Below, piece after piece: positions 1 through 64,000 of a stretch of DNA of 64,000 nt. The number at the start of each line of letters is the position of its first letter. Within the stretch, counting starts at the first letter, position 1. Origin of the DNA: Kutzneria viridogrisea (GTDB taxonomy: Bacteria > Actinomycetota > Actinomycetes > Mycobacteriales > Pseudonocardiaceae); NCBI GenBank assembly GCA_014138725.1, contig JACJID010000004.1, forward strand, positions 124,001-188,000, in the 5' to 3' direction. Under the pieces are notes generated by a model. The model ran no database searches. It was not told where the DNA came from and was given only the letters and a program-made list of their open reading frames with translations. The position numbers were made by a program, and so were the translations under genes.

Positions 1-109
1 GCTGGTCGGCGGCTTCCCGCTCGTACAGCTCGACGTCGATCCCGGCCCTGCGCAGGCCCTGCGCGAGCAGCGGCCCGGCCAACCCGGCCCCCACGATGAC
101 AACGTTCAT
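1..109 (-). CDS. FAD-dependent monooxygenase, N-terminal fragment
   Basis: The ATG lies at 109-107 and the reading frame runs off the left edge, so only 36 codons are visible. They encode a hydrophobic beta-strand followed by GAGLAG, the GxGxxG dinucleotide-binding turn of FAD monooxygenases, and an acidic residue at the end of the second strand (VELYERE) that would bind the FAD ribose. The family is therefore a Rossmann-type flavoprotein, probably a PHBH-type hydroxylase, but the substrate cannot be told. It is divergent from a MarR gene across a 43-bp gap containing a perfect palindrome, so MarR control is likely. Confidence 0.75.
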   Translation of the reverse strand, partial: MNVVIVGAGLAGPLLAQGLRRAGIDVELYEREAADQ

Positions 110-121
110 GCCGCAAAGCTA

Positions 122-133
122 TCTGAATTCAGA
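122..133. promoter_or_regulatory. Perfect 12-bp palindrome, likely MarR operator
   Basis: TCTGAATTCAGA reads identically on both strands. It lies between the divergent starts of the flavoprotein (109, minus) and the MarR gene (153, plus). MarR dimers bind palindromes of this kind in divergent promoters, so autoregulation plus control of the oxidoreductase is the natural reading. Binding is inferred. Confidence 0.6.
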
Positions 134-152
134 CGATCTGTCATCGGCCATA

Positions 153-605
153 ATGGCACCCGTGGCGGAACCTACTGAGGGACTCGGCGTACGAATCGGC
201 GGCCAGCTGTACCTGGCGCACCGCTACGCCCGGGCGGCGACCAACCGCGCTCTACAGGCGCACCAGCTCGAACTGCGCCACCTCGGGGTGCTCACCTGCC
301 TCGCCGAAGCGGGGCCGCTCAGCCAGCGCGCGCTGGTCGACCGGTTGCAGATGGACAAGTCCTCGATGGTCTACATGATCGACGAGTTGGAACGGCAGGG
401 GCTCGCGGAGCGACGCAGGGACGAGCGGGACCGCCGCAGCTACGCCGTGCACATCACGCCCGCCGGTCGCGACCGGCTCGCCGCCGCCACGAACACCGCG
501 GCCGAGGTGATGACCGGACTGCTCACGCCGCTCACGCCCACCGAGCAGGGGCAGTTGCACGAACTGCTTGCCCGGTTCATCGAGCACGCCGCCGAGCAAA
601 CCTGA
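153..605 (+). CDS. MarR-family transcriptional regulator
   Basis: A 150-residue winged-helix protein. The recognition helix region (LSQRALVDRLQMDKSSMVYMI) is followed by the wing RRRDERDRRSYAVHIT, and long flanking helices provide the dimer interface. The ATG at 153 was chosen because it gives the usual MarR length and leaves the 122-133 palindrome outside the coding region. In-frame ATGs at 96 and 108 would overlap the divergent gene start or include the operator. No clear Shine-Dalgarno sequence precedes 153. MarR proteins usually respond to small phenolic ligands, and the divergent flavin monooxygenase fits an aromatic-compound response. Confidence 0.85.
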   Translation: MAPVAEPTEGLGVRIGGQLYLAHRYARAATNRALQAHQLELRHLGVLTCLAEAGPLSQRALVDRLQMDKSSMVYMIDELERQGLAERRRDERDRRSYAVHITPAGRDRLAAATNTAAEVMTGLLTPLTPTEQGQLHELLARFIEHAAEQT

Positions 606-680
606 CCGCAGTCAGCCGATTCCGCGGCGGGACGCTGCCCGTTGTGGCAAATGACCGGCGGTGCGGCTCCGTGAACCTTG

Positions 681-709
681 TTGCCGCCCCGGCTGGCGTG
701 CGCCATACT
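681..709 (+). promoter_or_regulatory. Sigma-70-type promoter of the TetR gene
   Basis: TTGCCG (681-686) and CATACT (704-709) are separated by 17 bp and precede the GTG at 745, which has the SD sequence GGGGAGG at 733-739. The -10 overlaps the palindrome at 708-729. Confidence 0.6.
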
Positions 710-729
710 CAACCAACCAGTTGGTGGAG
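708..729. promoter_or_regulatory. TetR operator, 22-bp near-perfect palindrome
   Basis: The arms ACCAAC and GTTGGT (712-717, 720-725) are perfect with a 2-bp centre. Three more base pairs (CTC/GAG) match outside one mismatch, giving 9 of 10 paired positions per arm. The site covers the end of the -10 and the likely transcription start of the downstream TetR gene, so autorepression is expected. Confidence 0.65.
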
Positions 730-744
730 AGCGGGGAGGTTGCG

Positions 745-1290
745 GTGCCGCAGCGCGCTGACCGGCGGAGGGACATCGTTCGGGCCGCGTTCCGCCAGGT
801 GGCGGAGGTGGGGTTCGAGGGCTTGCGGCTGCGGCAGATCGCCGTGGACGTCGGGATCGACCATTCGACGCTGCACCACCATTTCCCCGGCAAGAAGGAC
901 ATCGTCGCGGGGGTGGCCGAGTACGCGATCAGCCAGTTCGGGGCGAGGCTGCCGGACGGTGCCGGTCCGGTCGAGTCCTTGCGCGGATACCTGACGCACC
1001 TGCGTGAACTTCTGGCGGGTTCACCGGAGGTGTTCGTCGTGACCGCGGAGCTCGACCTGCGTGCTCGCCGGGATCCGGTGGTCCGGGCGGTGATGGAGCA
1101 CCACGAGGCCAACTGGCGCCGGTCGCTGCGCGAGTTGTTGGACGCCGGTGACGCGCTGGACGCGTGGTCGCCCCGCGTGGATGTGGCGGGGGCGGTGGAG
1201 TTGGTGATCGCGGTGGTCAAGGGCGCGCAACTGGCGCCGGACGGGGCGGGCCCCGCATTCGCACAACTGGACACATTGCTCGCGAGGTAG
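745..1290 (+). CDS. TetR/AcrR-family transcriptional regulator
   Basis: A 181-residue protein starting at GTG 745, chosen for the GGGGAGG ribosome site 5 nt upstream. Residues about 5-50 form the TetR three-helix DNA-binding domain (RRDIVRAAFRQVAEVGF ... IDHSTLHHHFPGKKDIV). The remainder is an alpha-helical ligand/dimer domain with a TetR_C-like pattern. An unusual HHH replaces the common YYHF motif. It is followed 26 nt later by an LLM flavoprotein and then an alpha/beta hydrolase, all in one direction, so the three probably form one autoregulated operon. The inducer is unknown. Confidence 0.88.
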   Translation: MPQRADRRRDIVRAAFRQVAEVGFEGLRLRQIAVDVGIDHSTLHHHFPGKKDIVAGVAEYAISQFGARLPDGAGPVESLRGYLTHLRELLAGSPEVFVVTAELDLRARRDPVVRAVMEHHEANWRRSLRELLDAGDALDAWSPRVDVAGAVELVIAVVKGAQLAPDGAGPAFAQLDTLLAR

Positions 1291-1316
1291 TTCACGGCAC
1301 AGGGGGATGGGGTCGG

Positions 1317-2144
1317 ATGGTGGATCGGCGTTTCCGCTTCGGTGTCATCGCGGGGCCTGAGTACACGGGGGCGCAGTGGCGTGCTGTCGCCCGCCGTGCC
1401 GAGGAGTCCGGCTACTCCACGTTGCTGATGCCGGACGGGCTGCACCTGCTCGCGCCGCTGCCAGCCGCGGCGGTGGCGGCTGCCGTCACCACCACGCTGC
1501 GTGTGGGCACGTTCGTCCTGGCAAGCACGGTGCGCCAGCCACGGACGGCCGCGTGGGAGGCGAACAGCTTGGCCACGTTGACCGACAACCGGTTCGAACT
1601 GGGCATCGGCACCGGGAACCCCTGGATGAACCGGGCCGCGGTGGACGAGATCGGAATGCCCGCGACCACGGCGGCGCAGCGCCTGGCACGGGTCCGGCGC
1701 ACCGTGGAACACCTGCGAGGGCTGGAGACGAAGACCCGCACGCCGGTGATGATCGCTGCCGGTGGTCGGCGGTCACGAGCCCTGGCCGGTCAGCTCGCCG
1801 ACATCGTGACCCTCCCGCACGGCCCGCTCGCCAGCAGGCGAGAGGTCAAGCAGATGATCGCCGAGACCGCGGACGCGGCCGGCGAACGCGCGGGCCAGAT
1901 CGAGTACAGCATGAACATCCTCGTCCTCGGCGACTCCATCCCGCGGTGGATCGTGCCGCTGGTCGGTGAGGACCTCAACGCGCTGATCGAGGCTGATTCC
2001 CTGCTCATGCTCCGCGGATCGCCACACCAGATGGCCGATGAGATCCAGCGTCGCCGCGATGCGTTCGGCTACTCCTACATCACCGTCAACGCGCTGCACC
2101 TCGACAGGTTCGCCCCGGTCGTCGAGCTCCTGCACGGCCGGTGA
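1317..2144 (+). CDS. LLM-class F420-dependent oxidoreductase
   Basis: A 275-residue luciferase-like TIM-barrel protein. N-terminal RFGVIAGP, the region LRVGTFVLASTVRQP and FELGIGTGNPW follow the pattern of the MSMEG_2516-type F420-dependent subfamily. The family transfers hydride from reduced F420 (or FMN) to small organic substrates. ATG 1317 is preceded by a purine-rich AGGGGGA; GTG at 1320 is an alternative. It is slightly shorter than many family members (about 290). Its stop overlaps the GTG of the next gene, indicating translational coupling in the TetR operon. Substrate unknown. Confidence 0.82.
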   Translation: MVDRRFRFGVIAGPEYTGAQWRAVARRAEESGYSTLLMPDGLHLLAPLPAAAVAAAVTTTLRVGTFVLASTVRQPRTAAWEANSLATLTDNRFELGIGTGNPWMNRAAVDEIGMPATTAAQRLARVRRTVEHLRGLETKTRTPVMIAAGGRRSRALAGQLADIVTLPHGPLASRREVKQMIAETADAAGERAGQIEYSMNILVLGDSIPRWIVPLVGEDLNALIEADSLLMLRGSPHQMADEIQRRRDAFGYSYITVNALHLDRFAPVVELLHGR

Positions 2145-2941
2145 GCGGGCACCGCGACATGACCGACCTGACCGTGCATCGATTCCCCGGCCGTGACGGC
2201 CTGGAACTGGCCTACCGCGAGCTGGGCGCCGGTCGGCCCCTCGTGCTGCTGCACGGTTTCACGGCCACCGGACCGCAATGGATCCAGCACGGTCCGGCGG
2301 TCACCCTCGCCGAGCACGGCTACCGCGTCATCCTGCCGGACCTGCGCGGCCACGGTGACAGCGCGCAGCCACACGATCCGGCTTGCTACCCGCCCGACGT
2401 CCTGGCCGAGGACGGGCTCGCGTTGATCGAGTGGCTCGGGCTTGCGGACTACGACCTCGGTGGCTACTCGTTGGGTGCGCGGATCGTGCTCAGGATGCTG
2501 GTCCGCGGCGCCCGGCCGGCCCGCGCGATCGTGGCGGGCCAGGGACTCGACGCGATCACCCGGGCGAGCGAGCGCACCGGTCAGCAGCACCGCGTGCTGA
2601 CCGCCCTCGTCAACGGGGACCCCATCCAGCCCGGGTCGCCTGAGGAGGAACAGGCGTACTGGATCTCCTTGTCCGGCAACGACCCGCGCGCACTCAGCCA
2701 GGTCCTGGACACGCACGTCGCGACACCGCGCGCCGCGTTGTGCCGAGTCCCGACCCCCACGCTCGTGGTGGTCGGCGACCAGGACAGCGGCCACGCCTGC
2801 GCCGACGTGCTCGCCGCGACACTGCCCAACGCGCGGTTCACCCGAGTGCCGGGCGACCACTTCACCGCACTCGCCAGCCCGGAACTCGCGACCGCGATCA
2901 TGGCCTTCGGCGAGGACCGTCCACACGAGCCAACCTCATGA
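2141..2941 (+). CDS. Alpha/beta-fold hydrolase
   Basis: A 266-residue protein if started at GTG 2141 (GTGA overlap with the LLM gene), or 260 if at ATG 2159. It shows the oxyanion-hole HGFTATG, the dipeptide-rich DLRGHG strand, the nucleophile elbow GYSLGA (Ser), an acid in VVGDQD and a C-terminal GDHFTAL supplying the catalytic His. This is the complete Ser-Asp-His triad of alpha/beta hydrolases (esterase, haloperoxidase-like or C-C hydrolase). The last 6 bp overlap the converging DUF5997 gene. Likely cotranscribed with the TetR and LLM genes. Confidence 0.88.
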   Translation: MSGHRDMTDLTVHRFPGRDGLELAYRELGAGRPLVLLHGFTATGPQWIQHGPAVTLAEHGYRVILPDLRGHGDSAQPHDPACYPPDVLAEDGLALIEWLGLADYDLGGYSLGARIVLRMLVRGARPARAIVAGQGLDAITRASERTGQQHRVLTALVNGDPIQPGSPEEEQAYWISLSGNDPRALSQVLDTHVATPRAALCRVPTPTLVVVGDQDSGHACADVLAATLPNARFTRVPGDHFTALASPELATAIMAFGEDRPHEPTS

Positions 2942-3325
2942 ACGGCGGGGCTCCGCCTTGTTCTTCTCCTTGATACGCAACGCTTCCTTGCGGACCTCGG
3001 CCTGGGTGGCGCGTTCCCGCTGGAGCCAGTCGGGGCTGTCCGCCTTCAACGCGTCGATCTGCTCCGTGGTGAGCGGGTCGGTGATCCCGCCACGCGCGAG
3101 ACCGCCGATGGAGATGCCCAGCTTCGCCGCGATGACCTGCCGGGGGTGCGGGCCGTTGCGGCGCAGGTCCCGCAGCCACTCGGGCGGATCGGCCTGCAGG
3201 GCGTTCAACTCGTCGCGGGAGACGACACCCTCCTGGAACTGCGCGGGGGTGGCTTCGAGGTACACACCCAGCTTCTTCGCCGCCGTCGCCGGCTTCATCG
3301 TCTGGGGGGTCTTCTGCGACTTCAT
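2936..3325 (-). CDS. DUF5997 family protein
   Basis: A 129-residue basic protein beginning MKSQKTPQTMKPATAAKKLG, a hallmark of the actinobacterial DUF5997 family. The body contains two similar modules (ADPPEWLRDLRR and ADSPDWLQRERA), suggesting a repeated helical motif. ATG 3325 was chosen over an upstream in-frame ATG because it matches the family start. TATCCT lies 7 nt upstream, so the mRNA may be leaderless. It is divergent by 58 bp from a LysR-substrate-domain protein. No biochemical function is known to me. Confidence 0.8.
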   Translation of the reverse strand: MKSQKTPQTMKPATAAKKLGVYLEATPAQFQEGVVSRDELNALQADPPEWLRDLRRNGPHPRQVIAAKLGISIGGLARGGITDPLTTEQIDALKADSPDWLQRERATQAEVRKEALRIKEKNKAEPRRS

Positions 3326-3383
3326 GGGGTCAAGGATATCGAGCGCGTGCGCCACCGCCGATCACGCCCGGTAATCTGACCTC

Positions 3384-4139
3384 GTGACAGGCTCGGACAC
3401 ACCTCCACCGTTCAGGCTCGCCTACGTCCCGGGGGTGACGCCCAGCAAGTGGGTGCGGACCTGGAACGAGCGGTTGCCCGAGGTCCCACTGACCCTCGTC
3501 CGGGTGGCCGCCGCCGAAGCCGCCGACCTGGCGCGCGACCGCGGCGCCGACGTGGTCCTGCTGCGGTTGCCGATCGACCGGACGGGCCTGCACGCGATCC
3601 CCCTCTACACCGAGACGACGGTGGTCGTGGTCCCGAAGGACCACCTCCTGGCCGCGGCCGAGGAGGTGTCCACTGAGGACTTGGCAGACGAACTGGTGCT
3701 GCATCCCCTTGACGACACCCTCGACTGGGAGCAGCCGCCCGGACGACCGGCACTCGAACGCCCCGCCACGACGGCGGACGCCATCGAACTGGTCGCGGCG
3801 GGCGTGGGTCTGCTCGTCCTCCCGCAGTCGCTCGCCCGACTGCACCACCGCAAGGACCTCACCTACCGGACGCTCCCGGAAGCCCCGGCCTCGCGCGTCG
3901 CGCTGTCCTGGCCGGAGGAGGAGAGCACCGATCTGGTCGAGCACTTCATCGGCATCGTCCGCGGGCGGACCGTCAACAGCACGCGAGGGCGCCCACCGGC
4001 CACGGCACAGACGAAGCACAAGAGCCCCGAGGGCGAAGGGCGCAAGCCCGCGGCGGGCAAGTCGACCGGCCGGGGTCGGCAGCGGGGTTCCGGCGCCCCG
4101 CAGGGCGGCAGGCGCGGCAAGCCCCGCCGTCGGTCGTAG
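3384..4139 (+). CDS. LysR substrate-binding-domain protein lacking an HTH
   Basis: A 251-residue protein starting at GTG 3384. Residues about 10-190 resemble the periplasmic-binding-like effector domain of LysR regulators (VVLLRLPIDRTGLHAIPLYTE; VAAGVGLLVLPQSLARLHHR), but no N-terminal winged helix is present. The last 60 residues are a low-complexity tail rich in Arg, Lys, Gly and Pro that could bind nucleic acid without sequence specificity. TAATCT at 3372-3377 is only 6 nt from the start, consistent with a leaderless transcript. It is paired head-to-head with DUF5997. Alternative: a ligand sensor acting with DUF5997. Confidence 0.75.
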   Translation: MTGSDTPPPFRLAYVPGVTPSKWVRTWNERLPEVPLTLVRVAAAEAADLARDRGADVVLLRLPIDRTGLHAIPLYTETTVVVVPKDHLLAAAEEVSTEDLADELVLHPLDDTLDWEQPPGRPALERPATTADAIELVAAGVGLLVLPQSLARLHHRKDLTYRTLPEAPASRVALSWPEEESTDLVEHFIGIVRGRTVNSTRGRPPATAQTKHKSPEGEGRKPAAGKSTGRGRQRGSGAPQGGRRGKPRRRS

Positions 4140-4385
4140 CGGTCCCGAGGCTCCCGAGCCGCTCCCCCTCACCACGCCACGGACGTCCGGCGGGGTCCGT
4201 GCAGCAGGCTCGCCGACTTCCACTCCACCGCACCGGCCAGCCGGAGGGTCTCGGCGCGGCGGGCCGCCCTGCCTGGCGAAGTCCCGCGGGTGGAAGTACC
4301 GGTCGTGAAGTAGCCCGACTATTCGCTGTGGCACCACCACAACAAGCGAGTGACGCGCATCACATATGCCTTACTGGAAGTATGA
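4140..4385. other. Intergenic region between convergent genes, with CRP-like site
   Basis: The 246 bp separate the LysR-like (+) and LysR (-) stop codons. I recognise no gene here. The right third is unusually AT-rich and holds a CRP-type palindrome (4349-4364) and a TATGAT hexamer near 4379, which would point a transcript antisense into the LysR 3' end. The left part is GC-rich and could be a decayed coding remnant, but I cannot identify it. Confidence 0.4.
4349..4364. promoter_or_regulatory. CRP/FNR-like palindrome
   Basis: AGTGACGCGCATCACA contains GTGA-N6-TCAC, the half-sites bound by actinobacterial CRP homologues. It is misplaced for a normal promoter because both flanking genes end here. 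It may be chance or may serve an antisense RNA. Confidence 0.3.
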
Positions 4386-5303
4386 TCAGAGCTGCTTGCT
4401 GAGCTGCTGAAGCAATTCCCGCAGCCAGCGGTGCGCGGGCTCGATGCGGAATCGCTGGTGCCAGAACGCGGCCTCGGTCAGCCGGGGCAGCTCGACCGGC
4501 AGCCGCACCATCCGCAGCCCCAGTGCGGGGCCGAACTGGTCGAACAGCCGCCGCTGCACGATCGCCACCATGTCGGTGCCCGGCACCATGTGCAGCGCGC
4601 CGCAGAAGGTCTCCGTGGCCACCGCGGTGCGCGGGGTCAGGCCGAGGAGGCTGAAGCTGGTGTCGGGCATCGCGGGCAGGGTCCCGGCCACCTGCACGTA
4701 GGGCAGGGTGGCCAGCTCGTCCAGGTCCACCTGCTCGCCAACGTGCGGGTTGTCCCCGTCGACCACGGCCACGAACTCGTCACCGAACAGCTCGGCGCTG
4801 GCGAAGGTGTCCAGGTTCTCGGTGAGCATGCCGCGCGGCCAGATGAGCAGGTCGCACTGGCCGCGCCGGAGCCGGTCCAGGAAGTCCGGTTGCAGGGAGA
4901 CGATGTTGATCCGCACGTGCGGGGCGGTCCTGCTGACCTCGACCAGCAGCGGGCGCAGCAGCACCGCGGTGACGTAGTCGCTGGCCACGATGGTGAACAC
5001 CCGGTGGTCGGTGGCCGGGTCGAAGCGCGCCTCGGTGTCCAGCACCGCGCGCACCGAGGACAGCGCCACGGCGAGCCTGCCAAGCAGGGACTCGGCGAAC
5101 GGGGTCAGCACCAGCCCCCGGCCGTCCCTGACCAGCAGCGGGTCGTCGAACAGCCGCCGCAGCTTGGCCAGCGAGGCGCTCATCGCCGGCTGCCCCACCC
5201 CGACCCGCTCGGCCGCCCTGGTGACGTTGCGCTCGGTCAGCAGCGCGTGCAGCGGCAGCAGCAGGTTGAGGTCGACACCGGACAGGTTCGGCGGCATGGG
5301 CAT
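4386..5303 (-). CDS. LysR-family transcriptional regulator
   Basis: A 305-residue protein of normal LysR length. The N-terminal winged helix (LNLLLPLHALLTERNVTRAA ... VGQPAMSASLAKLRRLFDDP) is followed by a linker helix and an effector domain (FTIVASDYVTAVLLRPLL; FASAELFGDEFVAVVDGDNP). The pattern resembles the NodD/PcpR-type branch. ATG 5303 is preceded by GGAGG at a good distance. It is divergent from the decayed LuxR gene. Target genes are not evident; LysR proteins usually regulate a divergent neighbour, which here is the broken gene. Confidence 0.88.
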   Translation of the reverse strand: MPMPPNLSGVDLNLLLPLHALLTERNVTRAAERVGVGQPAMSASLAKLRRLFDDPLLVRDGRGLVLTPFAESLLGRLAVALSSVRAVLDTEARFDPATDHRVFTIVASDYVTAVLLRPLLVEVSRTAPHVRINIVSLQPDFLDRLRRGQCDLLIWPRGMLTENLDTFASAELFGDEFVAVVDGDNPHVGEQVDLDELATLPYVQVAGTLPAMPDTSFSLLGLTPRTAVATETFCGALHMVPGTDMVAIVQRRLFDQFGPALGLRMVRLPVELPRLTEAAFWHQRFRIEPAHRWLRELLQQLSKQL

Positions 5304-5540
5304 GACGCGTGGTCCTCCGCAGGCGATCAGTCGGCTCAGCGTCCCAGTCCCCGGCGGGCAACGGGGGGACCTGCCGGACCTCCGGTGCGCCCCCACGCAG
5401 GGCAGAAAACCTTTTCCACATCGGCTTCATCATTGTCGGTGATACCCCCTATCGGCAATGGCCGTCTTCCACAATGCACGACACCAGCCATAGGTTCACA
5501 CCACGATTCCCACGTTCGAATGACGCCGAAGGATCACCCC

Positions 5541-6700
5541 GTGAACCCGAACGCGCCCGCTGTCATGCTCGGCACGTACCCCGGATTCGACAGGATCCGA
5601 AAGGAATACGCCATTCCGCCGGGGACAGCGGCGTGCCCGGCGACGCGGGCGATGGAACTGGTGGCCACCGGGGTGGACCGGATCGCGGCGGTCCGGCACG
5701 CGGAGGCGGCCCTCGCCGACCCGCGCTGCCGCACCGACCAGCGCTGCGTGTGGCGGGCGGCGGTGGCCCTGACCTGCGCCAACGTCACCCGGTCCTGGGA
5801 CAGCCGACTGGCCGACCTGGCGGCGGAGGGCGGGTGCGCCGACCTGGTCGCGCTGGTCCGCGCCAGGGCCGAGTTCTTCCTCGGCAACCCGCACACCTCG
5901 CGCGAGGCGCTGACCAGGCTCGCCGGGTCCGCCGACACCGACACCGTGCGCGATGTCGCCGTGGCCTGGCTGGCCGAACTGCTGATCGAGCTCGGCGACC
6001 CCGGGCAGGCCGCCGCCGTGCTGGCCGACTACCGGGTGGACCGGCTGGTGGAGCAGCGGCGCCAGACCAAGTCCGTGCTGCTGGCCGCCCGCGCGGCGGT
6101 GCGGGTGGCCACCGGGGAGCACGGCGGGGTGGCCGACTACCTGGCGTGCGGCCGGGAACTGGCCTTCAGCGGGATCGGCAACCCCGCGGTGCTGTCCTGG
6201 CAGGGTCTGGCCGCGCTGGCCGCCAGGGACACCGAGTTGGCCGGGCGGCTGGCCGCGCAGGAGCTGACCGCGGCCCGCCGCTGGGGCGCCCCGCGCGCGC
6301 TGGGCCGGGCGCTGTACGCCAGCGCGCTGGTCGCCGACGACGAGACCTCGATCCCCCGGCTGGAGGAGGCCGTCCACCTGCTGGAGCTGTCGATGACCCG
6401 CACCCACCTGGTGCACGCGTTGCTGGAGCTGGGCGTGCGACTGGCCGCGCGGAACGAGGTCGTTCGGGCCCGCACGAACCTGGCCAGCGCCCTGGAACTG
6501 GCCACCCAGTCCGGCAACGCCCACCGCGTGGCGCAGGTCGACGCGGCCGTGCGGCGGCTGTCCGGGGCCACCCCACCAAGCAGCTCGCAGCGAGGCCGTT
6601 CCTGACGCCACGCGGGATCAAGTTCCACTTCTGCTCGACCTACCGCAAGCTCGGCATCTCCGGCCGAGGTGAGCTGGCCTCGGGGCGCGGGCACACCACC
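5541..6700 (+). pseudogene. Decayed LAL-type LuxR regulator remnant
   Basis: GTG 5541 (GAAGGA 7 nt upstream; ATG 5520 possible) opens a 354-codon frame resembling the helical TPR-like middle and C-terminal part of large ATP-binding LuxR (LAL) regulators; the ATPase half is missing. The frame stops at 6605. From 6575, in the next frame, the DNA encodes TKQLAARPFLTPRGIKFHF followed by YRKLGISGRGELA, clearly the second half of a LuxR HTH. The first HTH helix (about 25 codons) is deleted and the reading frame is shifted. The original protein had one continuous frame, so this is a relic, although the TPR part could still be translated. Confidence 0.75.
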
Positions 6701-6819
6701 GTCCACCCGGGACCGAGCACTACTCACCCCTGGTGGGGATGTTCTTGACCGGGAATCACTCGATCCGGTAGAGATTCGCTGGCTGGCCGGTCGCGACCAG
6801 GAAGTGGAGCACGCGAGCA

Positions 6820-7488
6820 ATGGGCACACTGCGATGGCTGGCCGGTGCGGTCCGCCGCAGGCTGTTCCCCGAGCACCCGGGCTGGCCGGTGGTGCTGGGA
6901 CCGGTTCGGGACAACGGCCGACAGGTCGCGCTGCGCCCGGTGGCCCCCGACGACGCCGCGGCGTGGGTCCAGGCACTGCTGACCGATCAGGACGCGGTGC
7001 GGCCCTGGTGGCCGAGCGATCCCCGGCCCTGGCACGAGCGGATCACCGAGCGGGCGTGGCGCGAGCAGTGCGAGTCCTCGTTGCGACCGGCCCGGCGCGG
7101 TCAGGCGTTGCCGTTCGCGGTCACCGTCGACGGGGCCTTCGCCGGGCAGCTGACCCTGGACCGCGTCGACCGCGCGCAGGGCTGCGCCGAGATCGGGATG
7201 TGGCTGTGCGCGGCGCACCGCGGGGCCGGGGTGGCCACCGCGGCGGTGGGCATGCTCCTGCACCACGCCTTCGACGTGCTCGGCCTGCAACGGGTGGTCG
7301 CGCCGATCGCCGTGGGCAACACCGCGGCCGCTGCCGGGGCGGCCCGCGTCGGCTTCCGGCAGGAGGGCGTCATGCGCGACTACCTGCACGTCGGGGGCCG
7401 GTGGACCGATCACGTGCTGTGGGCCGTGGTGCGGTCGGATCCCATCGCTGGCCGGGAGGTGGCGCGGCAGCGCACCCCGGTCTCCTGA
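6820..7488 (+). CDS. GNAT-family N-acetyltransferase (RimJ/RimL type)
   Basis: A 222-residue protein. After a short N-terminal extension, residues about 30-200 form a GNAT domain: VALRPVAPDDAAAW (beta1-alpha1), FAVTVDGAFAGQLTL (beta4), and the acetyl-CoA loop CAAHRGAGVATAA, followed by LGLQRVVAPIAVGNTAA and FRQEGVMRDYLHVGGRW. The last two motifs are typical of the RimJ/RimL ribosomal-protein acetyltransferase branch, where the second hallmark usually reads NxxSxxVxxKxGF. Monocistronic; it ends well before the structured leader of the next gene. Substrate not predictable. Confidence 0.85.
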   Translation: MGTLRWLAGAVRRRLFPEHPGWPVVLGPVRDNGRQVALRPVAPDDAAAWVQALLTDQDAVRPWWPSDPRPWHERITERAWREQCESSLRPARRGQALPFAVTVDGAFAGQLTLDRVDRAQGCAEIGMWLCAAHRGAGVATAAVGMLLHHAFDVLGLQRVVAPIAVGNTAAAAGAARVGFRQEGVMRDYLHVGGRWTDHVLWAVVRSDPIAGREVARQRTPVS

Positions 7489-7577
7489 CCGGCCGGAACG
7501 CTCTCCGCCAGGCCCCCCATAACGTCCGGGTTATCCGCAATGGGATTACCACGACACCGCTCGTTCGGCTGATGCTC

Positions 7578-7623
7578 GCAGGGTCTTCATCCACCCTGCA
7601 CCCGGCTCCCCTGTAAGCCGGGT
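7578..7623 (+). promoter_or_regulatory. Two abutting hairpins in the 5' leader
   Basis: A 7-bp perfect stem (GCAGGGT/ACCCTGC, 7578-7599) is followed without a gap by an 8-bp perfect stem (ACCCGGCT/AGCCGGGT, 7600-7623). Both have 8-nt loops. GGAAGGAG then precedes ATG 7638. Such coaxial hairpins immediately before an SD could modulate mRNA stability or translation. It does not match any riboswitch class I know. Confidence 0.5.
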
Positions 7624-7637
7624 CGGAAGGAGCACCC

Positions 7638-8315
7638 ATGCACAGCACGAGTGCGCCCCCTGCCGGCGCGCGCCGTTCTGCGTCCCAGCGTTCCGCGTCC
7701 CAGCGTTCGACTTCACAGCGTTCCGCCTCGCAGCGGGTGCGCAGAGCGGCGGTGCTCGCCGCCGGTCTGCTCGGTGTCGGGCTGCTCGGTGTGCCCGCCG
7801 CGGCCGCGCCCGCTGACCCGGCAGCGGCACCGGCCGCCAGCAAGAAGCTGAACATCTCCCAGCAGGTCCAGCAGCAGAACCAGTGGTGCTGGGTCGGCAG
7901 CGGCCTGACCATCGCCAAGTTCCTCGGCAAGGACCAGGGCATCAGCCAGAACGGCTTCTGCGACCTGGCCCGCGGCTACCCGCAGGGCAGCCAGTGCCCC
8001 AACCAGGCCGGTCAGCTGGAGTGGGTGCAGCGCGCCTACCAGGGCCTGGGCATGAACCCGGGTCAGGTGAGCAACCCGCTCAGCTTCTCCACGGTGCAGT
8101 CGCAGATCAACGCGGGCAAGCCGATCGAGACCGGGATCTACTGGACGGCCGGTGGCGGGCACGCGCAGGTGATCTACGGCTACGACTCGAGCACGTCCTC
8201 GATCTTCTACGGGGACCCGTGGCCGGCCAGCCCCCGCTACAGCCAGATGGCCTACAACTCCTACGTGCGCAACGGCCAGTTCCAGTGGGGCCAGGCGCTG
8301 TACGGGATGGGATGA
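7638..8315 (+). CDS. Secreted papain-like (C39-like) cysteine peptidase
   Basis: A 225-residue precursor with a strong SD (GGAAGGAG). The N-terminus contains four RSxSQ-type pentads (SASQR, SASQR, STSQR, SASQR; residues 14-33), then a hydrophobic core (37-52) and an AxA cleavage region, i.e. a Sec signal with a very long Arg/Ser-rich n-region. The mature part shows the peptidase fold: QNQWCW with nucleophile Cys84, GGGHAQ with His175, and YGDP with Asp193. It would act outside the cell. Family members cleave proteins or transfer peptides. The stop overlaps the start of the next gene, so the pair is translationally coupled. Confidence 0.82.
   Translation: MHSTSAPPAGARRSASQRSASQRSTSQRSASQRVRRAAVLAAGLLGVGLLGVPAAAAPADPAAAPAASKKLNISQQVQQQNQWCWVGSGLTIAKFLGKDQGISQNGFCDLARGYPQGSQCPNQAGQLEWVQRAYQGLGMNPGQVSNPLSFSTVQSQINAGKPIETGIYWTAGGGHAQVIYGYDSSTSSIFYGDPWPASPRYSQMAYNSYVRNGQFQWGQALYGMG
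7677..7736 (+). repeat. Four 15-bp tandem repeats in the peptidase signal peptide
   Basis: Four in-frame units of 15 bp encode SASQR, SASQR, STSQR, SASQR. The DNA copies are similar (TCxxCxTCxCAGCGT-like), implying recent expansion. They lengthen the positively charged n-region of the signal. Confidence 0.75.
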
Positions 8316-9130
8316 GCGCGATGAAGAAGACGACACAGGTGCTCGGGTGTTCCGCGGTGGTCGGATTCGCCTTACTGCTGGGCGCAACCGGGGCGCAGGC
8401 CGCGCCGAGCGGGCTCAGCCAGGCGGATCTCTCGGCGGCCCAGCAGGCCGCTTCGCAGGCGCACGACTTCGTGGCGCGGTTCTTCGTGAACGTGGACCAG
8501 CACAGTGCGGGCAAGGTTTCCGCGCTCAGCGCGCAGGCGGAAAGTGCCGCGGCGCAGGCGAAGGCGCCGCAGGTGGTCGGTGAGCCGTTGGCGGTGTACA
8601 CGCTGAGCCCGGACTTCGTGGCGGGCAAGTCCGCTGAGGTGGCGAAGTTCGGGTACGTGGCGGTGCACGCGAAGTCGGCGACGGGGCAGGACGCCTCGGT
8701 GTGGATGGTCCGGGAGGGCCAGACCTGGTCGGCGATGAACGTGACCACCGGGACCGAGGAGATCACCTACCCGGCGCGGGCCGGTGCGGACACGGTGTTC
8801 ACCGAGCCGCAGATCAACGCCTGGTACAAGGTGCACGAGGGCCGGGTGCTGCCGCTCAACGAGGTGGCCCGCACCTCGGTCGGCCAGGGCGTGAGCCTGG
8901 CGGCGTACCAGAAGCAGGTGCACGACAAGTACGGGGACAAGCTCGCCGGATCGGCCTACCAGGCCAACAAGCTGCTCGGCGGCTACAGCCCGAGCTCCAG
9001 CCAGGCCACCAGCTCGCCCGCCGCTACGGGCGTGGACTGGCTGGCCGTGCCGGGCGCGGCGGTGGTCGTGGCCGCCGCGGCCGGTGTGGTCGTGGCGCGG
9101 AGTCGGCGCACCGGCAGGGCGGCCCGCTGA
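8312..9130 (+). CDS. Membrane-anchored secreted protein, partner of the C39-like peptidase
   Basis: 272 residues from the ATGA-overlapping ATG 8312 (ATG 8321 is an alternative). A signal peptide (GFALLLGATGAQA) is followed by an Ala/Gln-rich helical stretch, then a compact domain that begins PLAVYTLSPDFVAG and includes VWMVREGQTWSAMNV, a Ser/Thr/Pro-rich stalk, and a C-terminal transmembrane helix (about 240-260) ending in RSRRTGRAAR. It is thus a type I surface protein. I do not recognise the ectodomain. Coupling to the peptidase suggests a substrate, docking partner or inhibitor. Confidence 0.75.
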   Translation: MSAMKKTTQVLGCSAVVGFALLLGATGAQAAPSGLSQADLSAAQQAASQAHDFVARFFVNVDQHSAGKVSALSAQAESAAAQAKAPQVVGEPLAVYTLSPDFVAGKSAEVAKFGYVAVHAKSATGQDASVWMVREGQTWSAMNVTTGTEEITYPARAGADTVFTEPQINAWYKVHEGRVLPLNEVARTSVGQGVSLAAYQKQVHDKYGDKLAGSAYQANKLLGGYSPSSSQATSSPAATGVDWLAVPGAAVVVAAAAGVVVARSRRTGRAAR

Positions 9131-9155
9131 TCCCAGCGGATCCGACCGCCGTGCC

Positions 9156-9293
9156 ATGACCGGGCGCGGGTCCGCCGCGGCCAGGCGGCGGCCCGCGCCC
9201 ACCACGAGTCCTGGGCGCGAGCTCGCGAGCGCCCCATCCAACGCTGTGCCCGCGCGAAGCGCTGCGCCGAGCGCCAGCGAGGTGCGGCGATGA
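9156..9293 (+). other. Small ORF carrying the SAAPSASEVR repeat
   Basis: An ATG at 9156 opens a 45-codon frame whose second half is the dispersed repeat peptide (ELASAPSNAVPARSAAPSAS, then EVRR). Its stop overlaps ATG 9290 (ATGA), which opens a further 37-codon frame ending at 9403. No other gene fills this gap. Whether either frame is translated is unknown; the element itself is the reliable observation. Confidence 0.3.
9219..9292 (+). repeat. Dispersed cassette copy 1 (ELAS...SEVR element)
   Basis: A roughly 74-bp sequence from GAGCTCGCGAGC to GAGGTGCGGCG. It closely matches, on the opposite strand, two copies at 57613-57756. The shared core includes CGAAGCGCTGCGCCGAGCG and the 3' end GCGAGGTGCGG, which resembles an SD followed by a start codon in ATGA configuration. 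Confidence 0.75.
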
Positions 9294-9392
9294 GTACCGG
9301 GTCGGTCCCTGCCCACCCGGTACGCCCGGCGGTGGCTCACGGCGGCGCACCTCTACTCCCCAGTCGTGCGCAGCAGCCGACACCGCCGTCCG

Positions 9393-9429
9393 ATGCGGGG
9401 TGACCGCTTGGTCCGCGGTCACCCCGCAT
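9393..9429 (+). terminator. 15-bp perfect stem-loop, probable terminator
   Basis: ATGCGGGGTGACCGC (9393-9407) pairs perfectly with 9415-9429 across a 7-nt loop (TTGGTCC). No U-tract follows, which is common in actinobacteria. It would insulate the peptidase genes from the SDR promoter that begins 10 bp later. Confidence 0.65.
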
Positions 9430-9438
9430 GCTGCTTTG

Positions 9439-9467
9439 TTGACGGCCGTCACAGAAGCGTGACAGGC
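9439..9467 (+). promoter_or_regulatory. SDR-RidA promoter with PaaX-type operator
   Basis: TTGACG at 9439-9444 forms a -35, with a weak GACAGG-like -10 about 17 bp downstream, so transcription would start at or next to GTG 9475 (leaderless). The -35 is embedded in the perfect palindrome TGACGGCCGTCA (9440-9451). The same TGAC-N4-GTCA core recurs at the 2-aminobenzoate-CoA ligase and enoyl-CoA hydratase promoters, identifying it as the likely PaaX operator. Confidence 0.55.
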
Positions 9468-9474
9468 TGGCCGG

Positions 9475-10230
9475 GTGCAGTCGAGGACGTGCCTGGTCAC
9501 CGGGGCCGGTCGGGGAATCGGGCGGGCGGTGGCGCTGCGCCTGTCCGGCGCGGGCCACCGGGTCGCGCTGACCGCCCGCGACGAGCGGGCCCTGAACGCG
9601 GTGGCCGCCGAGCTGCCCGGTGCGGCGCTGGTGGTGCCCGCCGACATCACCGAGCCAGGCTCGGTGGACCGCGTCGTGGATCGGATCGAGCAACACTGGG
9701 GCCCGGTCGAGGTGTTGGTGGCCAACGCCGGGGCGGGCAGCTCCGCCCCGCTGGCGCGCACCGGCGACGAGGACTGGCAGCGCATGCTCGACCTCAACCT
9801 GACGGCACCTTTCCGTTGCCTGCGCAGGACTCTGCCCGCGATGACCGCGAACGGCTGGGGCCGGGTCGTGGTGGTGGCCTCCACCGCCGCACGGGTGGGC
9901 GAGCCCTACATCGCCGCGTACACCGCCAGCAAGCACGGCGTGCTGGGACTGGTGCGCGCCGCGGCCAGCGAGGTGGTGCGCAAGGGGGTCACGGTCAACG
10001 CCGTGTGCCCCGGCTACGTGGACACGCCGATGACCGAGGCCACCATCGCCACGATCTGTGCGCACACCGGCCGGGATCCGGATTCGGTCCGCAAGACGTT
10101 GGCGGACAAGCAGCCGCTGGGCAGGCTGATCGACCCGGACGAGGTGGCGGTCGCGGTACTGTCCTTTGTGGACAATCCGGCGATCACCGGGCAGGCGCTG
10201 AACATCGACGGCGGAGGGGTGCAGTCATGA
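9475..10230 (+). CDS. SDR-family 3-hydroxyacyl-CoA dehydrogenase-like oxidoreductase
   Basis: A 251-residue classical short-chain dehydrogenase. It has the cofactor loop TGAGRGIG, the NAG motif (VANAGAG), catalytic Ser in VVASTAA, catalytic YTASK, and the C-terminal GQALNIDGGG. The Arg in LTARDERAL after the second strand suggests NADPH. Start GTG 9475. It is coupled by ATGA to a RidA gene. With the PaaX operator and the distant anthraniloyl-CoA genes, it fits the alcohol dehydrogenase (AbmB-like) step after ring reduction in 2-aminobenzoyl-CoA breakdown. General FabG-like activity is the alternative. Confidence 0.85.
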   Translation: MQSRTCLVTGAGRGIGRAVALRLSGAGHRVALTARDERALNAVAAELPGAALVVPADITEPGSVDRVVDRIEQHWGPVEVLVANAGAGSSAPLARTGDEDWQRMLDLNLTAPFRCLRRTLPAMTANGWGRVVVVASTAARVGEPYIAAYTASKHGVLGLVRAAASEVVRKGVTVNAVCPGYVDTPMTEATIATICAHTGRDPDSVRKTLADKQPLGRLIDPDEVAVAVLSFVDNPAITGQALNIDGGGVQS

Positions 10231-10625
10231 GCCAGACGCGGATCAACCCACCGGAACTGGCCCGGCCCTCGGGTTTCTCGCACGCGGTGGTGGCCAACGG
10301 TTCGCGGGTGGTGTTCCTCGCCGGGCAGACCCCAATGGACAGCGAGGGCAGGATCGTCGAGGGCTCCGTCGTGACACAGTTCGAGCGCGCGCTGGGCAAC
10401 CTGCTGACCGCGCTGCGGGCCGCGGGCGGGCAGCCGGAACACCTGTGCGCACTGACGGTCTACATCGTGGACATGGACGACTACCGGGCCCACGCACACG
10501 AGATCGGGGCCGTGTGGCGCCGTCTGGTGGGCGGGCAGTACCCGGCGATGGCCGGGATCGGGGTGTCCCGGCTGTGGGACGCCGAGGCGCTGGTGGAGGT
10601 CCAGGGATACGCCGTGCTGCCCTGA
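10227..10625 (+). CDS. RidA/YjgF-family enamine/imine deaminase
   Basis: 132 residues from the ATGA-overlapping ATG 10227. It has the RidA trimer fold with FSHAVVANGSRVVFLAGQTP near the N-terminus, the ALGNLLTALRAAGG helix, and a C-terminal ALVEVQGYAVL. It lacks the canonical Arg-Glu arrangement of the archetypal RidA (IEVECVA), so it belongs to a divergent subgroup. In context it may hydrolyse the enamine of the 2-amino-5-oxocyclohexene-carboxyl-CoA product, removing the amino group. That role is inferred from gene association. Confidence 0.85.
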   Translation: MSQTRINPPELARPSGFSHAVVANGSRVVFLAGQTPMDSEGRIVEGSVVTQFERALGNLLTALRAAGGQPEHLCALTVYIVDMDDYRAHAHEIGAVWRRLVGGQYPAMAGIGVSRLWDAEALVEVQGYAVLP

Positions 10626-10839
10626 ACGGAACACGAGGCTCCGTCGTTTTCGTGCTAGCATTTCCCTCGCGCCAACCGATGGGCAATTCATCCCCTCATC
10701 CCATCGCAGACCCGATCACACCGCATCCTGTTAATGCAATCCCGTTACGTTGCTACGTTCGGTGGGTTCCCAATTGTAAGCTTTACGCTACGGTGAGCCA
10801 CGCATGCGCTCATATCGTGAAGTATTGGGAAGGAACCCC
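10626..10839. other. AT-richer intergenic region upstream of the DUF4360 gene
   Basis: 214 bp with no supported gene. It is noticeably less GC-rich than its surroundings and probably holds the DUF4360 promoter. I cannot choose a -10/-35 pair with confidence. Confidence 0.35.
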
Positions 10840-11469
10840 ATGCTCAATACGATTGCGGCCACCGGCATGGCCTTATCCCTGCTCCTCTCACCGGCGATTC
10901 CGCAGGCACCAACACCGCCACCGGACAAAATCACCGTGGATGTGGTCACGGTGAACGGTTCCGGTTGTCCCGCGGGTACGGCGGCGGTGGCCGTCGCCTC
11001 GGACAACACCGCCTTCACGGTGACCTACAGCGACTACCTGGCCAAGGTCGGCCCGGACGCCGGGCCGACCGACTACCGCAAGAACTGCCAGCTCGCGCTG
11101 CGCATCCACTACCCGCAGGGCTTCACCTACGCGATCAACCAGGCCGACTACCGCGGGTTCGCCAGCCTAGCAAGCGGGGCCACCGGCCTGGAGCGGGCGA
11201 ACTACTATTTCCAGGGAATGTCCGCCACCGCCCGGTCGAGCCACCCGTTCAACGGCCCATTCCAGGACGACTGGCAGGCAACTGACCGGGCTGACTCGAG
11301 CTCGTTGGTCTTCGCGCCCTGCGGCGAGGACCGGCTCCTCAACGTCAACACCGAACTACGGGTGAGTGCCGGTTCGTCGAGTGGCTCCAACACGAGTTTC
11401 ATGTCGATGGATTCCACGGATGGAAGCATTCACACGACTTACCACTTCTCCTGGAAGCAATGCCCGTAG
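10840..11469 (+). CDS. Secreted DUF4360 domain protein
   Basis: 209 residues from ATG 10840, which follows GGGAAGGA. A signal peptide (residues 1-24, ending IPQAPT) precedes a DUF4360 domain: VDVVTVNGSGCPAGTAAVAV, a Cys-paired beta-sandwich with SDNTAFTVTYSDYLAKVG and RKNCQLALRIHYPQGF, and a final SWKQC. Four Cys residues in the mature part suggest two disulfides. The family is secreted and of unknown function, frequent in actinobacteria and fungi. The 214-bp upstream region is clearly more AT-rich than the rest. It stands between two parts of the PaaX cluster but looks unrelated to it. Confidence 0.85.
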   Translation: MLNTIAATGMALSLLLSPAIPQAPTPPPDKITVDVVTVNGSGCPAGTAAVAVASDNTAFTVTYSDYLAKVGPDAGPTDYRKNCQLALRIHYPQGFTYAINQADYRGFASLASGATGLERANYYFQGMSATARSSHPFNGPFQDDWQATDRADSSSLVFAPCGEDRLLNVNTELRVSAGSSSGSNTSFMSMDSTDGSIHTTYHFSWKQCP

Positions 11470-11483
11470 CTCAGTCGTAGGTG

Positions 11484-11512
11484 GGCCGCAGGGGCCCCCT
11501 CACCCTGCGGCC
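11484..11512. terminator. Bidirectional stem-loop between convergent genes
   Basis: GGCCGCAGGG (11484-11493) pairs perfectly with CCCTGCGGCC (11503-11512) across a 9-nt loop. It lies just after the DUF4360 stop and overlaps the last codons of paaX, so it can terminate both convergent transcripts. Confidence 0.55.
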
Positions 11513-12354
11513 AGCCTGAGCTGGCCGACGTAGTCCTGGGCCGCCGAGGCCAGTCGCTCGCGCAGGGCGAAGAAGACCTCGGCGGCCTCGGCACCCAGCC
11601 AGCCCGCGGGCAGCAGCTCCGCGGGCAGGCCCGGGTCCAGGTAGGGCAGCCGTCGCCAGTCGGTGAGCGCGAGCACGTAGTCCGCGAACGCCTCCTCCCC
11701 CGGCGTCGTGCGCCGCCTGCGCCAGCGCGCCAGCACCGGGCCGCGCGCGGCGAGGAACTCCCGGTAGGACTCCTGCAACGCGGCCAGGTCCCACCAGTCC
11801 GACACCTTCTCGGCCAGCTCCCCGAAGGCCAGGTGGTCGGCGCGGAACAGGTCCACGTAGCCGTCCAGCTCCAGCCGCGCCACCTCGTGCCGCACCTGCT
11901 CAGCCAGGTGCGCCGGTGCGATCCACACACCCGGCGAGGTGGTGCCCAGGCCCAGCGCGGCCAGCCGCGAGCGCAGCACGTGCCGCTTCTGCCGCTCGGA
12001 CTCCGGCACCGAGAACACCGCGAGCAGCCAGCCGTCGGACAGTTCCGCGCGGTGCCGCCCGAAGATCCGCTCGTCGCCCTCCAGCAGGATCTCCGTGGCC
12101 TGCTCGGACAGCGCGTAGCCGGCGGCCCCGTCCTGGCGCTGCGCGAGCAGGATCCCGCGCCGCTTGAGCCGGGAGATCGAGGAGCGCACGGCGGGTTCGT
12201 CCACGCCGAGCACGCCGAGCAGCCGCACCAGGGCCGCCACCGAGAGCCAGCCGCCGGACTGCCTGGCGTACAGGCCGTACACGGTGACGATCAGCTGTCT
12301 GGGCTGCACACCCGGTACCGCGGTCAGCTCGCTGACCTCCACCACGCCACTCAC
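11500..12354 (-). CDS. paaX: PaaX-family transcriptional repressor
   Basis: 284 residues from GTG 12354 (ATG 12393 possible). The N-terminal winged helix (PRQLIVTVYGLYARQSGGWL ... VRSSISRLKRRGIL) is followed by the PaaX central domain (WLLAVFSVPESERQKRHVLR ... LGTTSPGVWIAP) and the C-terminal PaaX domain (YREFLAARGPVLARW). PaaX proteins repress aromatic-CoA genes and are released by an aryl-CoA ligand. TATCGT ends 6 nt before the GTG, consistent with a leaderless mRNA. It is divergent from the 2-aminobenzoate-CoA ligase, with a shared operator at 12394-12405. The ligand is probably 2-aminobenzoyl-CoA or a related aryl-CoA (inference). Confidence 0.88.
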   Translation of the reverse strand: MSGVVEVSELTAVPGVQPRQLIVTVYGLYARQSGGWLSVAALVRLLGVLGVDEPAVRSSISRLKRRGILLAQRQDGAAGYALSEQATEILLEGDERIFGRHRAELSDGWLLAVFSVPESERQKRHVLRSRLAALGLGTTSPGVWIAPAHLAEQVRHEVARLELDGYVDLFRADHLAFGELAEKVSDWWDLAALQESYREFLAARGPVLARWRRRRTTPGEEAFADYVLALTDWRRLPYLDPGLPAELLPAGWLGAEAAEVFFALRERLASAAQDYVGQLRLAAG

Positions 12355-12392
12355 CCGATCACGATAGCGCCCCGGCTCGATCTGTCGCCTCA

Positions 12393-12420
12393 TTGACTAC
12401 CGTCACGACAGCGCCATACT
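12393..12420 (+). promoter_or_regulatory. CoA-ligase promoter with PaaX-type operator
   Basis: TTGACT (12393-12398) and CATACT (12415-12420) are spaced 16 bp. TGACTACCGTCA (12394-12405) covers the -35, repeating the TGAC-N4-GTCA core seen at 9440 and 27249. The site lies between divergent paaX and the ligase, so it can regulate both. Confidence 0.65.
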
Positions 12421-12449
12421 GGTACGGCAGCAACCGCAGGGAGGCCGCC

Positions 12450-14018
12450 GTGCAGCTCATCCGGTCCGCGCACGTAGACACCTTCTGCCGGGACAACCTG
12501 CCCGACCAGGACCGGTGGCCCCAACTGCTGTTCACCCTGCCCGAGCTGACCTACCCGGACCGGCTCAACTGCGCCAGCGCCCTGCTGGACCCGGTGGACC
12601 CGGCGCGGCGCTGCCTGCTGACCACCACGCAGTCCTGGACCTACGGGGACCTGCGACGGCGCGCGGACCAGGTCGCGCAGGTATTGGTGGAGGATTTCGG
12701 CCTGGTGCCGGGCAACCGCGTGCTGCTGCGGGCGCCGAACACCCCGTGGCTGGTGGCGTGCTGGTTCGGGGTGGTCAAGGCGGGCGGGGTCGTGGTGAGC
12801 ACCATGCCGTTGCTGCGCGCCGCCGAACTGGCGAAGGTCTGCGCGCTGAGCACGCCCTCGCTGGCACTGTGCGAGGACCGACTACTGGACGAACTGACCG
12901 CGACCGGGACGGCGGTGCTGGAGTTCAGCGAGCTGATCCGGCGCTGTGACGGCAAAACGGGCGATTTCACCGCGGTGGACACGGCCGCGGACGACGTGGT
13001 GCTGCTGGCGTTCACCTCCGGCACCACGGGCAGTCCAAAGGCGACGATGCACTTCCACCGGGATCTGCTGGCGATCGCCGACACCTTCGGACGACACGTG
13101 TTGCGGGCCGAGGCCGAGGACCTGTTCACCGGCACTCCCCCGCTGGCGTTCACCTTCGGGCTGGGTGGGCTGGTGATCTTCCCGCTGCGCGTGGGTGCGG
13201 CGAGCCTGCTGGTGGAGCGGGCGAGTCCCACCGAGCTGGCGGAGATCATCGCGGCGCACGGGGTGTCCGTGGTGTTCACCGCGCCCACGGCGTACCGCGC
13301 GGTGCTGGCGGCCGGGGTCGCCGACAAGCTGTCCGGGGTGCGGCGCTGCGTGTCGGCGGGCGAGGCGCTGCCCGCGACGGTGTGGCAGGACTTCCTGGAG
13401 GCCACCGGGGTACGCATCATCGAGGGCATCGGCGCCACGGAGTTGTTGCACATCTTCATCTCCGCGGCCGACGGGGACATCCGGCCCGGCGCGACGGGGC
13501 GCCCGGTACCGGGCTTCGAGGCGGCCGTGCTGGACGCCGAGGGCAGGCCGCTGCCCGACGGGGTGCCGGGCAGGCTCGCGGTGCGCGGGCCGACCGGCTG
13601 CCGCTACCTGGCCGATGAGCGCCAGCTGGAGTACGTGCAGGACGGCTGGAACATCACCGGGGACACCTACCTGCGCGACGCGGAGGGCTACTACTGGTAC
13701 CAGGCCCGCAGCGACGACATGATCATCTCCGCCGGGTACAACATCGCCCCGGCCGAGGTGGAGGACGCGCTGCTGGCCCACCCCTGCGTCGCCGAGTGCG
13801 CGGTGGTCGGCGCACCCGACGAGCAGCGGGGCATGCGCGTGCACGCCTTCGTGGTCCCCGTCCCGGGCAGCAGCCCGGAAGTCGTTGCGCTGCAGGAGTT
13901 CGTCAAGCAGCGCATCGCCCCGTACAAGTACCCGCGCACGATGGAGTTCGTGGCCGAACTACCCAGGACGGCCACCGGCAAGCTCCAGCGCTTCGCGCTG
14001 CGCGAGCGGGTCAGCTGA
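12450..14018 (+). CDS. 2-aminobenzoate/benzoate-CoA ligase-type AMP-forming enzyme
   Basis: 522 residues from GTG 12450, preceded by AGGGAGG 5 nt upstream. It is an ANL-superfamily adenylating enzyme: P-loop TSGTTGSPK, A5-like motif GIGATE, A7 region ITGDTYLRDAEGYYWYQARSDD, and the catalytic Lys in TATGKLQR. The HFHRDLLAIADTFGRHVL region is typical of the benzoate- and 2-aminobenzoate-CoA ligase branch. It converts an aromatic acid, ATP and CoA to aryl-CoA, the entry step for the fused monooxygenase at 23-25 kb. Substrate choice (2-aminobenzoate rather than benzoate or salicylate) rests on the cluster content. Confidence 0.85.
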   Translation: MQLIRSAHVDTFCRDNLPDQDRWPQLLFTLPELTYPDRLNCASALLDPVDPARRCLLTTTQSWTYGDLRRRADQVAQVLVEDFGLVPGNRVLLRAPNTPWLVACWFGVVKAGGVVVSTMPLLRAAELAKVCALSTPSLALCEDRLLDELTATGTAVLEFSELIRRCDGKTGDFTAVDTAADDVVLLAFTSGTTGSPKATMHFHRDLLAIADTFGRHVLRAEAEDLFTGTPPLAFTFGLGGLVIFPLRVGAASLLVERASPTELAEIIAAHGVSVVFTAPTAYRAVLAAGVADKLSGVRRCVSAGEALPATVWQDFLEATGVRIIEGIGATELLHIFISAADGDIRPGATGRPVPGFEAAVLDAEGRPLPDGVPGRLAVRGPTGCRYLADERQLEYVQDGWNITGDTYLRDAEGYYWYQARSDDMIISAGYNIAPAEVEDALLAHPCVAECAVVGAPDEQRGMRVHAFVVPVPGSSPEVVALQEFVKQRIAPYKYPRTMEFVAELPRTATGKLQRFALRERVS

Positions 14019-14450
14019 GCCGCTCCACGATCGTGGCGTTGGCCAGTCCGCCCGCCTCGCACATCGTCTGCAGGCCGTACCGGCCGCCGGTCTGCTCCAG
14101 CACCGACAGCAGGGTGGTCATCAGCCGCCCGCCGCTGGCGCCCAACGGGTGGCCGATCGCGGTGGCCCCGCCGTGCACGTTGACCTTGGCCAGGTCGGCC
14201 CGGTCTCCGCCTGCCAGGCCAGCACCACGCTGGCGAACGCCTCGTTGACCTCGAACACGTCGATGTCGGCCAGCGACAGCCCCGCCCTGCGCAGCACCCT
14301 CTCGGTCGCCGGGTCCACGCCGGTCCGCTCCACCAGCGAGCGGATCGCGTGCGCGTACAGGTCCACCGGGTGCGGACCGGACAGTGCCCCGCCCGGCTTG
14401 CCCCGGCCCACCGGGGTCCGCATCGCGTCGACGATCACCGCGTCCGGCAT
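14011..14450 (-). pseudogene. Thiolase (acetyl-CoA acetyltransferase) remnant
   Basis: From ATG 14450 the DNA encodes a normal thiolase N-terminus (DAVIVDAMRTPVGRGKPGGA ... VERTGVDPA). It then jumps directly to the C-terminal part (RRAGLSLADIDVFEVNEAFA), so roughly 250 residues including the nucleophilic Cys are deleted. Near 14200 a 1-base loss shifts the frame; the downstream frame carries VNVHGGATAIGHPLGASGGR and the final active-site CEAGG loop. The gene is dead. It overlaps the ligase 3' end by 8 bp. It probably supplied the final thiolysis step of the catabolic pathway. Confidence 0.85.
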
Positions 14451-14478
14451 GGCCGCCACCGAATCGGTAAGTCTTGTT

Positions 14479-14511
14479 TTCCAACTTAGCACGCGGACGA
14501 CTGAGTTGGAA
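14479..14511. promoter_or_regulatory. 11-bp inverted repeat upstream of the lanthipeptide precursor
   Basis: TTCCAACTTAG (14479-14489) faces CTGAGTTGGAA (14501-14511) with an 11-bp spacer and one G/T wobble. It lies between the start of the thiolase remnant and lanA, in DNA visibly more AT-rich than the genes. A regulator binding site is plausible; no regulator is encoded next to it. Confidence 0.4.
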
Positions 14512-14729
14512 GATCCAACCAACTGGGCGGAACCAGCGCACCGGAGCCAAGCACGAGGACACCTTCGCAGCCCAATTTCCTCACCTATTCTTAGGAAGCC
14601 ACACCTGTCGAAGTCGATCAAAATGGTTGCCAAGCCGTCATTTCGGCCGTGGCATTTCGGGGCGAGACAGTCGTTCGCATGCGACCGGATGCTCCATGCT
14701 CAATTTCACGCGAGCGCAAGGAGTAAGAA
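14512..14729. other. Leader region of the lanthipeptide operon
   Basis: About 220 bp without a gene, ending in AAGGAG before ATG 14730. It is AT-richer than its surroundings, as often seen upstream of RiPP precursors. I could not assign promoter hexamers reliably. Confidence 0.4.
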
Positions 14730-15065
14730 ATGGACTGGCCAGGTACTCTACCCATCTCCCAGCTCGACAAGTTGCGGATCGAGAGCGCCATTGACGAGTC
14801 GCTGCGAAAGCGACTGCTGGAGACGCCCAAGTCCGTGCTCGCCCAACACGGCATCCACGTCCCCGACGGCGTCGAGCTCAGGATCATCGAGGACACCCCG
14901 AAGATCCACACGATCGTCCTGCTCCCCCACCTGGGCGGCGACATCTCGCTGCGGACGCTGACGCAGAACGCCGCGGCCTCGACCTGGGAGTGCACCACCT
15001 GTACGCCGACCACACCGATCTGCGCGGGGTCGCTGGCCTCCCTCACCTGCATCACTCACAAGTAG
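14730..15065 (+). CDS. lanA: Class II lanthipeptide precursor with NHLP-type leader
   Basis: 111 residues. Residues about 15-66 match the nitrile-hydratase-like leader peptide family: SLRKRLLETPKSVLAQHGI, VPDGVELRIIEDTPKIHTIV and LLP. A Gly69-Gly70 site ends the leader. The 41-residue core (71-111) contains Cys88, 91, 98 and 107 and fourteen Ser/Thr, ending CTPTTPICAGSLASLTCIT plus HK, so up to four (methyl)lanthionine rings are possible. The SD AAGGAG is well placed. The synthetase gene follows after a strong hairpin. The core does not match a lantibiotic I know. A GG-type C39 transporter-protease would normally remove the leader, but none is adjacent. Confidence 0.88.
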   Translation: MDWPGTLPISQLDKLRIESAIDESLRKRLLETPKSVLAQHGIHVPDGVELRIIEDTPKIHTIVLLPHLGGDISLRTLTQNAAASTWECTTCTPTTPICAGSLASLTCITHK

Positions 15066-15070
15066 TACGA

Positions 15071-15110
15071 GGCGCCGTGCGGGAGGATTCTTCCGCTCCC
15101 GCACGGCGCC
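15071..15110 (+). terminator. 15-bp hairpin between lanA and lanM (attenuator)
   Basis: GGCGCCGTGCGGGAG (15071-15085) pairs perfectly with 15096-15110; loop GATTCTTCCG. It starts 5 nt after the lanA stop and precedes the lanM SD. Such partial terminators raise precursor mRNA relative to the enzyme and protect its 3' end. Confidence 0.75.
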
Positions 15111-15167
15111 GCACCGTTCTTCGGGCTGCGCCGCCCCAGCGCCGTCCACGAGGAGGAGGAAGGCACC

Positions 15168-18086
15168 GTGGAATCGCTGGTCGACGTACAGTCCGCGCCG
15201 GCAGGTCACGAGGAGGTCTACTCCTTGGAAAAAGCCGTTCGCATCGCGCAGGAACCGGTCATCCCAGAAGTGCTCGCCCCCGTTCTCGAAGCCGCGCGCA
15301 GGGATGTCATCGATATTCTCACGCTGCGCGGCAGGCAGGTCGTCACCGGGGTCGTCGCCGACTCCCTCGACTGGTTCCGCCAGATACTCGCCCGCCTGAC
15401 CAACCTGGTCGTCATCCAGCGCTTCTCCAGCTTCCACCTGATCGTCGAGCCGTTGTGGCGACCGCCGCAGGCACCCCCGGGCGACGCCGGGCGCGGGGCG
15501 AGCCGACGGGTCCTGGACAGCTACATCGCCTGGGAACGGTCCGAGCAGCTGCTCTCGGAGCAGGGGCCCTACCCCGAGATGGCACGCCTGGTCCAGGTCG
15601 CCAGGCAGAACTGGCTGGCCGCTGTCGTCGAACTCGTCGAGCGGGTGCACGAGCACCGTGCCGCCGTGGCCGAGCTGGCCGGTTGCCGGGCCGTGGCGCT
15701 GGGACCGCTGACCGGCGCCCAGTTCGGCATCTCCGATCCCCACGACGGGGGACGAACCGCCGCCATCCTCTCCTTCAGTGACCGGAAGGTCGTCTACAAG
15801 CCGCGTTCCATCGACGGCGAGATCGGCTGGACCGCGGCCGTGACCGATATCGTGGGAGCGAGCCTGGGCCTGCCGGTCCGGCAGCTGCGGACCGCCGGGT
15901 TCACCGGCTACGGGTTCATGGAGTACCTCGCACCGGCACCGTGCGCCACCGCTGAGGCGGTGCACCGCTGCTACCTGCGCTACGGCGCCCTACTGGCCCT
16001 CGCCCACGCACTGGGCAGCTGCGACCTGCACCACGAGAACGTCATCGTGTCCGGGGAGCACCCGGTGGTCATCGACGCCGAGCCCCTGCTGCGGGCACGA
16101 CTGGCGGTGTCGAGCCAGGGCCAGTCACGGCTGGCCTTCGAGCAGAACCTCTCCCTGGAGGGACTCCAGGCCCGCGAGTCGGTGCTGGAACTGGGAATGC
16201 TGCCGCTGACCATGCGCTCACCGATCCCCGCCAGCGGTGCGGAGGTCGCCGAGGAGTACGAGATCGGCGCGCTGTGCGCCTACGCGATGAGCCCGATCCG
16301 CGACCTCGTGCCCTGCGCCAGGGGCTCGGACGACCTCCAGGTGCGCTTCGTGCGCCTGGCGGCGGAGCGGTTCCCGAACCTGCCCACCCTCAACGGTGAA
16401 CCCGCGTTGCCCCACGACTTCGTCGAGTCGATCGTGGCCGGCTTCGAGTCGACCCACCGGTACCTCCGCGGCCACCGCGCGCGGCACCTCGGCGCGGGCG
16501 GGCTGCTCGCCGGGCTCGCCTCGAGCAGGCTGCGGCTACTCGCCCGCCCGACGATGGACTACGCCACCGTGCTGTCCCGCTCACTCAACCCGGAACCGCT
16601 GCGGTCCTTCGAGGCCAGGTCCCAGTTGATCAGCAGGGACCTGCGGCACCTGGCCGCCCAGCGGTTCGACCGCGTGCTCGCGCTGGCCGACCACGAGACC
16701 GCGAGCCTGCTCGCCGGGGACATCCCGAGGTTCGAGGTCGGAGCCGGTACCGCGCACCTGGGCCAGGTTCCGCTCCTGACCACGGCGGAGGAGGGCGCCC
16801 GCGCGCGGTGGGCGGCACTGGACGCGTTCGACCAGCGGTTGCAGGTGGCCTCGATCCGGGAACGCCTGCTGCACCGGGAGCGGGACGTCGCCGACTCGGT
16901 ACCCCGCTCGACCGGCACAGCCGCGCTGCGCGAGCACGCCTACGCGGTCGCCGCGCTGCTCGCCGAGGCGATTCGTTCCCCCGAGGCCGACCCGCACTGG
17001 GTGCACGTGGGCTACGCCGCCGGATTCGGGGCGACGATGGTGCACGCCGATCGGGAGTCGCTCTACGAGGGAGCGGCGGGAACGGCCCTGCTGCTCGCGG
17101 AAGCCGGGCGCCACGCGGGGGAACCGGACTGGGTGCGGCTGGCCACCGGCGTCTTCGGCCCGATCGTGCGCGGGCAGACACCGGCCAGCCTGCGGCGAAG
17201 CGGCGGGCTCGGCCGCGGGCTCGGCGGCCTGCTCTACGCGATGGTCCGGGTGGCCGATGCCAGCGGGGACCAGGCGCTGCTCGACGCGGCGGGGCGGCTC
17301 GCGGTCGAGCACGGTCCCGTACTGGCGCGGCAGGACGAACTCGACGAGGTGCTGCATGGGCGGGCGGGAATGCTGCTGGCGCTGCTGGCACTGCACGACC
17401 GCCAACCGAGCACCCGCTTGGGCGCCGTGCTGAACCTGCTCGCTCAGGAACTGCTTGCCCGCGCCGTGCACGACGAGCACGGCACGCACTGGCCCGTGGC
17501 CGGGGGACATCCGATGCCCAACGCCAGCCACGGGGCGGTCGGCATCGCCATGGCACTCGCGCGGTGGGCGGCGCTTCGCGGTGACGAGCAGGCCGTCACC
17601 GCCGTACAGGGCGCGCTGCGCTTCGACAACACCTTCTGGCTCGCCGAGAACCAGGGGTGGCGCGATGCCCGCCTGGTGGAGGTCGAACCGGATCGCCGCA
17701 CGAGCTGGGCCTGGTGCAACGGCAGGTCCGGGGCGCTGCTCGCCAGGCTCGCGGTGGCCGACGCGCTGGGGCTGCCCTTCCTGGCCGACCGCGTGCCCGA
17801 GGCGCTGCGGGCACCGGCCGCCGACGTCCTGGCCGAGGTCGCGCCGGGCCTGTGCTGCGGCACTCCCGGTGCCGTCGACGCCTTGCTCCGCGTCGAGCAG
17901 GAGGTCGTGTCCAGCGAGCTCTCGGCGCGGGTCGGTGACGCGGTCCGGCTCGTCGCCACGAAGGCCCCGCAGAGCCACTACTCGACGCTGACCGCTTCGC
18001 TGTTCGCGGGGACCGCCGGACTGGCCTTCGCACTGCTCAGGGCCGCCGACCCCACCCGTGTCGACTCCGTCCTGTGGTTCGGCTGA
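15168..18086 (+). CDS. lanM: Class II lanthipeptide synthetase LanM (CCG type)
   Basis: 972 residues from GTG 15168 with SD AGGAGGAGG. The N-terminal kinase-like dehydratase phosphorylates and eliminates Ser/Thr: VVYKPRSIDGE (phosphate-binding Lys), CDLHHENVI catalytic loop and VIDAEPLL metal Asp. The C-terminal LanC-like cyclase (about 620-972) carries the double-glycine barrel repeats. Zinc ligands are Cys850 (WCNG) and the pair Cys896-Cys897 (CCG), where most LanC/LanM have Cys-His. A three-Cys site is known from ProcM-type synthetases and goes with relaxed, reactive cyclisation. It acts in the cytoplasm on the precursor encoded 102 bp upstream. Confidence 0.93.
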   Translation: MESLVDVQSAPAGHEEVYSLEKAVRIAQEPVIPEVLAPVLEAARRDVIDILTLRGRQVVTGVVADSLDWFRQILARLTNLVVIQRFSSFHLIVEPLWRPPQAPPGDAGRGASRRVLDSYIAWERSEQLLSEQGPYPEMARLVQVARQNWLAAVVELVERVHEHRAAVAELAGCRAVALGPLTGAQFGISDPHDGGRTAAILSFSDRKVVYKPRSIDGEIGWTAAVTDIVGASLGLPVRQLRTAGFTGYGFMEYLAPAPCATAEAVHRCYLRYGALLALAHALGSCDLHHENVIVSGEHPVVIDAEPLLRARLAVSSQGQSRLAFEQNLSLEGLQARESVLELGMLPLTMRSPIPASGAEVAEEYEIGALCAYAMSPIRDLVPCARGSDDLQVRFVRLAAERFPNLPTLNGEPALPHDFVESIVAGFESTHRYLRGHRARHLGAGGLLAGLASSRLRLLARPTMDYATVLSRSLNPEPLRSFEARSQLISRDLRHLAAQRFDRVLALADHETASLLAGDIPRFEVGAGTAHLGQVPLLTTAEEGARARWAALDAFDQRLQVASIRERLLHRERDVADSVPRSTGTAALREHAYAVAALLAEAIRSPEADPHWVHVGYAAGFGATMVHADRESLYEGAAGTALLLAEAGRHAGEPDWVRLATGVFGPIVRGQTPASLRRSGGLGRGLGGLLYAMVRVADASGDQALLDAAGRLAVEHGPVLARQDELDEVLHGRAGMLLALLALHDRQPSTRLGAVLNLLAQELLARAVHDEHGTHWPVAGGHPMPNASHGAVGIAMALARWAALRGDEQAVTAVQGALRFDNTFWLAENQGWRDARLVEVEPDRRTSWAWCNGRSGALLARLAVADALGLPFLADRVPEALRAPAADVLAEVAPGLCCGTPGAVDALLRVEQEVVSSELSARVGDAVRLVATKAPQSHYSTLTASLFAGTAGLAFALLRAADPTRVDSVLWFG

Positions 18087-18099
18087 CCCCACCCGACGG

Positions 18100-18200
18100 C
18101 GAGTCCCGCTGAGCCGGGCACGAGTCCCGCCTTGGGAAGCGCGAGTCCCGCTCAGCGGCCTTCGGCTGAGCGGGACTCGCGTGCAGGAGAGCGGGACTCG
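18100..18200. repeat. Cluster of five CGAGTCCCGC motifs
   Basis: CGAGTCCCGC(T) occurs three times forward (from 18100, 18121, 18142) and twice inverted as GCGGGACTCG (about 18170 and 18191) in 100 bp between the converging lanM and SsgA-family genes. The same motif recurs at 22753 and 22921. No coding function is seen. Confidence 0.7.
18141..18180. terminator. 16-bp perfect stem-loop between convergent genes
   Basis: GCGAGTCCCGCTCAGC (18141-18156) pairs with 18165-18180 across loop GGCCTTCG. It is formed from one forward and one inverted copy of the repeat motif and can terminate both lanM and the SsgA-family gene. Confidence 0.7.
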
Positions 18201-18212
18201 CCGGGGTGGGGG

Positions 18213-18626
18213 TCAGCTGCCCAGGACCAGCTTGGCCAGTTCGTCCTCGAAGTCGACCTGGGCCCATTCGTCACCGGGCGGCACCTGCTCGTAGCTGAGG
18301 TCCAGGAACTCGGCCAGTTCCTCGGCTGAGGCCTCCATGACGGCGGCGCCCTCCGGGGTGGTCAGCACGAGCAGCACCACGTCGGACTCGACCATCGGGC
18401 TGATGTGCAGGTCCCCGTCCCCGGTCGCGGCGAGCAGGCCGTCGGCGAGCAGGTCCCTGGCGAAGATCCAGCTGACCTCGCCGCGGCCGTGGTGGAACGT
18501 GGCGGTCACCGCGTACGGATCGCTGGGGTCGTAGCGCAGGTCGGTCCGCACGGGCACCGGACCGCTGAGCGGGCCCCGCAGGCCCACCGTGACACTGACC
18601 TCGACGGTGCCGGGCTGCTCACTCAT
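18213..18626 (-). CDS. SsgA-family sporulation/cell division regulator
   Basis: 137 residues from ATG 18626, preceded by GGAGAGG. The length and motifs are those of SsgA-like proteins: LRYDPSDPYAVTATFHHG, VSWIFARDLLADGL, GDLHISPMVESDVVLLVLTT, PEGAAVMEASAEELAEFL and a final acidic VDFEDELAKLV. The family (SALPs) occurs in filamentous actinomycetes and controls septum positioning with FtsZ or local peptidoglycan synthesis. This copy is SsgB-sized, but I cannot say which paralogue it is. It is not linked functionally to its neighbours. Confidence 0.9.
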   Translation of the reverse strand: MSEQPGTVEVSVTVGLRGPLSGPVPVRTDLRYDPSDPYAVTATFHHGRGEVSWIFARDLLADGLLAATGDGDLHISPMVESDVVLLVLTTPEGAAVMEASAEELAEFLDLSYEQVPPGDEWAQVDFEDELAKLVLGS

Positions 18627-18753
18627 GACGGCCTCTCCTTCCGCTCGCGCCTGTAGCGGTAAGACGGCCCAACCGCCTCGACGGAACGCGAACCACGCTC
18701 GAATCACGCGACCGAGTGAGACGCCGGTCTCAACTTGGCCTAGGTTATCGATC

Positions 18754-19248
18754 GTGACTTGTTTTGCCGACCAGCAGTCCCAGCTCGTGCTGACCGGGGA
18801 CTCCTGTGAATACCTACGTCTGAGCAACCGCCGCAGATCAGATCACTACGTGATCCGCTGCTGTGTGCAGCTGGGTGGCGTCGGCATGCGCGCGGAGTTG
18901 CACGACCTGACGGTGTTCCCGAACGACCACCCGGCGCTGTTCTTCGAGCAGCTCGCGGCCGAGTTCACCGGCTGGACGGGCGAGCGGTCCTGGCAGAGCC
19001 CCGACCGCGACCTGGCCGTGCGGGCCGAGTACGGCTCGGGCGGGCACGTCACGCTGACCTGGCAGGCCAGGCCGTGGCGGCACTCCGACACCGGCCACTG
19101 GGCCGCCGAGGTGCGGACCTCGCTGGAGGCCGGGGCGCAGACCAGCACCCTGGCGGCCGACCTGCACCGGTTCTTCGACCCGGACGGGGAGCCCACCCCC
19201 GGCGACCCGTTCAGCTGCCCCGGACCAGGCGCAACGGGTCCGTGGTGA
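18754..19248 (+). CDS. DUF6228 family protein
   Basis: 164 residues from GTG 18754. TAGGTT at 18741-18746 ends 7 nt before it, suggesting a leaderless transcript. The order VLTGDSCEYLRLSNR, MRAELHDLTVFPNDHPALFF, EQLAAEFTGWTGERSW, a Glu/Arg-rich beta region, LTWQARPW and VRTSLEAGAQ matches DUF6228, small beta-sandwich proteins of unknown function frequent in actinobacteria. The 3' end overlaps the converging flavoprotein gene by 38 bp. A later GTG near 18789 is possible. Confidence 0.7.
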   Translation: MTCFADQQSQLVLTGDSCEYLRLSNRRRSDHYVIRCCVQLGGVGMRAELHDLTVFPNDHPALFFEQLAAEFTGWTGERSWQSPDRDLAVRAEYGSGGHVTLTWQARPWRHSDTGHWAAEVRTSLEAGAQTSTLAADLHRFFDPDGEPTPGDPFSCPGPGATGPW

Positions 19249-20659
19249 TGCCGAACCGCTGCCGCAGCGCGCGCCGCGCCGCGTGCACCCCGGCCATGCC
19301 GTGCACCCCGGCCCCTGGCGGGGTGGCCGCCGAGCACAGGTAGACACCTGGGATCGGGGTCCGGTACGGGTCCCAGCGCGGCACCGGCCGCATGACGGTC
19401 TGCCACGGGCTGAGCGCGCCGGCCCCGATGTCCCCGCCCACGTAGTTGGCGTTGTGCCGTTCCTGTCGGGCGGCGGTGATCACGTTGCTGGCCAGGACCA
19501 GGTCCCGGAACCCGGGCGCGAACCGCTCCAGCTGCGCGGTGATCGCCGCCGTGACGTCCACAGTGGACCCGTTCGGGACGTGCGCGTAGGTCCACAGCGT
19601 GTGCCGTCCCCGCGGCGCACGGCTCGGGTCCAGCACTCCGGGCTGGGCGACCAGCACGTAGGGCCGCTCCGCGTGCCGCCCAGCGGCCACTGCCCGTTCC
19701 GCGGCCACGGCCTCCGCGCGGGCGCCCACCAGGTGCAGGGTCGGCGCGCGATCGCAGCCCGCCGCTTGCCACGGCACCGGCCCGGACAGCGCGAAGTCGA
19801 CCTTGCACGCGGCCCCGCCGTACCGGTAGGCGCGCAGCCAGCGGGCGTAGTTCGCGGGCAGGTCGGCGATGCGCAGCAAGCCCGCTGGCGTCAGGTCCAG
19901 CAGCACGGCACGGGCCCTGGGCAGTTCCGCGAGCGAGTCGACCCGGTGGCCGGTGACCACCCGGCCGCCCCGCGCTTGGATCGCCCGCACCATGGCGTCG
20001 GTGATGGCCTGGGTGCCGCCCCTGGGCAGCGGCCAGCCCACGGCGTGCGCCAGGGTCGTCAGCAGCAGGCCCGCGGCTGCGGGCAGCGGCCCCCTCGGCG
20101 GGGAGATCACGTGTGCCGCCGCCCCGGTGAGCAGGGCGGGCGCCAGGTCCTCGCGGAACCTGGCGTTCCACAGTGGACTGCCCTGTTCGAGCGCGCGAAT
20201 CCCCAGTCGCAGCGCGGTGATCGGGTCGGCGGGCGGCGTGCGCAGGTCCGACATCGCTGTGGCCACAACGGATCGCCAGCGGTCCACCAGCGGCCCGAAC
20301 AGCGAGCGCCACCCGGGCCCGTCGCGGCCAAGGCCCGCCGCGGTGCGGTCCAGGTCCTGCCACGCCAGCCCGGCTCGTCCCCCGTCCAGCGGGTGCGCGA
20401 AGGACAAGTCGGGCCGCAGCAGCTCGACCCCGTGTGCCGCCAGGTCGAACGCGCGGAAGAACGGGGAGGCGAGCCCGAGCGGGTGCACCGCGGAACACAC
20501 GTCGTGGCGGAAGCCCGGCAGGGTCAGCTCCGCGGTGCGCGCTCCCCCACCCGGTGTCGGCTCCGCCTCGTGGACCTCCACCTGGAGCCCGGCCGCCGCG
20601 AGCACCACCGCGGCCGCTAGCCCGTTCGGCCCGGCGCCGACGACCACCACGTCGGTCAT
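19211..20659 (-). CDS. Phytoene-desaturase-like FAD oxidoreductase
   Basis: 482 residues from ATG 20659. The N-terminus VVVVGAGPNGLAAAVVLAAA and the following EVHEAEPTPGGGART form the FAD-binding beta-alpha-beta and GG motif of carotenoid desaturase/retinol saturase-like proteins. The C-terminus GVYLCSAATPPGAGVHGMAG is the conserved second FAD contact. Members of this NAD(P)/FAD group are common in actinobacteria outside carotenoid clusters (COG1233 type). No carotenoid genes are nearby, so the substrate is open. Its 3' end overlaps the DUF6228 gene by 38 bp. Confidence 0.85.
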   Translation of the reverse strand: MTDVVVVGAGPNGLAAAVVLAAAGLQVEVHEAEPTPGGGARTAELTLPGFRHDVCSAVHPLGLASPFFRAFDLAAHGVELLRPDLSFAHPLDGGRAGLAWQDLDRTAAGLGRDGPGWRSLFGPLVDRWRSVVATAMSDLRTPPADPITALRLGIRALEQGSPLWNARFREDLAPALLTGAAAHVISPPRGPLPAAAGLLLTTLAHAVGWPLPRGGTQAITDAMVRAIQARGGRVVTGHRVDSLAELPRARAVLLDLTPAGLLRIADLPANYARWLRAYRYGGAACKVDFALSGPVPWQAAGCDRAPTLHLVGARAEAVAAERAVAAGRHAERPYVLVAQPGVLDPSRAPRGRHTLWTYAHVPNGSTVDVTAAITAQLERFAPGFRDLVLASNVITAARQERHNANYVGGDIGAGALSPWQTVMRPVPRWDPYRTPIPGVYLCSAATPPGAGVHGMAGVHAARRALRQRFGITTDPLRLVRGS

Positions 20660-20733
20660 GCACCCATGGTAGCCGCCCATTCCGTGCCGCAAGCCACGGC
20701 ACGTTTTGATGTTTCGTGCTGTAGGCTGAGGGC

Positions 20734-21429
20734 ATGACCTGCGAAGCCTGTGGCCGACCACTCCCCGAGCACACTGGTTCCGGACGCAAGCGACGCTTCT
20801 GCGACGCCACCTGCCGCAGCGCGGCACGACGTGCCCGCGAGCGGTCCGGCGTCAATACAGGCTTGACAGCTCCGCCGCGTCAAGCCAGTGTTGACATCGT
20901 GGCAAGCAACCTCCTGTCCGCGATCGCCGAGGCGCAGCAGCGGGCCCGTGTCGCCGAAGAGGCGGTGCGGGAGGCGGTCGACCGGGCACGGGAGGCGGGC
21001 CACACCTGGCAGGAGATCGGCGAACTCCTGGGCACCAGCAGGCAGGCCGCGTTCCAGCGGTTCGGCAGGCCGGTGGACCCCAAGACGGGGCAGCCCATGG
21101 ACAAGCCCGCGCTGCCCGACGCGCAGGAACGCGCCGTGCAGTTGGTGGTGGACCTGATCGAGTCGCGCTGGGAGGCCGTGAGCCGCGACTTCGACGACCG
21201 CATGAACGAGGCAGTCGACGTCGCGCTCCTGGAGGGTGCCAGGGCGCAGATCGCCGGCACCGTGGGCATGTACGAACAGATGGGCACGCCCTACGTGCGC
21301 CAGTACGGCGAGTACACGAACGTCTACGTGCCAATGCAGTTCGAGGCCGGTGAGCGGGTGGCTCACGTCACCTTCCGCGCGAACGGCCAGGTCGCCGGTC
21401 TGCACGTCCTGCCGCTGGACCGCATCTGA
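20734..21429 (+). CDS. Zinc-ribbon/HTH protein with C-terminal DUF3887-like domain
   Basis: 231 residues. The N-terminus CEACGRPLP ... RRFCDATCRSAARRARE is a four-Cys zinc ribbon. A helical region (HTWQEIGELLGTSRQAAFQRFG) looks like a small HTH. The C-terminal 110 residues (ERAVQLVVDLIESRWEAVSR ... YVPMQFEAGERVAHVTFRAN) resemble DUF3887, a domain usually found in secreted hydrolases. TAGGCT 6 nt upstream of the ATG suggests a leaderless start. The next gene is an LpqF-like beta-lactamase-fold protein 16 bp away, so this may be a regulator or sensor for it. Confidence 0.75.
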   Translation: MTCEACGRPLPEHTGSGRKRRFCDATCRSAARRARERSGVNTGLTAPPRQASVDIVASNLLSAIAEAQQRARVAEEAVREAVDRAREAGHTWQEIGELLGTSRQAAFQRFGRPVDPKTGQPMDKPALPDAQERAVQLVVDLIESRWEAVSRDFDDRMNEAVDVALLEGARAQIAGTVGMYEQMGTPYVRQYGEYTNVYVPMQFEAGERVAHVTFRANGQVAGLHVLPLDRI

Positions 21430-21445
21430 TCGAAGGGGGAAATTC

Positions 21446-22738
21446 GTGAGGAAGTTAGCCCTGATCTGCGCGCTCGCGCTGACCGCACTACTCGGCACCA
21501 CACCCGGTGCCCTCGCTGCCCCACCGACCACGGCGGTGGACCAACTGCGCTGGTTCGTCGACGCCACCAACCGGGCTCCGATTTCCGATTCCGAGCTACA
21601 GCACCACTTTTCACCGGGCCTGCTCAACGCCGCCGGCGGAACCGCGGGCATCAACGCCACGTTCACGCAGCTGGGCCCGCTGGAGTTCGGTCAGGTCAAG
21701 CAGGACCAGCCGAACTCGGCCGCCGCGACGGCCACCGGCGGGGCGGGCGAAATCCTGGTCACGGTGCACACCGACACCAACGGCCTGCTCGACGGGTTGC
21801 GCCCGACCCCGGTCGGCCCGACACCGACCTCGTGGTCGCAACTGGATTCCCAGCTACGCGCGTTCGACTCGCGGGTGTCGTACACCTCCTCGGTGATCGA
21901 CTCCGACGGCCGCTGCCACGAGGTGCACGGGGTCAACGCCAACACCCAGCGCCCGCTCGGCTCGGCGTTCAAGCTGTACGTGCTGGGCGCGCTGGGGCAG
22001 GCCGTCACCGAGCACAAGGCGTCCTGGGACGAGAAGCTCGCCATCCGCGAGGACTGGAAGAGCCTGCCCTCCGGCGTGCTCCAGAACTCGCCCGCGGGCA
22101 CCGAGTACACCCTCGCGCAGTACGCCGACTACATGATCTCGCTCAGTGACAACACCGCCACCGACCACCTCATCCACCGGCTGGGCACGGCAGCTGTGGA
22201 GCGGCAGCTGTTCCGGTTCGGCAACTCCCGGCCCAGCGCGACCATCCCGTTCATGACCACGCGGAACCTGTTCGTGCTCAAGGGGATCAAGACCGACGCC
22301 GAACTGGACCAGTACCTGGCCCTGTCCCGCCCGGCCAAGGCCGCCGCGCTCAGGGCCACCGAACAGGTTCCGCTGAGCCTGTTCACCATGTGGACCAAGC
22401 CCAAGAAGATCGACCAGGTCGAGTGGTTCGCCTCGCCCAACGACCTGTGCCGTGCCTACGCGGGCCTGCTCGGGATGAACCAGCCGCAGATCGACCACGC
22501 CCTGTCGATCAACGACGCGGGCCTGAGCCTGGACCACGCCCAGTACCCGACCGTCTGGTTCAAGGGCGGTTCCGAGCCCGGTGTGCTCACGCTGAACTAC
22601 CTGGTCCGGGACAACCGCGGCCGCACCGTGGTCAGCAACGTCCTGCTCTCCAACCCCAGCAAGGGCTTCAGCCCGGTGAACGACGCGTTCAAGGGGATCA
22701 ACATCGCCCGCGGCGGGATCCAGCTGGCGCTGAGGTAG
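21446..22738 (+). CDS. Secreted LpqF-like serine hydrolase (class A beta-lactamase fold)
   Basis: 430 residues from GTG 21446 (AAGGGGGA upstream). A signal peptide (ALALTALLGTTPGALA) leads to an N-terminal domain of about 110 residues and then a penicillin-recognising domain: nucleophile SAFK (SxxK), SDN (SLSDNTATDHL) and KGG (WFKGGSEPG). All three active-site motifs are present. This arrangement is that of mycobacterial LpqF-type proteins, thought to act on the cell wall or an ester rather than as true beta-lactamases. It lies 16 bp after the zinc-ribbon gene, probably in one operon. Confidence 0.85.
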   Translation: MRKLALICALALTALLGTTPGALAAPPTTAVDQLRWFVDATNRAPISDSELQHHFSPGLLNAAGGTAGINATFTQLGPLEFGQVKQDQPNSAAATATGGAGEILVTVHTDTNGLLDGLRPTPVGPTPTSWSQLDSQLRAFDSRVSYTSSVIDSDGRCHEVHGVNANTQRPLGSAFKLYVLGALGQAVTEHKASWDEKLAIREDWKSLPSGVLQNSPAGTEYTLAQYADYMISLSDNTATDHLIHRLGTAAVERQLFRFGNSRPSATIPFMTTRNLFVLKGIKTDAELDQYLALSRPAKAAALRATEQVPLSLFTMWTKPKKIDQVEWFASPNDLCRAYAGLLGMNQPQIDHALSINDAGLSLDHAQYPTVWFKGGSEPGVLTLNYLVRDNRGRTVVSNVLLSNPSKGFSPVNDAFKGINIARGGIQLALR

Positions 22739-22781
22739 TTCGCACCCCGCGCCGAGTCCCGCTGAGGACTCGCTCCAGTGG

Positions 22782-22836
22782 TGACATGAAGGTGCCCTTC
22801 ACGACGGTGAACGTCGTGAAGGGCACCTTCATGTCA
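22782..22836. terminator. Very long hairpin, 25-bp perfect stem
   Basis: Positions 22782-22806 pair without mismatch with 22812-22836 across the 5-nt loop GTGAA. The stem includes TGAAGGTGCCCTTCACGAC. It is far longer than a normal terminator and resembles a REP-type palindrome. Confidence 0.75.
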
Positions 22837-22856
22837 TGTCGGCGGCTCAGCGGAGT

Positions 22857-22913
22857 GTGCCGTGAAGGTGGCTTTCACTGCGTTGGGCGCTGCGAAAGCC
22901 ACCTTCACGGCAC
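22857..22913. repeat. Second long hairpin, 20-bp perfect stem
   Basis: 22857-22876 pairs with 22894-22913; the loop is 17 nt. The core GTGAAGGTGGCTTTC is related to, but distinct from, the first hairpin, so the two look like members of one palindrome family. Confidence 0.7.
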
Positions 22914-22957
22914 CGCGGAGAGCGGGACTCGCCAGCCGGAGAGCCGGACTCGCGGGG

Positions 22958-25270
22958 TTAGTGGGGGCGCCAGCGGTCGTGGCGGGTGCCGGGTTGGCCC
23001 TGGCGGATCAGTTCCAGTCGGGGGCGCGGTCCGTCGGTGCGACCGGTCTGCGGCTTGCGGCTGCCCGCGGCGAACTGCGGCGGCCAGCGCACGGCGGGCC
23101 CGGAATAGCCCTGTTCGGCGGCGGCGTGCAGGGTCCAGTGCGGGTCGTACAGGTGCGGCCTGCCCAGCGCGCACAGGTCGGCCCGCCCGGCGAGGATGAT
23201 CGAGTTGACGTCGTCGTGCGAGGAGATGGCGCCGACCGCGATGGTGGCGATGTCCACCTCGTTGCGGATCCGGTCGGCGAACGGGGTCTGGTAGCTGCGG
23301 CCGAATGCGGGCCGCTCCTGCGGGGTGACCTGGCCGGTGGACACGTCGATGGCGTCGGCACCGGCCAGCGCGAAGGCCTCGGCGATGCGCACGGAGTCCG
23401 CCGCGGTGGTGCCGCCGTCCACCCAGTCGGTGGCCGAGATGCGCACGGTCATCGGCTTGTGCGCGGGCCACACCTGGCGGACCGCGGCGAACACCTCGAC
23501 CGGGAACCGCAGGCGCGCCTCCAGGCTGCCCCCGTACCGGTCGGTGCGCTGGTTGGTCACCGGGGACAGGAAGCTGGACAGCAGGTAGCCGTGTGCGCAG
23601 TGCAGTTCGAGCAGGTCGAAACCGGCCTGCTCGGCCTTGATCGCGGCGTCCACGAACTGCGCGCGGATCTCCACCAGGTCGTTGGCGGTCAGCTCGCGCG
23701 GCACCTGGTTGACCCCGGGCCGGTAGGCCAGCGCGGAGGGGGCGACCAGTTCCCAGTTGCCCTCCGGCAGCGGCTGGTCGATGCCCTCCCACATGAGCCT
23801 GGTCGAACCCTTGCGGCCGGAGTGTCCCAATTGGACACCGATGGCAGCGTCACTGCCCGAGTGCACGAAATCGGTGATCCGGCGCCAGGCCCGCACGTGC
23901 TCGGGCCGGTACAGGCCCGCGCAGCCAGGGGTGATCCGTCCGGTGTCGCTGACGCACACCATCTCGGTCATCACCAACCCGGCACCGCCCAGCGCCTTGC
24001 TCCCGAGGTGCACCAGGTGGAAGTCGCCGGGCGCGCCGTCCACGGCGGAGTACATGTCCATTGCGGACACCACTACCCTGTTGCGCAGTTCCAGCTCCCG
24101 CAGGTGGAACGGGGTGAACATCGGCGGTGTGTCCGGATCGGACACCGAGGCCACGAACTCCGGGTCGCGCAGGCGCAGGTTGTCGTAGGTGACGCGCCGA
24201 CTCCGCGTGAGCAGGTTGAAGGCGAACCGCTTCGGCTCCTGCTGGGTGTACCGGCCGAGGTCCTCGAACCACTCCAGGCTCGCCTGCGCGGCGCGCTGTG
24301 TGCTGAGCACGACCGGTTGCCGTTCCTGTTCGTAGGCGGCCAGCGCGGTCGGCAGGTCGGGCTGCTCGTGCAGGCAGGCGGCCAGCGCCAGCGCGTCCTC
24401 CATGGCCAGCTTCGTGCCCGAACCGATCGAGAAGTGCGCCGTGTGCGCGGCATCGCCGAGCAGCACCACGTTGCCGGTGTGCCAGGTCTGCGTGCGCACG
24501 GTGCTGAAGTTGATCCACTTGGAGTTGTTCGGCACCAGCTCGTGGCCGTCCAGGACCTCGGCGAACAGCTCCTGGCACGCCCGCACGCTGACCAGGTCGC
24601 TGCGACCGGGCGGCAGGTCGGGCGCGTGGAACCCGGCACGGCGCCACACCCGGTCGTGCATCTCCACGATGAACGTGCTCATCTTCGCGTCGAACGGGTA
24701 GCCATGGATCTGCATGACACCAAAAGGCGTCCGCAGAACGTGGAACTTGAACGAGTCGAAGACCAGGTCGGTGCCCAGCCACATGAACTTGCAGTGCCTT
24801 GTGTCCACAGTGGGCTGGAACCGGTCGGCGAGCGCGGACCTGGTGCCGCTGTTCACCCCGTCGGCGGCGAGCACGAGATCATGGTTGGCGCGCAACAGGT
24901 CCAGGTCGGGGGCCACGGAGTTGAAGTGCAGCAGCACGCCGAGGTCCGCGCACCGTTCCTGGAGCACCTGCAACAGGCGCTTGCGGCTGATCGCGGCGAA
25001 CCCGTTGCCGCCACAGGTGATCACCTCGCCGCGGAAGTGCACGTCGATGTCGTCCCAGCGGGCGAACTCGGCGGAGATCCGCTTGTAGACCACGGGATCG
25101 CCGTGCTCGATGCCGCCCAGGGTCTCGTCGGAGAGCACCACGCCGAAGCCGAAGGTGTCGTCGGCCGCGTTGCGCTCCCACACGGTGATCTCGTGCGTGG
25201 GATCGAGCTGTTTCATCAGCGCCGCGAAGTACAGCGCTCCCGGACCGCCGCCGACACAAGCGATGCGCAT
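22958..25270 (-). CDS. Fused anthraniloyl-CoA monooxygenase/reductase (ACMR)
   Basis: 770 residues from ATG 25270 with SD GAGGAGG. The N-terminal half is a flavin monooxygenase (CVGGGPGALYFAALMK; GDAAHTAHFSIGSGTKLAME). The C-terminal half (about 395-770) is an Old Yellow Enzyme TIM barrel (GHSGRKGS; LLELHCAHGYLLSSFLSPVT; RTDRYGGSLEARLRFPVEVF). This exact fusion is 2-aminobenzoyl-CoA monooxygenase/reductase, which hydroxylates and then reduces the ring of 2-aminobenzoyl-CoA. It is often annotated as bifunctional salicylyl-CoA 5-hydroxylase/oxidoreductase. It is last in an ECH-ACAD-ACMR operon driven by the promoter at 27250. Confidence 0.88.
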   Translation of the reverse strand: MRIACVGGGPGALYFAALMKQLDPTHEITVWERNAADDTFGFGVVLSDETLGGIEHGDPVVYKRISAEFARWDDIDVHFRGEVITCGGNGFAAISRKRLLQVLQERCADLGVLLHFNSVAPDLDLLRANHDLVLAADGVNSGTRSALADRFQPTVDTRHCKFMWLGTDLVFDSFKFHVLRTPFGVMQIHGYPFDAKMSTFIVEMHDRVWRRAGFHAPDLPPGRSDLVSVRACQELFAEVLDGHELVPNNSKWINFSTVRTQTWHTGNVVLLGDAAHTAHFSIGSGTKLAMEDALALAACLHEQPDLPTALAAYEQERQPVVLSTQRAAQASLEWFEDLGRYTQQEPKRFAFNLLTRSRRVTYDNLRLRDPEFVASVSDPDTPPMFTPFHLRELELRNRVVVSAMDMYSAVDGAPGDFHLVHLGSKALGGAGLVMTEMVCVSDTGRITPGCAGLYRPEHVRAWRRITDFVHSGSDAAIGVQLGHSGRKGSTRLMWEGIDQPLPEGNWELVAPSALAYRPGVNQVPRELTANDLVEIRAQFVDAAIKAEQAGFDLLELHCAHGYLLSSFLSPVTNQRTDRYGGSLEARLRFPVEVFAAVRQVWPAHKPMTVRISATDWVDGGTTAADSVRIAEAFALAGADAIDVSTGQVTPQERPAFGRSYQTPFADRIRNEVDIATIAVGAISSHDDVNSIILAGRADLCALGRPHLYDPHWTLHAAAEQGYSGPAVRWPPQFAAGSRKPQTGRTDGPRPRLELIRQGQPGTRHDRWRPH

Positions 25271-25280
25271 GCCCGCCTCC

Positions 25281-26396
25281 TCAGCCGTACAGCGCCCTGG
25301 CGATGATCGTGCGTTGCACCTCGGACGCGCCCTCGTAGATGCGTGGTGCACGCACCTCGCGGTACAGGTGTTCCAGCCGGTGACCGCGTTGCAGGGCGCG
25401 GGCCCCGTGCACCTGGATCGCCGTGTCCACGGCCAGTTGCGCGGTCTCGGTGGCCATCAGCTTGGCCATGGCCGACTTCGCGGCGACCTGCTCCTCGCCC
25501 CGGTCGTAGGCGCTCGCGGCGGCGTAGACCAGCAACCGGGACGCCTCCAGCCGGGTCGCGACCTCGGCCAGCGGGTGGGACACGGCTTGCAGGTCCTTCA
25601 ACGGGGCGCCGAAGGCGTTGCGCTCGGCGGTGTGCGCCACCGCGAGGTCCAGCGCGGCCTGTGCCATGCCGACGGCGAACGCGCCGACGCTGGGCCGGAA
25701 CAGGTTCAGCGTGCCCATGGCCACGCGGAAGCCGCGGTCCAGCTCACCGAGCAGGTCCCCGGGGCCGACCGGAACGCCGTCGAAGCGCAGGCGTCCGATC
25801 GGGTGTGGCGCCAGCAGGTCGAGGTGCTCGCCGGTGAGCCCGGGCCGGTCCGCCGGTACCAGGAAGGCGCTGACACCGCGGGCGCCCGCCTCCGGGGTGG
25901 TGCGGGCGAAGACGGTGTAGAAGTCGGCCTCCGGCGCGTTGGAGATCCACACCTTCTCGCCGGTCAGCCGCCAGCCCGCGCCATCGGGCTCGGCGGCCAG
26001 TTCCAGTGCCGCCGCGTCGGAGCCCGCGGCGGGTTCGGTCAGCGCGAAGGCGGCGACCGCCTCACCCGCGGCGACGGCGGGCACCCAGCGGCTGATCTGC
26101 TCATCCTGCCCGGATTGCACGACCGGGTAGGTGCCCAGTCCCTGCAACGCCAACGCGGTTTCGGCCTCGGTGCACTCCTGGGCCAGCGCTTCGCGCAGCA
26201 GGCACAGGTCGAGCGCGGCCACCTGCCGCTCGCCGGGGAACAGCCGCGCGAGCAGCCCGTGCTCGCCCAGGGCCTTGACCAGCGGGCGGTTGACCGCGCC
26301 CTCGGCGCCCTGCTCGGCGAGCGGGCGCAGTTCGGTGCGGGCCAGTTCGCGGACCCGCCCGGTGAGGGTCCGCTGCTCGGCGGTGAGGGCGAACAT
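25281..26396 (-). CDS. Acyl-CoA dehydrogenase
   Basis: 371 residues. Typical ACAD layout: N-terminal helical domain, FAD/substrate segment AAFALTEPAAGSDAA, beta-domain with GEKVWISNAP, and C-terminal helices with ARNAFG-like ERNAFGAPLKDLQAVSHPLA and IQVHGARALQRG, ending IYEGASEVQRTIIARALY, where the Glu is the usual catalytic base. It oxidises a CoA thioester, passing electrons to ETF. It starts 1 nt after the enoyl-CoA hydratase stop. In the 2-aminobenzoyl-CoA pathway it fits the AbmD-like dehydrogenation step; the precise substrate is inferred. Confidence 0.88.
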   Translation of the reverse strand: MFALTAEQRTLTGRVRELARTELRPLAEQGAEGAVNRPLVKALGEHGLLARLFPGERQVAALDLCLLREALAQECTEAETALALQGLGTYPVVQSGQDEQISRWVPAVAAGEAVAAFALTEPAAGSDAAALELAAEPDGAGWRLTGEKVWISNAPEADFYTVFARTTPEAGARGVSAFLVPADRPGLTGEHLDLLAPHPIGRLRFDGVPVGPGDLLGELDRGFRVAMGTLNLFRPSVGAFAVGMAQAALDLAVAHTAERNAFGAPLKDLQAVSHPLAEVATRLEASRLLVYAAASAYDRGEEQVAAKSAMAKLMATETAQLAVDTAIQVHGARALQRGHRLEHLYREVRAPRIYEGASEVQRTIIARALYG

Positions 26397-26397
26397 G

Positions 26398-27225
26398 TCA
26401 GCGGCCCTGCCACTTTGGCGGACGCTTGGCGTTGAAGGCCGCGTGGAACTCCCGGTAATCCTCGGTGTTCATCAGCAGGGCCTGGGTCATCGCCTCCAAC
26501 TCCAGGGCACCGGACAGGCTCATGTCCAGTTCCTTGGTGAGCAACGCCTTGGTCTGCGCGTAGGCCTGGAACGGGCCCTCGGCCAGGCGCCTGGCCAGCT
26601 TGTCGGTGGCGGCGTCCAGGTCCTCCGGCTCGACCAGCTCGCTGACCAGGCCGTACCGGTCGGCTTCCTCGGCGGGCAGCGAGTCGCCCAGCATGAGCAG
26701 CTTGGTGGCCCGCCCGAGCCCGACCAGGCGGGGCAACAGGTAGGCCGCGCCCATGTCGGCCCCGCTGAGCCCGACCTTGGTGAACAGGAACGCGAACTTG
26801 GCGGTCCTGGCCACCACCCGGAAGTCGGCGGCCAGTGCGAGCACCGAGCCCGCACCGGCCGCCGTGCCCTGGATCGAGGCGATCACCGGGATCGGGCACT
26901 CGCGCAGCCCGCGGATGACCTCGCCGGTCATCCGGGTGAAGGCCAGCAACTGGTCCGGGGCCATGTCCAGGGTCTCGCCGATGATCTCGTTGACGTCCCC
27001 GCCCGAGCAGAACGAGCGGCCCTGGCCGCGCAGTACCAGCACGCGGGTGTCGCCCCGGTGCGGCAGCTCGGTCAGCAGGTCGCGCAGGTCGGCGTAGGAC
27101 TGGAAGGTCAGCGCGTTGAGCTTGTCGGGCCGGTCCAGGGTCACCGTGGCGACCCCGTCCGCGCGCTCGACCTGGAAGTGCCGCCAGTCCTCGGTGAACG
27201 GCACGGAACCTCGGAACCCGCTCAT
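26398..27225 (-). CDS. Enoyl-CoA hydratase/isomerase family protein
   Basis: 275 residues of crotonase fold: VATVTLDRPDKLNALTFQSY, oxyanion-hole segment SFCSGGDVNEI, and GTAAGAGSVLALAADFRVV followed by FAFLFTKVGLSGADMGAAYL. One catalytic Glu of classical hydratases is replaced in this region (SGADMG), so isomerase or ring hydrolase chemistry is possible. First gene of the ECH-ACAD-ACMR operon; its promoter overlaps the end of the upstream hydroxylase gene and carries the PaaX-type operator. Confidence 0.87.
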   Translation of the reverse strand: MSGFRGSVPFTEDWRHFQVERADGVATVTLDRPDKLNALTFQSYADLRDLLTELPHRGDTRVLVLRGQGRSFCSGGDVNEIIGETLDMAPDQLLAFTRMTGEVIRGLRECPIPVIASIQGTAAGAGSVLALAADFRVVARTAKFAFLFTKVGLSGADMGAAYLLPRLVGLGRATKLLMLGDSLPAEEADRYGLVSELVEPEDLDAATDKLARRLAEGPFQAYAQTKALLTKELDMSLSGALELEAMTQALLMNTEDYREFHAAFNAKRPPKWQGR

Positions 27226-27233
27226 GCTCCGAC

Positions 27234-27262
27234 GGTATCACGCATCAATGACGGTCGTCACG
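27234..27262 (-). promoter_or_regulatory. ECH-operon promoter with PaaX-type operator
   Basis: Read on the minus strand, TGATAC (27239-27234) lies 9 nt before ATG 27225, and a GTGACG-like -35 about 15 bp upstream sits inside TGACGACCGTCA (27260-27249). That is the third TGAC-N4-GTCA site in the window. It overlaps the stop codon of the preceding hydroxylase gene. Confidence 0.5.
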
Positions 27263-28661
27263 AGTGCGATATACCGAACCAGCGGGTGAGCTGTTCGCGC
27301 AGCGGCTCGGCATCCCCGCTGCGCCAGGCGATCTGACCGTCCGGGCGGACCAGCAGCGCGCGGTCCGAGACCTGCTCGCACCGGCCGGTGACCACCTCCA
27401 CCCGATCCGACCAGCCCTCGGCGACGGCCCGCAGCCCCGGGTCGTCGGCCAGGTCGAGCAGCAGGCCGCGTCCGGTGCGTTGCAACTCGCCGACCCGAGG
27501 TCCCCCGTCCAGGGAGAGATCCGGACAGAACGGTCCGAGGTCGAGATCGCCCATCGCGGCGGTCAGCCACCGGTTGGCGTCCTCGTGGTCGAGCAGGCCG
27601 CTGACCACGTCCCGCAACGCGCTCACGTGCGGGCCGGGGCTGAGCAGGGCCACCGAGGCGCGTTGCAGTTCCAGTGCGCGGGCGGCCACCGGGTGCCGCT
27701 CGACGGTGTAGGTGTCGAGCAGGTCCGCACCGGCGAGCCCGCGCGCGACCGCGGCGAGCTTCCAGCCCAGGTTCACCGCGTCGCACAGGCCGAGTCGCAG
27801 CCCCGGCCCACCCCACGGCGAGTGCACGTGTGCCGCGTCCCCGGCGAGCAGCACCCGGCCCCTCCGGTACGAGTCGGCCTGGCGGGCGTTGTCGGTGAAC
27901 CGGGTGACGGCCCGCACCTCGGTGACCTGCACCTGCGTGCCACTGAGCCTGCGCAGGCTGCGTTGCAGCTCCTCCCTGGTGATCTCGCTGTCACGGTGGG
28001 GCGGCGGCCCGTCGAACTCCAGGGTCATGACGCGTCCCGGCATCGGGCCGTGCACGAGCAGCCCGTGCTCCTTGCGGAACCAGCCGTGCGGGTGGAACTC
28101 CGGGTCGTCCAGTTCGACCACCGCCTGGTAGCCGGTGCTGATCCCGTCCGTGCCGGGGAAGCCGAACCCGGCGAGCTTGCGCACCGAACTGCGACCCCCG
28201 TCGCAGCCGACGATCCAGTCCGCGTCCAGCTCGTACCGGCCATCGGGTCCCTGCACGGTGCCGAGGTCGATCAGAGTGTGACCGCGCCTGAGGTCCACAC
28301 CGAGTTCGACAGCACGGGCGGCGAGGTCGGCCTCCAGCTGCTGCTGCGGAATCATCACCGTGCCAGGACCGCCGGTGAGCACGAACATGCCCGCGAAGTG
28401 GCCCGCGCCCGGTTTTCCCTTGGCCAGCAAGCTGTCCGGGTGCACTGGTCGCGGCGTGAACGGCCACGCCCCGGCGTCGGGCGGGGTGAGCCCGCGCCGG
28501 TCCAGCAGCTCCGCACCGCGTCCCGTGACGGCACCCGCCTTGGGCCTGCGGTCGATCTCGGTCAGCCGTTCCAGCACGATCGGTCGCACGTGGTTGAGCG
28601 CGAGCTCGCAGGCCAGCATCAGCCCGACGGGGCCGCCTCCCACGACCACCACCGAGCTCAT
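27258..28661 (-). CDS. FAD-dependent aromatic hydroxylase 1
   Basis: 467 residues from ATG 28661 (ATGA overlap with the gene upstream). It has the three flavoprotein hydroxylase fingerprints: VVVVGGGPVGLMLACEL, the DG motif IVGCDGGRSSVRKLAG, and GRVLLAGDAAHVHSPWGGPG. The C-terminal thioredoxin-like domain ends LLVRPDGQIAWRSG, as in polyketide hydroxylases and rifampicin monooxygenases. It uses NAD(P)H and O2 to hydroxylate a phenolic compound. It is about 40 percent similar by eye to the next gene, so the two arose by duplication. Controlled with it by PadR. Confidence 0.85.
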   Translation of the reverse strand: MSSVVVVGGGPVGLMLACELALNHVRPIVLERLTEIDRRPKAGAVTGRGAELLDRRGLTPPDAGAWPFTPRPVHPDSLLAKGKPGAGHFAGMFVLTGGPGTVMIPQQQLEADLAARAVELGVDLRRGHTLIDLGTVQGPDGRYELDADWIVGCDGGRSSVRKLAGFGFPGTDGISTGYQAVVELDDPEFHPHGWFRKEHGLLVHGPMPGRVMTLEFDGPPPHRDSEITREELQRSLRRLSGTQVQVTEVRAVTRFTDNARQADSYRRGRVLLAGDAAHVHSPWGGPGLRLGLCDAVNLGWKLAAVARGLAGADLLDTYTVERHPVAARALELQRASVALLSPGPHVSALRDVVSGLLDHEDANRWLTAAMGDLDLGPFCPDLSLDGGPRVGELQRTGRGLLLDLADDPGLRAVAEGWSDRVEVVTGRCEQVSDRALLVRPDGQIAWRSGDAEPLREQLTRWFGISHS

Positions 28662-30106
28662 GCCGCACACACCGCCGGGGCACCGAACCAGCGGGCGAGC
28701 GAGTCGGTCAGCGGTCCGGGCTGGTGCGTGTTCCCGGTGGCGAGCCAAGCCGTGTAGCCGTCCGGCCGGATCAACAGCGCCGACAGTCCCGTGTCGTCCA
28801 CAGTGGACGCATGAACCAGGTCGATCCGGTCCAGCCAGGGCGTGACCTGCTGCGTACCCGCGAAGTCGAGCAGCACGCCGCGTCCGCCGTGCAGCAGGCG
28901 GGACAGGGTGGTCGGTCGTCCGTCGACGAGCAGGTCCAGGTTCGGCGCGAGCCTGCCCAACCACGGGTGTGCGTCCTCGACCGGGGCGCCCATGTCGTAC
29001 CGGGTCTCCACGCCGGTGGCCAGCTCCGCCAGGTATCTCCGCACCTGGCCCAGCTCCCCCAGCTCGGCGAACAGTTCCCGGACCGGGGCGAACCGGCTGT
29101 CCGTAGCGCCAAGCACGGCCTGCGCCTGGGTGTGCAGCAGGACGCGGGCACCGGCGGCGTGCCGCTCGCTGTGGTAGGTGTCCAGCAGGTCAGGTGAGAC
29201 CTCACCGCGCAGCACCGCGGCGAGCTTCCAGCCGAGGTTCGTGGCGTCGGCCAGCGCCAGGTTCACGCCCTGGGCGCCTGCGGGCGGATGGATGTGCGCG
29301 GCGTCGCCCGCGAGCAGAACACGACCGCTGCGGTACGCGTCTGCCTGCCGTGCGGCGTCACTGAAGCGCCCGATCCAGATCGGGTCGGTCAGCTCCACGT
29401 GCCTGCCCAGGTTGTGGTCCACAATGGACTGCAACTCGGCGAGGGTCGGCTCCTCCGTGCGCTCGGTCACCGGGTCGTCCACGAGCACGCGCACGTAGCC
29501 AGGTCGCGGGATCACCACGACAGTCCCGTTCGGACCGTTGTTCACACCGAAGGACATCGCACCGAAGTCGGTGGGCACGACGTCACCGAGCAGCCAGTGG
29601 TTGGCCGCATCCGTACCGGGGAACGGGATCCGCGCCAGCTTGCGCACCGTACTGCGCGAGCCGTCGCAGCCGACGAGCCAGCGCGCGGTCAGCTCTCCGT
29701 CGTTGATCGTCACGCTCTCGCCGTCCTGCTGGAAGGCGCGCAGCTCGTGTCCGCGCAGGACAGTCACCCCCAGCTCGATGGCACGCTGCTCGAGCAGCTC
29801 CTCGACGCGGGTCTGCGCGATGCCGAGCGTGTACGGGTGATCCCAGCCCAACTGCGTGAGGTCGATCGGGGTGGCCAAACCCCCGAAGCTCGTCACCGGA
29901 ACCTTCGGCCCCTCGGCCAGGAACCGCTCGGCAAGTCCGCGCCGGTCCAGCAGGTCCAGGCTGCGCGCGTTGAGGTTGAACCCCCGGCAGAACGGGGACC
30001 GCTGCTCCGCACGCTCCAGCACCACCACGTCGGCACCAGCCACTGCCAGCTCGCAGGCCAGCATCAGCCCGGCAGGTCCGGCCCCGACGACCACCACATC
30101 CCTCAC
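28658..30106 (-). CDS. FAD-dependent aromatic hydroxylase 2
   Basis: 482 residues from GTG 30106 (GTGA overlap with padR). Motifs: VVVVGAGPAGLMLACELAVA, VGCDGSRSTVRKLARIPFPG and GRVLLAGDAAHIHPPAGAQG, with a C-terminal DDTGLSALLIRPDGYTAWLA thioredoxin-like domain. Same family as the downstream gene (tetracycline/rifampicin-type and polyketide hydroxylases). The GAQGVN form, unlike the GGPGLR of its neighbour, is the commoner type. PadR-hydroxylase-hydroxylase is a tight three-gene operon, suggesting a sensed phenolic antibiotic or aromatic acid as substrate. Confidence 0.85.
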   Translation of the reverse strand: MRDVVVVGAGPAGLMLACELAVAGADVVVLERAEQRSPFCRGFNLNARSLDLLDRRGLAERFLAEGPKVPVTSFGGLATPIDLTQLGWDHPYTLGIAQTRVEELLEQRAIELGVTVLRGHELRAFQQDGESVTINDGELTARWLVGCDGSRSTVRKLARIPFPGTDAANHWLLGDVVPTDFGAMSFGVNNGPNGTVVVIPRPGYVRVLVDDPVTERTEEPTLAELQSIVDHNLGRHVELTDPIWIGRFSDAARQADAYRSGRVLLAGDAAHIHPPAGAQGVNLALADATNLGWKLAAVLRGEVSPDLLDTYHSERHAAGARVLLHTQAQAVLGATDSRFAPVRELFAELGELGQVRRYLAELATGVETRYDMGAPVEDAHPWLGRLAPNLDLLVDGRPTTLSRLLHGGRGVLLDFAGTQQVTPWLDRIDLVHASTVDDTGLSALLIRPDGYTAWLATGNTHQPGPLTDSLARWFGAPAVCAA

Positions 30107-30708
30107 TGCTCCCCCTCCGGTGTCCAGGTCCACGCCTCGTCCGTCGGCCACAGCAGCGTGCCGTCGGCGATCTCCTCGATCGTTGCGCCGATCCAGTCCA
30201 ACTCGGCCCGCGCCATGCTCAGCGCGTACTCGACCTCGATCATGAACAGTCGCGGCGTGCCGCGGTCCTCCAGCACCGCACGCAGCACCTCCTCGCTCTT
30301 CGCGATGTGCTCGCGCACGTGGCCCGCGCGCTCGCTCAGCGCGTCGATCGCCTGCGGCTTGGGCAGCGCTCCGAGGTAGGTCACCGCCGCCACGAACTTC
30401 GGGTACTCGTTGATCGGCACCCGCAGGAGTTCGTCAACCCACCGGACGAACTCCGCCCGGCCGAGATCGGTCTGCTGGTAGATCGTGCGCTCGGGCCGCT
30501 TGCCGTCCTTGACCACCTCGCGCTCGCCGATCCAGCCCTCGCGCTCCAGCGCCTGGACCACGTCGTACAGCGAGCCGTTGGTGATCTTGAAGCTGCCTCC
30601 CTTGTAGCGCTCCTTGAGCGTCACCCCGATCTCGTACGGGTGCATGGGCCGCTCCAGCAGCAGGCCGAGCACGGCCAGTGCCAGCGGGTTGCTGATCTTG
30701 CGCTTCAC
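30103..30708 (-). CDS. PadR-family transcriptional regulator
   Basis: 201 residues from GTG 30708, preceded by GGGAG. The N-terminal winged helix reads LALAVLGLLLERPMHPYEIG ... ITNGSLYDVVQALEREGWI, diagnostic for PadR. The C-terminal half is a long helical dimerisation domain (RAGHVREHIAKSEEVLRAVL), as in the larger PadR subfamily. A perfect 16-bp palindrome covers its -10 (TATAGT). It overlaps the first hydroxylase by 4 nt and must regulate it. PadR repressors are released by phenolic acids or drugs. Confidence 0.9.
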   Translation of the reverse strand: MKRKISNPLALAVLGLLLERPMHPYEIGVTLKERYKGGSFKITNGSLYDVVQALEREGWIGEREVVKDGKRPERTIYQQTDLGRAEFVRWVDELLRVPINEYPKFVAAVTYLGALPKPQAIDALSERAGHVREHIAKSEEVLRAVLEDRGTPRLFMIEVEYALSMARAELDWIGATIEEIADGTLLWPTDEAWTWTPEGEQ

Positions 30709-30721
30709 AGTCGCTCCCAAC

Positions 30722-30740
30722 TAGTCGGCGCCGACTATAC
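30722..30740 (-). promoter_or_regulatory. PadR promoter and 16-bp palindromic operator
   Basis: TAGTCGGCGCCGACTA (30722-30737) is perfectly self-complementary and overlaps TATAGT, the minus-strand -10 (30739-30734). Autorepression of the padR-hydroxylase operon is the likely role. Confidence 0.65.
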
Positions 30741-30796
30741 GGGAGCGGGTAGGTGGGTGACTAGGGGGTGGGGGCGTGCCGGGGGTGCGGGGTGTC
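30741..30796. other. G-rich spacer upstream of padR
   Basis: A run of G-rich tracts (GGGGGTGGGGG and neighbours) on the plus strand, between the padR promoter and the inverted repeat. No gene is seen. The G-tracts could form quadruplexes. Confidence 0.3.
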
Positions 30797-30914
30797 GGGG
30801 TGGTTTTGTCTGGGTCCCCTGGCGATGGGCGGTAATCGGGAGTCGGGGCGTGGAATGCCGCCCCGATTTCGCCGGGCAGCGTAGCCCATCGCCTCCCCCA
30901 GAAAAAACCACCCC
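30797..30914. repeat. Long imperfect inverted repeat with internal hairpin
   Basis: The left arm (30797-30830, GGGGTGGTTTTGTCTGGG ... GGCGATGGGC) is the near-complement of the right arm (30884-30914, GCCCATCGCC ... AAAAAACCACCCC). The 53-bp loop contains a 7-bp hairpin, CGGGGCG/CGCCCCG (30844-30865). This could be a structured RNA, a terminator-like element or a miniature inverted-repeat element. No coding capacity. Confidence 0.55.
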
Positions 30915-30960
30915 TGGGGTTTGGTGATTGTTGGCGGCCGCCCCTTTTTCCGCTCTTCTG

Positions 30961-31220
30961 TGTCCGGGATTCGGTGCCGCGAGGCGCGCGTTCATCGCCA
31001 CTCTTTGCGGGCGGCAATTGGCTGCCCTTTTTCGCCCGTTCGTGTCCGGCATTCGGTCCCACGAGGTCTGTGCGCCCATCGCCTCTCTTCATGTCCGGCA
31101 ATCGCCCCACTTTCACTCTTCCGCGTCGACTATTCGGCGCCGCGAGGCGCGCGCGCCCATCGTCACTCTTCGCGGACGGCAATCGGTCACCATTTCATCC
31201 TTTCGTGTCGGTCATTCGGA
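30961..31220. repeat. 82-bp tandem repeats, three copies plus a partial fourth
   Basis: Units begin at about 30961, 31043, 31124 and 31206, a period of 81-82 bp. Each starts (T/C)GTC-N3-(G/A/C)ATTCGG and contains a GAGGyGyGyG-like segment, an ATCGyCwCTCTT block and a GGCAATyGG block. Copies are clearly diverged but collinear. The period is not a multiple of three. The array ends 14 bp before the start of the DUF222-HNH gene. Confidence 0.75.
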
Positions 31221-31234
31221 GTAGAATTGGTGGC

Positions 31235-32317
31235 GTGGGGAAAGTGGAGATCGCGCGGGCAGTCTTGGCGGCTGAGGTCGTCAAGCGGACGCTCGATCAC
31301 GTGCAGCTTCGCCTGATTGCGGAGTTGGATGATCCCCACGAGTTGGCATTGTTGTTGCGCATTCCGTTGGGTGCTGCGCGGCGGAAACTGGAACAGGCGG
31401 CCGCGCTGGATCGGCTTCCCGTTGTGGCGGGGTTGCTGCGTAACGGGCGGGTGGATCTGGACCGGTTCGAGGTGGTGCGCAAGCGGACCGAGAACCTGGA
31501 CGCGGAGCAGGCTCGGGCGGTGGATGCCGGGCTGGCCGGGGCCGCCGAGTGGACCACCCAGGAGGTGAAGGCCGAGGCCGATCGGCTGGTCTGCCTGGTG
31601 GATCCGGTGGGTGCGCAGCGGCGGCATGTGCGGGCGGTGCGGAAGTCTTCGCAGGTGGGCTGTCGGTCGATGCCGGATGGGATGGCGTTGCTGACCGCGT
31701 ACCTGGATGCGGTGCCCGCGCGGGCGATCTTCGATCAGATCACCGCTGACGCGGCGAGCCTCGATGATGACCGATCGTGGGGTGAGAAGCAGGCCGATGT
31801 GTTCATCGATCGGATGCTGGGCAGTGGCCGACCGGTCACCGTGCACACCGATCTCACGGTTTCCGTGAAGACGCTTATCGGGTTGACCGAGGAGCCCGGC
31901 TATATTTCCGGGGTCGGGCCGGTGGAGGCGGCTACGGCCCGGGAGATCGCCGCGCAGGGGGACTGGCGGAAAGTCCTCGTGGATGAGGTCGGGATGCCGG
32001 TGGGGGTGGGACGGAAACGGTATCGACCACCTGAGGCGTTGAAGGAATTCGTGCGAGTGCGGGATCGGGTGTGCCAGGCGCCGGGGTGTATGCGGCCTGC
32101 GGCGCGGTGCGAGATCGACCACGCGCGGGGGTTTGCCTCGGGTGGGGTGACCGAGGCGTGCAATCTTGGGCCGTTTTGCGAGGTGCACCATTATGTGAAG
32201 ACGATTGGGTTGTATCGGTTCACCCGAGAGTTGGATGGGACCCGGCACTGGACGACTCCGTTGGGGTTCGTCTACACCACCCGGCCCAAGCCCATCGCGG
32301 AGCCGGACCCGCCCTGA
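31235..32317 (+). CDS. DUF222/HNH-endonuclease (13E12-type) protein
   Basis: 360 residues from GTG 31235. The N-terminal two-thirds match the helical DUF222 domain (LALLLRIPLGAARRKLEQAA ... VDLDRFEVVRKRTENL). The C-terminus is an HNH nuclease: CQAPGCMRPAARCEIDHARG and CNLGPFCEVHHYVK give the Cys pairs and the His-Asn-His set. These 13E12-repeat-family proteins occur in many divergent copies in actinobacteria, and their biological role is unknown; mobility or recombination has been suggested. The N-terminus is shorter than most relatives. The upstream tandem repeats may be its own target or promoter array. Confidence 0.85.
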   Translation: MGKVEIARAVLAAEVVKRTLDHVQLRLIAELDDPHELALLLRIPLGAARRKLEQAAALDRLPVVAGLLRNGRVDLDRFEVVRKRTENLDAEQARAVDAGLAGAAEWTTQEVKAEADRLVCLVDPVGAQRRHVRAVRKSSQVGCRSMPDGMALLTAYLDAVPARAIFDQITADAASLDDDRSWGEKQADVFIDRMLGSGRPVTVHTDLTVSVKTLIGLTEEPGYISGVGPVEAATAREIAAQGDWRKVLVDEVGMPVGVGRKRYRPPEALKEFVRVRDRVCQAPGCMRPAARCEIDHARGFASGGVTEACNLGPFCEVHHYVKTIGLYRFTRELDGTRHWTTPLGFVYTTRPKPIAEPDPP

Positions 32318-32347
32318 CAGGGAGGGCGAGGGGCGGGGCACCAGACC

Positions 32348-32905
32348 TCAGCTCACGGCACCGATCTGCTTCATGAAGGTGAGGTTGTCCTCGATGTGCG
32401 CATTGGTGGCGATCCGCCCGTCGCGAATGCCGTACACATCGGTGGCGATGAAGTCGACGGCCTGCCCGGTGCCGGTCCTGCCGCCGAACGTGCCGGTGAA
32501 ATGGCCACGGAACCGGAGCCGCGCGGTGACGGAATCGCCGACGACGAGAACCTGGGTCAGTTCCGCGGACAGGTCGGGAATCGCGGTGTGAAAACCCTCG
32601 GAGGCGGCGAGCGGGCCGGGAATTCCCTGCGGGCGACCAAGCGGCAGGGTCAGGTCGGTGAAGTCGGCGGCCAGGGAGCGGTCGAGCCATTCGCGGCGGC
32701 CGGTGCTCCAGAAGGTGTCGAAGTACTGGGCAGCACGGACGGCGGCACGGGCCTTGTCCTGGGCGAGCGAGGAGTCGACGGTCAGCGACAGGGGTTGCAG
32801 CACACCGGGTGTCGAGTCGGGGAGCTGCTCGGCCGGGGAGCAGGCGCCCAGCGACAGCGCGGCGAGCACGGCAGCGGCGACCAACGGGGCAGTTCTGTTC
32901 AGCAC
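32348..32905 (-). CDS. SnoaL/NTF2-like lipoprotein
   Basis: 185 residues with an export signal and lipobox LSLGAC (Cys22), so probably a lipoprotein. The mature domain is NTF2/SnoaL-like: AVRAAQYFDTFWSTGRREWL, DRSLAADFTDLTLPLGRP, LVVGDSVTARLRFRGHFTG and VDFIATDVYGIRDGRIATN, the last matching ester-cyclase type SnoaL proteins of polyketide and aromatic pathways. Secreted forms are common next to Mce genes or dioxygenases, but their function is unclear. It lies 84 bp after the dioxygenase-like gene. Confidence 0.8.
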   Translation of the reverse strand: MLNRTAPLVAAAVLAALSLGACSPAEQLPDSTPGVLQPLSLTVDSSLAQDKARAAVRAAQYFDTFWSTGRREWLDRSLAADFTDLTLPLGRPQGIPGPLAASEGFHTAIPDLSAELTQVLVVGDSVTARLRFRGHFTGTFGGRTGTGQAVDFIATDVYGIRDGRIATNAHIEDNLTFMKQIGAVS

Positions 32906-32989
32906 GGGATTCCACTCCTCGAATTCGGTGTACCCGACCGAGTCTGTGGTTACGGCCCGCAGAGGTCAAAGACGCAATTCCTATCGGGG

Positions 32990-34027
32990 TCAGAACTCCG
33001 GCGAATAGCTCCGTTCGCGGTACAGGCCGAGCGCGGACAGCACCGGTGCGTCGCTGTACTGGAAGACGTCGAGATCGGATTCGGCGGACACGGTGACGGG
33101 GGTCCACGAGGGAATCGCGAACACGTCGCCCGCGGCGACCTCGTGCCGGGTGTCGCCGAGGGCGATCGATCCGCTGCCGCGGAGCACGACGCCCACCGCG
33201 GAGCCGACGCGCTGCCGGGTGAGCGGCTGGTTCCCGGCGAGGAACCGGTGCATCTCACAGCGCAGCGTGGGCAGCACGTCGCGCCCGCTCACCGGGTCCA
33301 CGAACCGCACGGCGGACCGGCCGGTGTCCTGGTCGAGTTGGGCGGTCAGCGCACGGTCGGTGTCAGCCCACCGGTACGTGAGCAGCGCGGAGTGGGGGCG
33401 CACGGGAACCTCGCCGACGGGCACGATGCCGGGTGCGCAACCGTAGCGCCGTTCGGAATCGGACCGCTCGGCGGTGGCGTCGGCGGGACTGCCGTCACCG
33501 GGCTCGAAGAACACGGCGTCCAGGTAGTGCACCAGCGGCACGTCGAGCCCGTCGAGCCAGGCCATCGGCTCCGCACCGGTGTTGTGGTGCTCGTGCCAGG
33601 TCCAGCCGGGGGTGAGCACCAGGTCACCGGCCTCCATGGCGATGGGATCGCCGTCGACCAGGGTGAACACCCCCGATCCGGACAACACGAAGCGCAGCGC
33701 GGAGGGCGAGTGCCGGTGCGCGGGTGCGACCTCCCGACCGTTGAGGTACTGGATCCCGGCCCACAGGGTGGGCACCGCGTACGGCGCGCCAGCCAGGCCG
33801 GGATTGGCCAGGGACAGCACGCGCCGGTCGGAGGTGATCAGCTCGCCGGAGCGTTCAGCCAGTGCGCTGAGATGCTTGCCGCGCCACACGAACGGCACGG
33901 CCCGTGGGTTCGGCTCGGCGGTCATCAGGCCGGTCAGTTCCCACAGCGGTTGCAGGTCGTGCTCGGCCAGGTCGGCGTAGAAGGCGTCGATGCCCTCGTC
34001 GTCACTGGAGAAACGCGTCGTCGGCAC
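32990..34027 (-). CDS. Gentisate 1,2-dioxygenase-like bicupin
   Basis: 345 residues from GTG 34027 (TTG 34036 is an in-frame alternative). Two cupin domains: the first has GIQYLNGREVAPAHRHSPSA, whose HxH and later WTWHEHHN supply Fe(II) ligands as in gentisate and 1-hydroxy-2-naphthoate dioxygenases. The second cupin (MHRFLAGNQPLTRQRVGSAV) appears metal-free. It opens an aromatic ring between C1 and C2. It starts 15 nt after the Mce-associated gene, so it may be read with the steroid operon; a link to 5-hydroxysalicylyl-CoA/gentisate chemistry of the fused monooxygenase is an alternative. Confidence 0.8.
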   Translation of the reverse strand: MPTTRFSSDDEGIDAFYADLAEHDLQPLWELTGLMTAEPNPRAVPFVWRGKHLSALAERSGELITSDRRVLSLANPGLAGAPYAVPTLWAGIQYLNGREVAPAHRHSPSALRFVLSGSGVFTLVDGDPIAMEAGDLVLTPGWTWHEHHNTGAEPMAWLDGLDVPLVHYLDAVFFEPGDGSPADATAERSDSERRYGCAPGIVPVGEVPVRPHSALLTYRWADTDRALTAQLDQDTGRSAVRFVDPVSGRDVLPTLRCEMHRFLAGNQPLTRQRVGSAVGVVLRGSGSIALGDTRHEVAAGDVFAIPSWTPVTVSAESDLDVFQYSDAPVLSALGLYRERSYSPEF

Positions 34028-34042
34028 GAGGACCAAGCCTAG

Positions 34043-34522
34043 TCACAGCACGGTAAGTTCGGCGATCTTCCAGGTGCCGTCGACGTTGCGCGCGACAACG
34101 GACAGTTGGGCCGACACCGAGGTGTGCTGATTGTTGTCCCCGCGCACGGCCTGCTGGTCGAGGAACACCAGCGCGGTGGCGCGGTCACCGGACAGTTCGC
34201 TGACACCGACGGAGCGCACGGCCGTCACCAGCACGAGCTTCTGCGCGGTGGCCTGCTCACGGACCTTGCCGAACAGCTGTTCGTACTGCCGCACAGCGGA
34301 GTCGATCAGGACGTTCCTGGCGGCCTGTTCGGTGCGCGCGGTGTCGTTGTAGTCGTAGGAGAACGCCGATTGCACGGCCTCGCCGACCTTGGCCACCACA
34401 GCGGCGGTTGTGGCGGTGTCGACCAGCGCGGTGTTGTCGATCTTCCGGACCTGCCCTGCGGACACCGCGAACCAGACCGCGGCCGACACCGCGAGCACGA
34501 CCACCGCCACCAGCGCCTTCAC
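34043..34522 (-). CDS. Mce-associated membrane protein 2
   Basis: 159 residues, GTG start overlapping the upstream stop by 4 nt. One N-terminal transmembrane helix (VVVLAVSAAVWFAVSAG) is followed by a Mam-like NTF2-type fold (AFSYDYNDTARTEQAARNVL; DNNQHTSVSAQLSVVARNVD; GTWKIAELTVL). Mce-associated proteins (the mam genes that follow mce operons) stabilise or assemble the importer. Last gene of the continuous 4-nt-overlap chain. Confidence 0.8.
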   Translation of the reverse strand: MKALVAVVVLAVSAAVWFAVSAGQVRKIDNTALVDTATTAAVVAKVGEAVQSAFSYDYNDTARTEQAARNVLIDSAVRQYEQLFGKVREQATAQKLVLVTAVRSVGVSELSGDRATALVFLDQQAVRGDNNQHTSVSAQLSVVARNVDGTWKIAELTVL

Positions 34523-34998
34523 CCGCTCACCCCGATCGCCTGCACGGCACGGACTTTCCAGTCGTCACCGGCTTTGGTCAGGGCGGCGTCCAAACGACTG
34601 CGGCGCACACTGGGCTTGCCGCCCTCGGGAGTTGCCGTGACCTCGACGGCGACGAGCACATCGGCGGTCCCGGCTCGCAGGTCGAGGCGGCTCACGGCGG
34701 CGCCGAGGACCTTCGCCGTGGTGGTGGTCCTGGTCGACTGGGTGGTGCGCAGGTCGCTGTCGTGGTTGCGGGTCAGCTCGTCCAACAGATCCCCGGTGGA
34801 CACGCGTTGCCACTGGGTGAGCCCCTCCTCGGCGGACCGGTAGTCGAGCGTGTTCAGCGTGATCACCTGTCGCTGTCCCGCGGCGAGCACGGAGTCACGG
34901 GCCTGGGCGTAGGCGAGGTCGCCGTTGGTGGCGGCCGACCACCACTGCCAGCCGAACCACACGGCGGCCAGCACGGTCACGAGCGCGAGCACCTTCAT
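34519..34998 (-). CDS. Mce-associated membrane protein 1
   Basis: 159 residues, overlapping both neighbours by 4 nt. N-terminal membrane helix (LALVTVLAAVWFGWQWWSA), then an extracytoplasmic domain with the pattern LAYAQARDSVLAAGQRQVIT, LNTLDYRSAEEGLTQWQRVS and DWKVRAVQAIGV. It is a paralogue in fold of the following gene, corresponding to the pair of mam4 genes (mce4HI-type) after mce4F. Role: assembly or stability of the Mce4 complex (known for the family). Confidence 0.8.
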   Translation of the reverse strand: MKVLALVTVLAAVWFGWQWWSAATNGDLAYAQARDSVLAAGQRQVITLNTLDYRSAEEGLTQWQRVSTGDLLDELTRNHDSDLRTTQSTRTTTTAKVLGAAVSRLDLRAGTADVLVAVEVTATPEGGKPSVRRSRLDAALTKAGDDWKVRAVQAIGVSG

Positions 34999-36218
34999 TT
35001 CACCCCCAGGAGCTGGGCCAGGTCACGGGGCCCGGGGTCCTGCAACGCGCCGAGCGCGCCGGGCAGCGGCTGCTGTTGTGCCGCAGCCGGGGTCCCGCCG
35101 CTGAGTTGGGGCATCCCGCCGTACGGCACGTTCTGCGATCCGCGCACAGCGATCGGGCTGTTCGGCGGCTCGGCGCAGTACGCCTTGTCGTTGGCGGGCA
35201 ACGGGTTCAGGTCGTTGGCGGGCCGCTCCCTTGTGGACTCGTAGCCCTTGGTGCAGGGGGACGGGTTGAAGAAGTTCAGGATCAGTCCGAGGTGGCCGGT
35301 GCCGTCCGGGGACAGGCCGGGGGTGAACGCGGTGATCACCGGGTAGGCGACGAGCAGCTCCTCGATGCCCGCACGCCTGCTGGAGGTGATCGCGGTGGTG
35401 GTGAACAGGTTGGCCAGCAACACGCTGAGGTTCTGCCCGGAGCCGCGCAGGATGTCGTCCACGGGCAGCGCGGCGGCCGGGGTCACGCTGATCAGCGCGC
35501 GCAGGTCGGGATCGGACTTGCGCAGTTGCTGGGCGATCAACGCCAGGGAGGAGCTGAACGAGGTGATGAGCGCGGAGTCCTGGCGCTGCGTGTCGAGCAC
35601 CGTGCGGCCACTGGACAGCAACTGCTTGGCCTGGGCCAGGTGCCGGTTGGCCGTGTCGGTGAGCGAGCGGGCGTTGTCCAGCAGCCGTTGGAGATCCGGT
35701 CCGGTCCCGGCGAAGGACTTGTCCAGTTCGTCCACCACGGTGCGCAGGGAGTCGGCGGGCACGCTGCGCACGAGCGAGTCGAGGTTGCTCAGGACCTGGT
35801 CCGCGCCGGGCGGCAAGGTGCTGCGGTCCTGCGGGATCACCGAGCCGTCGACGAGGTAGGGCGGCTTGTCCTCGCCGGGTTCGAGGTCCACGTACTGCTC
35901 CCCCACCGCAGACCTGTTGGCCACCACGGCCTTGCTCGCGGCGGGGATCGGCGGCGCCGAGGAGTCGATGCGCAGCACGGCTTCCACGCCCGAGCCGGTG
36001 AGGTCCAGCGCCTGCACGCGGCCGACCGTGACGCCCCGGTAGGACACCTCGGCGTTGGTGAAGATCCCGCCGGAGTCGGCCAGTTGCAGGCGGACTTGGT
36101 AGCCGGTGTCGCCGAGGTAGCGCCCCAGCCCGGCGTAGCGGGCCCCCGCATAGGTCAGGCCGACCACGGCGATCAGCACAAAAACCGCTACCTGCCAACG
36201 GGTTCGGCGAGCGATCAC
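34995..36218 (-). CDS. mce4F: Mce4F-like MlaD-family substrate-binding protein
   Basis: 407 residues, GTG 36218 in GTGA overlap. N-terminal helix (VAVFVLIAVVGLTYAGARYA), MlaD/Mce domain (about 40-120; VRLQLADSGGIFTNAEVSYR, GVTVGRVQALDLTG), a long helical needle segment, and a proline/glutamine-rich tail. Sixth Mce subunit of the hexameric tube that conducts sterols through the cell envelope. Assignment to position F rests on gene order. Confidence 0.85.
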   Translation of the reverse strand: MIARRTRWQVAVFVLIAVVGLTYAGARYAGLGRYLGDTGYQVRLQLADSGGIFTNAEVSYRGVTVGRVQALDLTGSGVEAVLRIDSSAPPIPAASKAVVANRSAVGEQYVDLEPGEDKPPYLVDGSVIPQDRSTLPPGADQVLSNLDSLVRSVPADSLRTVVDELDKSFAGTGPDLQRLLDNARSLTDTANRHLAQAKQLLSSGRTVLDTQRQDSALITSFSSSLALIAQQLRKSDPDLRALISVTPAAALPVDDILRGSGQNLSVLLANLFTTTAITSSRRAGIEELLVAYPVITAFTPGLSPDGTGHLGLILNFFNPSPCTKGYESTRERPANDLNPLPANDKAYCAEPPNSPIAVRGSQNVPYGGMPQLSGGTPAAAQQQPLPGALGALQDPGPRDLAQLLGVK

Positions 36219-37348
36219 CGGCCACCCCCGAGCAGCGAGCCGAGCAGGTCGAGCAGGGTGCCCCCGGGTTTGCGCTGGGGCACCGGCTGGCTGGGCAGTG
36301 GCAGTGGCACGGGCTTGGGCGGGCTGACCGGGCTCGGGACCTGGATCAGCGGCTGGTTGCCCGCGGTCAGCGCGCGCACCAGACCGGACAGGTCCAGGTC
36401 GAAGCGGATGTCGGAGTTGAAGTAGTCGCCCTTGATCGCGTTGGCGGCGTAGTCGGTGAACGGGTACGTGGCCAGGTACTGCACGGCGATCGGCAGTTTG
36501 GCCCCGGTCTCGGCGAGCTTACCCAGGATCGGCGCGAGCTGCTGGAGGTCGGCGACGAGATCGGCACGGGTCTTGTGCACGGTGTCGACGGCCACTGTGG
36601 ACAGTGCGTCGAGCGAGCGCAGCATGCTGGTGAGCTGGTCGCGCTGCTGGGTGATCACTTGCAGTCCAGGGGCGAGGTGGTCCAGGGCGGTGGCCAGATC
36701 GTCCCGCTGGGCGGCGACCGCGGCCGACAGCCTGTTGATCGCGTCAATGGCCTTGACGATCCTGTCCCGCTGGCCGTCCAGGGTGCCCACCACGGAGTCC
36801 ACTGAGGACAGGAACGAGCGGATCTGCGCCTCGTTGCCGGTCATTGCGGAGTTCAGCTCGCGCACGATGCTCTGCAACTGCCCGAGGTTGCCGCCGTTGA
36901 GCAGCAGCGACAGCGCGCCGAGCACCTCCTCGATCTCGGGGCTGCGGTTCGTCCGCTCCTTGCTGATCACCGCCCCGTCGGCGAGCCGCCCAGTGCCGTT
37001 CGGCGGGGCCACCAGCTGCACGTACTTCTCCCCCAGCAGGCTGGACTGCCCGAGTTCGGCACGGGCCTCGGCGGGCACGGCGACCGAGCCGTTGACGGCC
37101 AGGTGCACCAGCGCGGTCTTGTTGTCCGCAGCCAGTTCGATGCGTTCGACCCTGCCCACTGGCACGTCGTTGACCTTCACGCTGGCCTGCGGGACCAGGT
37201 CGAGCACGTCGGCGAACTCGGCCGTGACGCGGTAGGGATGATCGCCCAGGTCGGCACCGCCGGGCAGGGGCGTGTCGTACAGGCCGGAGTATCCGCAGCC
37301 CGCCAGCAACGCGGTCAGCGGCAGCAGTGTCCACACGCGACGGTTCAC
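36215..37348 (-). CDS. mce4E: Mce4E-like lipoprotein (LprN type)
   Basis: 377 residues, GTG 37348 in GTGA overlap. A lipobox LLAGCG makes it the lipid-anchored subunit, as in every mce operon at position E. MlaD domain (YRVTAEFADVLDLVPQASVK, VNDVPVGRVERIEL) and GEKYVQL signature, then a coiled helical region (RIVKAIDAINRLSAAVAAQR) and a Pro-rich tail ending DLLGSLLGGGR. Confidence 0.88.
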   Translation of the reverse strand: MNRRVWTLLPLTALLAGCGYSGLYDTPLPGGADLGDHPYRVTAEFADVLDLVPQASVKVNDVPVGRVERIELAADNKTALVHLAVNGSVAVPAEARAELGQSSLLGEKYVQLVAPPNGTGRLADGAVISKERTNRSPEIEEVLGALSLLLNGGNLGQLQSIVRELNSAMTGNEAQIRSFLSSVDSVVGTLDGQRDRIVKAIDAINRLSAAVAAQRDDLATALDHLAPGLQVITQQRDQLTSMLRSLDALSTVAVDTVHKTRADLVADLQQLAPILGKLAETGAKLPIAVQYLATYPFTDYAANAIKGDYFNSDIRFDLDLSGLVRALTAGNQPLIQVPSPVSPPKPVPLPLPSQPVPQRKPGGTLLDLLGSLLGGGR

Positions 37349-38490
37349 CGGCCACCGCCGATCGGCAGTGGCAGCGGCGGCAGCTTTCCCTGTTGCAGTG
37401 CGGCGAGGATGTCGGCCGCCGATGGCAGGTGCAGGGTGCCGTCCAGCAACGGGGCGAGCTGCTTGCACAGGTCGCCGAGCACCTGGGGCAGCTGGGTCGG
37501 CGTGGAGCGTTGCAGCAGTTGGCAGAGCATCATCGTGGGTGGGTAGGTGAGCTCGTTGATGTTGCCGCGCACGGCGATCGAGCCGGAGGCCGCGTCGTAG
37601 GCGTTGATGAAGTTGGTGGCGGCGGTCGGCGCCACGTCAAGCACCTCGGCCAGCGCCGCACGCTGGTCGACCAGTGCCTTGGACACCGCCGTCAGCTTGT
37701 CCACATTGGACTGCACGAGCCCCTTGTTGTCGGTGACGAACTTCTGCACCTGGCCCAGCGCCGAGGCGAGCGAGGTCAGCGCGGCGCCGAACTGGTCGCG
37801 GTCGGCGGCCAGGAAACCCGAGGCATCGGCGAGCTGCCTGTCCAGCTGACGCACCTGGTCGTCGCTGGCCGCCAGCAGGGTGCTGACCTTGTTCAGGTTG
37901 TCCACGGTGCCGAAGAGGTCGTCCTTGCCGGTGTTCAGCGTGGCCGAGGCGGAGCTGAGCTGCTTGATCGCCTGGTTCAGGTCCTCCCCGGTACCCGCCA
38001 GCGTGGCGGCCGCGGTGGACAGGAGGTTGGACAGGGCTCCTGACTTGTTCGCCCCGTTGGGGCCGAGCGCGGCGCTGAGGTCGTTGACGCTGCGGAACAA
38101 CTGGTCCAGCTCCACCGGGCTGGCGGTGCGCTCACGCGGGATCACGGCCGTGGACGCCAGCTTGGCGCCGCTGTCGTAGGCGGGCGTGAGCTGCACGTAC
38201 CGGTCGCTGACCAGGCTGGGGGCGATCACCACGGCGTGCACCGCGGCCGGGATCTCCACCGCACTGTCCACGGTGAACTCGACGCGGACCTGACCGCCCT
38301 GCGGCACGACGGAGTCGATCTGACCGACCTTGACGCCCAGCACGCGCACGGCCGAGCCCGCGTACAGGCCGATCGCCTTGTCGAAGTAGGCGGTGATCCG
38401 GGTGGCGCTGGCGCCCCGCACCCACCAGAACGCGGAGGCCAGCAGCAGCGCGACCACACAGGCAAGGGCCAACAGCGACGCGGGTCTCAT
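37345..38490 (-). CDS. mce4D: Mce4D-like substrate-binding protein
   Basis: 381 residues, ATGA overlap with mce4C. N-terminal helix (LLALACVVALLLASAFWWV), MlaD domain (ITAYFDKAIGLYAGSAVRVL, GVKVGQIDSVV; SDRYVQLTP), long helical needle and a C-terminal segment ending LPPLPLPIGGGR. Gene order and the IPRERT motif fit Mce subunit D. Confidence 0.85.
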   Translation of the reverse strand: MRPASLLALACVVALLLASAFWWVRGASATRITAYFDKAIGLYAGSAVRVLGVKVGQIDSVVPQGGQVRVEFTVDSAVEIPAAVHAVVIAPSLVSDRYVQLTPAYDSGAKLASTAVIPRERTASPVELDQLFRSVNDLSAALGPNGANKSGALSNLLSTAAATLAGTGEDLNQAIKQLSSASATLNTGKDDLFGTVDNLNKVSTLLAASDDQVRQLDRQLADASGFLAADRDQFGAALTSLASALGQVQKFVTDNKGLVQSNVDKLTAVSKALVDQRAALAEVLDVAPTAATNFINAYDAASGSIAVRGNINELTYPPTMMLCQLLQRSTPTQLPQVLGDLCKQLAPLLDGTLHLPSAADILAALQQGKLPPLPLPIGGGR

Positions 38491-39500
38491 TTTCCACCGA
38501 CCAACGGTGTGGTGCAGCCGCCGGGGTTGAACTCCAGCCCGGCCGTGGTCTGCGCGGGCGGCAGCAGCCCGCAGATGTAGCCGTCGAACCAGCGGCCGGT
38601 GCCGATGGTGTTGTTGAAGACGCGGACGAACGGGGCCAGCGAGGCCAGTGCGCGGCTGAGGTTGTCCTGGTTGCGGGCGAGTACCCCGGTGAGCTGGTCG
38701 AGTTGGTTCAGCGCGGGCTTGAGCTGTTCCTGGTTGTCGGCGACCAGCCCACTGAGCTGGGCGGCGAGGTTCTGCGTTCCGGTCAGCAGCGAGCTGATCG
38801 CCTGCTTGCGGTTGCGCACCTCGCCGAGCAGCAGGTTGCCGTCGGCCAGCAGCTTGCCGATCTGGTCGTCACGACTGGCCACGGTGGAGGTCAACTGGTT
38901 GGTGCCCGACAGCAGGCCGGTGAGCTGCTGGTCGCGGGAGGCGATCGTGCGCGACAACCCGGTGAGCCCGCTCAGCGCCTGCTTGAGCGGTCCGGGCGCG
39001 TTGCGCAGCGAGTCGGCGACCACCTGGAAGCTGGTGGCCAGCTTGTCCGGGTCGATCGCGCCGACGGTGCTGGCCAGTTGGTCGATCGCGTCGGTGACGT
39101 CGAACGGGGACAGGGTGCGGTCCTTGGTGATCGGCTGGCGCGGGTCCTGGGCGGCGGTGCCCTCGGGGGCGAGGGCGAGGTACTTGTCCCCGAGCACGGT
39201 CTTGATCTGGATCGAGGCGGTGCTGTGGTCGCCGATCCAGGTGTCGCGGACCCGGAAGTCCACGAGCACCTGGTTGCGTGCCAAGGAAACCCGGCGCACC
39301 TCGCCGACCTTCACCCCGGCGACGCGCACCTCGTTGCCCGTGACGAGCCCGGCGGACTCGCTGAAGTAGGCGCTGTAGGTGGTGCCGCCGCCGATGATCG
39401 GCAGGTCCTCGGCGTTGAACGCGGCGAGCACGCCCAGCCCCAGCGTCAGTACGGTGACCAGGCCGATCACCGTCTCCCTGCGCGCGTCACGTCGTCTCAC
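38487..39500 (-). CDS. mce4C: Mce4C-like substrate-binding protein
   Basis: 337 residues from GTG 39500, a GTGA overlap with mce4B. The basic N-terminus RRRDARRE precedes the membrane helix; MlaD domain YSAYFSESAGLVTGNEVRVA, GVKVGEVRRV, GDKYLAL. The helical region is rich in Leu/Asn/Gln heptads (QLTGLLSGTNQLTSTVASRD). A final Cys-rich end (ICGLLPP ... GGCTTPLVG) is typical of subunits B and C. Confidence 0.85.
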   Translation of the reverse strand: MRRRDARRETVIGLVTVLTLGLGVLAAFNAEDLPIIGGGTTYSAYFSESAGLVTGNEVRVAGVKVGEVRRVSLARNQVLVDFRVRDTWIGDHSTASIQIKTVLGDKYLALAPEGTAAQDPRQPITKDRTLSPFDVTDAIDQLASTVGAIDPDKLATSFQVVADSLRNAPGPLKQALSGLTGLSRTIASRDQQLTGLLSGTNQLTSTVASRDDQIGKLLADGNLLLGEVRNRKQAISSLLTGTQNLAAQLSGLVADNQEQLKPALNQLDQLTGVLARNQDNLSRALASLAPFVRVFNNTIGTGRWFDGYICGLLPPAQTTAGLEFNPGGCTTPLVGGK

Positions 39501-40531
39501 GGTCCGCACCTCGCGGGCATCTGGGGGTCCGGGAACGGCACGATCGGCACGGACAGGCCCAGCTCGCCGATCTTGACCGTGCCCGACATCCGGCACAGGT
39601 AGTAGTTGAACCAGCTGCCGTAGCTGGCGGTCCGGGTGAAGGCCTGGAGGTTGCCTGGCAGCTTGTGCAGGAACGCGTCCAGGCTCGGATCGCTCTTGTT
39701 CAGCAGCTCGGAGACGGAGGCCAGGCCAGCGATGTCCTGCTGCACGGGCCTGCGCGCGTCGGCGAGCAGCCCGGCGGTGGCCGAGGCGAGCCCGTCCAGC
39801 GCGCTGATCGCCGAACCGATCGGTGCCCGGTCGGCGGCCAGCCCGGTGACCAGCTGCTGCATGTCGGTGATCAACCCGGCCAGCTCGGGTGTGCGGGCGT
39901 TGACCGTGGCCAGCACGGTGGTCAGGTTGTCGATCACCTTGCCGATCACCTGGTCCCGGTCGGCGATGGCCCCGGTGAGCGAGGCGGTGTGCGTGAGCAG
40001 ACTGGTGATCGTGCCGCCTTCGCCTTGCAGCACCTGGATGAGCTCCCCGGCGAGCTGGTTGACCTGCTGCGGGGACAGCGCCTGGAACAGCGGCTTGAAC
40101 CCGTTGAACAGCGCGGTCAGGTTCAGCGCGGGCTGGGTCCGCTCCAGCGGGATCACCGAGCCGGGGGCCAGCACGGCATTGGCGTCACCGACATCGGTGC
40201 CCAGCGCGATGTAGCGCTGCCCCACGAGGTTGCGGTACTTGACGGTGGCCGTCGTGGCGGCGGGCAGCTTGCGGTCGGCGGCCAGCTCGAAGGTGATCCG
40301 CGCGTACTTGCGGTCGGTGACCTCGATCCGGGACACCTGGCCCATCCGAACCCCGGCGATGCGCACGTCGTCGCCGGGGTTCAGGCCCGTGACATCGGTG
40401 AACAGGGCCTGGTACGCGGTCGTGGAGCCGAGGCTGGTGTTGGCGATGGTGGCCGCGAGCACCCCGGTGAGCAGCACGGTGACCAGCGCGAACACGCTGA
40501 TCTTGATCCCGGCGGCGAGCGTGCCCCTCAT
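39497..40531 (-). CDS. mce4B: Mce4B-like substrate-binding protein
   Basis: 344 residues from ATG 40531 (ATGA overlap). N-terminal membrane helix (ISVFALVTVLLTGVLAATIA), MlaD domain (YQALFTDVTGLNPGDDVRIA, GVRMGQVSRIEV, GQRYIALG), needle helices and a C-terminal NYYLCRMSG segment with paired Cys. Second Mce subunit of the importer. Confidence 0.86.
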   Translation of the reverse strand: MRGTLAAGIKISVFALVTVLLTGVLAATIANTSLGSTTAYQALFTDVTGLNPGDDVRIAGVRMGQVSRIEVTDRKYARITFELAADRKLPAATTATVKYRNLVGQRYIALGTDVGDANAVLAPGSVIPLERTQPALNLTALFNGFKPLFQALSPQQVNQLAGELIQVLQGEGGTITSLLTHTASLTGAIADRDQVIGKVIDNLTTVLATVNARTPELAGLITDMQQLVTGLAADRAPIGSAISALDGLASATAGLLADARRPVQQDIAGLASVSELLNKSDPSLDAFLHKLPGNLQAFTRTASYGSWFNYYLCRMSGTVKIGELGLSVPIVPFPDPQMPARCGP

Positions 40532-41787
40532 CGCAGGCCCACCTCCACCCCGCGCAGCAACGGCCCCATCAGCAGGGCGCTCCACTGTGGACCATTGGTC
40601 GGCGAGCCGCCCAGACCGGGAGCGAGCAAGGTGGACACCAGCTGCTGTTCGGCCGGGGAGCCCGGCAGGCTGGCCGCCGCGGGCTTGGTGGAGCCGTCCC
40701 TGATCGGCCCACCGGGCGGGTACTGCGGGAACAGGTTGCCGCCACTGGCCTTCTGATAGCACTGCGGCCCGCGGGTGTCCTGGTACCTCGGGGTGTCGCC
40801 CCCGGGCTGGTAGGCCCCGCGACTGGCCGTGATGGTGAGCGTGAACTTGCCCATCTGCGGGTGGTCGGTGCCCTTGCCGAAGGTGAAGTCGGCGGTGGGC
40901 ACCTGGTCGGCGAGTTGTCCCAGCACGCAGGGGTACTCCGGCGCGTACTTGGCCAGCACCTCCAGGGTGGGCCGCGCGGAGGCGGTGAGCCCGATCAGGT
41001 TGGCCTGGTTGACCCGCAGGAAACTGCCCAGGTCGACCGCCGTGGTGGTGACGGCCGCGTACAGGGTGCGCAGGTTGTCGCGCTGCTCCACCAAGGTCCT
41101 GCTGGTGGTCGTCAGGTCGGCCAGCGCGCGCAGTGCGTCCGGCGCGGCCTTGGCGTAGGTGTCGGCCACCTCGGGCAGCGCGGCGAGGTCGGCCGCCAGG
41201 TCCGGTAGCGCCGGGGTGAGCTCGCGCAGGAAGTCGTTGGCCTGCACCATCAACTGCCCGGCCTGCTTGCCGCGGCCGTCGAGGGCCTGTGCGAGTGCGT
41301 TGAGCGTGGTGGCCAGTTTCTGCGGCTGCACGGCCCGCAGCACTGGCAGCACGTCGTCGAGCACCTTGCCGATCTCGATGGCGGCGCTGCTGCGGTCCTG
41401 GCTGATCACGGCGCCAGCGGTGATCGGTCGACCGGGGGCTGGCGGCGGCACGAGGGACACGTAGCGCTCGCCGAACAGCGTCTTGGGCAGCAGCCGGGCG
41501 GTGACGTTGTCCGGGATCCAGGCCACGCGATCAGGCCGCAGGGCCAGGTCCAGGACAGCTGTACGACCGTTCGTGCTGATTGTTCGCACCTCGCCCACGA
41601 GCACACCGCGGACCTTGACGTCAGCCCCGGGTTGCAGCTGGTTGCCCACGGCGTCGGTCTCCAGCCGAACCGGCACGACCGGGGTGAACGCCTTGCGGTA
41701 CAACGCGATCGTGAAGGACACGAACAGGACGGCCACGAGCAGGAACACCACGCCCAGGGCCTGGTAGCCCAGCCGTTGGCGGTTCAT
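40528..41787 (-). CDS. mce4A: Mce4A-like substrate-binding protein
   Basis: 419 residues from ATG 41787 (ATGA overlap with yrbE4B). N-terminal helix (LGVVFLLVAVLFVSFTIALY), MlaD domain (VRLETDAVGNQLQPGADVKV, RGVLVGEVRTIST, GERYVSLVPP), helical segment, then an extended C-terminus (YPCVLGQL; QCYQKASGGN). The longest subunit, as Mce A usually is. It would form part of the sterol-conducting hexamer. Confidence 0.87.
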   Translation of the reverse strand: MNRQRLGYQALGVVFLLVAVLFVSFTIALYRKAFTPVVPVRLETDAVGNQLQPGADVKVRGVLVGEVRTISTNGRTAVLDLALRPDRVAWIPDNVTARLLPKTLFGERYVSLVPPPAPGRPITAGAVISQDRSSAAIEIGKVLDDVLPVLRAVQPQKLATTLNALAQALDGRGKQAGQLMVQANDFLRELTPALPDLAADLAALPEVADTYAKAAPDALRALADLTTTSRTLVEQRDNLRTLYAAVTTTAVDLGSFLRVNQANLIGLTASARPTLEVLAKYAPEYPCVLGQLADQVPTADFTFGKGTDHPQMGKFTLTITASRGAYQPGGDTPRYQDTRGPQCYQKASGGNLFPQYPPGGPIRDGSTKPAAASLPGSPAEQQLVSTLLAPGLGGSPTNGPQWSALLMGPLLRGVEVGLR

Positions 41788-42638
41788 CCGGCGATCCGCA
41801 CGGTGGTCGAGGCGCCCCAGATGGCCAGGCTGAGGAAGAAGTCCAGCACGGTCTGCGCGACGAGGGCGGCCCGCACGGCTCGGCCGACCGCGACGCCGAC
41901 CCCGGCCGGTCCCCCGCTGGCGGTGTAGCCGTAGTAGCAGTGCACGAGGATCACCACGGAGCTGAAGACCAGCACCTTGCCGAAGGACCACAGCACGTCC
42001 TCCGGCGGCAGGAACAGGGCGAAGTAGTGGTCGTAGGTGCCCGCGGACTGCCCGTAGAACCACACGGTGATCTCGCGGGAGGCCAGGTAGGAGCAGAGCA
42101 GGCCGACCACGTAGAGCGGGATCACCGCGGCGACCCCGGCGATCACCCTGGTGGTGACCAGGAACGGCAGGCTGGGCACGCCCATGACCTCCAGGGCGTC
42201 GACCTCCTCGGAGATCCGCATCGCGCCGAGCTGGGCGGTGAACCCGCAGCCGACGGTGGCCGACAGGGCCAGCCCGGCCGACAGCGGCGCGACCTCGCGG
42301 GTGTCGAAGTAGGCGGAGATGAACCCGGTCAGCGCGGAGGTGCCGAGCTGGTTGAGCGCGGAATAGCCTTGCAGGCCAACGATCGTGCCGGTGAACAGGG
42401 TCATGCCGATCATCACGCCGAGCGTGCCGCCGATGATCGCCAGCGCACCGGAGCCGAAGCTGACCTCGCCGAGCAGCCGCAGGATCTCCCTGGGGTAACG
42501 GCGGATCGCGTACGGGGCCCAGGCGATGGCCTTGGCGTGGAAGGCCAACTGGCGGCCGAACTGCTCCAGGCCGTCGAGTGGCCTCGCGACGGTCAACAGG
42601 GCCCGGTCGGCCAGCGGCAGGTCGGCCACGGCGGTCAC
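41784..42638 (-). CDS. yrbE4B: YrbE4B ABC-transporter permease
   Basis: 284 residues from GTG 42638, overlapping yrbE4A. MlaE-type permease: about five to six membrane helices, with the conserved coupling segment RISEEVDALEVMGVPSLPFL and the GAMIGMT-like TLGVMIGMTLFTGTIVGLQG region. Pairs with YrbE4A to form the membrane pore; the MceG ATPase is encoded elsewhere, as is normal. Confidence 0.9.
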   Translation of the reverse strand: MTAVADLPLADRALLTVARPLDGLEQFGRQLAFHAKAIAWAPYAIRRYPREILRLLGEVSFGSGALAIIGGTLGVMIGMTLFTGTIVGLQGYSALNQLGTSALTGFISAYFDTREVAPLSAGLALSATVGCGFTAQLGAMRISEEVDALEVMGVPSLPFLVTTRVIAGVAAVIPLYVVGLLCSYLASREITVWFYGQSAGTYDHYFALFLPPEDVLWSFGKVLVFSSVVILVHCYYGYTASGGPAGVGVAVGRAVRAALVAQTVLDFFLSLAIWGASTTVRIAG

Positions 42639-43423
42639 ATCCCCTTCGGCGGCACGACCTGCAGGTAGATCCCGGTCAACACCACGTTGATCAGGAACAA
42701 CAGCAGGAACGTGACCACGACGGCCTGGTTCACCGCGTCGCCGACCCCCTTGGGACCGGCCGAGGGGTTCAACCCGCGGTAGGCGGCGACGATGCCGGCC
42801 ACGAACCCGTACAGCAGGGCCTTGATCTCGCTGATCCACAGGTCGGGCAACTGGGCGAGGGCGTTGAAACTGGCCAGGTACGCGCCCGGGGTGCCGCCCT
42901 GCAACAGCACGTTGAACGTGTAGCCGCCGAGCACGCCCACCACGCTGACCACACCGTTGAGCAGCAGGGACACCGCCATCGCCGCGAGCACCCTCGGCAC
43001 GATCAGCCGTCGTACCGGCGGCACGCCGAGCACCTCCATGGCGTCGATCTCCTCGCGGATCGTGCGCGCGCCGATGTCCGCGCACATCGCCGACCCGCCC
43101 GCGCCCGCCACCAGCAGGGCGGTGATCAGCGGGCTGGCCTGCTGGATGATCGCCAGCGCGCTGGCCGCCCCGGTGAAGGACTGGGCGCCGATCTGCTTGG
43201 TCAGCGAGCCCAGGTGCAGGGCGATCACCGCGCCGAACGGGATGGACACCATGGCCGTTGGCAGGATCGTCACGCTGGCGAAGAACCAGGACTGGCGCAC
43301 CAGCTCGCGGAACTGGAACGGTCGGCGCGGCACGGCGCGCAGCACGTCCCAGCCCAGCGCGGAGATCCGGCCGACCTGGCGGAAGGCCGCCACTCCGAAG
43401 AAGGTCGGCACCGGGGCCGTCAC
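42635..43423 (-). CDS. yrbE4A: YrbE4A ABC-transporter permease
   Basis: 262 residues from GTG 43423, overlapping the upstream SDR stop by 4 nt. MlaE fold with TILPTAMVSIPFGAVIALHL, the ADIGARTIREEIDAMEVLGV coupling motif and C-terminal helices (VVVTFLLLFLINVVLTGIYL). First transporter gene of the mce4 operon. Known partners import cholesterol or other sterols in mycobacteria and rhodococci. Confidence 0.9.
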   Translation of the reverse strand: MTAPVPTFFGVAAFRQVGRISALGWDVLRAVPRRPFQFRELVRQSWFFASVTILPTAMVSIPFGAVIALHLGSLTKQIGAQSFTGAASALAIIQQASPLITALLVAGAGGSAMCADIGARTIREEIDAMEVLGVPPVRRLIVPRVLAAMAVSLLLNGVVSVVGVLGGYTFNVLLQGGTPGAYLASFNALAQLPDLWISEIKALLYGFVAGIVAAYRGLNPSAGPKGVGDAVNQAVVVTFLLLFLINVVLTGIYLQVVPPKGM

Positions 43424-44172
43424 GGCAGGGCCAGTGCGTGCGTGGCGGTGGCCCCGCCGTCGGCCACGAACTCGGCGCCCGTGCAGTAGGAACTCTCCTC
43501 ACTGCCCAGGAACACCACCAGCTCGGCGATCTCCTCCGGCCGCCCGGCACGGCCGAGGGCCACCCGCTTGACCACTGGCGTCATGTCCACCTCCCGCCCG
43601 CCCAGCGCGCTGCGCACCATGTCGGTGTCGATCGCGCCCGGGTGCACGGAGTTGACCCGGATCCGGTGCGCGCCCAGCTCCACCGCGGCCACCTTGGTCA
43701 TGCCGCGGATGGCGAACTTCGTCGCCGAGTAGGCCAGCAGGTACGGCATCGCGGCCAGACCCTCCACGGAGGACACGTTCACGATGGAGCCGCCACCGGC
43801 CCGCTTCATGCCCGGCACGACCGTGCGCATGCCCAGGAAGGTGCCGATCTGGTTGATCCGCACGAGCCGCTCGTAGTCGGCCAGCGTGGTCTGGTCCACC
43901 GCGGCGAAGTGCAGCACGCCCGCGTTGTTGACCAGCACGTCGAAGTGATCGAACTCCTCCGCTATTTGTTGCCAGTCGCCCTCGTCCCCCACGTCCAGGT
44001 GCAGGTACCTCGCCGCCTCGCCGAGCTCCTCGGCCAGCGCGGTGCCCAGGTCGTCGAGGACGTCGGCCAGGACGACCCGCGCGCCCTCGGCCACGTAGCG
44101 CCGGGCCGCGGCGGCGCCCTGGCCGCGCGCGGCCCCGGTGATCAGCGCTGTCTTGCCCGCCAGGCGTGCCAT
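43420..44172 (-). CDS. SDR, 3-alpha(20-beta)-hydroxysteroid dehydrogenase-like
   Basis: 250 residues. Classical SDR: TGAARGQGAAAARRYVAEGA, NNAGV, VNVSSVEGLAAMPYLLAYSA with the catalytic YSATK, and PGAIDTDM. The GARGQG form and SVEGLA segment are typical of the FabG3-type 3-alpha/20-beta-hydroxysteroid dehydrogenases. Asp37 in VLADVLDD predicts NAD. Directly coupled to yrbE4A, consistent with oxidation of an imported sterol or its side-chain intermediate. Confidence 0.85.
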   Translation of the reverse strand: MARLAGKTALITGAARGQGAAAARRYVAEGARVVLADVLDDLGTALAEELGEAARYLHLDVGDEGDWQQIAEEFDHFDVLVNNAGVLHFAAVDQTTLADYERLVRINQIGTFLGMRTVVPGMKRAGGGSIVNVSSVEGLAAMPYLLAYSATKFAIRGMTKVAAVELGAHRIRVNSVHPGAIDTDMVRSALGGREVDMTPVVKRVALGRAGRPEEIAELVVFLGSEESSYCTGAEFVADGGATATHALALP

Positions 44173-44180
44173 GCGCGGGC

Positions 44181-45692
44181 CTACATCATCTCGTCGGTCA
44201 GCGGCATGAGCACGGTCTTCAGCTCGGTGTAGTCCTCGAAGGCGCTGCGCCCGCCCTCGCGGCCCAGCCCGGACTGCTTGAAGCCGCCGAAGGGCACGTG
44301 CGGTTCGAGCTGGAACCCGTTGATGCCGATCGTGCCCGCCCGCAGCCGCCGCGCCAGCCGGAACGCGCGGCGCGCGTCGGCGGTGTAGATGCCCGCGCCC
44401 AGGCCGTAGTCCGTGTCGTTGGCGATGCGCACCGCCTCGTCCTCCTCAGTGAACGGCAGCACCGTGAGCACCGGGCCGAAGACCTCCTCGCGCGCGATCT
44501 CCATGGAGTTGTCCACCTCGGCGAAGATCGTCGGTGTCACGAAGTTGCCCGCGCCGTAGTCCCCGTCCATGCGCTCGCCGCCGGTGACCAGCCGCGCGCC
44601 CTGCTGCTGCCCGCGCTCGATGAAGCCCAGCACGCGCCCGAGCTGGCGCTCGTTGATCAGCGGGCTGGCCAGCACGGCCGGGTCGAACGGGTCGCCGAAG
44701 GTCACGGCCCCGGCCATCATCTGCGCCGCGCCGAGGAATTCCTCGTACACGTCCCGGTGCACCAGCGCCCTGGTGTGCGCCACGCACGCCTGCCCGGACA
44801 GGCCCACCGTCACCATACCCATGGCGGTCATGCCCGCCAGCCCGATGTTCGGCGCGTCCGGGAACACGATGGCCGGGCTCTTGCCACCCAGTTCCAGGGA
44901 GACCCGCTTCATGGTGTCGGCGCTGGCCCGCACGATGCGCTGGCCAACGGCGCGGCTGCCGGTGAAGCTGATCTTGTCGACCAGCGGGTGGGTGATCAGC
45001 GCCTCGCCGGTGGGGTCGCCGGGCCCGGTCACCAGGTTGACCACCCCCTCGGGCAGACCGGCCTCCGCGAGCAGTTCCACCATGCGCACCACGCAGAACG
45101 TGGCGTACTCGGAGGGTTTCAGCACGACCGTGCAGCCCGCGGCCAGCGCGGGCGCGAGCTTCTGCGCGAACAGCACGAACGGGGCGTTCCAGGGCAGGAT
45201 CGCCGCGACCACGCCGATCGGCTCGCGGAAGGTCATGGCCAGGTGGTCCCCGCCCTGGTGCGCGGGCAGGGTCTGGCCGCCGATCTTGTCGATCCAGCCC
45301 GCGTGGTGCTCGAAGATGTCGGCCGCGATGCCCACCGAGGTGGCGTAGATCCCGCCGAAGGACAACGGCACCCCGTTGTCCAGTGCCTGCAAGCGTTTCA
45401 GCTCCTCAGCGTGTTCGCGCAGCAGTGCCGCGTAGCGCAGCAGCACCGCGATGCGTTGCCCCGCCTTGGTCCTGGGCCACGGGCCCGCCTCGAACGCCTT
45501 GCTGGCCGCCCGCACCGCCTCGTCCACGTCGGCGGCCTCGGCCACCGCGAAGCTGCCCACGGCCTCGCCGGTCGCCGGGTGGTGGTGGGTCCAGGTCCGA
45601 CCCTCCCGCCCCGGCCGCCACCGGCCGTCCACGTGCAGCAGTCCGTCCTTGAGCCCCACCGCTTCCCGGTGCGGCGTCACGGTGAGCGTCAT
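44181..45692 (-). CDS. NAD(P)-dependent aldehyde dehydrogenase
   Basis: 503 residues from ATG 45692 with a good SD (GGAGGG). ALDH superfamily: SFTGSRAVGQRI, LELGGKSPAIVFPDAPNIGL with the general-base Glu, GQACVAHTR with the catalytic Cys, EVFGPVLTVLPF and GINGFQLEPHVPFGGFKQSG. It would oxidise an aldehyde to an acid, fitting the conversion of the sterol C26 aldehyde or a side-chain fragment before CoA activation. Gap to the SDR is 8 nt. Confidence 0.88.
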   Translation of the reverse strand: MTLTVTPHREAVGLKDGLLHVDGRWRPGREGRTWTHHHPATGEAVGSFAVAEAADVDEAVRAASKAFEAGPWPRTKAGQRIAVLLRYAALLREHAEELKRLQALDNGVPLSFGGIYATSVGIAADIFEHHAGWIDKIGGQTLPAHQGGDHLAMTFREPIGVVAAILPWNAPFVLFAQKLAPALAAGCTVVLKPSEYATFCVVRMVELLAEAGLPEGVVNLVTGPGDPTGEALITHPLVDKISFTGSRAVGQRIVRASADTMKRVSLELGGKSPAIVFPDAPNIGLAGMTAMGMVTVGLSGQACVAHTRALVHRDVYEEFLGAAQMMAGAVTFGDPFDPAVLASPLINERQLGRVLGFIERGQQQGARLVTGGERMDGDYGAGNFVTPTIFAEVDNSMEIAREEVFGPVLTVLPFTEEDEAVRIANDTDYGLGAGIYTADARRAFRLARRLRAGTIGINGFQLEPHVPFGGFKQSGLGREGGRSAFEDYTELKTVLMPLTDEMM

Positions 45693-45708
45693 GGATCCCT
45701 CCGTAGAA

Positions 45709-46566
45709 TCAGGACAGGGTCAGCACTTCCGTGCAGGCGAAGGTACGTTCGGGGTCGCGCTGGGCGAAGTACTCGCCGAGTTCGGTGAAGTCGGTCGCGG
45801 CGAACCTGCGCTCCACCACGGGTGCGGAGACCAGTGCCACCATGCCGCCGTACACCACGAAGAGCTGGCCGCTGATCGCCTGCGCCTCCGGACCGGCCAG
45901 GTAGGTCACGAACGGGGCGACGTGCTCCGGGGACAGCGGGTCCTGGCCCTGCGGTGCGGGGCCGAACACGTGCTCGGTCATCGCGGTGCGGGCGCGCGGG
46001 CAGATCGCGTTGGCGCGCACGCCGTAGCGGGCGAGCCCGCGCGCCGTGGCCAGGGTCAGCGCCACGATGCCCGCCTTGGCCGCGGCGTAGTTGGCCTGTC
46101 CGGCCGAACCGAGCAGGAACGCCTCCGAGGAGGTGTTGACCACCCGGCCGTACACCGGCGCGCCGTCCTTTTTGGACTTGTCACGCCAGTAGGCCGAGGC
46201 GTTGCGGGACAGCAGGAAGTGCCCGCGCAGGTGCACACGGATGACGGTGTCCCACTCCTCGTCGGACATGCTGAACAGCATCCGGTCGCGCAGCACCCCG
46301 GCGTTGTTGACCAGCACGTGCAGGCCGCCGAACCGCTCGACCGCGGTGGACACCAGTTCGTCCGCTGTGGACCGTTCGGACACGTCTCCCCTGACCAGCA
46401 ATGCCTTGCCGCCCAGTGCCTCGATCTCGTCCACCACATCCGCCGCGTCCGGCGAGACGTCGCCGAGCACCACCGAGGCGCCCGCCGCGGCCAACGCCAG
46501 TGCCTCGGCGCGACCGAGTCCGGCCCCGGCCCCGGTGACCACGGCGACCTTGCCATGCAGGCCCAT
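45709..46566 (-). CDS. hsd4A: Hsd4A-like SDR (3-hydroxyacyl-CoA/17-beta-hydroxysteroid dehydrogenase)
   Basis: 285 residues. SDR motifs: VVTGAGAGLGRAEALALAAA, NNAGVLRDRMLFSMSDEEWD, VVNTSSEAFLLGSAGQANYA with YAAAK, and CPRARTAMTEHVFG. The order ferredoxin-dehydrogenases-yrbE4A matches mycobacterial mce4 loci, in which hsd4A (Rv3502c) lies between fdxD and yrbE4A. Hsd4A acts in beta-oxidation of the sterol side chain. Starts 9 nt after the adh stop. Confidence 0.82.
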   Translation of the reverse strand: MGLHGKVAVVTGAGAGLGRAEALALAAAGASVVLGDVSPDAADVVDEIEALGGKALLVRGDVSERSTADELVSTAVERFGGLHVLVNNAGVLRDRMLFSMSDEEWDTVIRVHLRGHFLLSRNASAYWRDKSKKDGAPVYGRVVNTSSEAFLLGSAGQANYAAAKAGIVALTLATARGLARYGVRANAICPRARTAMTEHVFGPAPQGQDPLSPEHVAPFVTYLAGPEAQAISGQLFVVYGGMVALVSAPVVERRFAATDFTELGEYFAQRDPERTFACTEVLTLS

Positions 46567-46575
46567 GTCCGGCTC

Positions 46576-47661
46576 CTAGTCGAAGGTGATCATCTGGCGG
46601 ATCAGCGGGGCGCCCGCGCGCAGGGTGCCAAGCGCGTCGTTGACCTCCGACAGCGGCAGCCGCCTGCTGATCATGCCCTCCAGGTCGAGCCGCCCGGCCC
46701 GCCAGAACCCGAGCAGCCGCTCGTAGTCACGGCGCACGTCGGCCGATCCGTAGAACGAGCCGAGCAGCCGCTTCTCGTGCAGGAACAGCTCCTGGGCGTT
46801 GAACTGCACCACGGCGTCCGCGCGACCGGCGCCGACGATCACGGTCGTGCCGCCGCGCCGGGTGATGTCCCAGGCGGAGCGGATCGTGGCGGGGATGCCC
46901 ACCACGTCGAAGGCGTAGTCGAAGCCCAGCCAGCCGGCCAGCTGCTCGTTGAGCGCGGGCAGGCCCTCGGGCGTGGTGGCGTGCGTCGCGCCGAAGCGCA
47001 GTGCGGTCTCGTGCTTGTCGGTGACCGGGTCGACCGCGATGATCTGCGTGGCCCCGGCCAGCCGGGTGCCCTGGATCACCGAGATGCCCACACCGCCGCA
47101 GCCGATCACCACCACGCTGGACCCCGGCACCACCTTGGCCGTGTTGAGCACTGAGCCGACCCCGGTCATCACCCCGCAGGCCACCAGCGCCGCGATCTCG
47201 TACGGGACCTCGGGATCGACCTTGATCGCCCCGTCGGCGGGGATCACCAGCTCCTCGGCGAAGGTGCCCAGCCCGGCGTAGCCGAAGGCCGGTGTGCCGC
47301 CGACCAGGAAGCGCGGGGCGCTGAACGAGGCGATGGCGTGCACCGAACACAGGTGCGGCTGGCCGCGCAGGCAGTTCGGGCACCGGCCGCAGGGTGGCAC
47401 GAAGGTGACGATCACGTGGTCCCCGGGCACGAGGTGCCGGACCCCGCTGCCGACCTGCACGATCTCGCCCGCGCCCTCGTGACCGACGATTCCGGGTGCC
47501 AGGGCGGGCAGCGTGCCGTTCATGGCCGACAGGTCGCTGTGGCAGACCCCGGAGGCGCGGACTCGCACCCGCACCTCCTCGGGACCCGGATCAGTGGTGC
47601 TCACGTCGTCCCGCAGTTCGAGCTTGTCGTCCCCGATCTGGTTCAGTACGGCAGCCTTCAC
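46576..47661 (-). CDS. Zn-dependent (MDR) alcohol dehydrogenase, AdhD-like
   Basis: 361 residues from GTG 47661 (SD GAGGAG 8 nt upstream; GTG 47670 possible). Medium-chain dehydrogenase: catalytic zinc by Cys in GVCHSDLSA, His-Glu in GHEGAGEI and a later Cys; structural zinc CGRCPNCLRGQPHLC; Rossmann VVVIGCGGVGISVIQG. The class resembles NDMA-dependent/class III-like AdhD enzymes. It heads the long operon and has its own KstR-like box. Possible role: oxidation of the hydroxylated sterol side chain. Confidence 0.87.
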   Translation of the reverse strand: MKAAVLNQIGDDKLELRDDVSTTDPGPEEVRVRVRASGVCHSDLSAMNGTLPALAPGIVGHEGAGEIVQVGSGVRHLVPGDHVIVTFVPPCGRCPNCLRGQPHLCSVHAIASFSAPRFLVGGTPAFGYAGLGTFAEELVIPADGAIKVDPEVPYEIAALVACGVMTGVGSVLNTAKVVPGSSVVVIGCGGVGISVIQGTRLAGATQIIAVDPVTDKHETALRFGATHATTPEGLPALNEQLAGWLGFDYAFDVVGIPATIRSAWDITRRGGTTVIVGAGRADAVVQFNAQELFLHEKRLLGSFYGSADVRRDYERLLGFWRAGRLDLEGMISRRLPLSEVNDALGTLRAGAPLIRQMITFD

Positions 47662-47708
47662 CGGCTTCACTCCTCGTCGAGCTCGCCCCACAGCTACCCG
47701 GCTCACAC

Positions 47709-47722
47709 TAGAATCTGTTCTC
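47709..47722. promoter_or_regulatory. KstR-like operator upstream of adh
   Basis: TAGAATCTGTTCTC fits TnnAACnnGTTnnA at most positions (one central A/C change and the last base). It lies between fdxD and adh, 48 bp before the adh start, and would place the adh-mce4 operon under KstR. Confidence 0.55.
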
Positions 47723-47725
47723 GTT

Positions 47726-47917
47726 TCAGGCAAGGGTCCGCAGCGCGTTGCGCGGGCAGTTCGCCACCGCCCGGACCACCCGCGAGCGCAGCTCGCCGTC
47801 CTCGCCGGGTTGCGCGATGTGCAGCACCTCGTCCGCATCCAGCTCGAACACCTCGGGGGCGAGAACCTCGCAGACCCCGTTGCCCTCACACACGTCCCGG
47901 TCGACCACAACCCTCAT
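47726..47917 (-). CDS. fdxD: [3Fe-4S] ferredoxin, FdxD-like
   Basis: 63 residues from ATG 47917. Cys10 and Cys16 in CEGNGVC, plus Cys54 in NCPRNAL, give the C-x5-C ... CP pattern of single [3Fe-4S] ferredoxins that serve P450s and Rieske oxygenases. In mycobacteria FdxD (Rv3503c) sits in the same position beside fadE26. It would feed electrons to steroid P450s or to 3-ketosteroid 9-alpha-hydroxylase. Divergent to fadE26 with two KstR-like boxes between. Confidence 0.88.
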   Translation of the reverse strand: MRVVVDRDVCEGNGVCEVLAPEVFELDADEVLHIAQPGEDGELRSRVVRAVANCPRNALRTLA

Positions 47918-47947
47918 GCCGCCACGGTAGCGCCCGCCGAGCAGAAC

Positions 47948-47961
47948 TAGAACCTGTTCTT
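47948..47961. promoter_or_regulatory. KstR-like operator 1 (fdxD/fadE26)
   Basis: TAGAACCTGTTCTT matches TnnAACnnGTTnn with only the final A replaced. It is centred between divergent fdxD and fadE26. Confidence 0.7.
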
Positions 47962-47986
47962 CCTCAACGGGGAGGTCTATGGTGGC

Positions 47987-48000
47987 GAGAACGTGTTCCA
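47987..48000. promoter_or_regulatory. KstR-like operator 2 (fadE26)
   Basis: GAGAACGTGTTCCA contains the perfect palindrome GAACGTGTTC, the preferred KstR centre, 21 bp before the fadE26 start. Only the first T of the consensus differs. Confidence 0.7.
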
Positions 48001-48020
48001 CCGGCGTGCCGGGAGGTCGG

Positions 48021-49202
48021 GTGCACATCGCGTACAGCCCACAGCAGGAGCGGTTGCGCCAGCGCCTGCGGGCCTACTTCGCCGAGCTGATGACCCCCGA
48101 GCGGCGCGCGGCCCTGGCCTCGGGCGGCGGGGAGTACGGGGACGGCGTGGTCTACAAGGAACTCGTGCGCCAGATGGGCCGGGACGGCTGGCTGGTGATC
48201 GGCTGGCCGGGCGAGCACGGCGGCCAGGACCGGTCCATGCTGGAACAGCTGATCTTCCTGGACGAGGCCGCCATCGCGGGCGCCCCGGTGCCGTTCCTGA
48301 CCCTGAACACCATCGGGCCGACGATCATGCGCTACGGCACCCCGGAGCAGCGGGCGCAGTTCCTGCCGAGGATCGCGGCCGGGGAACTGCACTTCGCCAT
48401 CGGCTACTCCGAGCCGGACGCGGGCACCGACCTGGCGAGCCTGCGCACCAGGGCGGTGCGGGACGAACACGGCTATCTGATCAACGGCCAGAAGATGTGG
48501 ACCAGCCTGATCCAGTACGCCGACTACGTGTGGCTGGCCTGCCGCACCGACCAGGACGCCCCCAAGCACAAGGGGTTGAGCATCCTGATCGTGCCCACCG
48601 ACACGCCCGGCTTCTCCTGGACCCCGGTGCACACCGTGGCGGGGCCCAGCACCAGCGCCACCTACTACCAGGACGTGCGGGTGCCGCACTCGGCACTGGT
48701 CGGCGAGCAGGACCGCGGCTGGCCGCTGATCACCAACCAGCTCAACCACGAGCGCGTGGCGCTGACCTCCGCGGCCCCGGTGCAACTGGCGCTGGCCGAG
48801 GTCACCGAGTGGGCGCAGGCCACCAAGTCCCCGGACGGGACGCGGATCATCGACCAGGAGTGGGTGCGACTGCACCTGGCCCGGGTGCACGCCAAGGTCG
48901 AGTTCCTCAAGCTGGTGAACTGGAAGATCGCCTGGGCGGTCGCGCAGGCACCCAGCCCCGCCGAGGCCTCGGCCACCAAGGTGTACGGCACCGAGTTCGC
49001 CACCGAGGCGTACCGCCTGCTGATGGAGGTGCTGGGCAGCGCGGCCTGCGTGAGACGCGGGTCTCACGGGGCGGTGCTGCACGGCAAGATCGAGCGCATG
49101 CACCGGTCCTCGTTGATCCTGACCTTCGGCGGGGGCACCAACGAGGTGCAGCGGGACATCATCGCGGCGGTCGGCCTCGGGCTGCCCGTCGGTCGGCGTT
49201 AG
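48021..49202 (+). CDS. fadE26: FadE26-like acyl-CoA dehydrogenase subunit
   Basis: 393 residues from GTG 48021, with SD GGGAGG. ACAD fold: AIGYSEPDAGTDLASLRTRA, YLINGQKMWTSLIQYADYVW, QLNHERVALTS, and FGGGTNEVQRDIIA at the end. FadE26 with FadE27 forms the alpha2beta2 ChsE4-ChsE5 enzyme that desaturates the C26 sterol-CoA side chain. Both genes occur together here, 10 nt apart, as in mycobacteria. Length is close to FadE26 of M. tuberculosis (about 400). Confidence 0.87.
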   Translation: MHIAYSPQQERLRQRLRAYFAELMTPERRAALASGGGEYGDGVVYKELVRQMGRDGWLVIGWPGEHGGQDRSMLEQLIFLDEAAIAGAPVPFLTLNTIGPTIMRYGTPEQRAQFLPRIAAGELHFAIGYSEPDAGTDLASLRTRAVRDEHGYLINGQKMWTSLIQYADYVWLACRTDQDAPKHKGLSILIVPTDTPGFSWTPVHTVAGPSTSATYYQDVRVPHSALVGEQDRGWPLITNQLNHERVALTSAAPVQLALAEVTEWAQATKSPDGTRIIDQEWVRLHLARVHAKVEFLKLVNWKIAWAVAQAPSPAEASATKVYGTEFATEAYRLLMEVLGSAACVRRGSHGAVLHGKIERMHRSSLILTFGGGTNEVQRDIIAAVGLGLPVGRR

Positions 49203-49212
49203 GAGCTGGCAC

Positions 49213-50307
49213 GTGGACTTCTCGCTCACCCAGGCGCAGCAGGACCTGGCGGCGCTGACCCGGGACATCCTCGCCGACCACGTGACGCAGGAGCGCCTGC
49301 GGGCGGTCGAGTCCGGCACCGACCACTTCGACCGGTCACTGTGGACGGTCCTCGGCTCGGCGGGCGTGCTCTCCGCCGCCCTGCCCGAGTCCGCGGGCGG
49401 CTCGGGCTTCGACCTGTTGGAGCAGTGCAGCGTGCTGGTCGAGATCGGCCGGCACGTAGCGCCGGTGCCGTACCTGTGCTCCGTGGTGCAGGCCGCGTCG
49501 GCGATCGCCCACTTCGGCACGCCCGAACAGCGCGAGCGGTGGCTGGCCCCCAGCGGCCTGGTGCTCACCGCGGCGCTGTCCGAGGAGCACAACGAGGACC
49601 CGGCCAAACCCGTGACGCGAGCGGAACTGGTCGCGGATCGGTGGTGCCTGACCGGGGCGAAGACGACCGTGCCGTCCGGGCCGGTCGCCGACCTGTTCCT
49701 GGTGCCCGCGAGCACACCGGACGGGGTGAAGGTCTTCCTCGTGCGGCCCGAGGACGAGGGCGTTCGCCTGGCACGACAGGAGATCGTCGACGGGGACAGC
49801 GCGGCGTGGCTGGAGCTGACAACTGTCGCGCTGCCCCGTGACCGCGAGCTGGCGGTGTCCGCCGACTGGCTGGTGACCCGGGGCACGGTCGGACTGTGCG
49901 CGCTGCAACTCGGTGTGGCCGAACGCGCCCTGGAGCTGACCGCCGAGCACGCCAGGACCCGCGTGCAGTTCGACCGGCCGATCGGCAGCTTCCAGGCCGT
50001 GTCGCAACGCCTCGCTGACGCCTACGTCGCCGTCGAGGCGATCCGGCTCACCCTGTGGCAGGCCGCGTGGCGCGTGGTCGCCGGGCTGCCAGCCGACTCG
50101 GAGGTGGCCACCGCCAAGTTCTGGGCCGCCGAGGCCGGGCACCAGGTCGCGCACACCGCCGTGCACGTCCACGGCGGCATGGGCATCGACCTGGACCACC
50201 CGCTGCACCGCTACTTCGTGGCCGCCAAGCGCACCGAGTTCGCCCTGGGCGGTGCTACGGCGCAACTGCGCCGGATCGGTGCCGCGCTCGCGGCTAGCCC
50301 GGCGTGA
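49213..50307 (+). CDS. fadE27: FadE27-like acyl-CoA dehydrogenase subunit
   Basis: 364 residues, GTG start 10 nt after fadE26 with AGGAG. ACAD subunit with poor conservation of the FAD/active-site segment (LTAALSEEHNEDPAKPVTRA), as expected for the partner subunit, and C-terminal ARTRVQFDRPIGSFQAVSQR and VHVHGGMGIDLDHPLHRYFV. Expected to combine with FadE26. The last 14 bp overlap the converging P450 gene, which starts the indolocarbazole side. Confidence 0.85.
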   Translation: MDFSLTQAQQDLAALTRDILADHVTQERLRAVESGTDHFDRSLWTVLGSAGVLSAALPESAGGSGFDLLEQCSVLVEIGRHVAPVPYLCSVVQAASAIAHFGTPEQRERWLAPSGLVLTAALSEEHNEDPAKPVTRAELVADRWCLTGAKTTVPSGPVADLFLVPASTPDGVKVFLVRPEDEGVRLARQEIVDGDSAAWLELTTVALPRDRELAVSADWLVTRGTVGLCALQLGVAERALELTAEHARTRVQFDRPIGSFQAVSQRLADAYVAVEAIRLTLWQAAWRVVAGLPADSEVATAKFWAAEAGHQVAHTAVHVHGGMGIDLDHPLHRYFVAAKRTEFALGGATAQLRRIGAALAASPA

Positions 50308-51511
50308 GCAGCACCGGCAGTGCGATGAGGCGGCGGCTGAGCAGGTCGGTCTGCCAGCGGGCGGCTGCCGGGGGTTCGGCCAGCCGGGCCTCGGGGAACC
50401 GCCGCAGGAAGGCCTTCAGCGCGGTGCGGGCCTCCAGCCGGGCGAGTCCGGCGCCGACGCAGTAGTGGCTGCCGAGCCCGAAGGTCACGTGGTCGATGAC
50501 CGGCCGGTCCGGCAGGAACCGCTCGGGGCGCGGGTGCACGCGCGGGTCGTGGTTGGCCGCGGCGAGATTGACCAGCACCGGCGTGCCCACCGGGACGTCG
50601 ATGCCCGCCAGCGTGCAGTGCTGCGCGGCGAACCGCCAGGTGGCCAGGGGGAACGGCGGGTGCCGTCGCAGGGCCTCCTCCACGACGGCCTCGACGAACT
50701 CGGGTGTGGCGCCGAGGTGCGTGGGACCGGCGAGCAGTTCGTACAGCGCCGCGGAGATCAGGCTGGCCGTGGACTCGTGGCCGGGCAGCACCAGGCTGGG
50801 CACCCACGCCTTGACCTCGGTGAGCGTGGCCTGGGGCGGGTCCGAGCGGGTCAGCGCGAGCAGGTCGGTGATCAGCCCGGTGGCCAGGCGGTGCGGGTGG
50901 CGGTCGATCACCTCCGCCACCGTGCGGTAGAGCAGCTCCCTGCCCTCGTCGCGCACCGAGGCATCGCCGCCGTAGAAGATCTTCTCGCTGGCCCCGCGCA
51001 GCACGGGGCGGGTGTCGGCGGGCAGCCCCAGCAGAGTGCAGATGATCTCCAGCGGCAGCGGGTAGGCCAGCCCGGCGACCAGGTCCACCGGTTCCTGCCC
51101 GCCCGCGCTCTGCACCGCGTCCAGCAACCGCCCGGTGATCGCCTCGACGGTCGCCGACCACGCGCGGATTCGGGCCGGGCTGAACGCGAGCAGGTGCAGC
51201 TTGCGCAGCCGCGCGTGCTCCTCGCCCTCGCTGGTGACGATGTCCGAGGCGGCGGCGGTCTCCGCGGAGCCGATCAGGCCGCTCTCGTCGACGAACCACG
51301 GCGGCGCGTGGCGTCCCTCCTTGCTGAACCGCGGATCGGTCAGCACCGCGCGGACCAGGTCCGGGTCGGACACGACCCACGCGTGACCGCTCCCCTGGCG
51401 GACTCGCACCACGGGTCCGTGCTCGCGCAGTGCCACCAGGTCCGGGAGCAGATCGTCGTCGCCGTCGCCGCGGTCCAGGGACAGCTCGACAAATGGGGCC
51501 TCAGGGGTCAT
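50294..51511 (-). CDS. Cytochrome P450 (tailoring enzyme of the indolocarbazole operon)
   Basis: 405 residues from ATG 51511, overlapping the StaP-like gene by 4 nt. P450 signatures: I-helix LPGHESTASL (GHEST instead of GxDTT/GHETT), ExxR in EEALRRH, and the heme loop FGLGSHYCVGAGLARLE with Cys351. It looks like a CYP107-like bacterial enzyme, not a StaP or StaN orthologue on the motifs I can compare. Last gene of the operon; it probably hydroxylates or couples the indolocarbazole. The redox partner may be the nearby fdxD product or another ferredoxin. Confidence 0.82.
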   Translation of the reverse strand: MTPEAPFVELSLDRGDGDDDLLPDLVALREHGPVVRVRQGSGHAWVVSDPDLVRAVLTDPRFSKEGRHAPPWFVDESGLIGSAETAAASDIVTSEGEEHARLRKLHLLAFSPARIRAWSATVEAITGRLLDAVQSAGGQEPVDLVAGLAYPLPLEIICTLLGLPADTRPVLRGASEKIFYGGDASVRDEGRELLYRTVAEVIDRHPHRLATGLITDLLALTRSDPPQATLTEVKAWVPSLVLPGHESTASLISAALYELLAGPTHLGATPEFVEAVVEEALRRHPPFPLATWRFAAQHCTLAGIDVPVGTPVLVNLAAANHDPRVHPRPERFLPDRPVIDHVTFGLGSHYCVGAGLARLEARTALKAFLRRFPEARLAEPPAAARWQTDLLSRRLIALPVLLTPG

Positions 51512-52752
51512 GGCGCCAACTCCAGCGGGAGGCGGTCCGGGCCGTGGAAGACCAGGTCCGGTGCGTAGTGGACCGGCTCGGCTGCCAGTGCCATCCGGGA
51601 GAACTCCGCCAGCAGCACACCGAGCCCGATCTCCGCCTCGACCCGGGCCAGTGCGGCGCCGAGGCAGTGGTGGATACCGGAGCCGAAGCCGAGGTGACGG
51701 CCCGGCGCCCGGCCAAGGCGCAGCACGTCGGGCTCGGGGAAGCGGGCCGGATCGCGGTTGGCCGAACCCAGCACGAGCATCAACTCCTCACCGCGGCGGA
51801 TCCGCCGACCGCGCAGCACCGCGTCCCGGTAGGCCCAGCGCCGCACCATCTGCACCGGGCCGTCGTAGCGGATCAGCTCCTCCACGGTGCCGGGCATGAG
51901 CGCCGGGTCGGCGCGCAGCGCGGTGAGCGCCTCGGGGTGGCGCAGCAGGGCCAGCACCGACTTGCTGATCAGGTTCGTGGTCGTCTCGTGGCCCGCGGTG
52001 AGCAGGTGCACGCAGGTGGCCACGATCTCGTGCTCGGTCAGCGGTTCGTCCTGCCCACCGCCGCGCACCAGGAGGGTGATCAGATCGGGGGCGTCCCGGC
52101 CGCGGCGCTCCCGCACCTGGCTGCCGAAGTAGGCGGCCAACTCCACCGCGGCCGCCTCGGCCCGTGCCGCGGCGCCGGGGCCGCGCGCCTGTTGCAGGTC
52201 CAGGGCGCAGCGGCGGAACCAGGCCACCAGCTCCCCCGGCACACCGAGCAGTTGGGCGATCACCAGCAGCGGCAGCGGCGCGGCGAACTCCCCGACCAGG
52301 TCCACCACCGGCCGTCCGCGCAGGGCGGCGGCCAGGTCGAGCGCGATCTCCCGGATCTGCTCGCGCAGCCCGAGGACCACGCGCGGGGAGAGCCTGCCCA
52401 CCAGCGGTGAGCGCAGCCTGGCGTGCCGGGGCGGGTCCTGGAACACCAGCCAGTCCTCGACCAGTGACCGCAGGGTCGGGCACTGCGCGGGCACGAGCGC
52501 GGTGGCCGCCACGTCCTCGGCGTGCACCGCACTGGCGCGGCGGCCGAAGCCGTGCTGATCGGTCAGCACCGCGAGCGCGTCCTCGTAGCCGAAGAGGTAC
52601 CAGCGCCCGCTCGGCCCCTCCGGGGTGAAGTGCACCGGGTCCGCCTCCCGGTAGCGCCGGTACTCCGGGTACGGGTCGGCGATCTCGGCCTGTCCCCAGG
52701 CCCGGGGGTCGAAGCGGCCCGGCAGCCCGCGCCCCAACGCCGTCGCCCTCAT
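51508..52752 (-). CDS. staP: Chromopyrrolate-oxidising P450, StaP/RebP homologue
   Basis: 414 residues from ATG 52752, ATGA overlap with staC. It follows StaP (CYP245A1) along its length: IADPYPEYRRYREADPVH, LVEDWLVFQDPPRHARLRSP, CVHLLTAGHETTTN, RWAYRDAVLR, GSANRDPARFPEPDVL, the heme loop FGSGIHHCLGAALARVEAEI (Cys363) and YAPDLVFHGP. StaP joins the two indole C2 positions of chromopyrrolic acid by aryl-aryl coupling and, with RebC/StaC, gives the indolocarbazole ring. Comparison is from memory of the family. Confidence 0.93.
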   Translation of the reverse strand: MRATALGRGLPGRFDPRAWGQAEIADPYPEYRRYREADPVHFTPEGPSGRWYLFGYEDALAVLTDQHGFGRRASAVHAEDVAATALVPAQCPTLRSLVEDWLVFQDPPRHARLRSPLVGRLSPRVVLGLREQIREIALDLAAALRGRPVVDLVGEFAAPLPLLVIAQLLGVPGELVAWFRRCALDLQQARGPGAAARAEAAAVELAAYFGSQVRERRGRDAPDLITLLVRGGGQDEPLTEHEIVATCVHLLTAGHETTTNLISKSVLALLRHPEALTALRADPALMPGTVEELIRYDGPVQMVRRWAYRDAVLRGRRIRRGEELMLVLGSANRDPARFPEPDVLRLGRAPGRHLGFGSGIHHCLGAALARVEAEIGLGVLLAEFSRMALAAEPVHYAPDLVFHGPDRLPLELAP

Positions 52753-54365
52753 CCTCCGGCCCCCGCTCCGCGGACCTTGTCCGCCAGCCACCCGAGGTCG
52801 CGCGGCAGCTCGTCGCCCCACCAGGCGACGTGGCCGTCCGGGCGGACGAGCACGTGGGCGCGTTCGTACACGCGGGTCACGGCGGGCGCCGGGCACACCG
52901 CGGTGGTCAGCGGCACACCACGCTGGGCGAAGGCGTGCTCCAACTGCCAGCGCCGTTCGGGTTCGGTGCGGCACAGCATGACGAAGTCGGGCCCGAACAA
53001 GTCCAATGTGGACACTCCACCCCGCAGCCAGGCGTGCGGGGCGCGCGACCCCGGGGCCGCGCTCTGCCGCCACGGCTGGTCGCCCCCGGCGGGCGCGGCG
53101 GGATCGACTTGCACGATCGGGGAGCGGTACTGGGCCCCGAAGTGCACCTGCGGGGCGTCGAACTCGCGGCGCAGGTCCGACTCGGCCAGGTGCCGGGACA
53201 TCTCGGCGCGGGCCCGTTCCCCCGCCGCGGACTCCTGGTGCAACTGCGGCGACAGCGGCCTGCGCACCGTGCGCAGCAGGTTGCCGTTCGCCTCCTCCAG
53301 GCTCGCCAGCGCGACCGGCCTGCGCTCCTGCTCGTAGCTGTCCAGCAGGGCCGACCCAGCCCAGCCCGCCAGCTCGGCGGCCAGTTTCCAGCCCAGGTCC
53401 GCCGCCCCACAGATCCCGGTGCTCATGCCGAAACCGCCCGAGAGCGAGAGCGTGTGCGCCGCGTCCCCCACGAGGAACACCCGCCCCTGCCGGAACCGGT
53501 CGGCGACCCGGTGGGTCAGCCGCCAGGGACTGTCGGACAACACCTCCACCGGGGTCGGCAGCGCGATCGCTTGGGAGACAAGGGACAGCGCGTCCATTTC
53601 GGCACCGGCACCGCCGTCCGCCCCGACGACCAGGTTGTACAGCTCGCACCCGTCCACGGCCCGCATCGGGAAGCGCAGGGTGGCGGAGAGCATCAGGAAG
53701 TGCACCAGGGCGTTGCGCTCGCCGAGCTGGTCGCGCAGCTTCGGTGCGCGGAAGAGGATGTTGCGGAACAGGCGGCTCTCGTGCCGGGCGGGCGCGTCGA
53801 TCCCGCACGCCTTGCGCACCTGCGAGGAGGAGCCGTCGCAGGCCACCAGGTACCGGGCACGCACCAGCAGGGGCTTGCCGTCGAGGCCCTCCCTGAGCAC
53901 GGCCAGCACGCCGTCCTCGCACTGGCTGAAGTCCTCCAGCGTGCACTCCGTGCGCACCGGGCCCTCCGGGTGCACGCCGACCTCGCGCATCAGCAGCGGG
54001 GTCAGCCAGTGCGCCGGGCATATCTGGTTGGACTCGGGGGTGTGCTCGGGCAGCGAGCGGCTGTCGGCGGTGCCCAGGGCGAGCCGGAACAGCTCGTGCC
54101 CGCCGACCCTGGTGACCCACGCGGCGTCGAGCGGGTGGTCGCCGGGCCAGCCCGCGTCGCGGATCTTCTCGGCAACCCCCCACCTGCGGAACAGCTCCAT
54201 GGAACGCGGGCCGATGGTGCTGACCTTCGGGTGGGCCACCGTGCCGTCCCCCGCCTCGGCGAGCAGGAAGTCCACTCCCCGGTAGCGCAGGTCCATGGCC
54301 AGCGACAGGCCGACCGGCCCCGCGCCCACGATCAGCACGTCGGTCTCGCAGTGGTGCGCGCTCAC
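52749..54365 (-). CDS. staC: StaC/RebC-type FAD monooxygenase
   Basis: 538 residues from GTG 54365 (GTGA overlap with staD). Near-colinear with RebC: VGAGPVGLSLAMDLRYRGVD, TIGPRSMELFRRWGVAEKIR, AGWPGDHPLDAAWVTRVGGH, VACDGSSS, GRVFLVGDAAHTLSLSGGFG, ERAHVLVRPDGHVAW. It directs oxidation of the StaP product. At the positions equivalent to RebC Phe216 and Arg239 it has Val221 and Asn244, the StaC-type residues. This predicts K252c (staurosporinone) rather than arcyriaflavin A. Residue correspondence relies on remembered RebC sequence and numbering. Confidence 0.92.
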   Translation of the reverse strand: MSAHHCETDVLIVGAGPVGLSLAMDLRYRGVDFLLAEAGDGTVAHPKVSTIGPRSMELFRRWGVAEKIRDAGWPGDHPLDAAWVTRVGGHELFRLALGTADSRSLPEHTPESNQICPAHWLTPLLMREVGVHPEGPVRTECTLEDFSQCEDGVLAVLREGLDGKPLLVRARYLVACDGSSSQVRKACGIDAPARHESRLFRNILFRAPKLRDQLGERNALVHFLMLSATLRFPMRAVDGCELYNLVVGADGGAGAEMDALSLVSQAIALPTPVEVLSDSPWRLTHRVADRFRQGRVFLVGDAAHTLSLSGGFGMSTGICGAADLGWKLAAELAGWAGSALLDSYEQERRPVALASLEEANGNLLRTVRRPLSPQLHQESAAGERARAEMSRHLAESDLRREFDAPQVHFGAQYRSPIVQVDPAAPAGGDQPWRQSAAPGSRAPHAWLRGGVSTLDLFGPDFVMLCRTEPERRWQLEHAFAQRGVPLTTAVCPAPAVTRVYERAHVLVRPDGHVAWWGDELPRDLGWLADKVRGAGAGG

Positions 54366-57300
54366 TTCGCCCTCCTCGGCGGGACGCCCCGCTCGGCGGT
54401 GAAGACGCCGGACAGGAACTCCAGCGTGTCCACCACACCGACGGGCGCCAGGAAGCACCGGCGCGCCGCGGCGGCCAGGTGGGCGAAGCGCAGCGCGATG
54501 GCGCGCGCGGCCACGTCGGGTCGCGGCAGGTACGCGGGCACCGACTCCAGTTCGAAGGACGGCCCCGCGGTCCTGCCCCGCCTGCCCGAGGGGACCATCA
54601 CCAGCACCTCGGCCAGCGGCCGCATGACGCCGGTCATCACCTCGATCGCCATGTTCATCAGCTCCGAACGCCGCAGGCTGCTGTCGGGCACCTGGTTGAA
54701 GTGCTGGACCATCAGCTGCAACTGCATGAAGTAGGACCGGTTGAACAGCCGCATGAGCTCCCGCGCCCCGGGGTCGGTGACCAGGTCCTTGGCCGGATCT
54801 CCCTCGTGCAGCGTGGGATTGCGCACCGTGGGGTAGGCCGGGCTCCATGGCAGCAACCGCCCGTCGCGCCCGCGCACCTGTTCCGCGGCCAACTCCCGGG
54901 ACATGCCAAGGAACACCTCGAAGTGCGAGCCGCTGCCGGGGCCCGCGGGGCCGAGCACCCCGCCCTCGCCCTGTTCGGTGACCACGTCGATGGCGAACAG
55001 CGCGCTGCTCAGGTCATCGACCTCCAACTGGTAGTCCGGGTGCACGGCGTTGATCGACTCCCGCAGGAACAGGTGGTGCTCCCCGCCGCCGCGCCCGTGG
55101 TCCACCATGAACAGCTCGGGCACCCGTTGCAGCCCGGCGCGGATGGCCGCGTAGAGCTCGCTCAGCGAGCCGTAGAGGTGGCTGCGCGCGGGCTCGTGCC
55201 GTTCGGCGCCGCTGATCTCGCCCACCAGGGACTCGGGCCGCTCGATCGCCGCGAACCGCTCCAGGGCCCCCAGCCCCAGCGGCTCCAGCGCGAAGTCCAG
55301 TGGTACGGCCAGCCGGGCGTTGATCGTGCCGAAGTCCACCCTGGGCACGTAGAACGGTTCACCGATGGCCATGAGCACGTTGTTGACCAGCAGGAAGTGC
55401 GTCATCTCCTCACGGGCCACCGCGAACAGGCCGCCGCGCAGACCGCCCGGCAACGCCTCGCCCTCGGCACCGCAGGCCAGCCGGACCCGGTCGGCGGTCC
55501 ACTCGCCGCGCTCGTGGTAGGCCCTTGCGGCGGCCGGGGTCGGCACGGAGAACGCCGCGTAGAGGTACTGCAACAGCACCGCGAGTTCGATCGTGACCGC
55601 CTGCCGCAGTGCGAGCACCAGGTCGCCGCGGGTGGTGATCTCCCAGTCCGGCCGCGTCCCGCCGGGTACGAGGGCGGGCACCTCGCCCGCGCCGGACTGC
55701 GCGCGCAGGAACTTCAGCAGCAGCATGGCCTTGGGCTGCGACAGGTCCCGCGTCGGCGGCATGTAGTAGGTCTTGGACTTGTTGCGCGGGTCGCACATCT
55801 GCCAGATCAACCGCGCGTGCGTGTTCACCCGGAACCGGTCGGCCAGGCTGAACACCTCCTCCTTCATGAACGGGTGGAACAGTTCGTAGAACGCGAAGAC
55901 CTCCCGGTACAGCAGGTCGAAGGTGGCCTCCTGCTGCGGCACCTCGGCCAGCCGCCAGTCGTCGGGCAGCACCCGGACCGCGATCGAGCCCGCCGCCGAC
56001 CAGTGGCCGAGCGCGTCCAGCTCGTCGTGGCCCAGTCGCGCGGATCCGGGCTGCTCCGGATCGCAGGGCAGGTCCCCGGCGCCGGTCGCCAGCAGCAGCC
56101 GCGTCGTGCCCGCCCGGGCACCACGGATCGCCAACCGCCCGTACCCCCGGTCGTCGGTCCGCACGGTGCAGGTCCCCGCCCATTCGCCAGCCCCGCCCGT
56201 GCGCACCCGCACGATCTGCACGTCCAGGCTGCGGGCCGTGGCCGACCGCGCCGCCCGCTCGCGGGGCAGGGCACGGGGGTTGAAGAACTGGTGGACCTCG
56301 ACCTCGACCGGTCCGGGTTCGCCCCGGACGAAGGAGCGGAGCTCGACCTCCACGTCCTGCTCGGCGTCGGTGCTGTCCCGCGGGTGGTCCAGGATCTGGC
56401 ACGCCTCCTCGGCCTGCACGAGGATCTCCCGCTCCCGCAACAGGTCCACGCGCCTGCCGTCCCAGTCGACCCCGACCAGCAGGAGCGCGTGGTCCTCGGT
56501 GCGCGGCAGCGGGTCGGCCGTGGGCACGGCGATGATCCCGCTGGTGAGGCTGCGGCCGGCACCGAGGTACGCCTCGCGCGGCACCGTGGCGACGAGCCGG
56601 TCGGAGCCCGCCGTGCGCAGCTCCAGGTCGCCCAGGTCCACCGGCTGCGCCCCGTGACCCGTGACGGGCACCGCGGTCACGGCGTTCAGGGTGGCCCAGC
56701 CGGGTTCCACGCGGACGGTGAGGTTGTGCAACGGGGGCGGGTGCCCGCCGGGCACGGGCACGAGCAGGCGACCTGCCGGGTAGCCACGGGGCTCGCCCTC
56801 CCACCAGGGCGCGATGGTGCCGCGCAGCACTCTGCGTTCCGGTGCGTCCGGCCGGGTGGGCACCGCGACCGCGCCGAGGGCGAACTGCACCATGACACCG
56901 CCCGCGCCCCCGGACTCCACCGTGGCGCACAGCAGGCTGGCGGCAGGTGAGGCCGAGGCACCCTCCAGCCAGTCCATGCCCCCGTCCTGGGTGATCGCGA
57001 ACTGGTAGACGGTGGAGCAGCCCAGTCTCGGCGCGTGGTCCCGCCCGCCGAGGCCGCGGACGTGCAGGGGGTTGTGCCATCTCGGTGCGTGCATGCCGCG
57101 CACCTCGCCGACGAACACGTAGCCCACGTCGTGCGAACGGCCCAGCCGCCCGAAGCAGAACCTGCCGACCATCAGCGTGGTGGTCCATGCCGAGGCGGGG
57201 TCCACGTCGAACACCCGGGCGCGGTTGGCGGTGGTCGCCAGGTACGGGTTGTAGTGCCCCCACATGTCCACGCTGCGCCCCACCAGGGGGTCGTCCCGCC

Positions 57301-57613
57301 GGATCACGCCCGGGGAGAGCTCGGTGCTGACGATCCTCGCGTCGATCGAGAAGTGGCCGCTGCCGCCGAAGTTGCTGCCCTTGGCCGCGCTGAACAGCCC
57401 GTCCTCGCGCGGCTGCCCCAGCTCGTCCAGCCGCGGCCCCAGGCTGTCCAGGTGTTCGTGGTACTCCTCGGCGGGACGGCTCGGGTCGAAGGGACCGTCG
57501 GCGGTGAGCGCGGTGTTGGTGGCCAGGTCCACCGTGCCGCCGCGGGTGCCGGTGGGCAGGTTCGCCGTGGCCACCCCGGCGAAGTGCAGGCGGGGCAGGT
57601 CGAACACGCTCAT
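54362..57613 (-). CDS. staD: Chromopyrrolic acid synthase, RebD/StaD homologue
   Basis: 1083 residues from ATG 57613. It begins MSVFDLPRLHFAGVATANLP and continues LGRSHDVGYVF, IWQMCDPRNKSKTYYMPPTR, VTIELAVLLQYLYAAFSVPT, EHHLFLRESINAVHPDYQLE and GVMRPLAEVLVMVPSGRRGR, the pattern of RebD/StaD/VioB. These heme proteins couple two indole-3-pyruvate imines into chromopyrrolic acid. It is some 70 residues longer than RebD (about 1013), mostly in the N-terminal half. Stop and start overlap the neighbouring staC and the repeat ORF, so translation is coupled. Confidence 0.94.
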   Translation of the reverse strand: MSVFDLPRLHFAGVATANLPTGTRGGTVDLATNTALTADGPFDPSRPAEEYHEHLDSLGPRLDELGQPREDGLFSAAKGSNFGGSGHFSIDARIVSTELSPGVIRRDDPLVGRSVDMWGHYNPYLATTANRARVFDVDPASAWTTTLMVGRFCFGRLGRSHDVGYVFVGEVRGMHAPRWHNPLHVRGLGGRDHAPRLGCSTVYQFAITQDGGMDWLEGASASPAASLLCATVESGGAGGVMVQFALGAVAVPTRPDAPERRVLRGTIAPWWEGEPRGYPAGRLLVPVPGGHPPPLHNLTVRVEPGWATLNAVTAVPVTGHGAQPVDLGDLELRTAGSDRLVATVPREAYLGAGRSLTSGIIAVPTADPLPRTEDHALLLVGVDWDGRRVDLLREREILVQAEEACQILDHPRDSTDAEQDVEVELRSFVRGEPGPVEVEVHQFFNPRALPRERAARSATARSLDVQIVRVRTGGAGEWAGTCTVRTDDRGYGRLAIRGARAGTTRLLLATGAGDLPCDPEQPGSARLGHDELDALGHWSAAGSIAVRVLPDDWRLAEVPQQEATFDLLYREVFAFYELFHPFMKEEVFSLADRFRVNTHARLIWQMCDPRNKSKTYYMPPTRDLSQPKAMLLLKFLRAQSGAGEVPALVPGGTRPDWEITTRGDLVLALRQAVTIELAVLLQYLYAAFSVPTPAAARAYHERGEWTADRVRLACGAEGEALPGGLRGGLFAVAREEMTHFLLVNNVLMAIGEPFYVPRVDFGTINARLAVPLDFALEPLGLGALERFAAIERPESLVGEISGAERHEPARSHLYGSLSELYAAIRAGLQRVPELFMVDHGRGGGEHHLFLRESINAVHPDYQLEVDDLSSALFAIDVVTEQGEGGVLGPAGPGSGSHFEVFLGMSRELAAEQVRGRDGRLLPWSPAYPTVRNPTLHEGDPAKDLVTDPGARELMRLFNRSYFMQLQLMVQHFNQVPDSSLRRSELMNMAIEVMTGVMRPLAEVLVMVPSGRRGRTAGPSFELESVPAYLPRPDVAARAIALRFAHLAAAARRCFLAPVGVVDTLEFLSGVFTAERGVPPRRAK

Positions 57614-57756
57614 AACCGCACCTCGCTGACGCTCGGCGCAGCGCTTCGCGCGGGCACTGTGTTAGATGATTCACTCGCAAGCTCGCTCACGTGCCGCACC
57701 TCGCTGGCGCTCGGCGCAGCGCTTCGCGCAGGCCCTGCGGTGGAAGATTCGCTCAT
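57610..57756 (-). other. 48-aa repeat ORF coupling staO and staD
   Basis: ATG 57756 overlaps the staO stop (ATGA) and its TGA (57612-57610) overlaps the staD ATG (57613). The peptide is two tandem repeats, MSESSTAGPARSAAPSASEV (then RH) and VSELASESSNTVPARSAAPS (then VSEVRL). The DNA is the dispersed cassette also found at 9219. No known domain. It may be only a spacer that preserves coupling, or a real small protein. Confidence 0.45.
57613..57756 (-). repeat. Two tandem copies of the dispersed SEVR cassette
   Basis: The units are 57692-57613 (full length) and 57756-57693 (shorter, lacking the ELA codons). Each runs from (A/G)TGAGCGA to GCGAGGTGCGG, i.e. from a start-codon context to an SD-like end. 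The staO 3' end (GGCGAGGTGCGGTTATGAGCG) shares the same terminal sequence, suggesting insertion or duplication at an ATGA junction. Confidence 0.75.
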
Positions 57757-59279
57757 AACCGCACCTCGCCGGGGTTCAACGGGCGCACCCCGGTAGGGCA
57801 GACAGCGATCCTGTGCGGCCTGGGCTGGTACCGGTGGATCCGGCGCACGGCCTCCTCGGCCGACTCGATCGCCCCGTTGATCCACGCCGCGGTCGAGGAA
57901 CAGTGCTCACCCGCGAAGAACAGCCGGTTCTCCGGGCGGGCGGCCTCGATCCGCTCCTGCTCACAGGACAGGGCGTCCTGGCCCCAGCGCGCCACCCCCG
58001 CTCCGCCGCTCCACCAGGACTGGCCCCAGGCGGAGCTCACCGCGTCCACGACCATGCCCGGCCTGAGCAGTTCGGGGTGGGTCATGCTCAACTCCCGCAG
58101 CGCGGCCACGTGCCTTGCGGCGGAAGGCATGCGGCCGAGCACGTCGGCGTCCTCCCCGATGGTGTAGCTGGCCAGCAGTGCGGCGCCCTCGGCCGGATCG
58201 CCCTCCACCGCCGGGTAGTAGGTCTGCCGCAGCTGGCCGCCGGTGAACGAGGCGCCGCCGGTGATGCCGTCCTGCTCCCAGAACGCCTCGCGGCAGTGGA
58301 AGGCGATCTTGGTGCCGGACCAGTACCGCACGCCCCGGATCGCGGCCATCTTGCTCTCGCTCAGGCCGTGCAGCCGCAACCTGCGCAGCACGGCGAACGG
58401 GATGGTGCACAGGACGTAGTCGCAGCGCCGGGTCACGACCTGGTCGGACAGTCGCAGGTCCACCAGCACGTCCCGCTCGCGCACCGTGATGCCGACGACC
58501 TCCTGCCCGCAGGTGATCGGGCCGCGGACCCGCTCGCCGAGCCTGCGCACGATCTGGTCCATGCCGCCTTCGAGCCGGATCAGTCGCGGGCTGGTCTCGC
58601 TCAGCACGTCGTCGATGAACCGGGCAAGCCTTCCGCCGCACCAGGTCCTGGCCTCCGGGTGCGCCGCGAAGAAGGCGTGCAGGTCGACCTGGTCCCGCCC
58701 ACGCAGGAAGCAGGCCGGATCGACCTGGTCGACCAGGTCGAGCAGACCGCGGCCCAGTTCCTCGCGCAGGCTCCTGCGGAACTCCGCGGGCCCGATGGCC
58801 TCGCCGACGGCCAGCAGCCGCGCACCGAACAGGACGGTTGCCTCGCGGTAGTCCGCACCGGCCAGCAGTGCCCGGTAGTCCTCGAGCAGTACGCGCGGCA
58901 CGTCGCGCTGGCGCACGGGACCGGAATCGGTTGCGTAGTACGCGTTGTCCTCGGAGAACAGGGTCCTGAACTCGCGGACCTGGTCGGCGAGACCGAGTTC
59001 GGCGATGTAGTGCATCGTCCGCAGGTGATCGGCCGGTACCCGCATGGCGCCCAGTTCCACGAGTGGACCCGCGGCGAACCGGTGCGTGTGGATCCGGCCA
59101 CCGATCCGGCCGCTGCCCTCCAGGACCTCGACCCGATGACCGAGCCGCTCCAACTCGTGGGCGGCCACCAGACCCGCCACGCCCGCGCCGAGCACGGTGA
59201 CCCGCTTCGCGTTCGCCGAGAGCGGTGCGTCCGTGCCCCGGACCGGACTCCTGTGCTGTGCGGCGATTCTCTTCACCAT
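57753..59279 (-). CDS. staO: L-tryptophan oxidase, RebO/StaO homologue
   Basis: 508 residues from ATG 59279. Flavin amine oxidase: VTVLGAGVAGLVAAHELERL, GRIGGRIHTHRFAAGPLVEL, GAMRVP, and the C-terminal ENRLFFAGEHCSSTAAWING, AIESAEEAVRRI. It converts L-Trp to indole-3-pyruvate imine, the substrate of StaD/RebD. It is about 35 residues longer than RebO (473) because of extra N- and C-terminal segments; the C-terminus PTGVRPLNPGEVRL ends in the repeat-like EVRL. First gene of the operon. A PaaX-like TGAC-N4-GTCA site lies 3 nt upstream. Confidence 0.92.
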   Translation of the reverse strand: MVKRIAAQHRSPVRGTDAPLSANAKRVTVLGAGVAGLVAAHELERLGHRVEVLEGSGRIGGRIHTHRFAAGPLVELGAMRVPADHLRTMHYIAELGLADQVREFRTLFSEDNAYYATDSGPVRQRDVPRVLLEDYRALLAGADYREATVLFGARLLAVGEAIGPAEFRRSLREELGRGLLDLVDQVDPACFLRGRDQVDLHAFFAAHPEARTWCGGRLARFIDDVLSETSPRLIRLEGGMDQIVRRLGERVRGPITCGQEVVGITVRERDVLVDLRLSDQVVTRRCDYVLCTIPFAVLRRLRLHGLSESKMAAIRGVRYWSGTKIAFHCREAFWEQDGITGGASFTGGQLRQTYYPAVEGDPAEGAALLASYTIGEDADVLGRMPSAARHVAALRELSMTHPELLRPGMVVDAVSSAWGQSWWSGGAGVARWGQDALSCEQERIEAARPENRLFFAGEHCSSTAAWINGAIESAEEAVRRIHRYQPRPHRIAVCPTGVRPLNPGEVRL

Positions 59280-59282
59280 CGT

Positions 59283-59294
59283 TGACCCCCGTCA
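59283..59294. promoter_or_regulatory. Fourth TGAC-N4-GTCA (PaaX-type) site, at the staO start
   Basis: TGACCCCCGTCA. The flanks TTGAC..CCGTCACGACA agree with the ligase operator (12393-12410) at 16 of 18 positions. It is not over a -35 but next to the staO initiation codon, so it would act as a roadblock if bound. Function uncertain. Confidence 0.35.
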
Positions 59295-59415
59295 CGACAA
59301 GCCCTCGCGCTGCGCCTGCCACGTACGGTGGTCGGTTCACCGCGCCCCGCAGCCCAGTTTCCGCTGCGGGGACCGGAGTCCGGGAGGAGGCCATTGACCT
59401 GGCCCCGGTGTGACG

Positions 59416-59444
59416 GAACGGCCTGCCTCGGCGGCAGGCCGTTC
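59416..59444. terminator. 12-bp stem-loop downstream of the multicopper oxidase gene
   Basis: GAACGGCCTGCC (59416-59427) pairs perfectly with GGCAGGCCGTTC (59433-59444), loop TCGGC. It lies between the oxidase stop and the staO promoter region and probably terminates the oxidase transcript. Confidence 0.6.
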
Positions 59445-59515
59445 CCCCGCGACCGCTGGGGGCGGGCGGACCAGGCGGGGGGACCAGTGATCACCCGCCG
59501 CGGTCGCGGTGTCTG

Positions 59516-61330
59516 TCAGTGGTGGCCGCCGTGCCCGCCCATGGGGTGCAGCGCGAGCACGTCGGCGGGCACCACGACGAACGGGCGCATCATCATGTCG
59601 TCCTCGTGTTCCAGGATGTGGCAGTGGTACATGAACTCACCGGTGCCACCGTCGAACTGGCCCACGACCGGGATGAGTTCGCCCGGCCCCACCCTGATCA
59701 CGTCCTTCCAGCCCTGCTCGTTGGCATCCAGCACACCGGGGCTGTCGTGGGTGATCGGCTGTCCGGGCAGGGTGCCGAACCCGGTGTCGCCGATCCTGGT
59801 GAACGCGCCGACGGTGAGCTTGTCCCGGCTCAGCGCCTGGAAGGCCATCAGGTGGAGGTGCATCGGGTGGCTGCACGACATGCCCGCGCCGCTGAGGTTG
59901 AGCAGGTTCCACTGCTCCCACCCGCCGTGCACGACGAAGTAGTTGACGGTGTCCTCGAACGCGGTGGCGACCCGCTTGAGCGTGCGCAGCGGCTGCCCCG
60001 GCAGCTGCACCTGCACCACCCCGTCCTGGGGCAGGGTAACCGAGGATTCCTCGACTTCCACCATCTCCCAGATCATGGGGCCCCCGGTCAGCTGGGGCGG
60101 GGTCAGCAGCACCCACCGGTGCGCGTGCGAGGTGGGCAGGGTGTCGTGGGTCAGCCGCACGAAGGAGGCGGACAGCTTCTTGGGCGGGCAGAAGTCCTCC
60201 GCCCCCGCGAAGCGGGTCACGTCGAACCGCATGACCTGCGGGCTGGCCGCGGCGTCCGGCGCGTCGTTGAGCAGTTGCACGGATCCGCCCTCGAACTGAC
60301 TGAAGTCCACCAGCAGGTCGGCGCGCTCGGCCGGGGCGAGCACGAGCCCGCCCTCGGGCAGTTCCACCGGCTCGGGCAGCAGGCCACTGTCGGTGCCGAT
60401 CTGCTTGACCACCTGCCGCAGCACCCCCGGCTCGAACACCGCGCCGGACTCGTCGGCCAGGCGCAGCCGGTAGAACCGGGAGTTCGACGCGTTGAGCAGC
60501 CGGAACCGGTACCACTGCGGTGTGACCTCGCAGTAGGGCCAGATCCTGCCGTTGACGAGGGTGAACGGGCCGGTGAACGGGTACTCGCCGGAGGGATCGC
60601 GGTAGAGCTTGCGCATCAGGCGGCCGGTGAGTTCGCCCTCCGGGGTGGTGGCCAGGTTCCGGTCGCAGATAACCAGCGGGATTTCCCTGTCCCCGTGGGG
60701 AAGTCCGAGCGCGTCCTCCTCCCCGTCGCGGATCAGGTACACACCGGCCAGTCCCGCCATGACGTTGAGCGCGGTGATGCCCATCGCGTGGTCGTGGTAC
60801 CACAGCGCGGTGGCGGGCTGGTCGTTGGCGTACTCCACCAGCTGCGAGTTGCCCGAGTGCACGGCGTTGAACGACCACCCGTCGCTGGCGGCGTTGGTCC
60901 GGGCACCGTGCAGGTGCACCACCGTCCACGACCGCAGCAGGGAGGCCGCGGCGATCACCTCGTCCTGCTCGGTGTGGCCGGGCCTGGACGGTCCCTCGGG
61001 GTCGGTGGTGCGCACGTCGAGCACCGGGAGCGTGCCCTTGATCTCGTTGCGCCACTCCACCCACAACCGCTGTCCCCGGCGCACCTCGATGGTCGGCCCG
61101 GGAAAGCTTCCGCCGAAGGTCCAGAGCTCGGAGGGCGGCAGCTCCGAGTGCAGTCGCTGCCAACTGGCCCGCAGCCGCACCGTGAGCACCCCTCCGTCGG
61201 GGCGCAGCACGGGCGGCACGGGTAACAGGTCGAGATAGGGGGTCAGGCTGCCGCGGGGGGCGCACCGCTCCGGGACGGGTGGCTCGTCGATCGGACCGGC
61301 CAGCTCCGCAGGCGAACACGGGACCCGCAT
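59516..61330 (-). CDS. Multicopper oxidase, phenoxazinone-synthase-like
   Basis: 604 residues from ATG 61330 (SD AGGAG). All copper motifs are present: HLHG (His139, 141), WYHDH (His179, 181), HPMHLH near 480, and HCHILEHED (His569, Cys570, His571, His575). The HLHGARTNAASDGWSFNAV segment is like phenoxazinone synthase of Streptomyces and CotA-type laccases. No signal peptide is seen, so it may work in the cytoplasm. It ends in His-rich MGGHGGHH. It would oxidise phenols or aminophenols, possibly dimerising a product of the adjacent indolocarbazole genes. The link is by position only. Confidence 0.87.
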   Translation of the reverse strand: MRVPCSPAELAGPIDEPPVPERCAPRGSLTPYLDLLPVPPVLRPDGGVLTVRLRASWQRLHSELPPSELWTFGGSFPGPTIEVRRGQRLWVEWRNEIKGTLPVLDVRTTDPEGPSRPGHTEQDEVIAAASLLRSWTVVHLHGARTNAASDGWSFNAVHSGNSQLVEYANDQPATALWYHDHAMGITALNVMAGLAGVYLIRDGEEDALGLPHGDREIPLVICDRNLATTPEGELTGRLMRKLYRDPSGEYPFTGPFTLVNGRIWPYCEVTPQWYRFRLLNASNSRFYRLRLADESGAVFEPGVLRQVVKQIGTDSGLLPEPVELPEGGLVLAPAERADLLVDFSQFEGGSVQLLNDAPDAAASPQVMRFDVTRFAGAEDFCPPKKLSASFVRLTHDTLPTSHAHRWVLLTPPQLTGGPMIWEMVEVEESSVTLPQDGVVQVQLPGQPLRTLKRVATAFEDTVNYFVVHGGWEQWNLLNLSGAGMSCSHPMHLHLMAFQALSRDKLTVGAFTRIGDTGFGTLPGQPITHDSPGVLDANEQGWKDVIRVGPGELIPVVGQFDGGTGEFMYHCHILEHEDDMMMRPFVVVPADVLALHPMGGHGGHH

Positions 61331-61639
61331 GGTGACTCCTCACTGTGGGCACAGGGGAAGGATGTGACGGGGCGGGCGGACACAGGTGATGTCCTCCGCT
61401 CCACGGCGCGAACCCGGTGGGGGCGCCACGTCCACTGTGTCGCCACACGGCACTGGCCGCCAGCGAGCAATCAGGTCATACGGCTGACCACTATTGGGTC
61501 CCCGGGACCACGCACCCAGCGCGACGAGGCGCGCCCGGGACTGGGCCGTCCGGATGGTCGAGACCACTACTGGAACCCGGGTGGCGGCAGCCTTCCCGCC
61601 CTCAGCCTGGCAGTCGCCCGGTGGCGGGGTGCGGACCGG
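61331..61639. other. Intergenic region with direct repeats upstream of the oxidase
   Basis: 309 bp without a gene. GACCACTATTGG (61486-61497) and GACCACTACTGG (61562-61573) form an 11-of-12 direct repeat 76 bp apart, each followed by a CCCGGG-like tract. A copper- or drug-responsive regulator site is possible. I could not assign a promoter with confidence. Confidence 0.35.
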
Positions 61640-62740
61640 TCACCGCATGTCCCCCAGCCTGCCCAAGGTTTCCGCCAACTCGGTGAGCAGCCGGTGCACG
61701 ACCTCGGCCACGGGCAGCACCTCGTTCATCCGGCCGACGACCTGTCCGACCGGCATCGACACGACCCCCGGGTCACCGGCGAGCGCGATACGCTGGTGTG
61801 CCCGCGCCACCAACAGGTTCTGCAAGGGCATGGGCAGCGGTTCGGGGGCGCCGGGCTCGTTCCACGCCTCGGTCCACCTGGTGCGCAGCAGCCGCGCGGG
61901 CTTGCCCGTGTAGACCCGGGACCGCACGGTGTCCCCGGACCCGGCGGCGAGCAGCGCCCGCTGGGTAGCTGAGTCCGATGTGGACAGTGAGTACTCGGCG
62001 GTGGTGAGCCAGCACGATCCCATCCACACCGCGTCCGCGCCCAGCGCCAGCGCCGCGGCGATCTGCCGCCCGCTGCCGATGCCCCCGGCCGCGAGCACGG
62101 GCACCTGCCCGCCGACCGCGTCGACCACCTCCGGCACCAGCACCATGCTGGCGACTTCCCCGGTGTGCCCGCCCGCCTCGTAGCCCTGGGCCACGACCAG
62201 GTCCACCCCGTTGGCGACGTGCCGCCGCGCGTGCTCGGCGGTACCGGCCAGGGCCGCCACCGGCACACCCCGCTCGTGTGCCCGCTCGGTCACGTCCCGG
62301 GGCGGCGAGCCCAGGGCGTTGGCGATCAGTCGCACCGGGTGGGCCAGCGCGACGTCCACGTGGGACCGCGCCACGGAGTGCAGCCAGCCCAGCACGCCGT
62401 CACGCCGGTCGTCCTCGGGCAGCGGCGGCACGCCGAGGCGTTCGAGGGTGCGGTCCACGAACTCGCGGTGCCCGGCGGGGATCAGCGCGTCCAGGTCGAC
62501 CGCCGCACCCTCGGTGGGAACGCTCGCGGGCATCACGATATCCACGCCGTAGGGCCTGCCCCCGGTGTTGGCGTCCATCCAGTGCAGGACCTCGTCCAGC
62601 TCGGCGGCCTCGTTGAACCGCACGCAGCCCAGCACACCCAGGCCGCCGGCACGGCTGATCGCGGCGGCCACGTGCTCGGAGGGCGTGAACCCGAAGATCG
62701 GGTGCTCGATGCCGAACCGCTCACACAGCTCGGTGCGCAT
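61640..62740 (-). CDS. Nitronate monooxygenase-like FMN oxidoreductase
   Basis: 366 residues from ATG 62740 (GTG 62749 possible). 2-nitropropane-dioxygenase/NMO TIM barrel: GIEHPIFGFTPSEHVAAAIS, AGGLGVLG, VVAQGYEAGGHTG and VLAAGGIGSGRQIAAALALG for FMN binding, GADAVWMGSCWLTTAEY. Members in mycobacteria include steroid-ring reductases such as IpdC, but this is a different branch and I cannot assign the substrate. It overlaps the acyl-CoA synthetase gene by 20 bp, so the two are coupled. Confidence 0.8.
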   Translation of the reverse strand: MRTELCERFGIEHPIFGFTPSEHVAAAISRAGGLGVLGCVRFNEAAELDEVLHWMDANTGGRPYGVDIVMPASVPTEGAAVDLDALIPAGHREFVDRTLERLGVPPLPEDDRRDGVLGWLHSVARSHVDVALAHPVRLIANALGSPPRDVTERAHERGVPVAALAGTAEHARRHVANGVDLVVAQGYEAGGHTGEVASMVLVPEVVDAVGGQVPVLAAGGIGSGRQIAAALALGADAVWMGSCWLTTAEYSLSTSDSATQRALLAAGSGDTVRSRVYTGKPARLLRTRWTEAWNEPGAPEPLPMPLQNLLVARAHQRIALAGDPGVVSMPVGQVVGRMNEVLPVAEVVHRLLTELAETLGRLGDMR

Positions 62741-64000
62741 GGGCCTCACCCGCCGTCACCTCGTAGCGCACCGCGGGCTCGTGCTCCTCCACGTGCCTTC
62801 GCGCCCAGCGGTAGTCCGGCTTGCCGCTGGGCAGGCGGCTCACCGAGTCGACCAGCCACAGGCTGCGCGGCACCTTGTAGCCCGCGATCCGGCCACGCAC
62901 ATGTGCGTCCAAATCGGACAGTGAGACGGTACGACCGGGGCGGGGCTGCACGACCGCGGCCACACGCTGGCCGAGCCGCTCGTCCGGCACACCGAGCACC
63001 AGGGCGTCGAACACGTGGGGATGCGACTTGAGCACACCCTCGACCTCCTCGGGGAACACCTTCTCCCCCGCCGTGTTCACGCACATGTTGCCCCGCCCCA
63101 GCAGGGTCACCGTGCCGTCCTGCTCCAGCCGGGCGAAGTCCCCCGGCACCGCGTAGCGCTTGCCATCGACCTCGGTGAACAGCTCAGCGGTCTTGGCCGG
63201 GTCCTTGTAGTAGCCCAGTGGGACGTGTCCGCCGCGGGCCAGTCGCCCGACCACGCCGGGGCCAACGGGCGTGCCGTCCTCGCCGAGCACGATGCTGTCC
63301 GGGTCCGCCTTCACGCGCGGTCCACCGCGGTGTTCCTGCCCCTGTGCGACCACGCCGATGCCGGTGAAACCTGTTTCAGACGAGCCGATGGCGTCGGTGA
63401 TCACCACGTTGGGGAAGGTGGCCAGGTACTGGTCCTTGACCGCCTGGGAGAACAGGGCCGCGCTGCTGGAGATCGCGACCACCGAGGAGGCGTCCCACTG
63501 ACCGTCCCGATAGGACTCGATCAGGGGGCGGGCCATGGCGTCGCCGACGATGGCGAGCACGTTGACCCGGTGCCGCTGCACCGCCTGCCACACCTGCGCC
63601 GCGTCGAACTGCGCCACCAGCACGACCGTGCTCCCCGTGAACAGCGCACCCAGCGCGGCCCACTGCGCGGCGCCGTGGATCATCGGCGCGGCGCACAACC
63701 GGACCAGGCCGAAGTCCTTGCCCTGCCTGGCCTGCTGCCACTCGTCGGCGACCGGGACCCCCGTCACGAAGTCGATGCCGCCGCCGAGCACGCGCCACAC
63801 GTCCTCCTGGCGCCACAGCACGCCCTTGGGGTGACCGGTCGTGCCCCCGGTGTAGAGGATGTAGACGTCGTCCGGGCTGCGCTCGGGGAAGTCGCGCTCC
63901 GGCGAGGACTCCGCCAGCGCGGCCTCGTACTCCGTCGCCGGGTAGGTGACTGGCTCCGCCGAGCCGTCCTCGACCACGACCACGTGCCGGATCGAGTCCA
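62721..64000 (-). CDS. FadD19/FadD17-like acyl-CoA synthetase, N-terminus beyond the window
   Basis: The C-terminal 426 or so codons of an ANL ligase: YILYTGGTTGHPKGVLWRQE (P-loop), IGSSETGFTG, GDFARLEQDGTVTLLGRGN, CVNTAGEKVFPEEVEGVLKS, and catalytic Lys in LPSGKPDYRW. The WRQED context and the spacing are typical of the FadD3/17/19 group that activates steroid side-chain acids. The gene continues past 64000. It lies on the other side of the indolocarbazole cluster from fadE26-fadE27, where a fadD17-like gene is expected. Substrate: a sterol-derived carboxylic acid (inferred). Confidence 0.83.
   Translation of the reverse strand, partial: DSIRHVVVVEDGSAEPVTYPATEYEAALAESSPERDFPERSPDDVYILYTGGTTGHPKGVLWRQEDVWRVLGGGIDFVTGVPVADEWQQARQGKDFGLVRLCAAPMIHGAAQWAALGALFTGSTVVLVAQFDAAQVWQAVQRHRVNVLAIVGDAMARPLIESYRDGQWDASSVVAISSSAALFSQAVKDQYLATFPNVVITDAIGSSETGFTGIGVVAQGQEHRGGPRVKADPDSIVLGEDGTPVGPGVVGRLARGGHVPLGYYKDPAKTAELFTEVDGKRYAVPGDFARLEQDGTVTLLGRGNMCVNTAGEKVFPEEVEGVLKSHPHVFDALVLGVPDERLGQRVAAVVQPRPGRTVSLSDLDAHVRGRIAGYKVPRSLWLVDSVSRLPSGKPDYRWARRHVEEHEPAVRYEVTAGEAHAHRAV

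Follow-up and report, generated by a model that had tools for sequence, protein, structure and literature searches.

The window analysed here, a stretch of 64,000 nucleotides from Kutzneria viridogrisea (contig JACJID010000004.1, positions 124,001 to 188,000), carries five indolocarbazole-type genes and, on the same strand, the gene of a multicopper oxidase (MCO). The features of the locus are:

50294..51511, minus strand: second cytochrome P450 (P450b), 405 aa, StaN superclade, window type
51508..52752, minus strand: StaP homologue (indolocarbazole-forming P450), 414 aa
52749..54365, minus strand: StaC homologue (FAD monooxygenase), 538 aa, GTG start, with V221, N244, A118 and V246
54362..57613, minus strand: StaD homologue (chromopyrrolic acid synthase), 1083 aa
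57753..59279, minus strand: StaO homologue (flavin L-tryptophan oxidase), 508 aa
57607..57769, unstranded: imperfect tandem duplication at the StaO/StaD junction, 20-nt and 61-nt copies
59415..59445, minus strand: hairpin in the MCO-StaO gap, perfect 13-bp stem and 5-nt loop, probable MCO terminator
59516..61330, minus strand: PhsA/CotA-type multicopper oxidase, 604 aa, within the inserted block
50343..61653, unstranded: approximate extent of the inserted block, missing here in five other genomes of the genus

All six reading frames lie on the minus strand and are open over these coordinates. An earlier, sequence-only reading had described StaO, StaD, StaC, StaP and an additional P450 on one strand as a complete aglycone pathway, and indeed the five genes form a uniformly oriented array (50294-59279) in which the four aglycone enzymes are all full-length. 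StaO is a flavin amine oxidase according to Pfam, while the StaP-like protein finds 2z3t, which we take to be StaP, as its top PDB match with 392 bits, the runner-up reaching 232. StaD scores 717 bits against the NCBIfam VioB model, under the cut-off of 1250, so that a VioB identity was rejected and the protein is best read as being of the StaD/RebD type. Three of the four joints (StaD/StaC, StaC/StaP and StaP/P450b) are 4-bp overlaps, and StaO and StaD are spaced by 139 bp. At the StaO/StaD junction the 20-nt copies are identical and 143 bp apart, and the 61-nt copies are 87% alike and 78 bp apart. A promoter and terminator scan of positions 50000-62800 gave no prediction, the hairpins there being without a T-run.

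The sequences flanking the block are part of an Mce4-type uptake locus (Pfam Mce4_CUP1, MlaE). Of six other genomes of the genus, five yielded the neighbouring acyl-CoA dehydrogenase (G426 gave no match). In each of the five, one to three small ORFs and then a nitronate monooxygenase come after it, and the interval contains no alkaloid genes. DNA similarity to these empty sites ends near 50307-50342 and restarts near 61654-61697. Since five genomes of the same genus lack the block at this place, the alkaloid block is an insertion into the mce4-type locus; a significant remnant of the empty-site small ORF was not found in the window.

A Pfam scan of the 57 called window genes, five of which matched nothing at E 1e-6, yielded no glycosyltransferase, halogenase or methyltransferase, bearing out what the sequence-only reading had stated for the window, although the gene caller is a simple, non-exhaustive one that missed the P450b of the related locus L016. 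The same three classes are missing from 16 further genes, which cover the 18 kb downstream of the window (Pfam; one gene without a match, one cut end gene excluded). Furthermore, no StaG orthologue was found in the whole genome: the top match reaches 85 bits at 35% identity over the C-terminal half only, compared with 555-596 bits for StaG in the Lentzea loci L144 and L145. A glycosyltransferase just beyond the window, one of the two findings that would have counted against the earlier reading, was sought both in the 18 kb downstream and, as StaG, genome-wide, and was rejected on both results. The other such finding, a mismatch of the two StaC residues with RebC 216/239, did not turn up either (see below).

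Type of the StaC homologue

Among solved structures, the StaC-like protein scores highest with 4eip (704 bits), followed by RebC (2r0c, 688 bits). The PDB entry 4eip is itself named a putative FAD-monooxygenase, and we take it to be RebC-10x. The ten positions at which 4eip and 2r0c differ in the alignment were used as a scoring set, RebC-10x having StaC-like activity (PMC10851217). Val221 and Asn244 of the window StaC align with F216 and R239 of RebC, which confirms the correspondence on which a StaC-type active site had been proposed from the sequence, and eight of the ten positions are StaC-like, the RebC letter being kept at E37 and A236. Because of Val221/Asn244 and the eight StaC-like residues, K252c is the best prediction for the product of this enzyme.

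The V/N pair goes together with a particular P450 in other loci. In the set drawn from the best 80 of 103 hits plus fetched relatives, 18 of 47 StaC rows carry V and N and all 18 of these loci contain a P450 of the StaN superclade, which among the 29 other rows is present only in L024; the rows share descent, and loci extend about 10 kb to either side of StaD, so that genes further out would be missed. L024 is the one exception to the link, as it combines StaG and a superclade P450 with a C/R-type StaC scoring 4/10. L035 has StaG (54%), an F/R-type StaC scoring 3/10 and no such P450. In the same set (best 80 of 103 hits plus relatives), StaG is combined with a true StaN-clade P450 in 13 loci, and the StaC of these scores 8-10 of 10. 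Left out of the StaC rows were L016 (same contig as L140), L017 (contig end, no StaC) and L073 (StaC fragmented). In the StaC tree all V-N rows fall on one side of a branch, albeit weakly (69/29).

The second cytochrome P450

In staurosporine biosynthesis, StaN is the P450 known to form the second bond to the sugar. The top solved relative of P450b is 8k1x (277 bits, 42% identity), and its motifs are intact, with PGHEST in the I-helix and FGLGSHYCVG in the heme loop. The PDB entry names 8k1x only 'Cytochrome P450'; since it is 98% identical to a P450 that adjoins StaG in G929, where the cluster also holds StaO, StaD and StaP, and 73-83% identical to 15 other P450s that all sit in loci with StaG, it is taken as a putative StaN. 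In a tree rooted with generic P450s as outgroup, the StaN side comprises 23 rows (99/99; L028 and L175 are one gene), each of which comes from a locus that has StaG, and the window side six rows: the window trio (100/99), a Saccharothrix pair and a P450 of G583. No StaG was found in the fetched stretches of these six. Support for the window side (92/87) is under the strict threshold, an earlier tree that included StaP rows did not resolve how the Saccharothrix pair, the window trio and the StaN side are related, and the tree tool issued a long-branch warning in both cases. Since no StaD was found in the genome of G583, the window side cannot be regarded as exclusive to indolocarbazoles. By this phylogeny P450b is placed in the StaN superclade, as a member of the sister clade of StaN. 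StaN identity itself was rejected, as the protein stands outside the StaN clade and no StaG was found in locus or genome. The P450 that had been called additional is thus present on the minus strand, but it is not simply extra, belonging as it does to the StaN superclade.

Orthologues of P450b occur in two of 389 other genomes of the family (67% and 66% identity), namely in the Pseudonocardiales metagenome genome G502 (locus L016, JAFATA010000025.1) and in G525, whose genus label is shared with Saccharothrix algeriensis. The next relatives among the 390 family genomes are at 50% (G583) and then 47%, and 394 genomes drawn from the class gave no further match above 44% at E 1e-65. Both orthologues stand directly behind StaO-StaD-StaC-StaP in the same five-gene order, with StaO identities to the window of 68% and 64%, and in G525 all four joints are 4-bp overlaps. 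The StaC tree joins the window with G502 (98/94), and G525 is not placed with them. The five-gene operon is therefore known from three genera (window, G502 and G525) and is not unique to the window genome. No StaG was found in G525, which is a single contig (top match 72 bits), and G502, which is 87% complete, gave no match at E 1e-15. Among the titles and abstract beginnings listed for open-licence papers, none describes a StaN-type P450 from an indolocarbazole cluster that lacks a glycosyltransferase, which speaks only weakly for its absence from the literature.

Proposed pathway and alternatives

In its first four steps this K252c-type operon represents an ordinary, already known kind of chemistry; what is new is the second P450 without a matching sugar enzyme. 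From homology and the StaC residues we infer that StaO and StaD would convert two L-tryptophans to chromopyrrolic acid, from which StaP and the V/N-type StaC would form K252c, the free aglycone of staurosporine. P450b would then oxidise the sugar-free aglycone, the likeliest outcome being the insertion of one oxygen to give a hydroxy-K252c, and the MCO would most likely be a separately transcribed neighbour. Taken as a whole, we consider this reading probable, if by no means secure. That the aglycone may be the substrate of P450b is suggested by the order of genes in the operon, by the absence of a matching glycosyltransferase and by a fusion of StaC with a P450 in a related lineage (see below); the fused P450s argue for it only indirectly, because they fall on the StaN side and belong to clusters with StaG. 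To prefer hydroxylation over oxidative coupling as the reaction of P450b is a guess.

P450b, alone or with the MCO, could instead couple two K252c molecules into a dimer, an outcome that the sequence-only reading had raised. StaN forms the second C-N link, from the sugar to the second indole (PMC13200232), and StaN-like C-N chemistry without a sugar could conceivably join two aglycones. By contrast, no sequence features point to coupling, the MCO is not conserved in the orthologous operons, and for a Lentzea cluster with a P450 and a methyltransferase it is hydroxylation and methylation that have been proposed (PMC13200232), so that we regard a dimer as unlikely. A broader form of the idea holds that the window P450 represents a branch of the StaN superclade that goes without a glycosyltransferase, acts on free K252c and couples aglycones by StaN-like chemistry at the indole nitrogen (N-N, N-C or C-C), and that the sugar bridging of StaN arose from this activity upon recruitment of StaG. 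To this evolutionary scenario we can give little credence at present.

The sequence-only reading had also considered the MCO as a possible pathway enzyme, and its position within the inserted block, on the strand of the operon, would be in line with a role in modifying the alkaloid, as would two other Kutzneria loci of another type (L019 and L031), in which an MCO of 30% identity adjoins a different StaO. However, the 236-bp gap between MCO and StaO holds the probable terminator: an 81-nt stretch folds with a z of -3.1, none of 200 shuffles folding as well, and such hairpins (loop of 3-8) occur at four sites in the window, the other three, near 9395, 18144 and 22793, being like this one intergenic. 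The loci of both G502 and G525 are without an MCO, and the closest relative (68%, G489) has no StaO, StaD or StaC match in the fetched 20 kb, the only candidate there being a P450 about 2.3 kb away that is 41% identical to StaP at 229 bits, a level also reached by unrelated solved P450s (232 bits). Furthermore, MCOs that resemble PhsA are a common feature of the family, 49 of 249 genomes having one at E 1e-50. On the grounds of the hairpin before StaO and the lack of conservation, the MCO being absent from both orthologous operons, membership in the operon was rejected; the MCO gene is probably transcribed on its own, as a neighbour rather than a member. The earlier suggestion thus fares poorly, and an action of the MCO on the alkaloid seems rather improbable. 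The protein matches phenoxazinone synthase 3gyr with 491 bits; identity as PhsA was rejected, its 678 bits falling under the NCBIfam cut-off of 950.

Alternatively, P450b might function as StaN does and bridge a sugar attached by an N-glycosyltransferase encoded elsewhere in the genome. It is a relative of StaN, as its 42% identity to 8k1x indicates, and two regions of the genome give matches to NDP-hexose 2,3-dehydratase, besides 45 glycosyltransferase-like matches genome-wide at E 1e-5. Yet the best of the StaG matches is the half-length one described above, far below those of L144 and L145, no StaG was found in the single-contig genome G525, which shares the operon, and P450b is not a member of the clade in which every locus has StaG. 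This reading is accordingly quite improbable.

A second indolocarbazole locus, on C1 of the same genome, could supply finishing steps, as it encodes StaO (65%), StaD (62%), StaP (57%), an O-methyltransferase and an FAD monooxygenase. The latter is 32% identical to StaC, and the fetched C1 stretch contains no gene at StaC-like identity. This gene set recurs in L019, L022, L027, L030, L031 and L050 (Kutzneria, Pseudonocardia and Actinoplanes), and an indolocarbazole-like cluster, kal11, is mentioned for Kutzneria albida (PMC4210621). Although both tailoring genes could in principle serve the window product, the second-locus type is found in L019 and L031, whose genomes (G466 and G474) lack a P450b orthologue, so that the type can stand alone; we think completion of the product by the enzymes from C1 very doubtful. 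A RebC-like action of StaC, with arcyriaflavin A as product, is highly improbable, as the RebC letters E37 and A236 are set against eight StaC-like positions, both key ones included, and against the one-sided, though weakly supported, distribution of V-N rows in the StaC tree.

The interest of the locus lies in P450b: three genera keep an operon of identical gene order that includes a P450 from the sister clade of StaN, and no sugar-attaching enzyme was found. With only five genes, two questions become open to experiment: how a StaN-type P450 acts on an indolocarbazole that bears no sugar, and whether aglycone oxidation was the origin of sugar bridging. Kinase inhibitors are built on K252c and its oxidised forms as scaffolds, and a new oxidised aglycone would be of practical interest as such.

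Comparison with known systems

Staurosporine clusters share with the window StaO, StaD, StaP, a V/N-type StaC and a P450 of the same superclade. The window block differs in that it is a compact five-gene operon without StaG, sugar genes, regulator or methyltransferase, and in that its P450 belongs to a separate clade.

In three genomes taken as Lentzea (G562, G540 and G654, two of them nearly identical) StaC and a P450 form a single ORF of 924-930 aa. The fused genes adjoin StaG, StaN and sugar-type genes, and their P450 parts fall on the StaN side of the tree. G562 and G540 resemble the window in the pairing of a V/N-type StaC with an extra StaN-superclade P450, whereas in all three the P450 is part of the StaC ORF, and the clusters additionally contain StaG, a true StaN, sugar genes and a methyltransferase. 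These loci are similar to the cluster of L. kristufekii; that cluster is flanked by the P450 and methyltransferase whose proposed hydroxylation and methylation would lead toward TAN-999 (PMC13200232). The results section of that paper makes no mention of a fusion between StaC and a P450. Its survey demanded StaG and StaN, so that an operon of the window type would escape it (PMC13200232).

The Saccharothrix algeriensis locus L051 and locus L143 of G541 come close in having StaO, StaD, StaC and StaP, a P450 of 42-46% identity and no StaG match. Their genes, however, lie on both strands, their StaC scores 5/10, and the gene adjoining StaC resembles, by eye, another glycosyltransferase. The acfXODCP genes of Streptomyces venezuelae presumably represent an arcyriaflavin-type, small StaODCP cluster without a sugar. 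There the extra gene encodes an FAD monooxygenase, whereas that of the window encodes a P450, and the loci resembling acfXODCP (L039, L041, L042, L045 and L064) have a V/R-type StaC, in contrast to the V/N type of the window.

Second indolocarbazole locus of the genome and related oxidases

Besides the minus-strand operon of the window, the genome carries a second indolocarbazole locus, which lies on C1:

L009 636-9211 (G000:C1 about 560635-569210), StaO, StaD, StaP, an O-methyltransferase and an FAD monooxygenase

No true StaC was found within the fetched stretch of this locus. Its FAD monooxygenase shares 55-57% identity with genes located upstream of StaODCP in five other loci (L039, L041, L042, L045 and L064). 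Two loci of this second indolocarbazole type, both from Kutzneria, encode a multicopper oxidase upstream of StaO on the opposite strand (L019 5867-7723 and L031 4837-6435); it differs from the multicopper oxidase of the window, with 30% identity.

P450s of the StaN superclade in other genomes

The P450 nearest to the window trio, that is, the second P450 of the window and its orthologues in genomes G502 and G525, is found in genome G583 (L170 11414-12583; 48-50% identity), where it is located near a contig end with neighbors that, judged by eye, resemble MarR regulator and enoyl-CoA hydratase genes. A search for StaD in G583 did not find it. Genome G866, in which StaD was likewise searched for and not found, encodes the N-glycosyltransferase StaG (62%) together with a StaN-side P450 (L171 1366-3934). 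In three genomes, taken as Lentzea, StaC and a P450 of the StaN superclade form one ORF of 924-930 aa:

L144 2356-5130, StaC-P450 fusion
L145 1886-4678, StaC-P450 fusion
L173 16451-19243, StaC-P450 fusion

All three fusions are adjoined by a methyltransferase-like gene, and their clusters hold StaG and StaN as well.

Further genes and hairpins of the window

Elsewhere, the window encodes a lanthionine synthetase-like protein:

15270-18086, LanM-like lanthionine synthetase (DUF4135 and LANC_like)

Directly upstream is a 97-aa ORF with no Pfam match (14772-15065), and the two are possibly lanthipeptide genes. Aldehyde and alcohol dehydrogenase, DICT-domain and photolyase-related genes (window 44181-45692 and 46576-47670; L007 2275-4986) are lacking at the same places in each of the five congeneric genomes used for comparison. 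Perfect 13-bp hairpins with a loop of 3-8 occur at only four places in the 64 kb (9395, 18144, 22793 and 59415), each intergenic relative to the called genes, and look like terminators lacking a T-run, the T-run scan having covered 50000-62800.

The StaO/StaD junction

Within the operon, the boundary between the first two genes is duplicated:

57607-57769, imperfect tandem duplication at the junction of StaO stop and StaD start

At the StaO stop there is a second ATG, which is out of frame with StaD. The orthologous operon of G525 has a plain 4-bp overlap at this junction.
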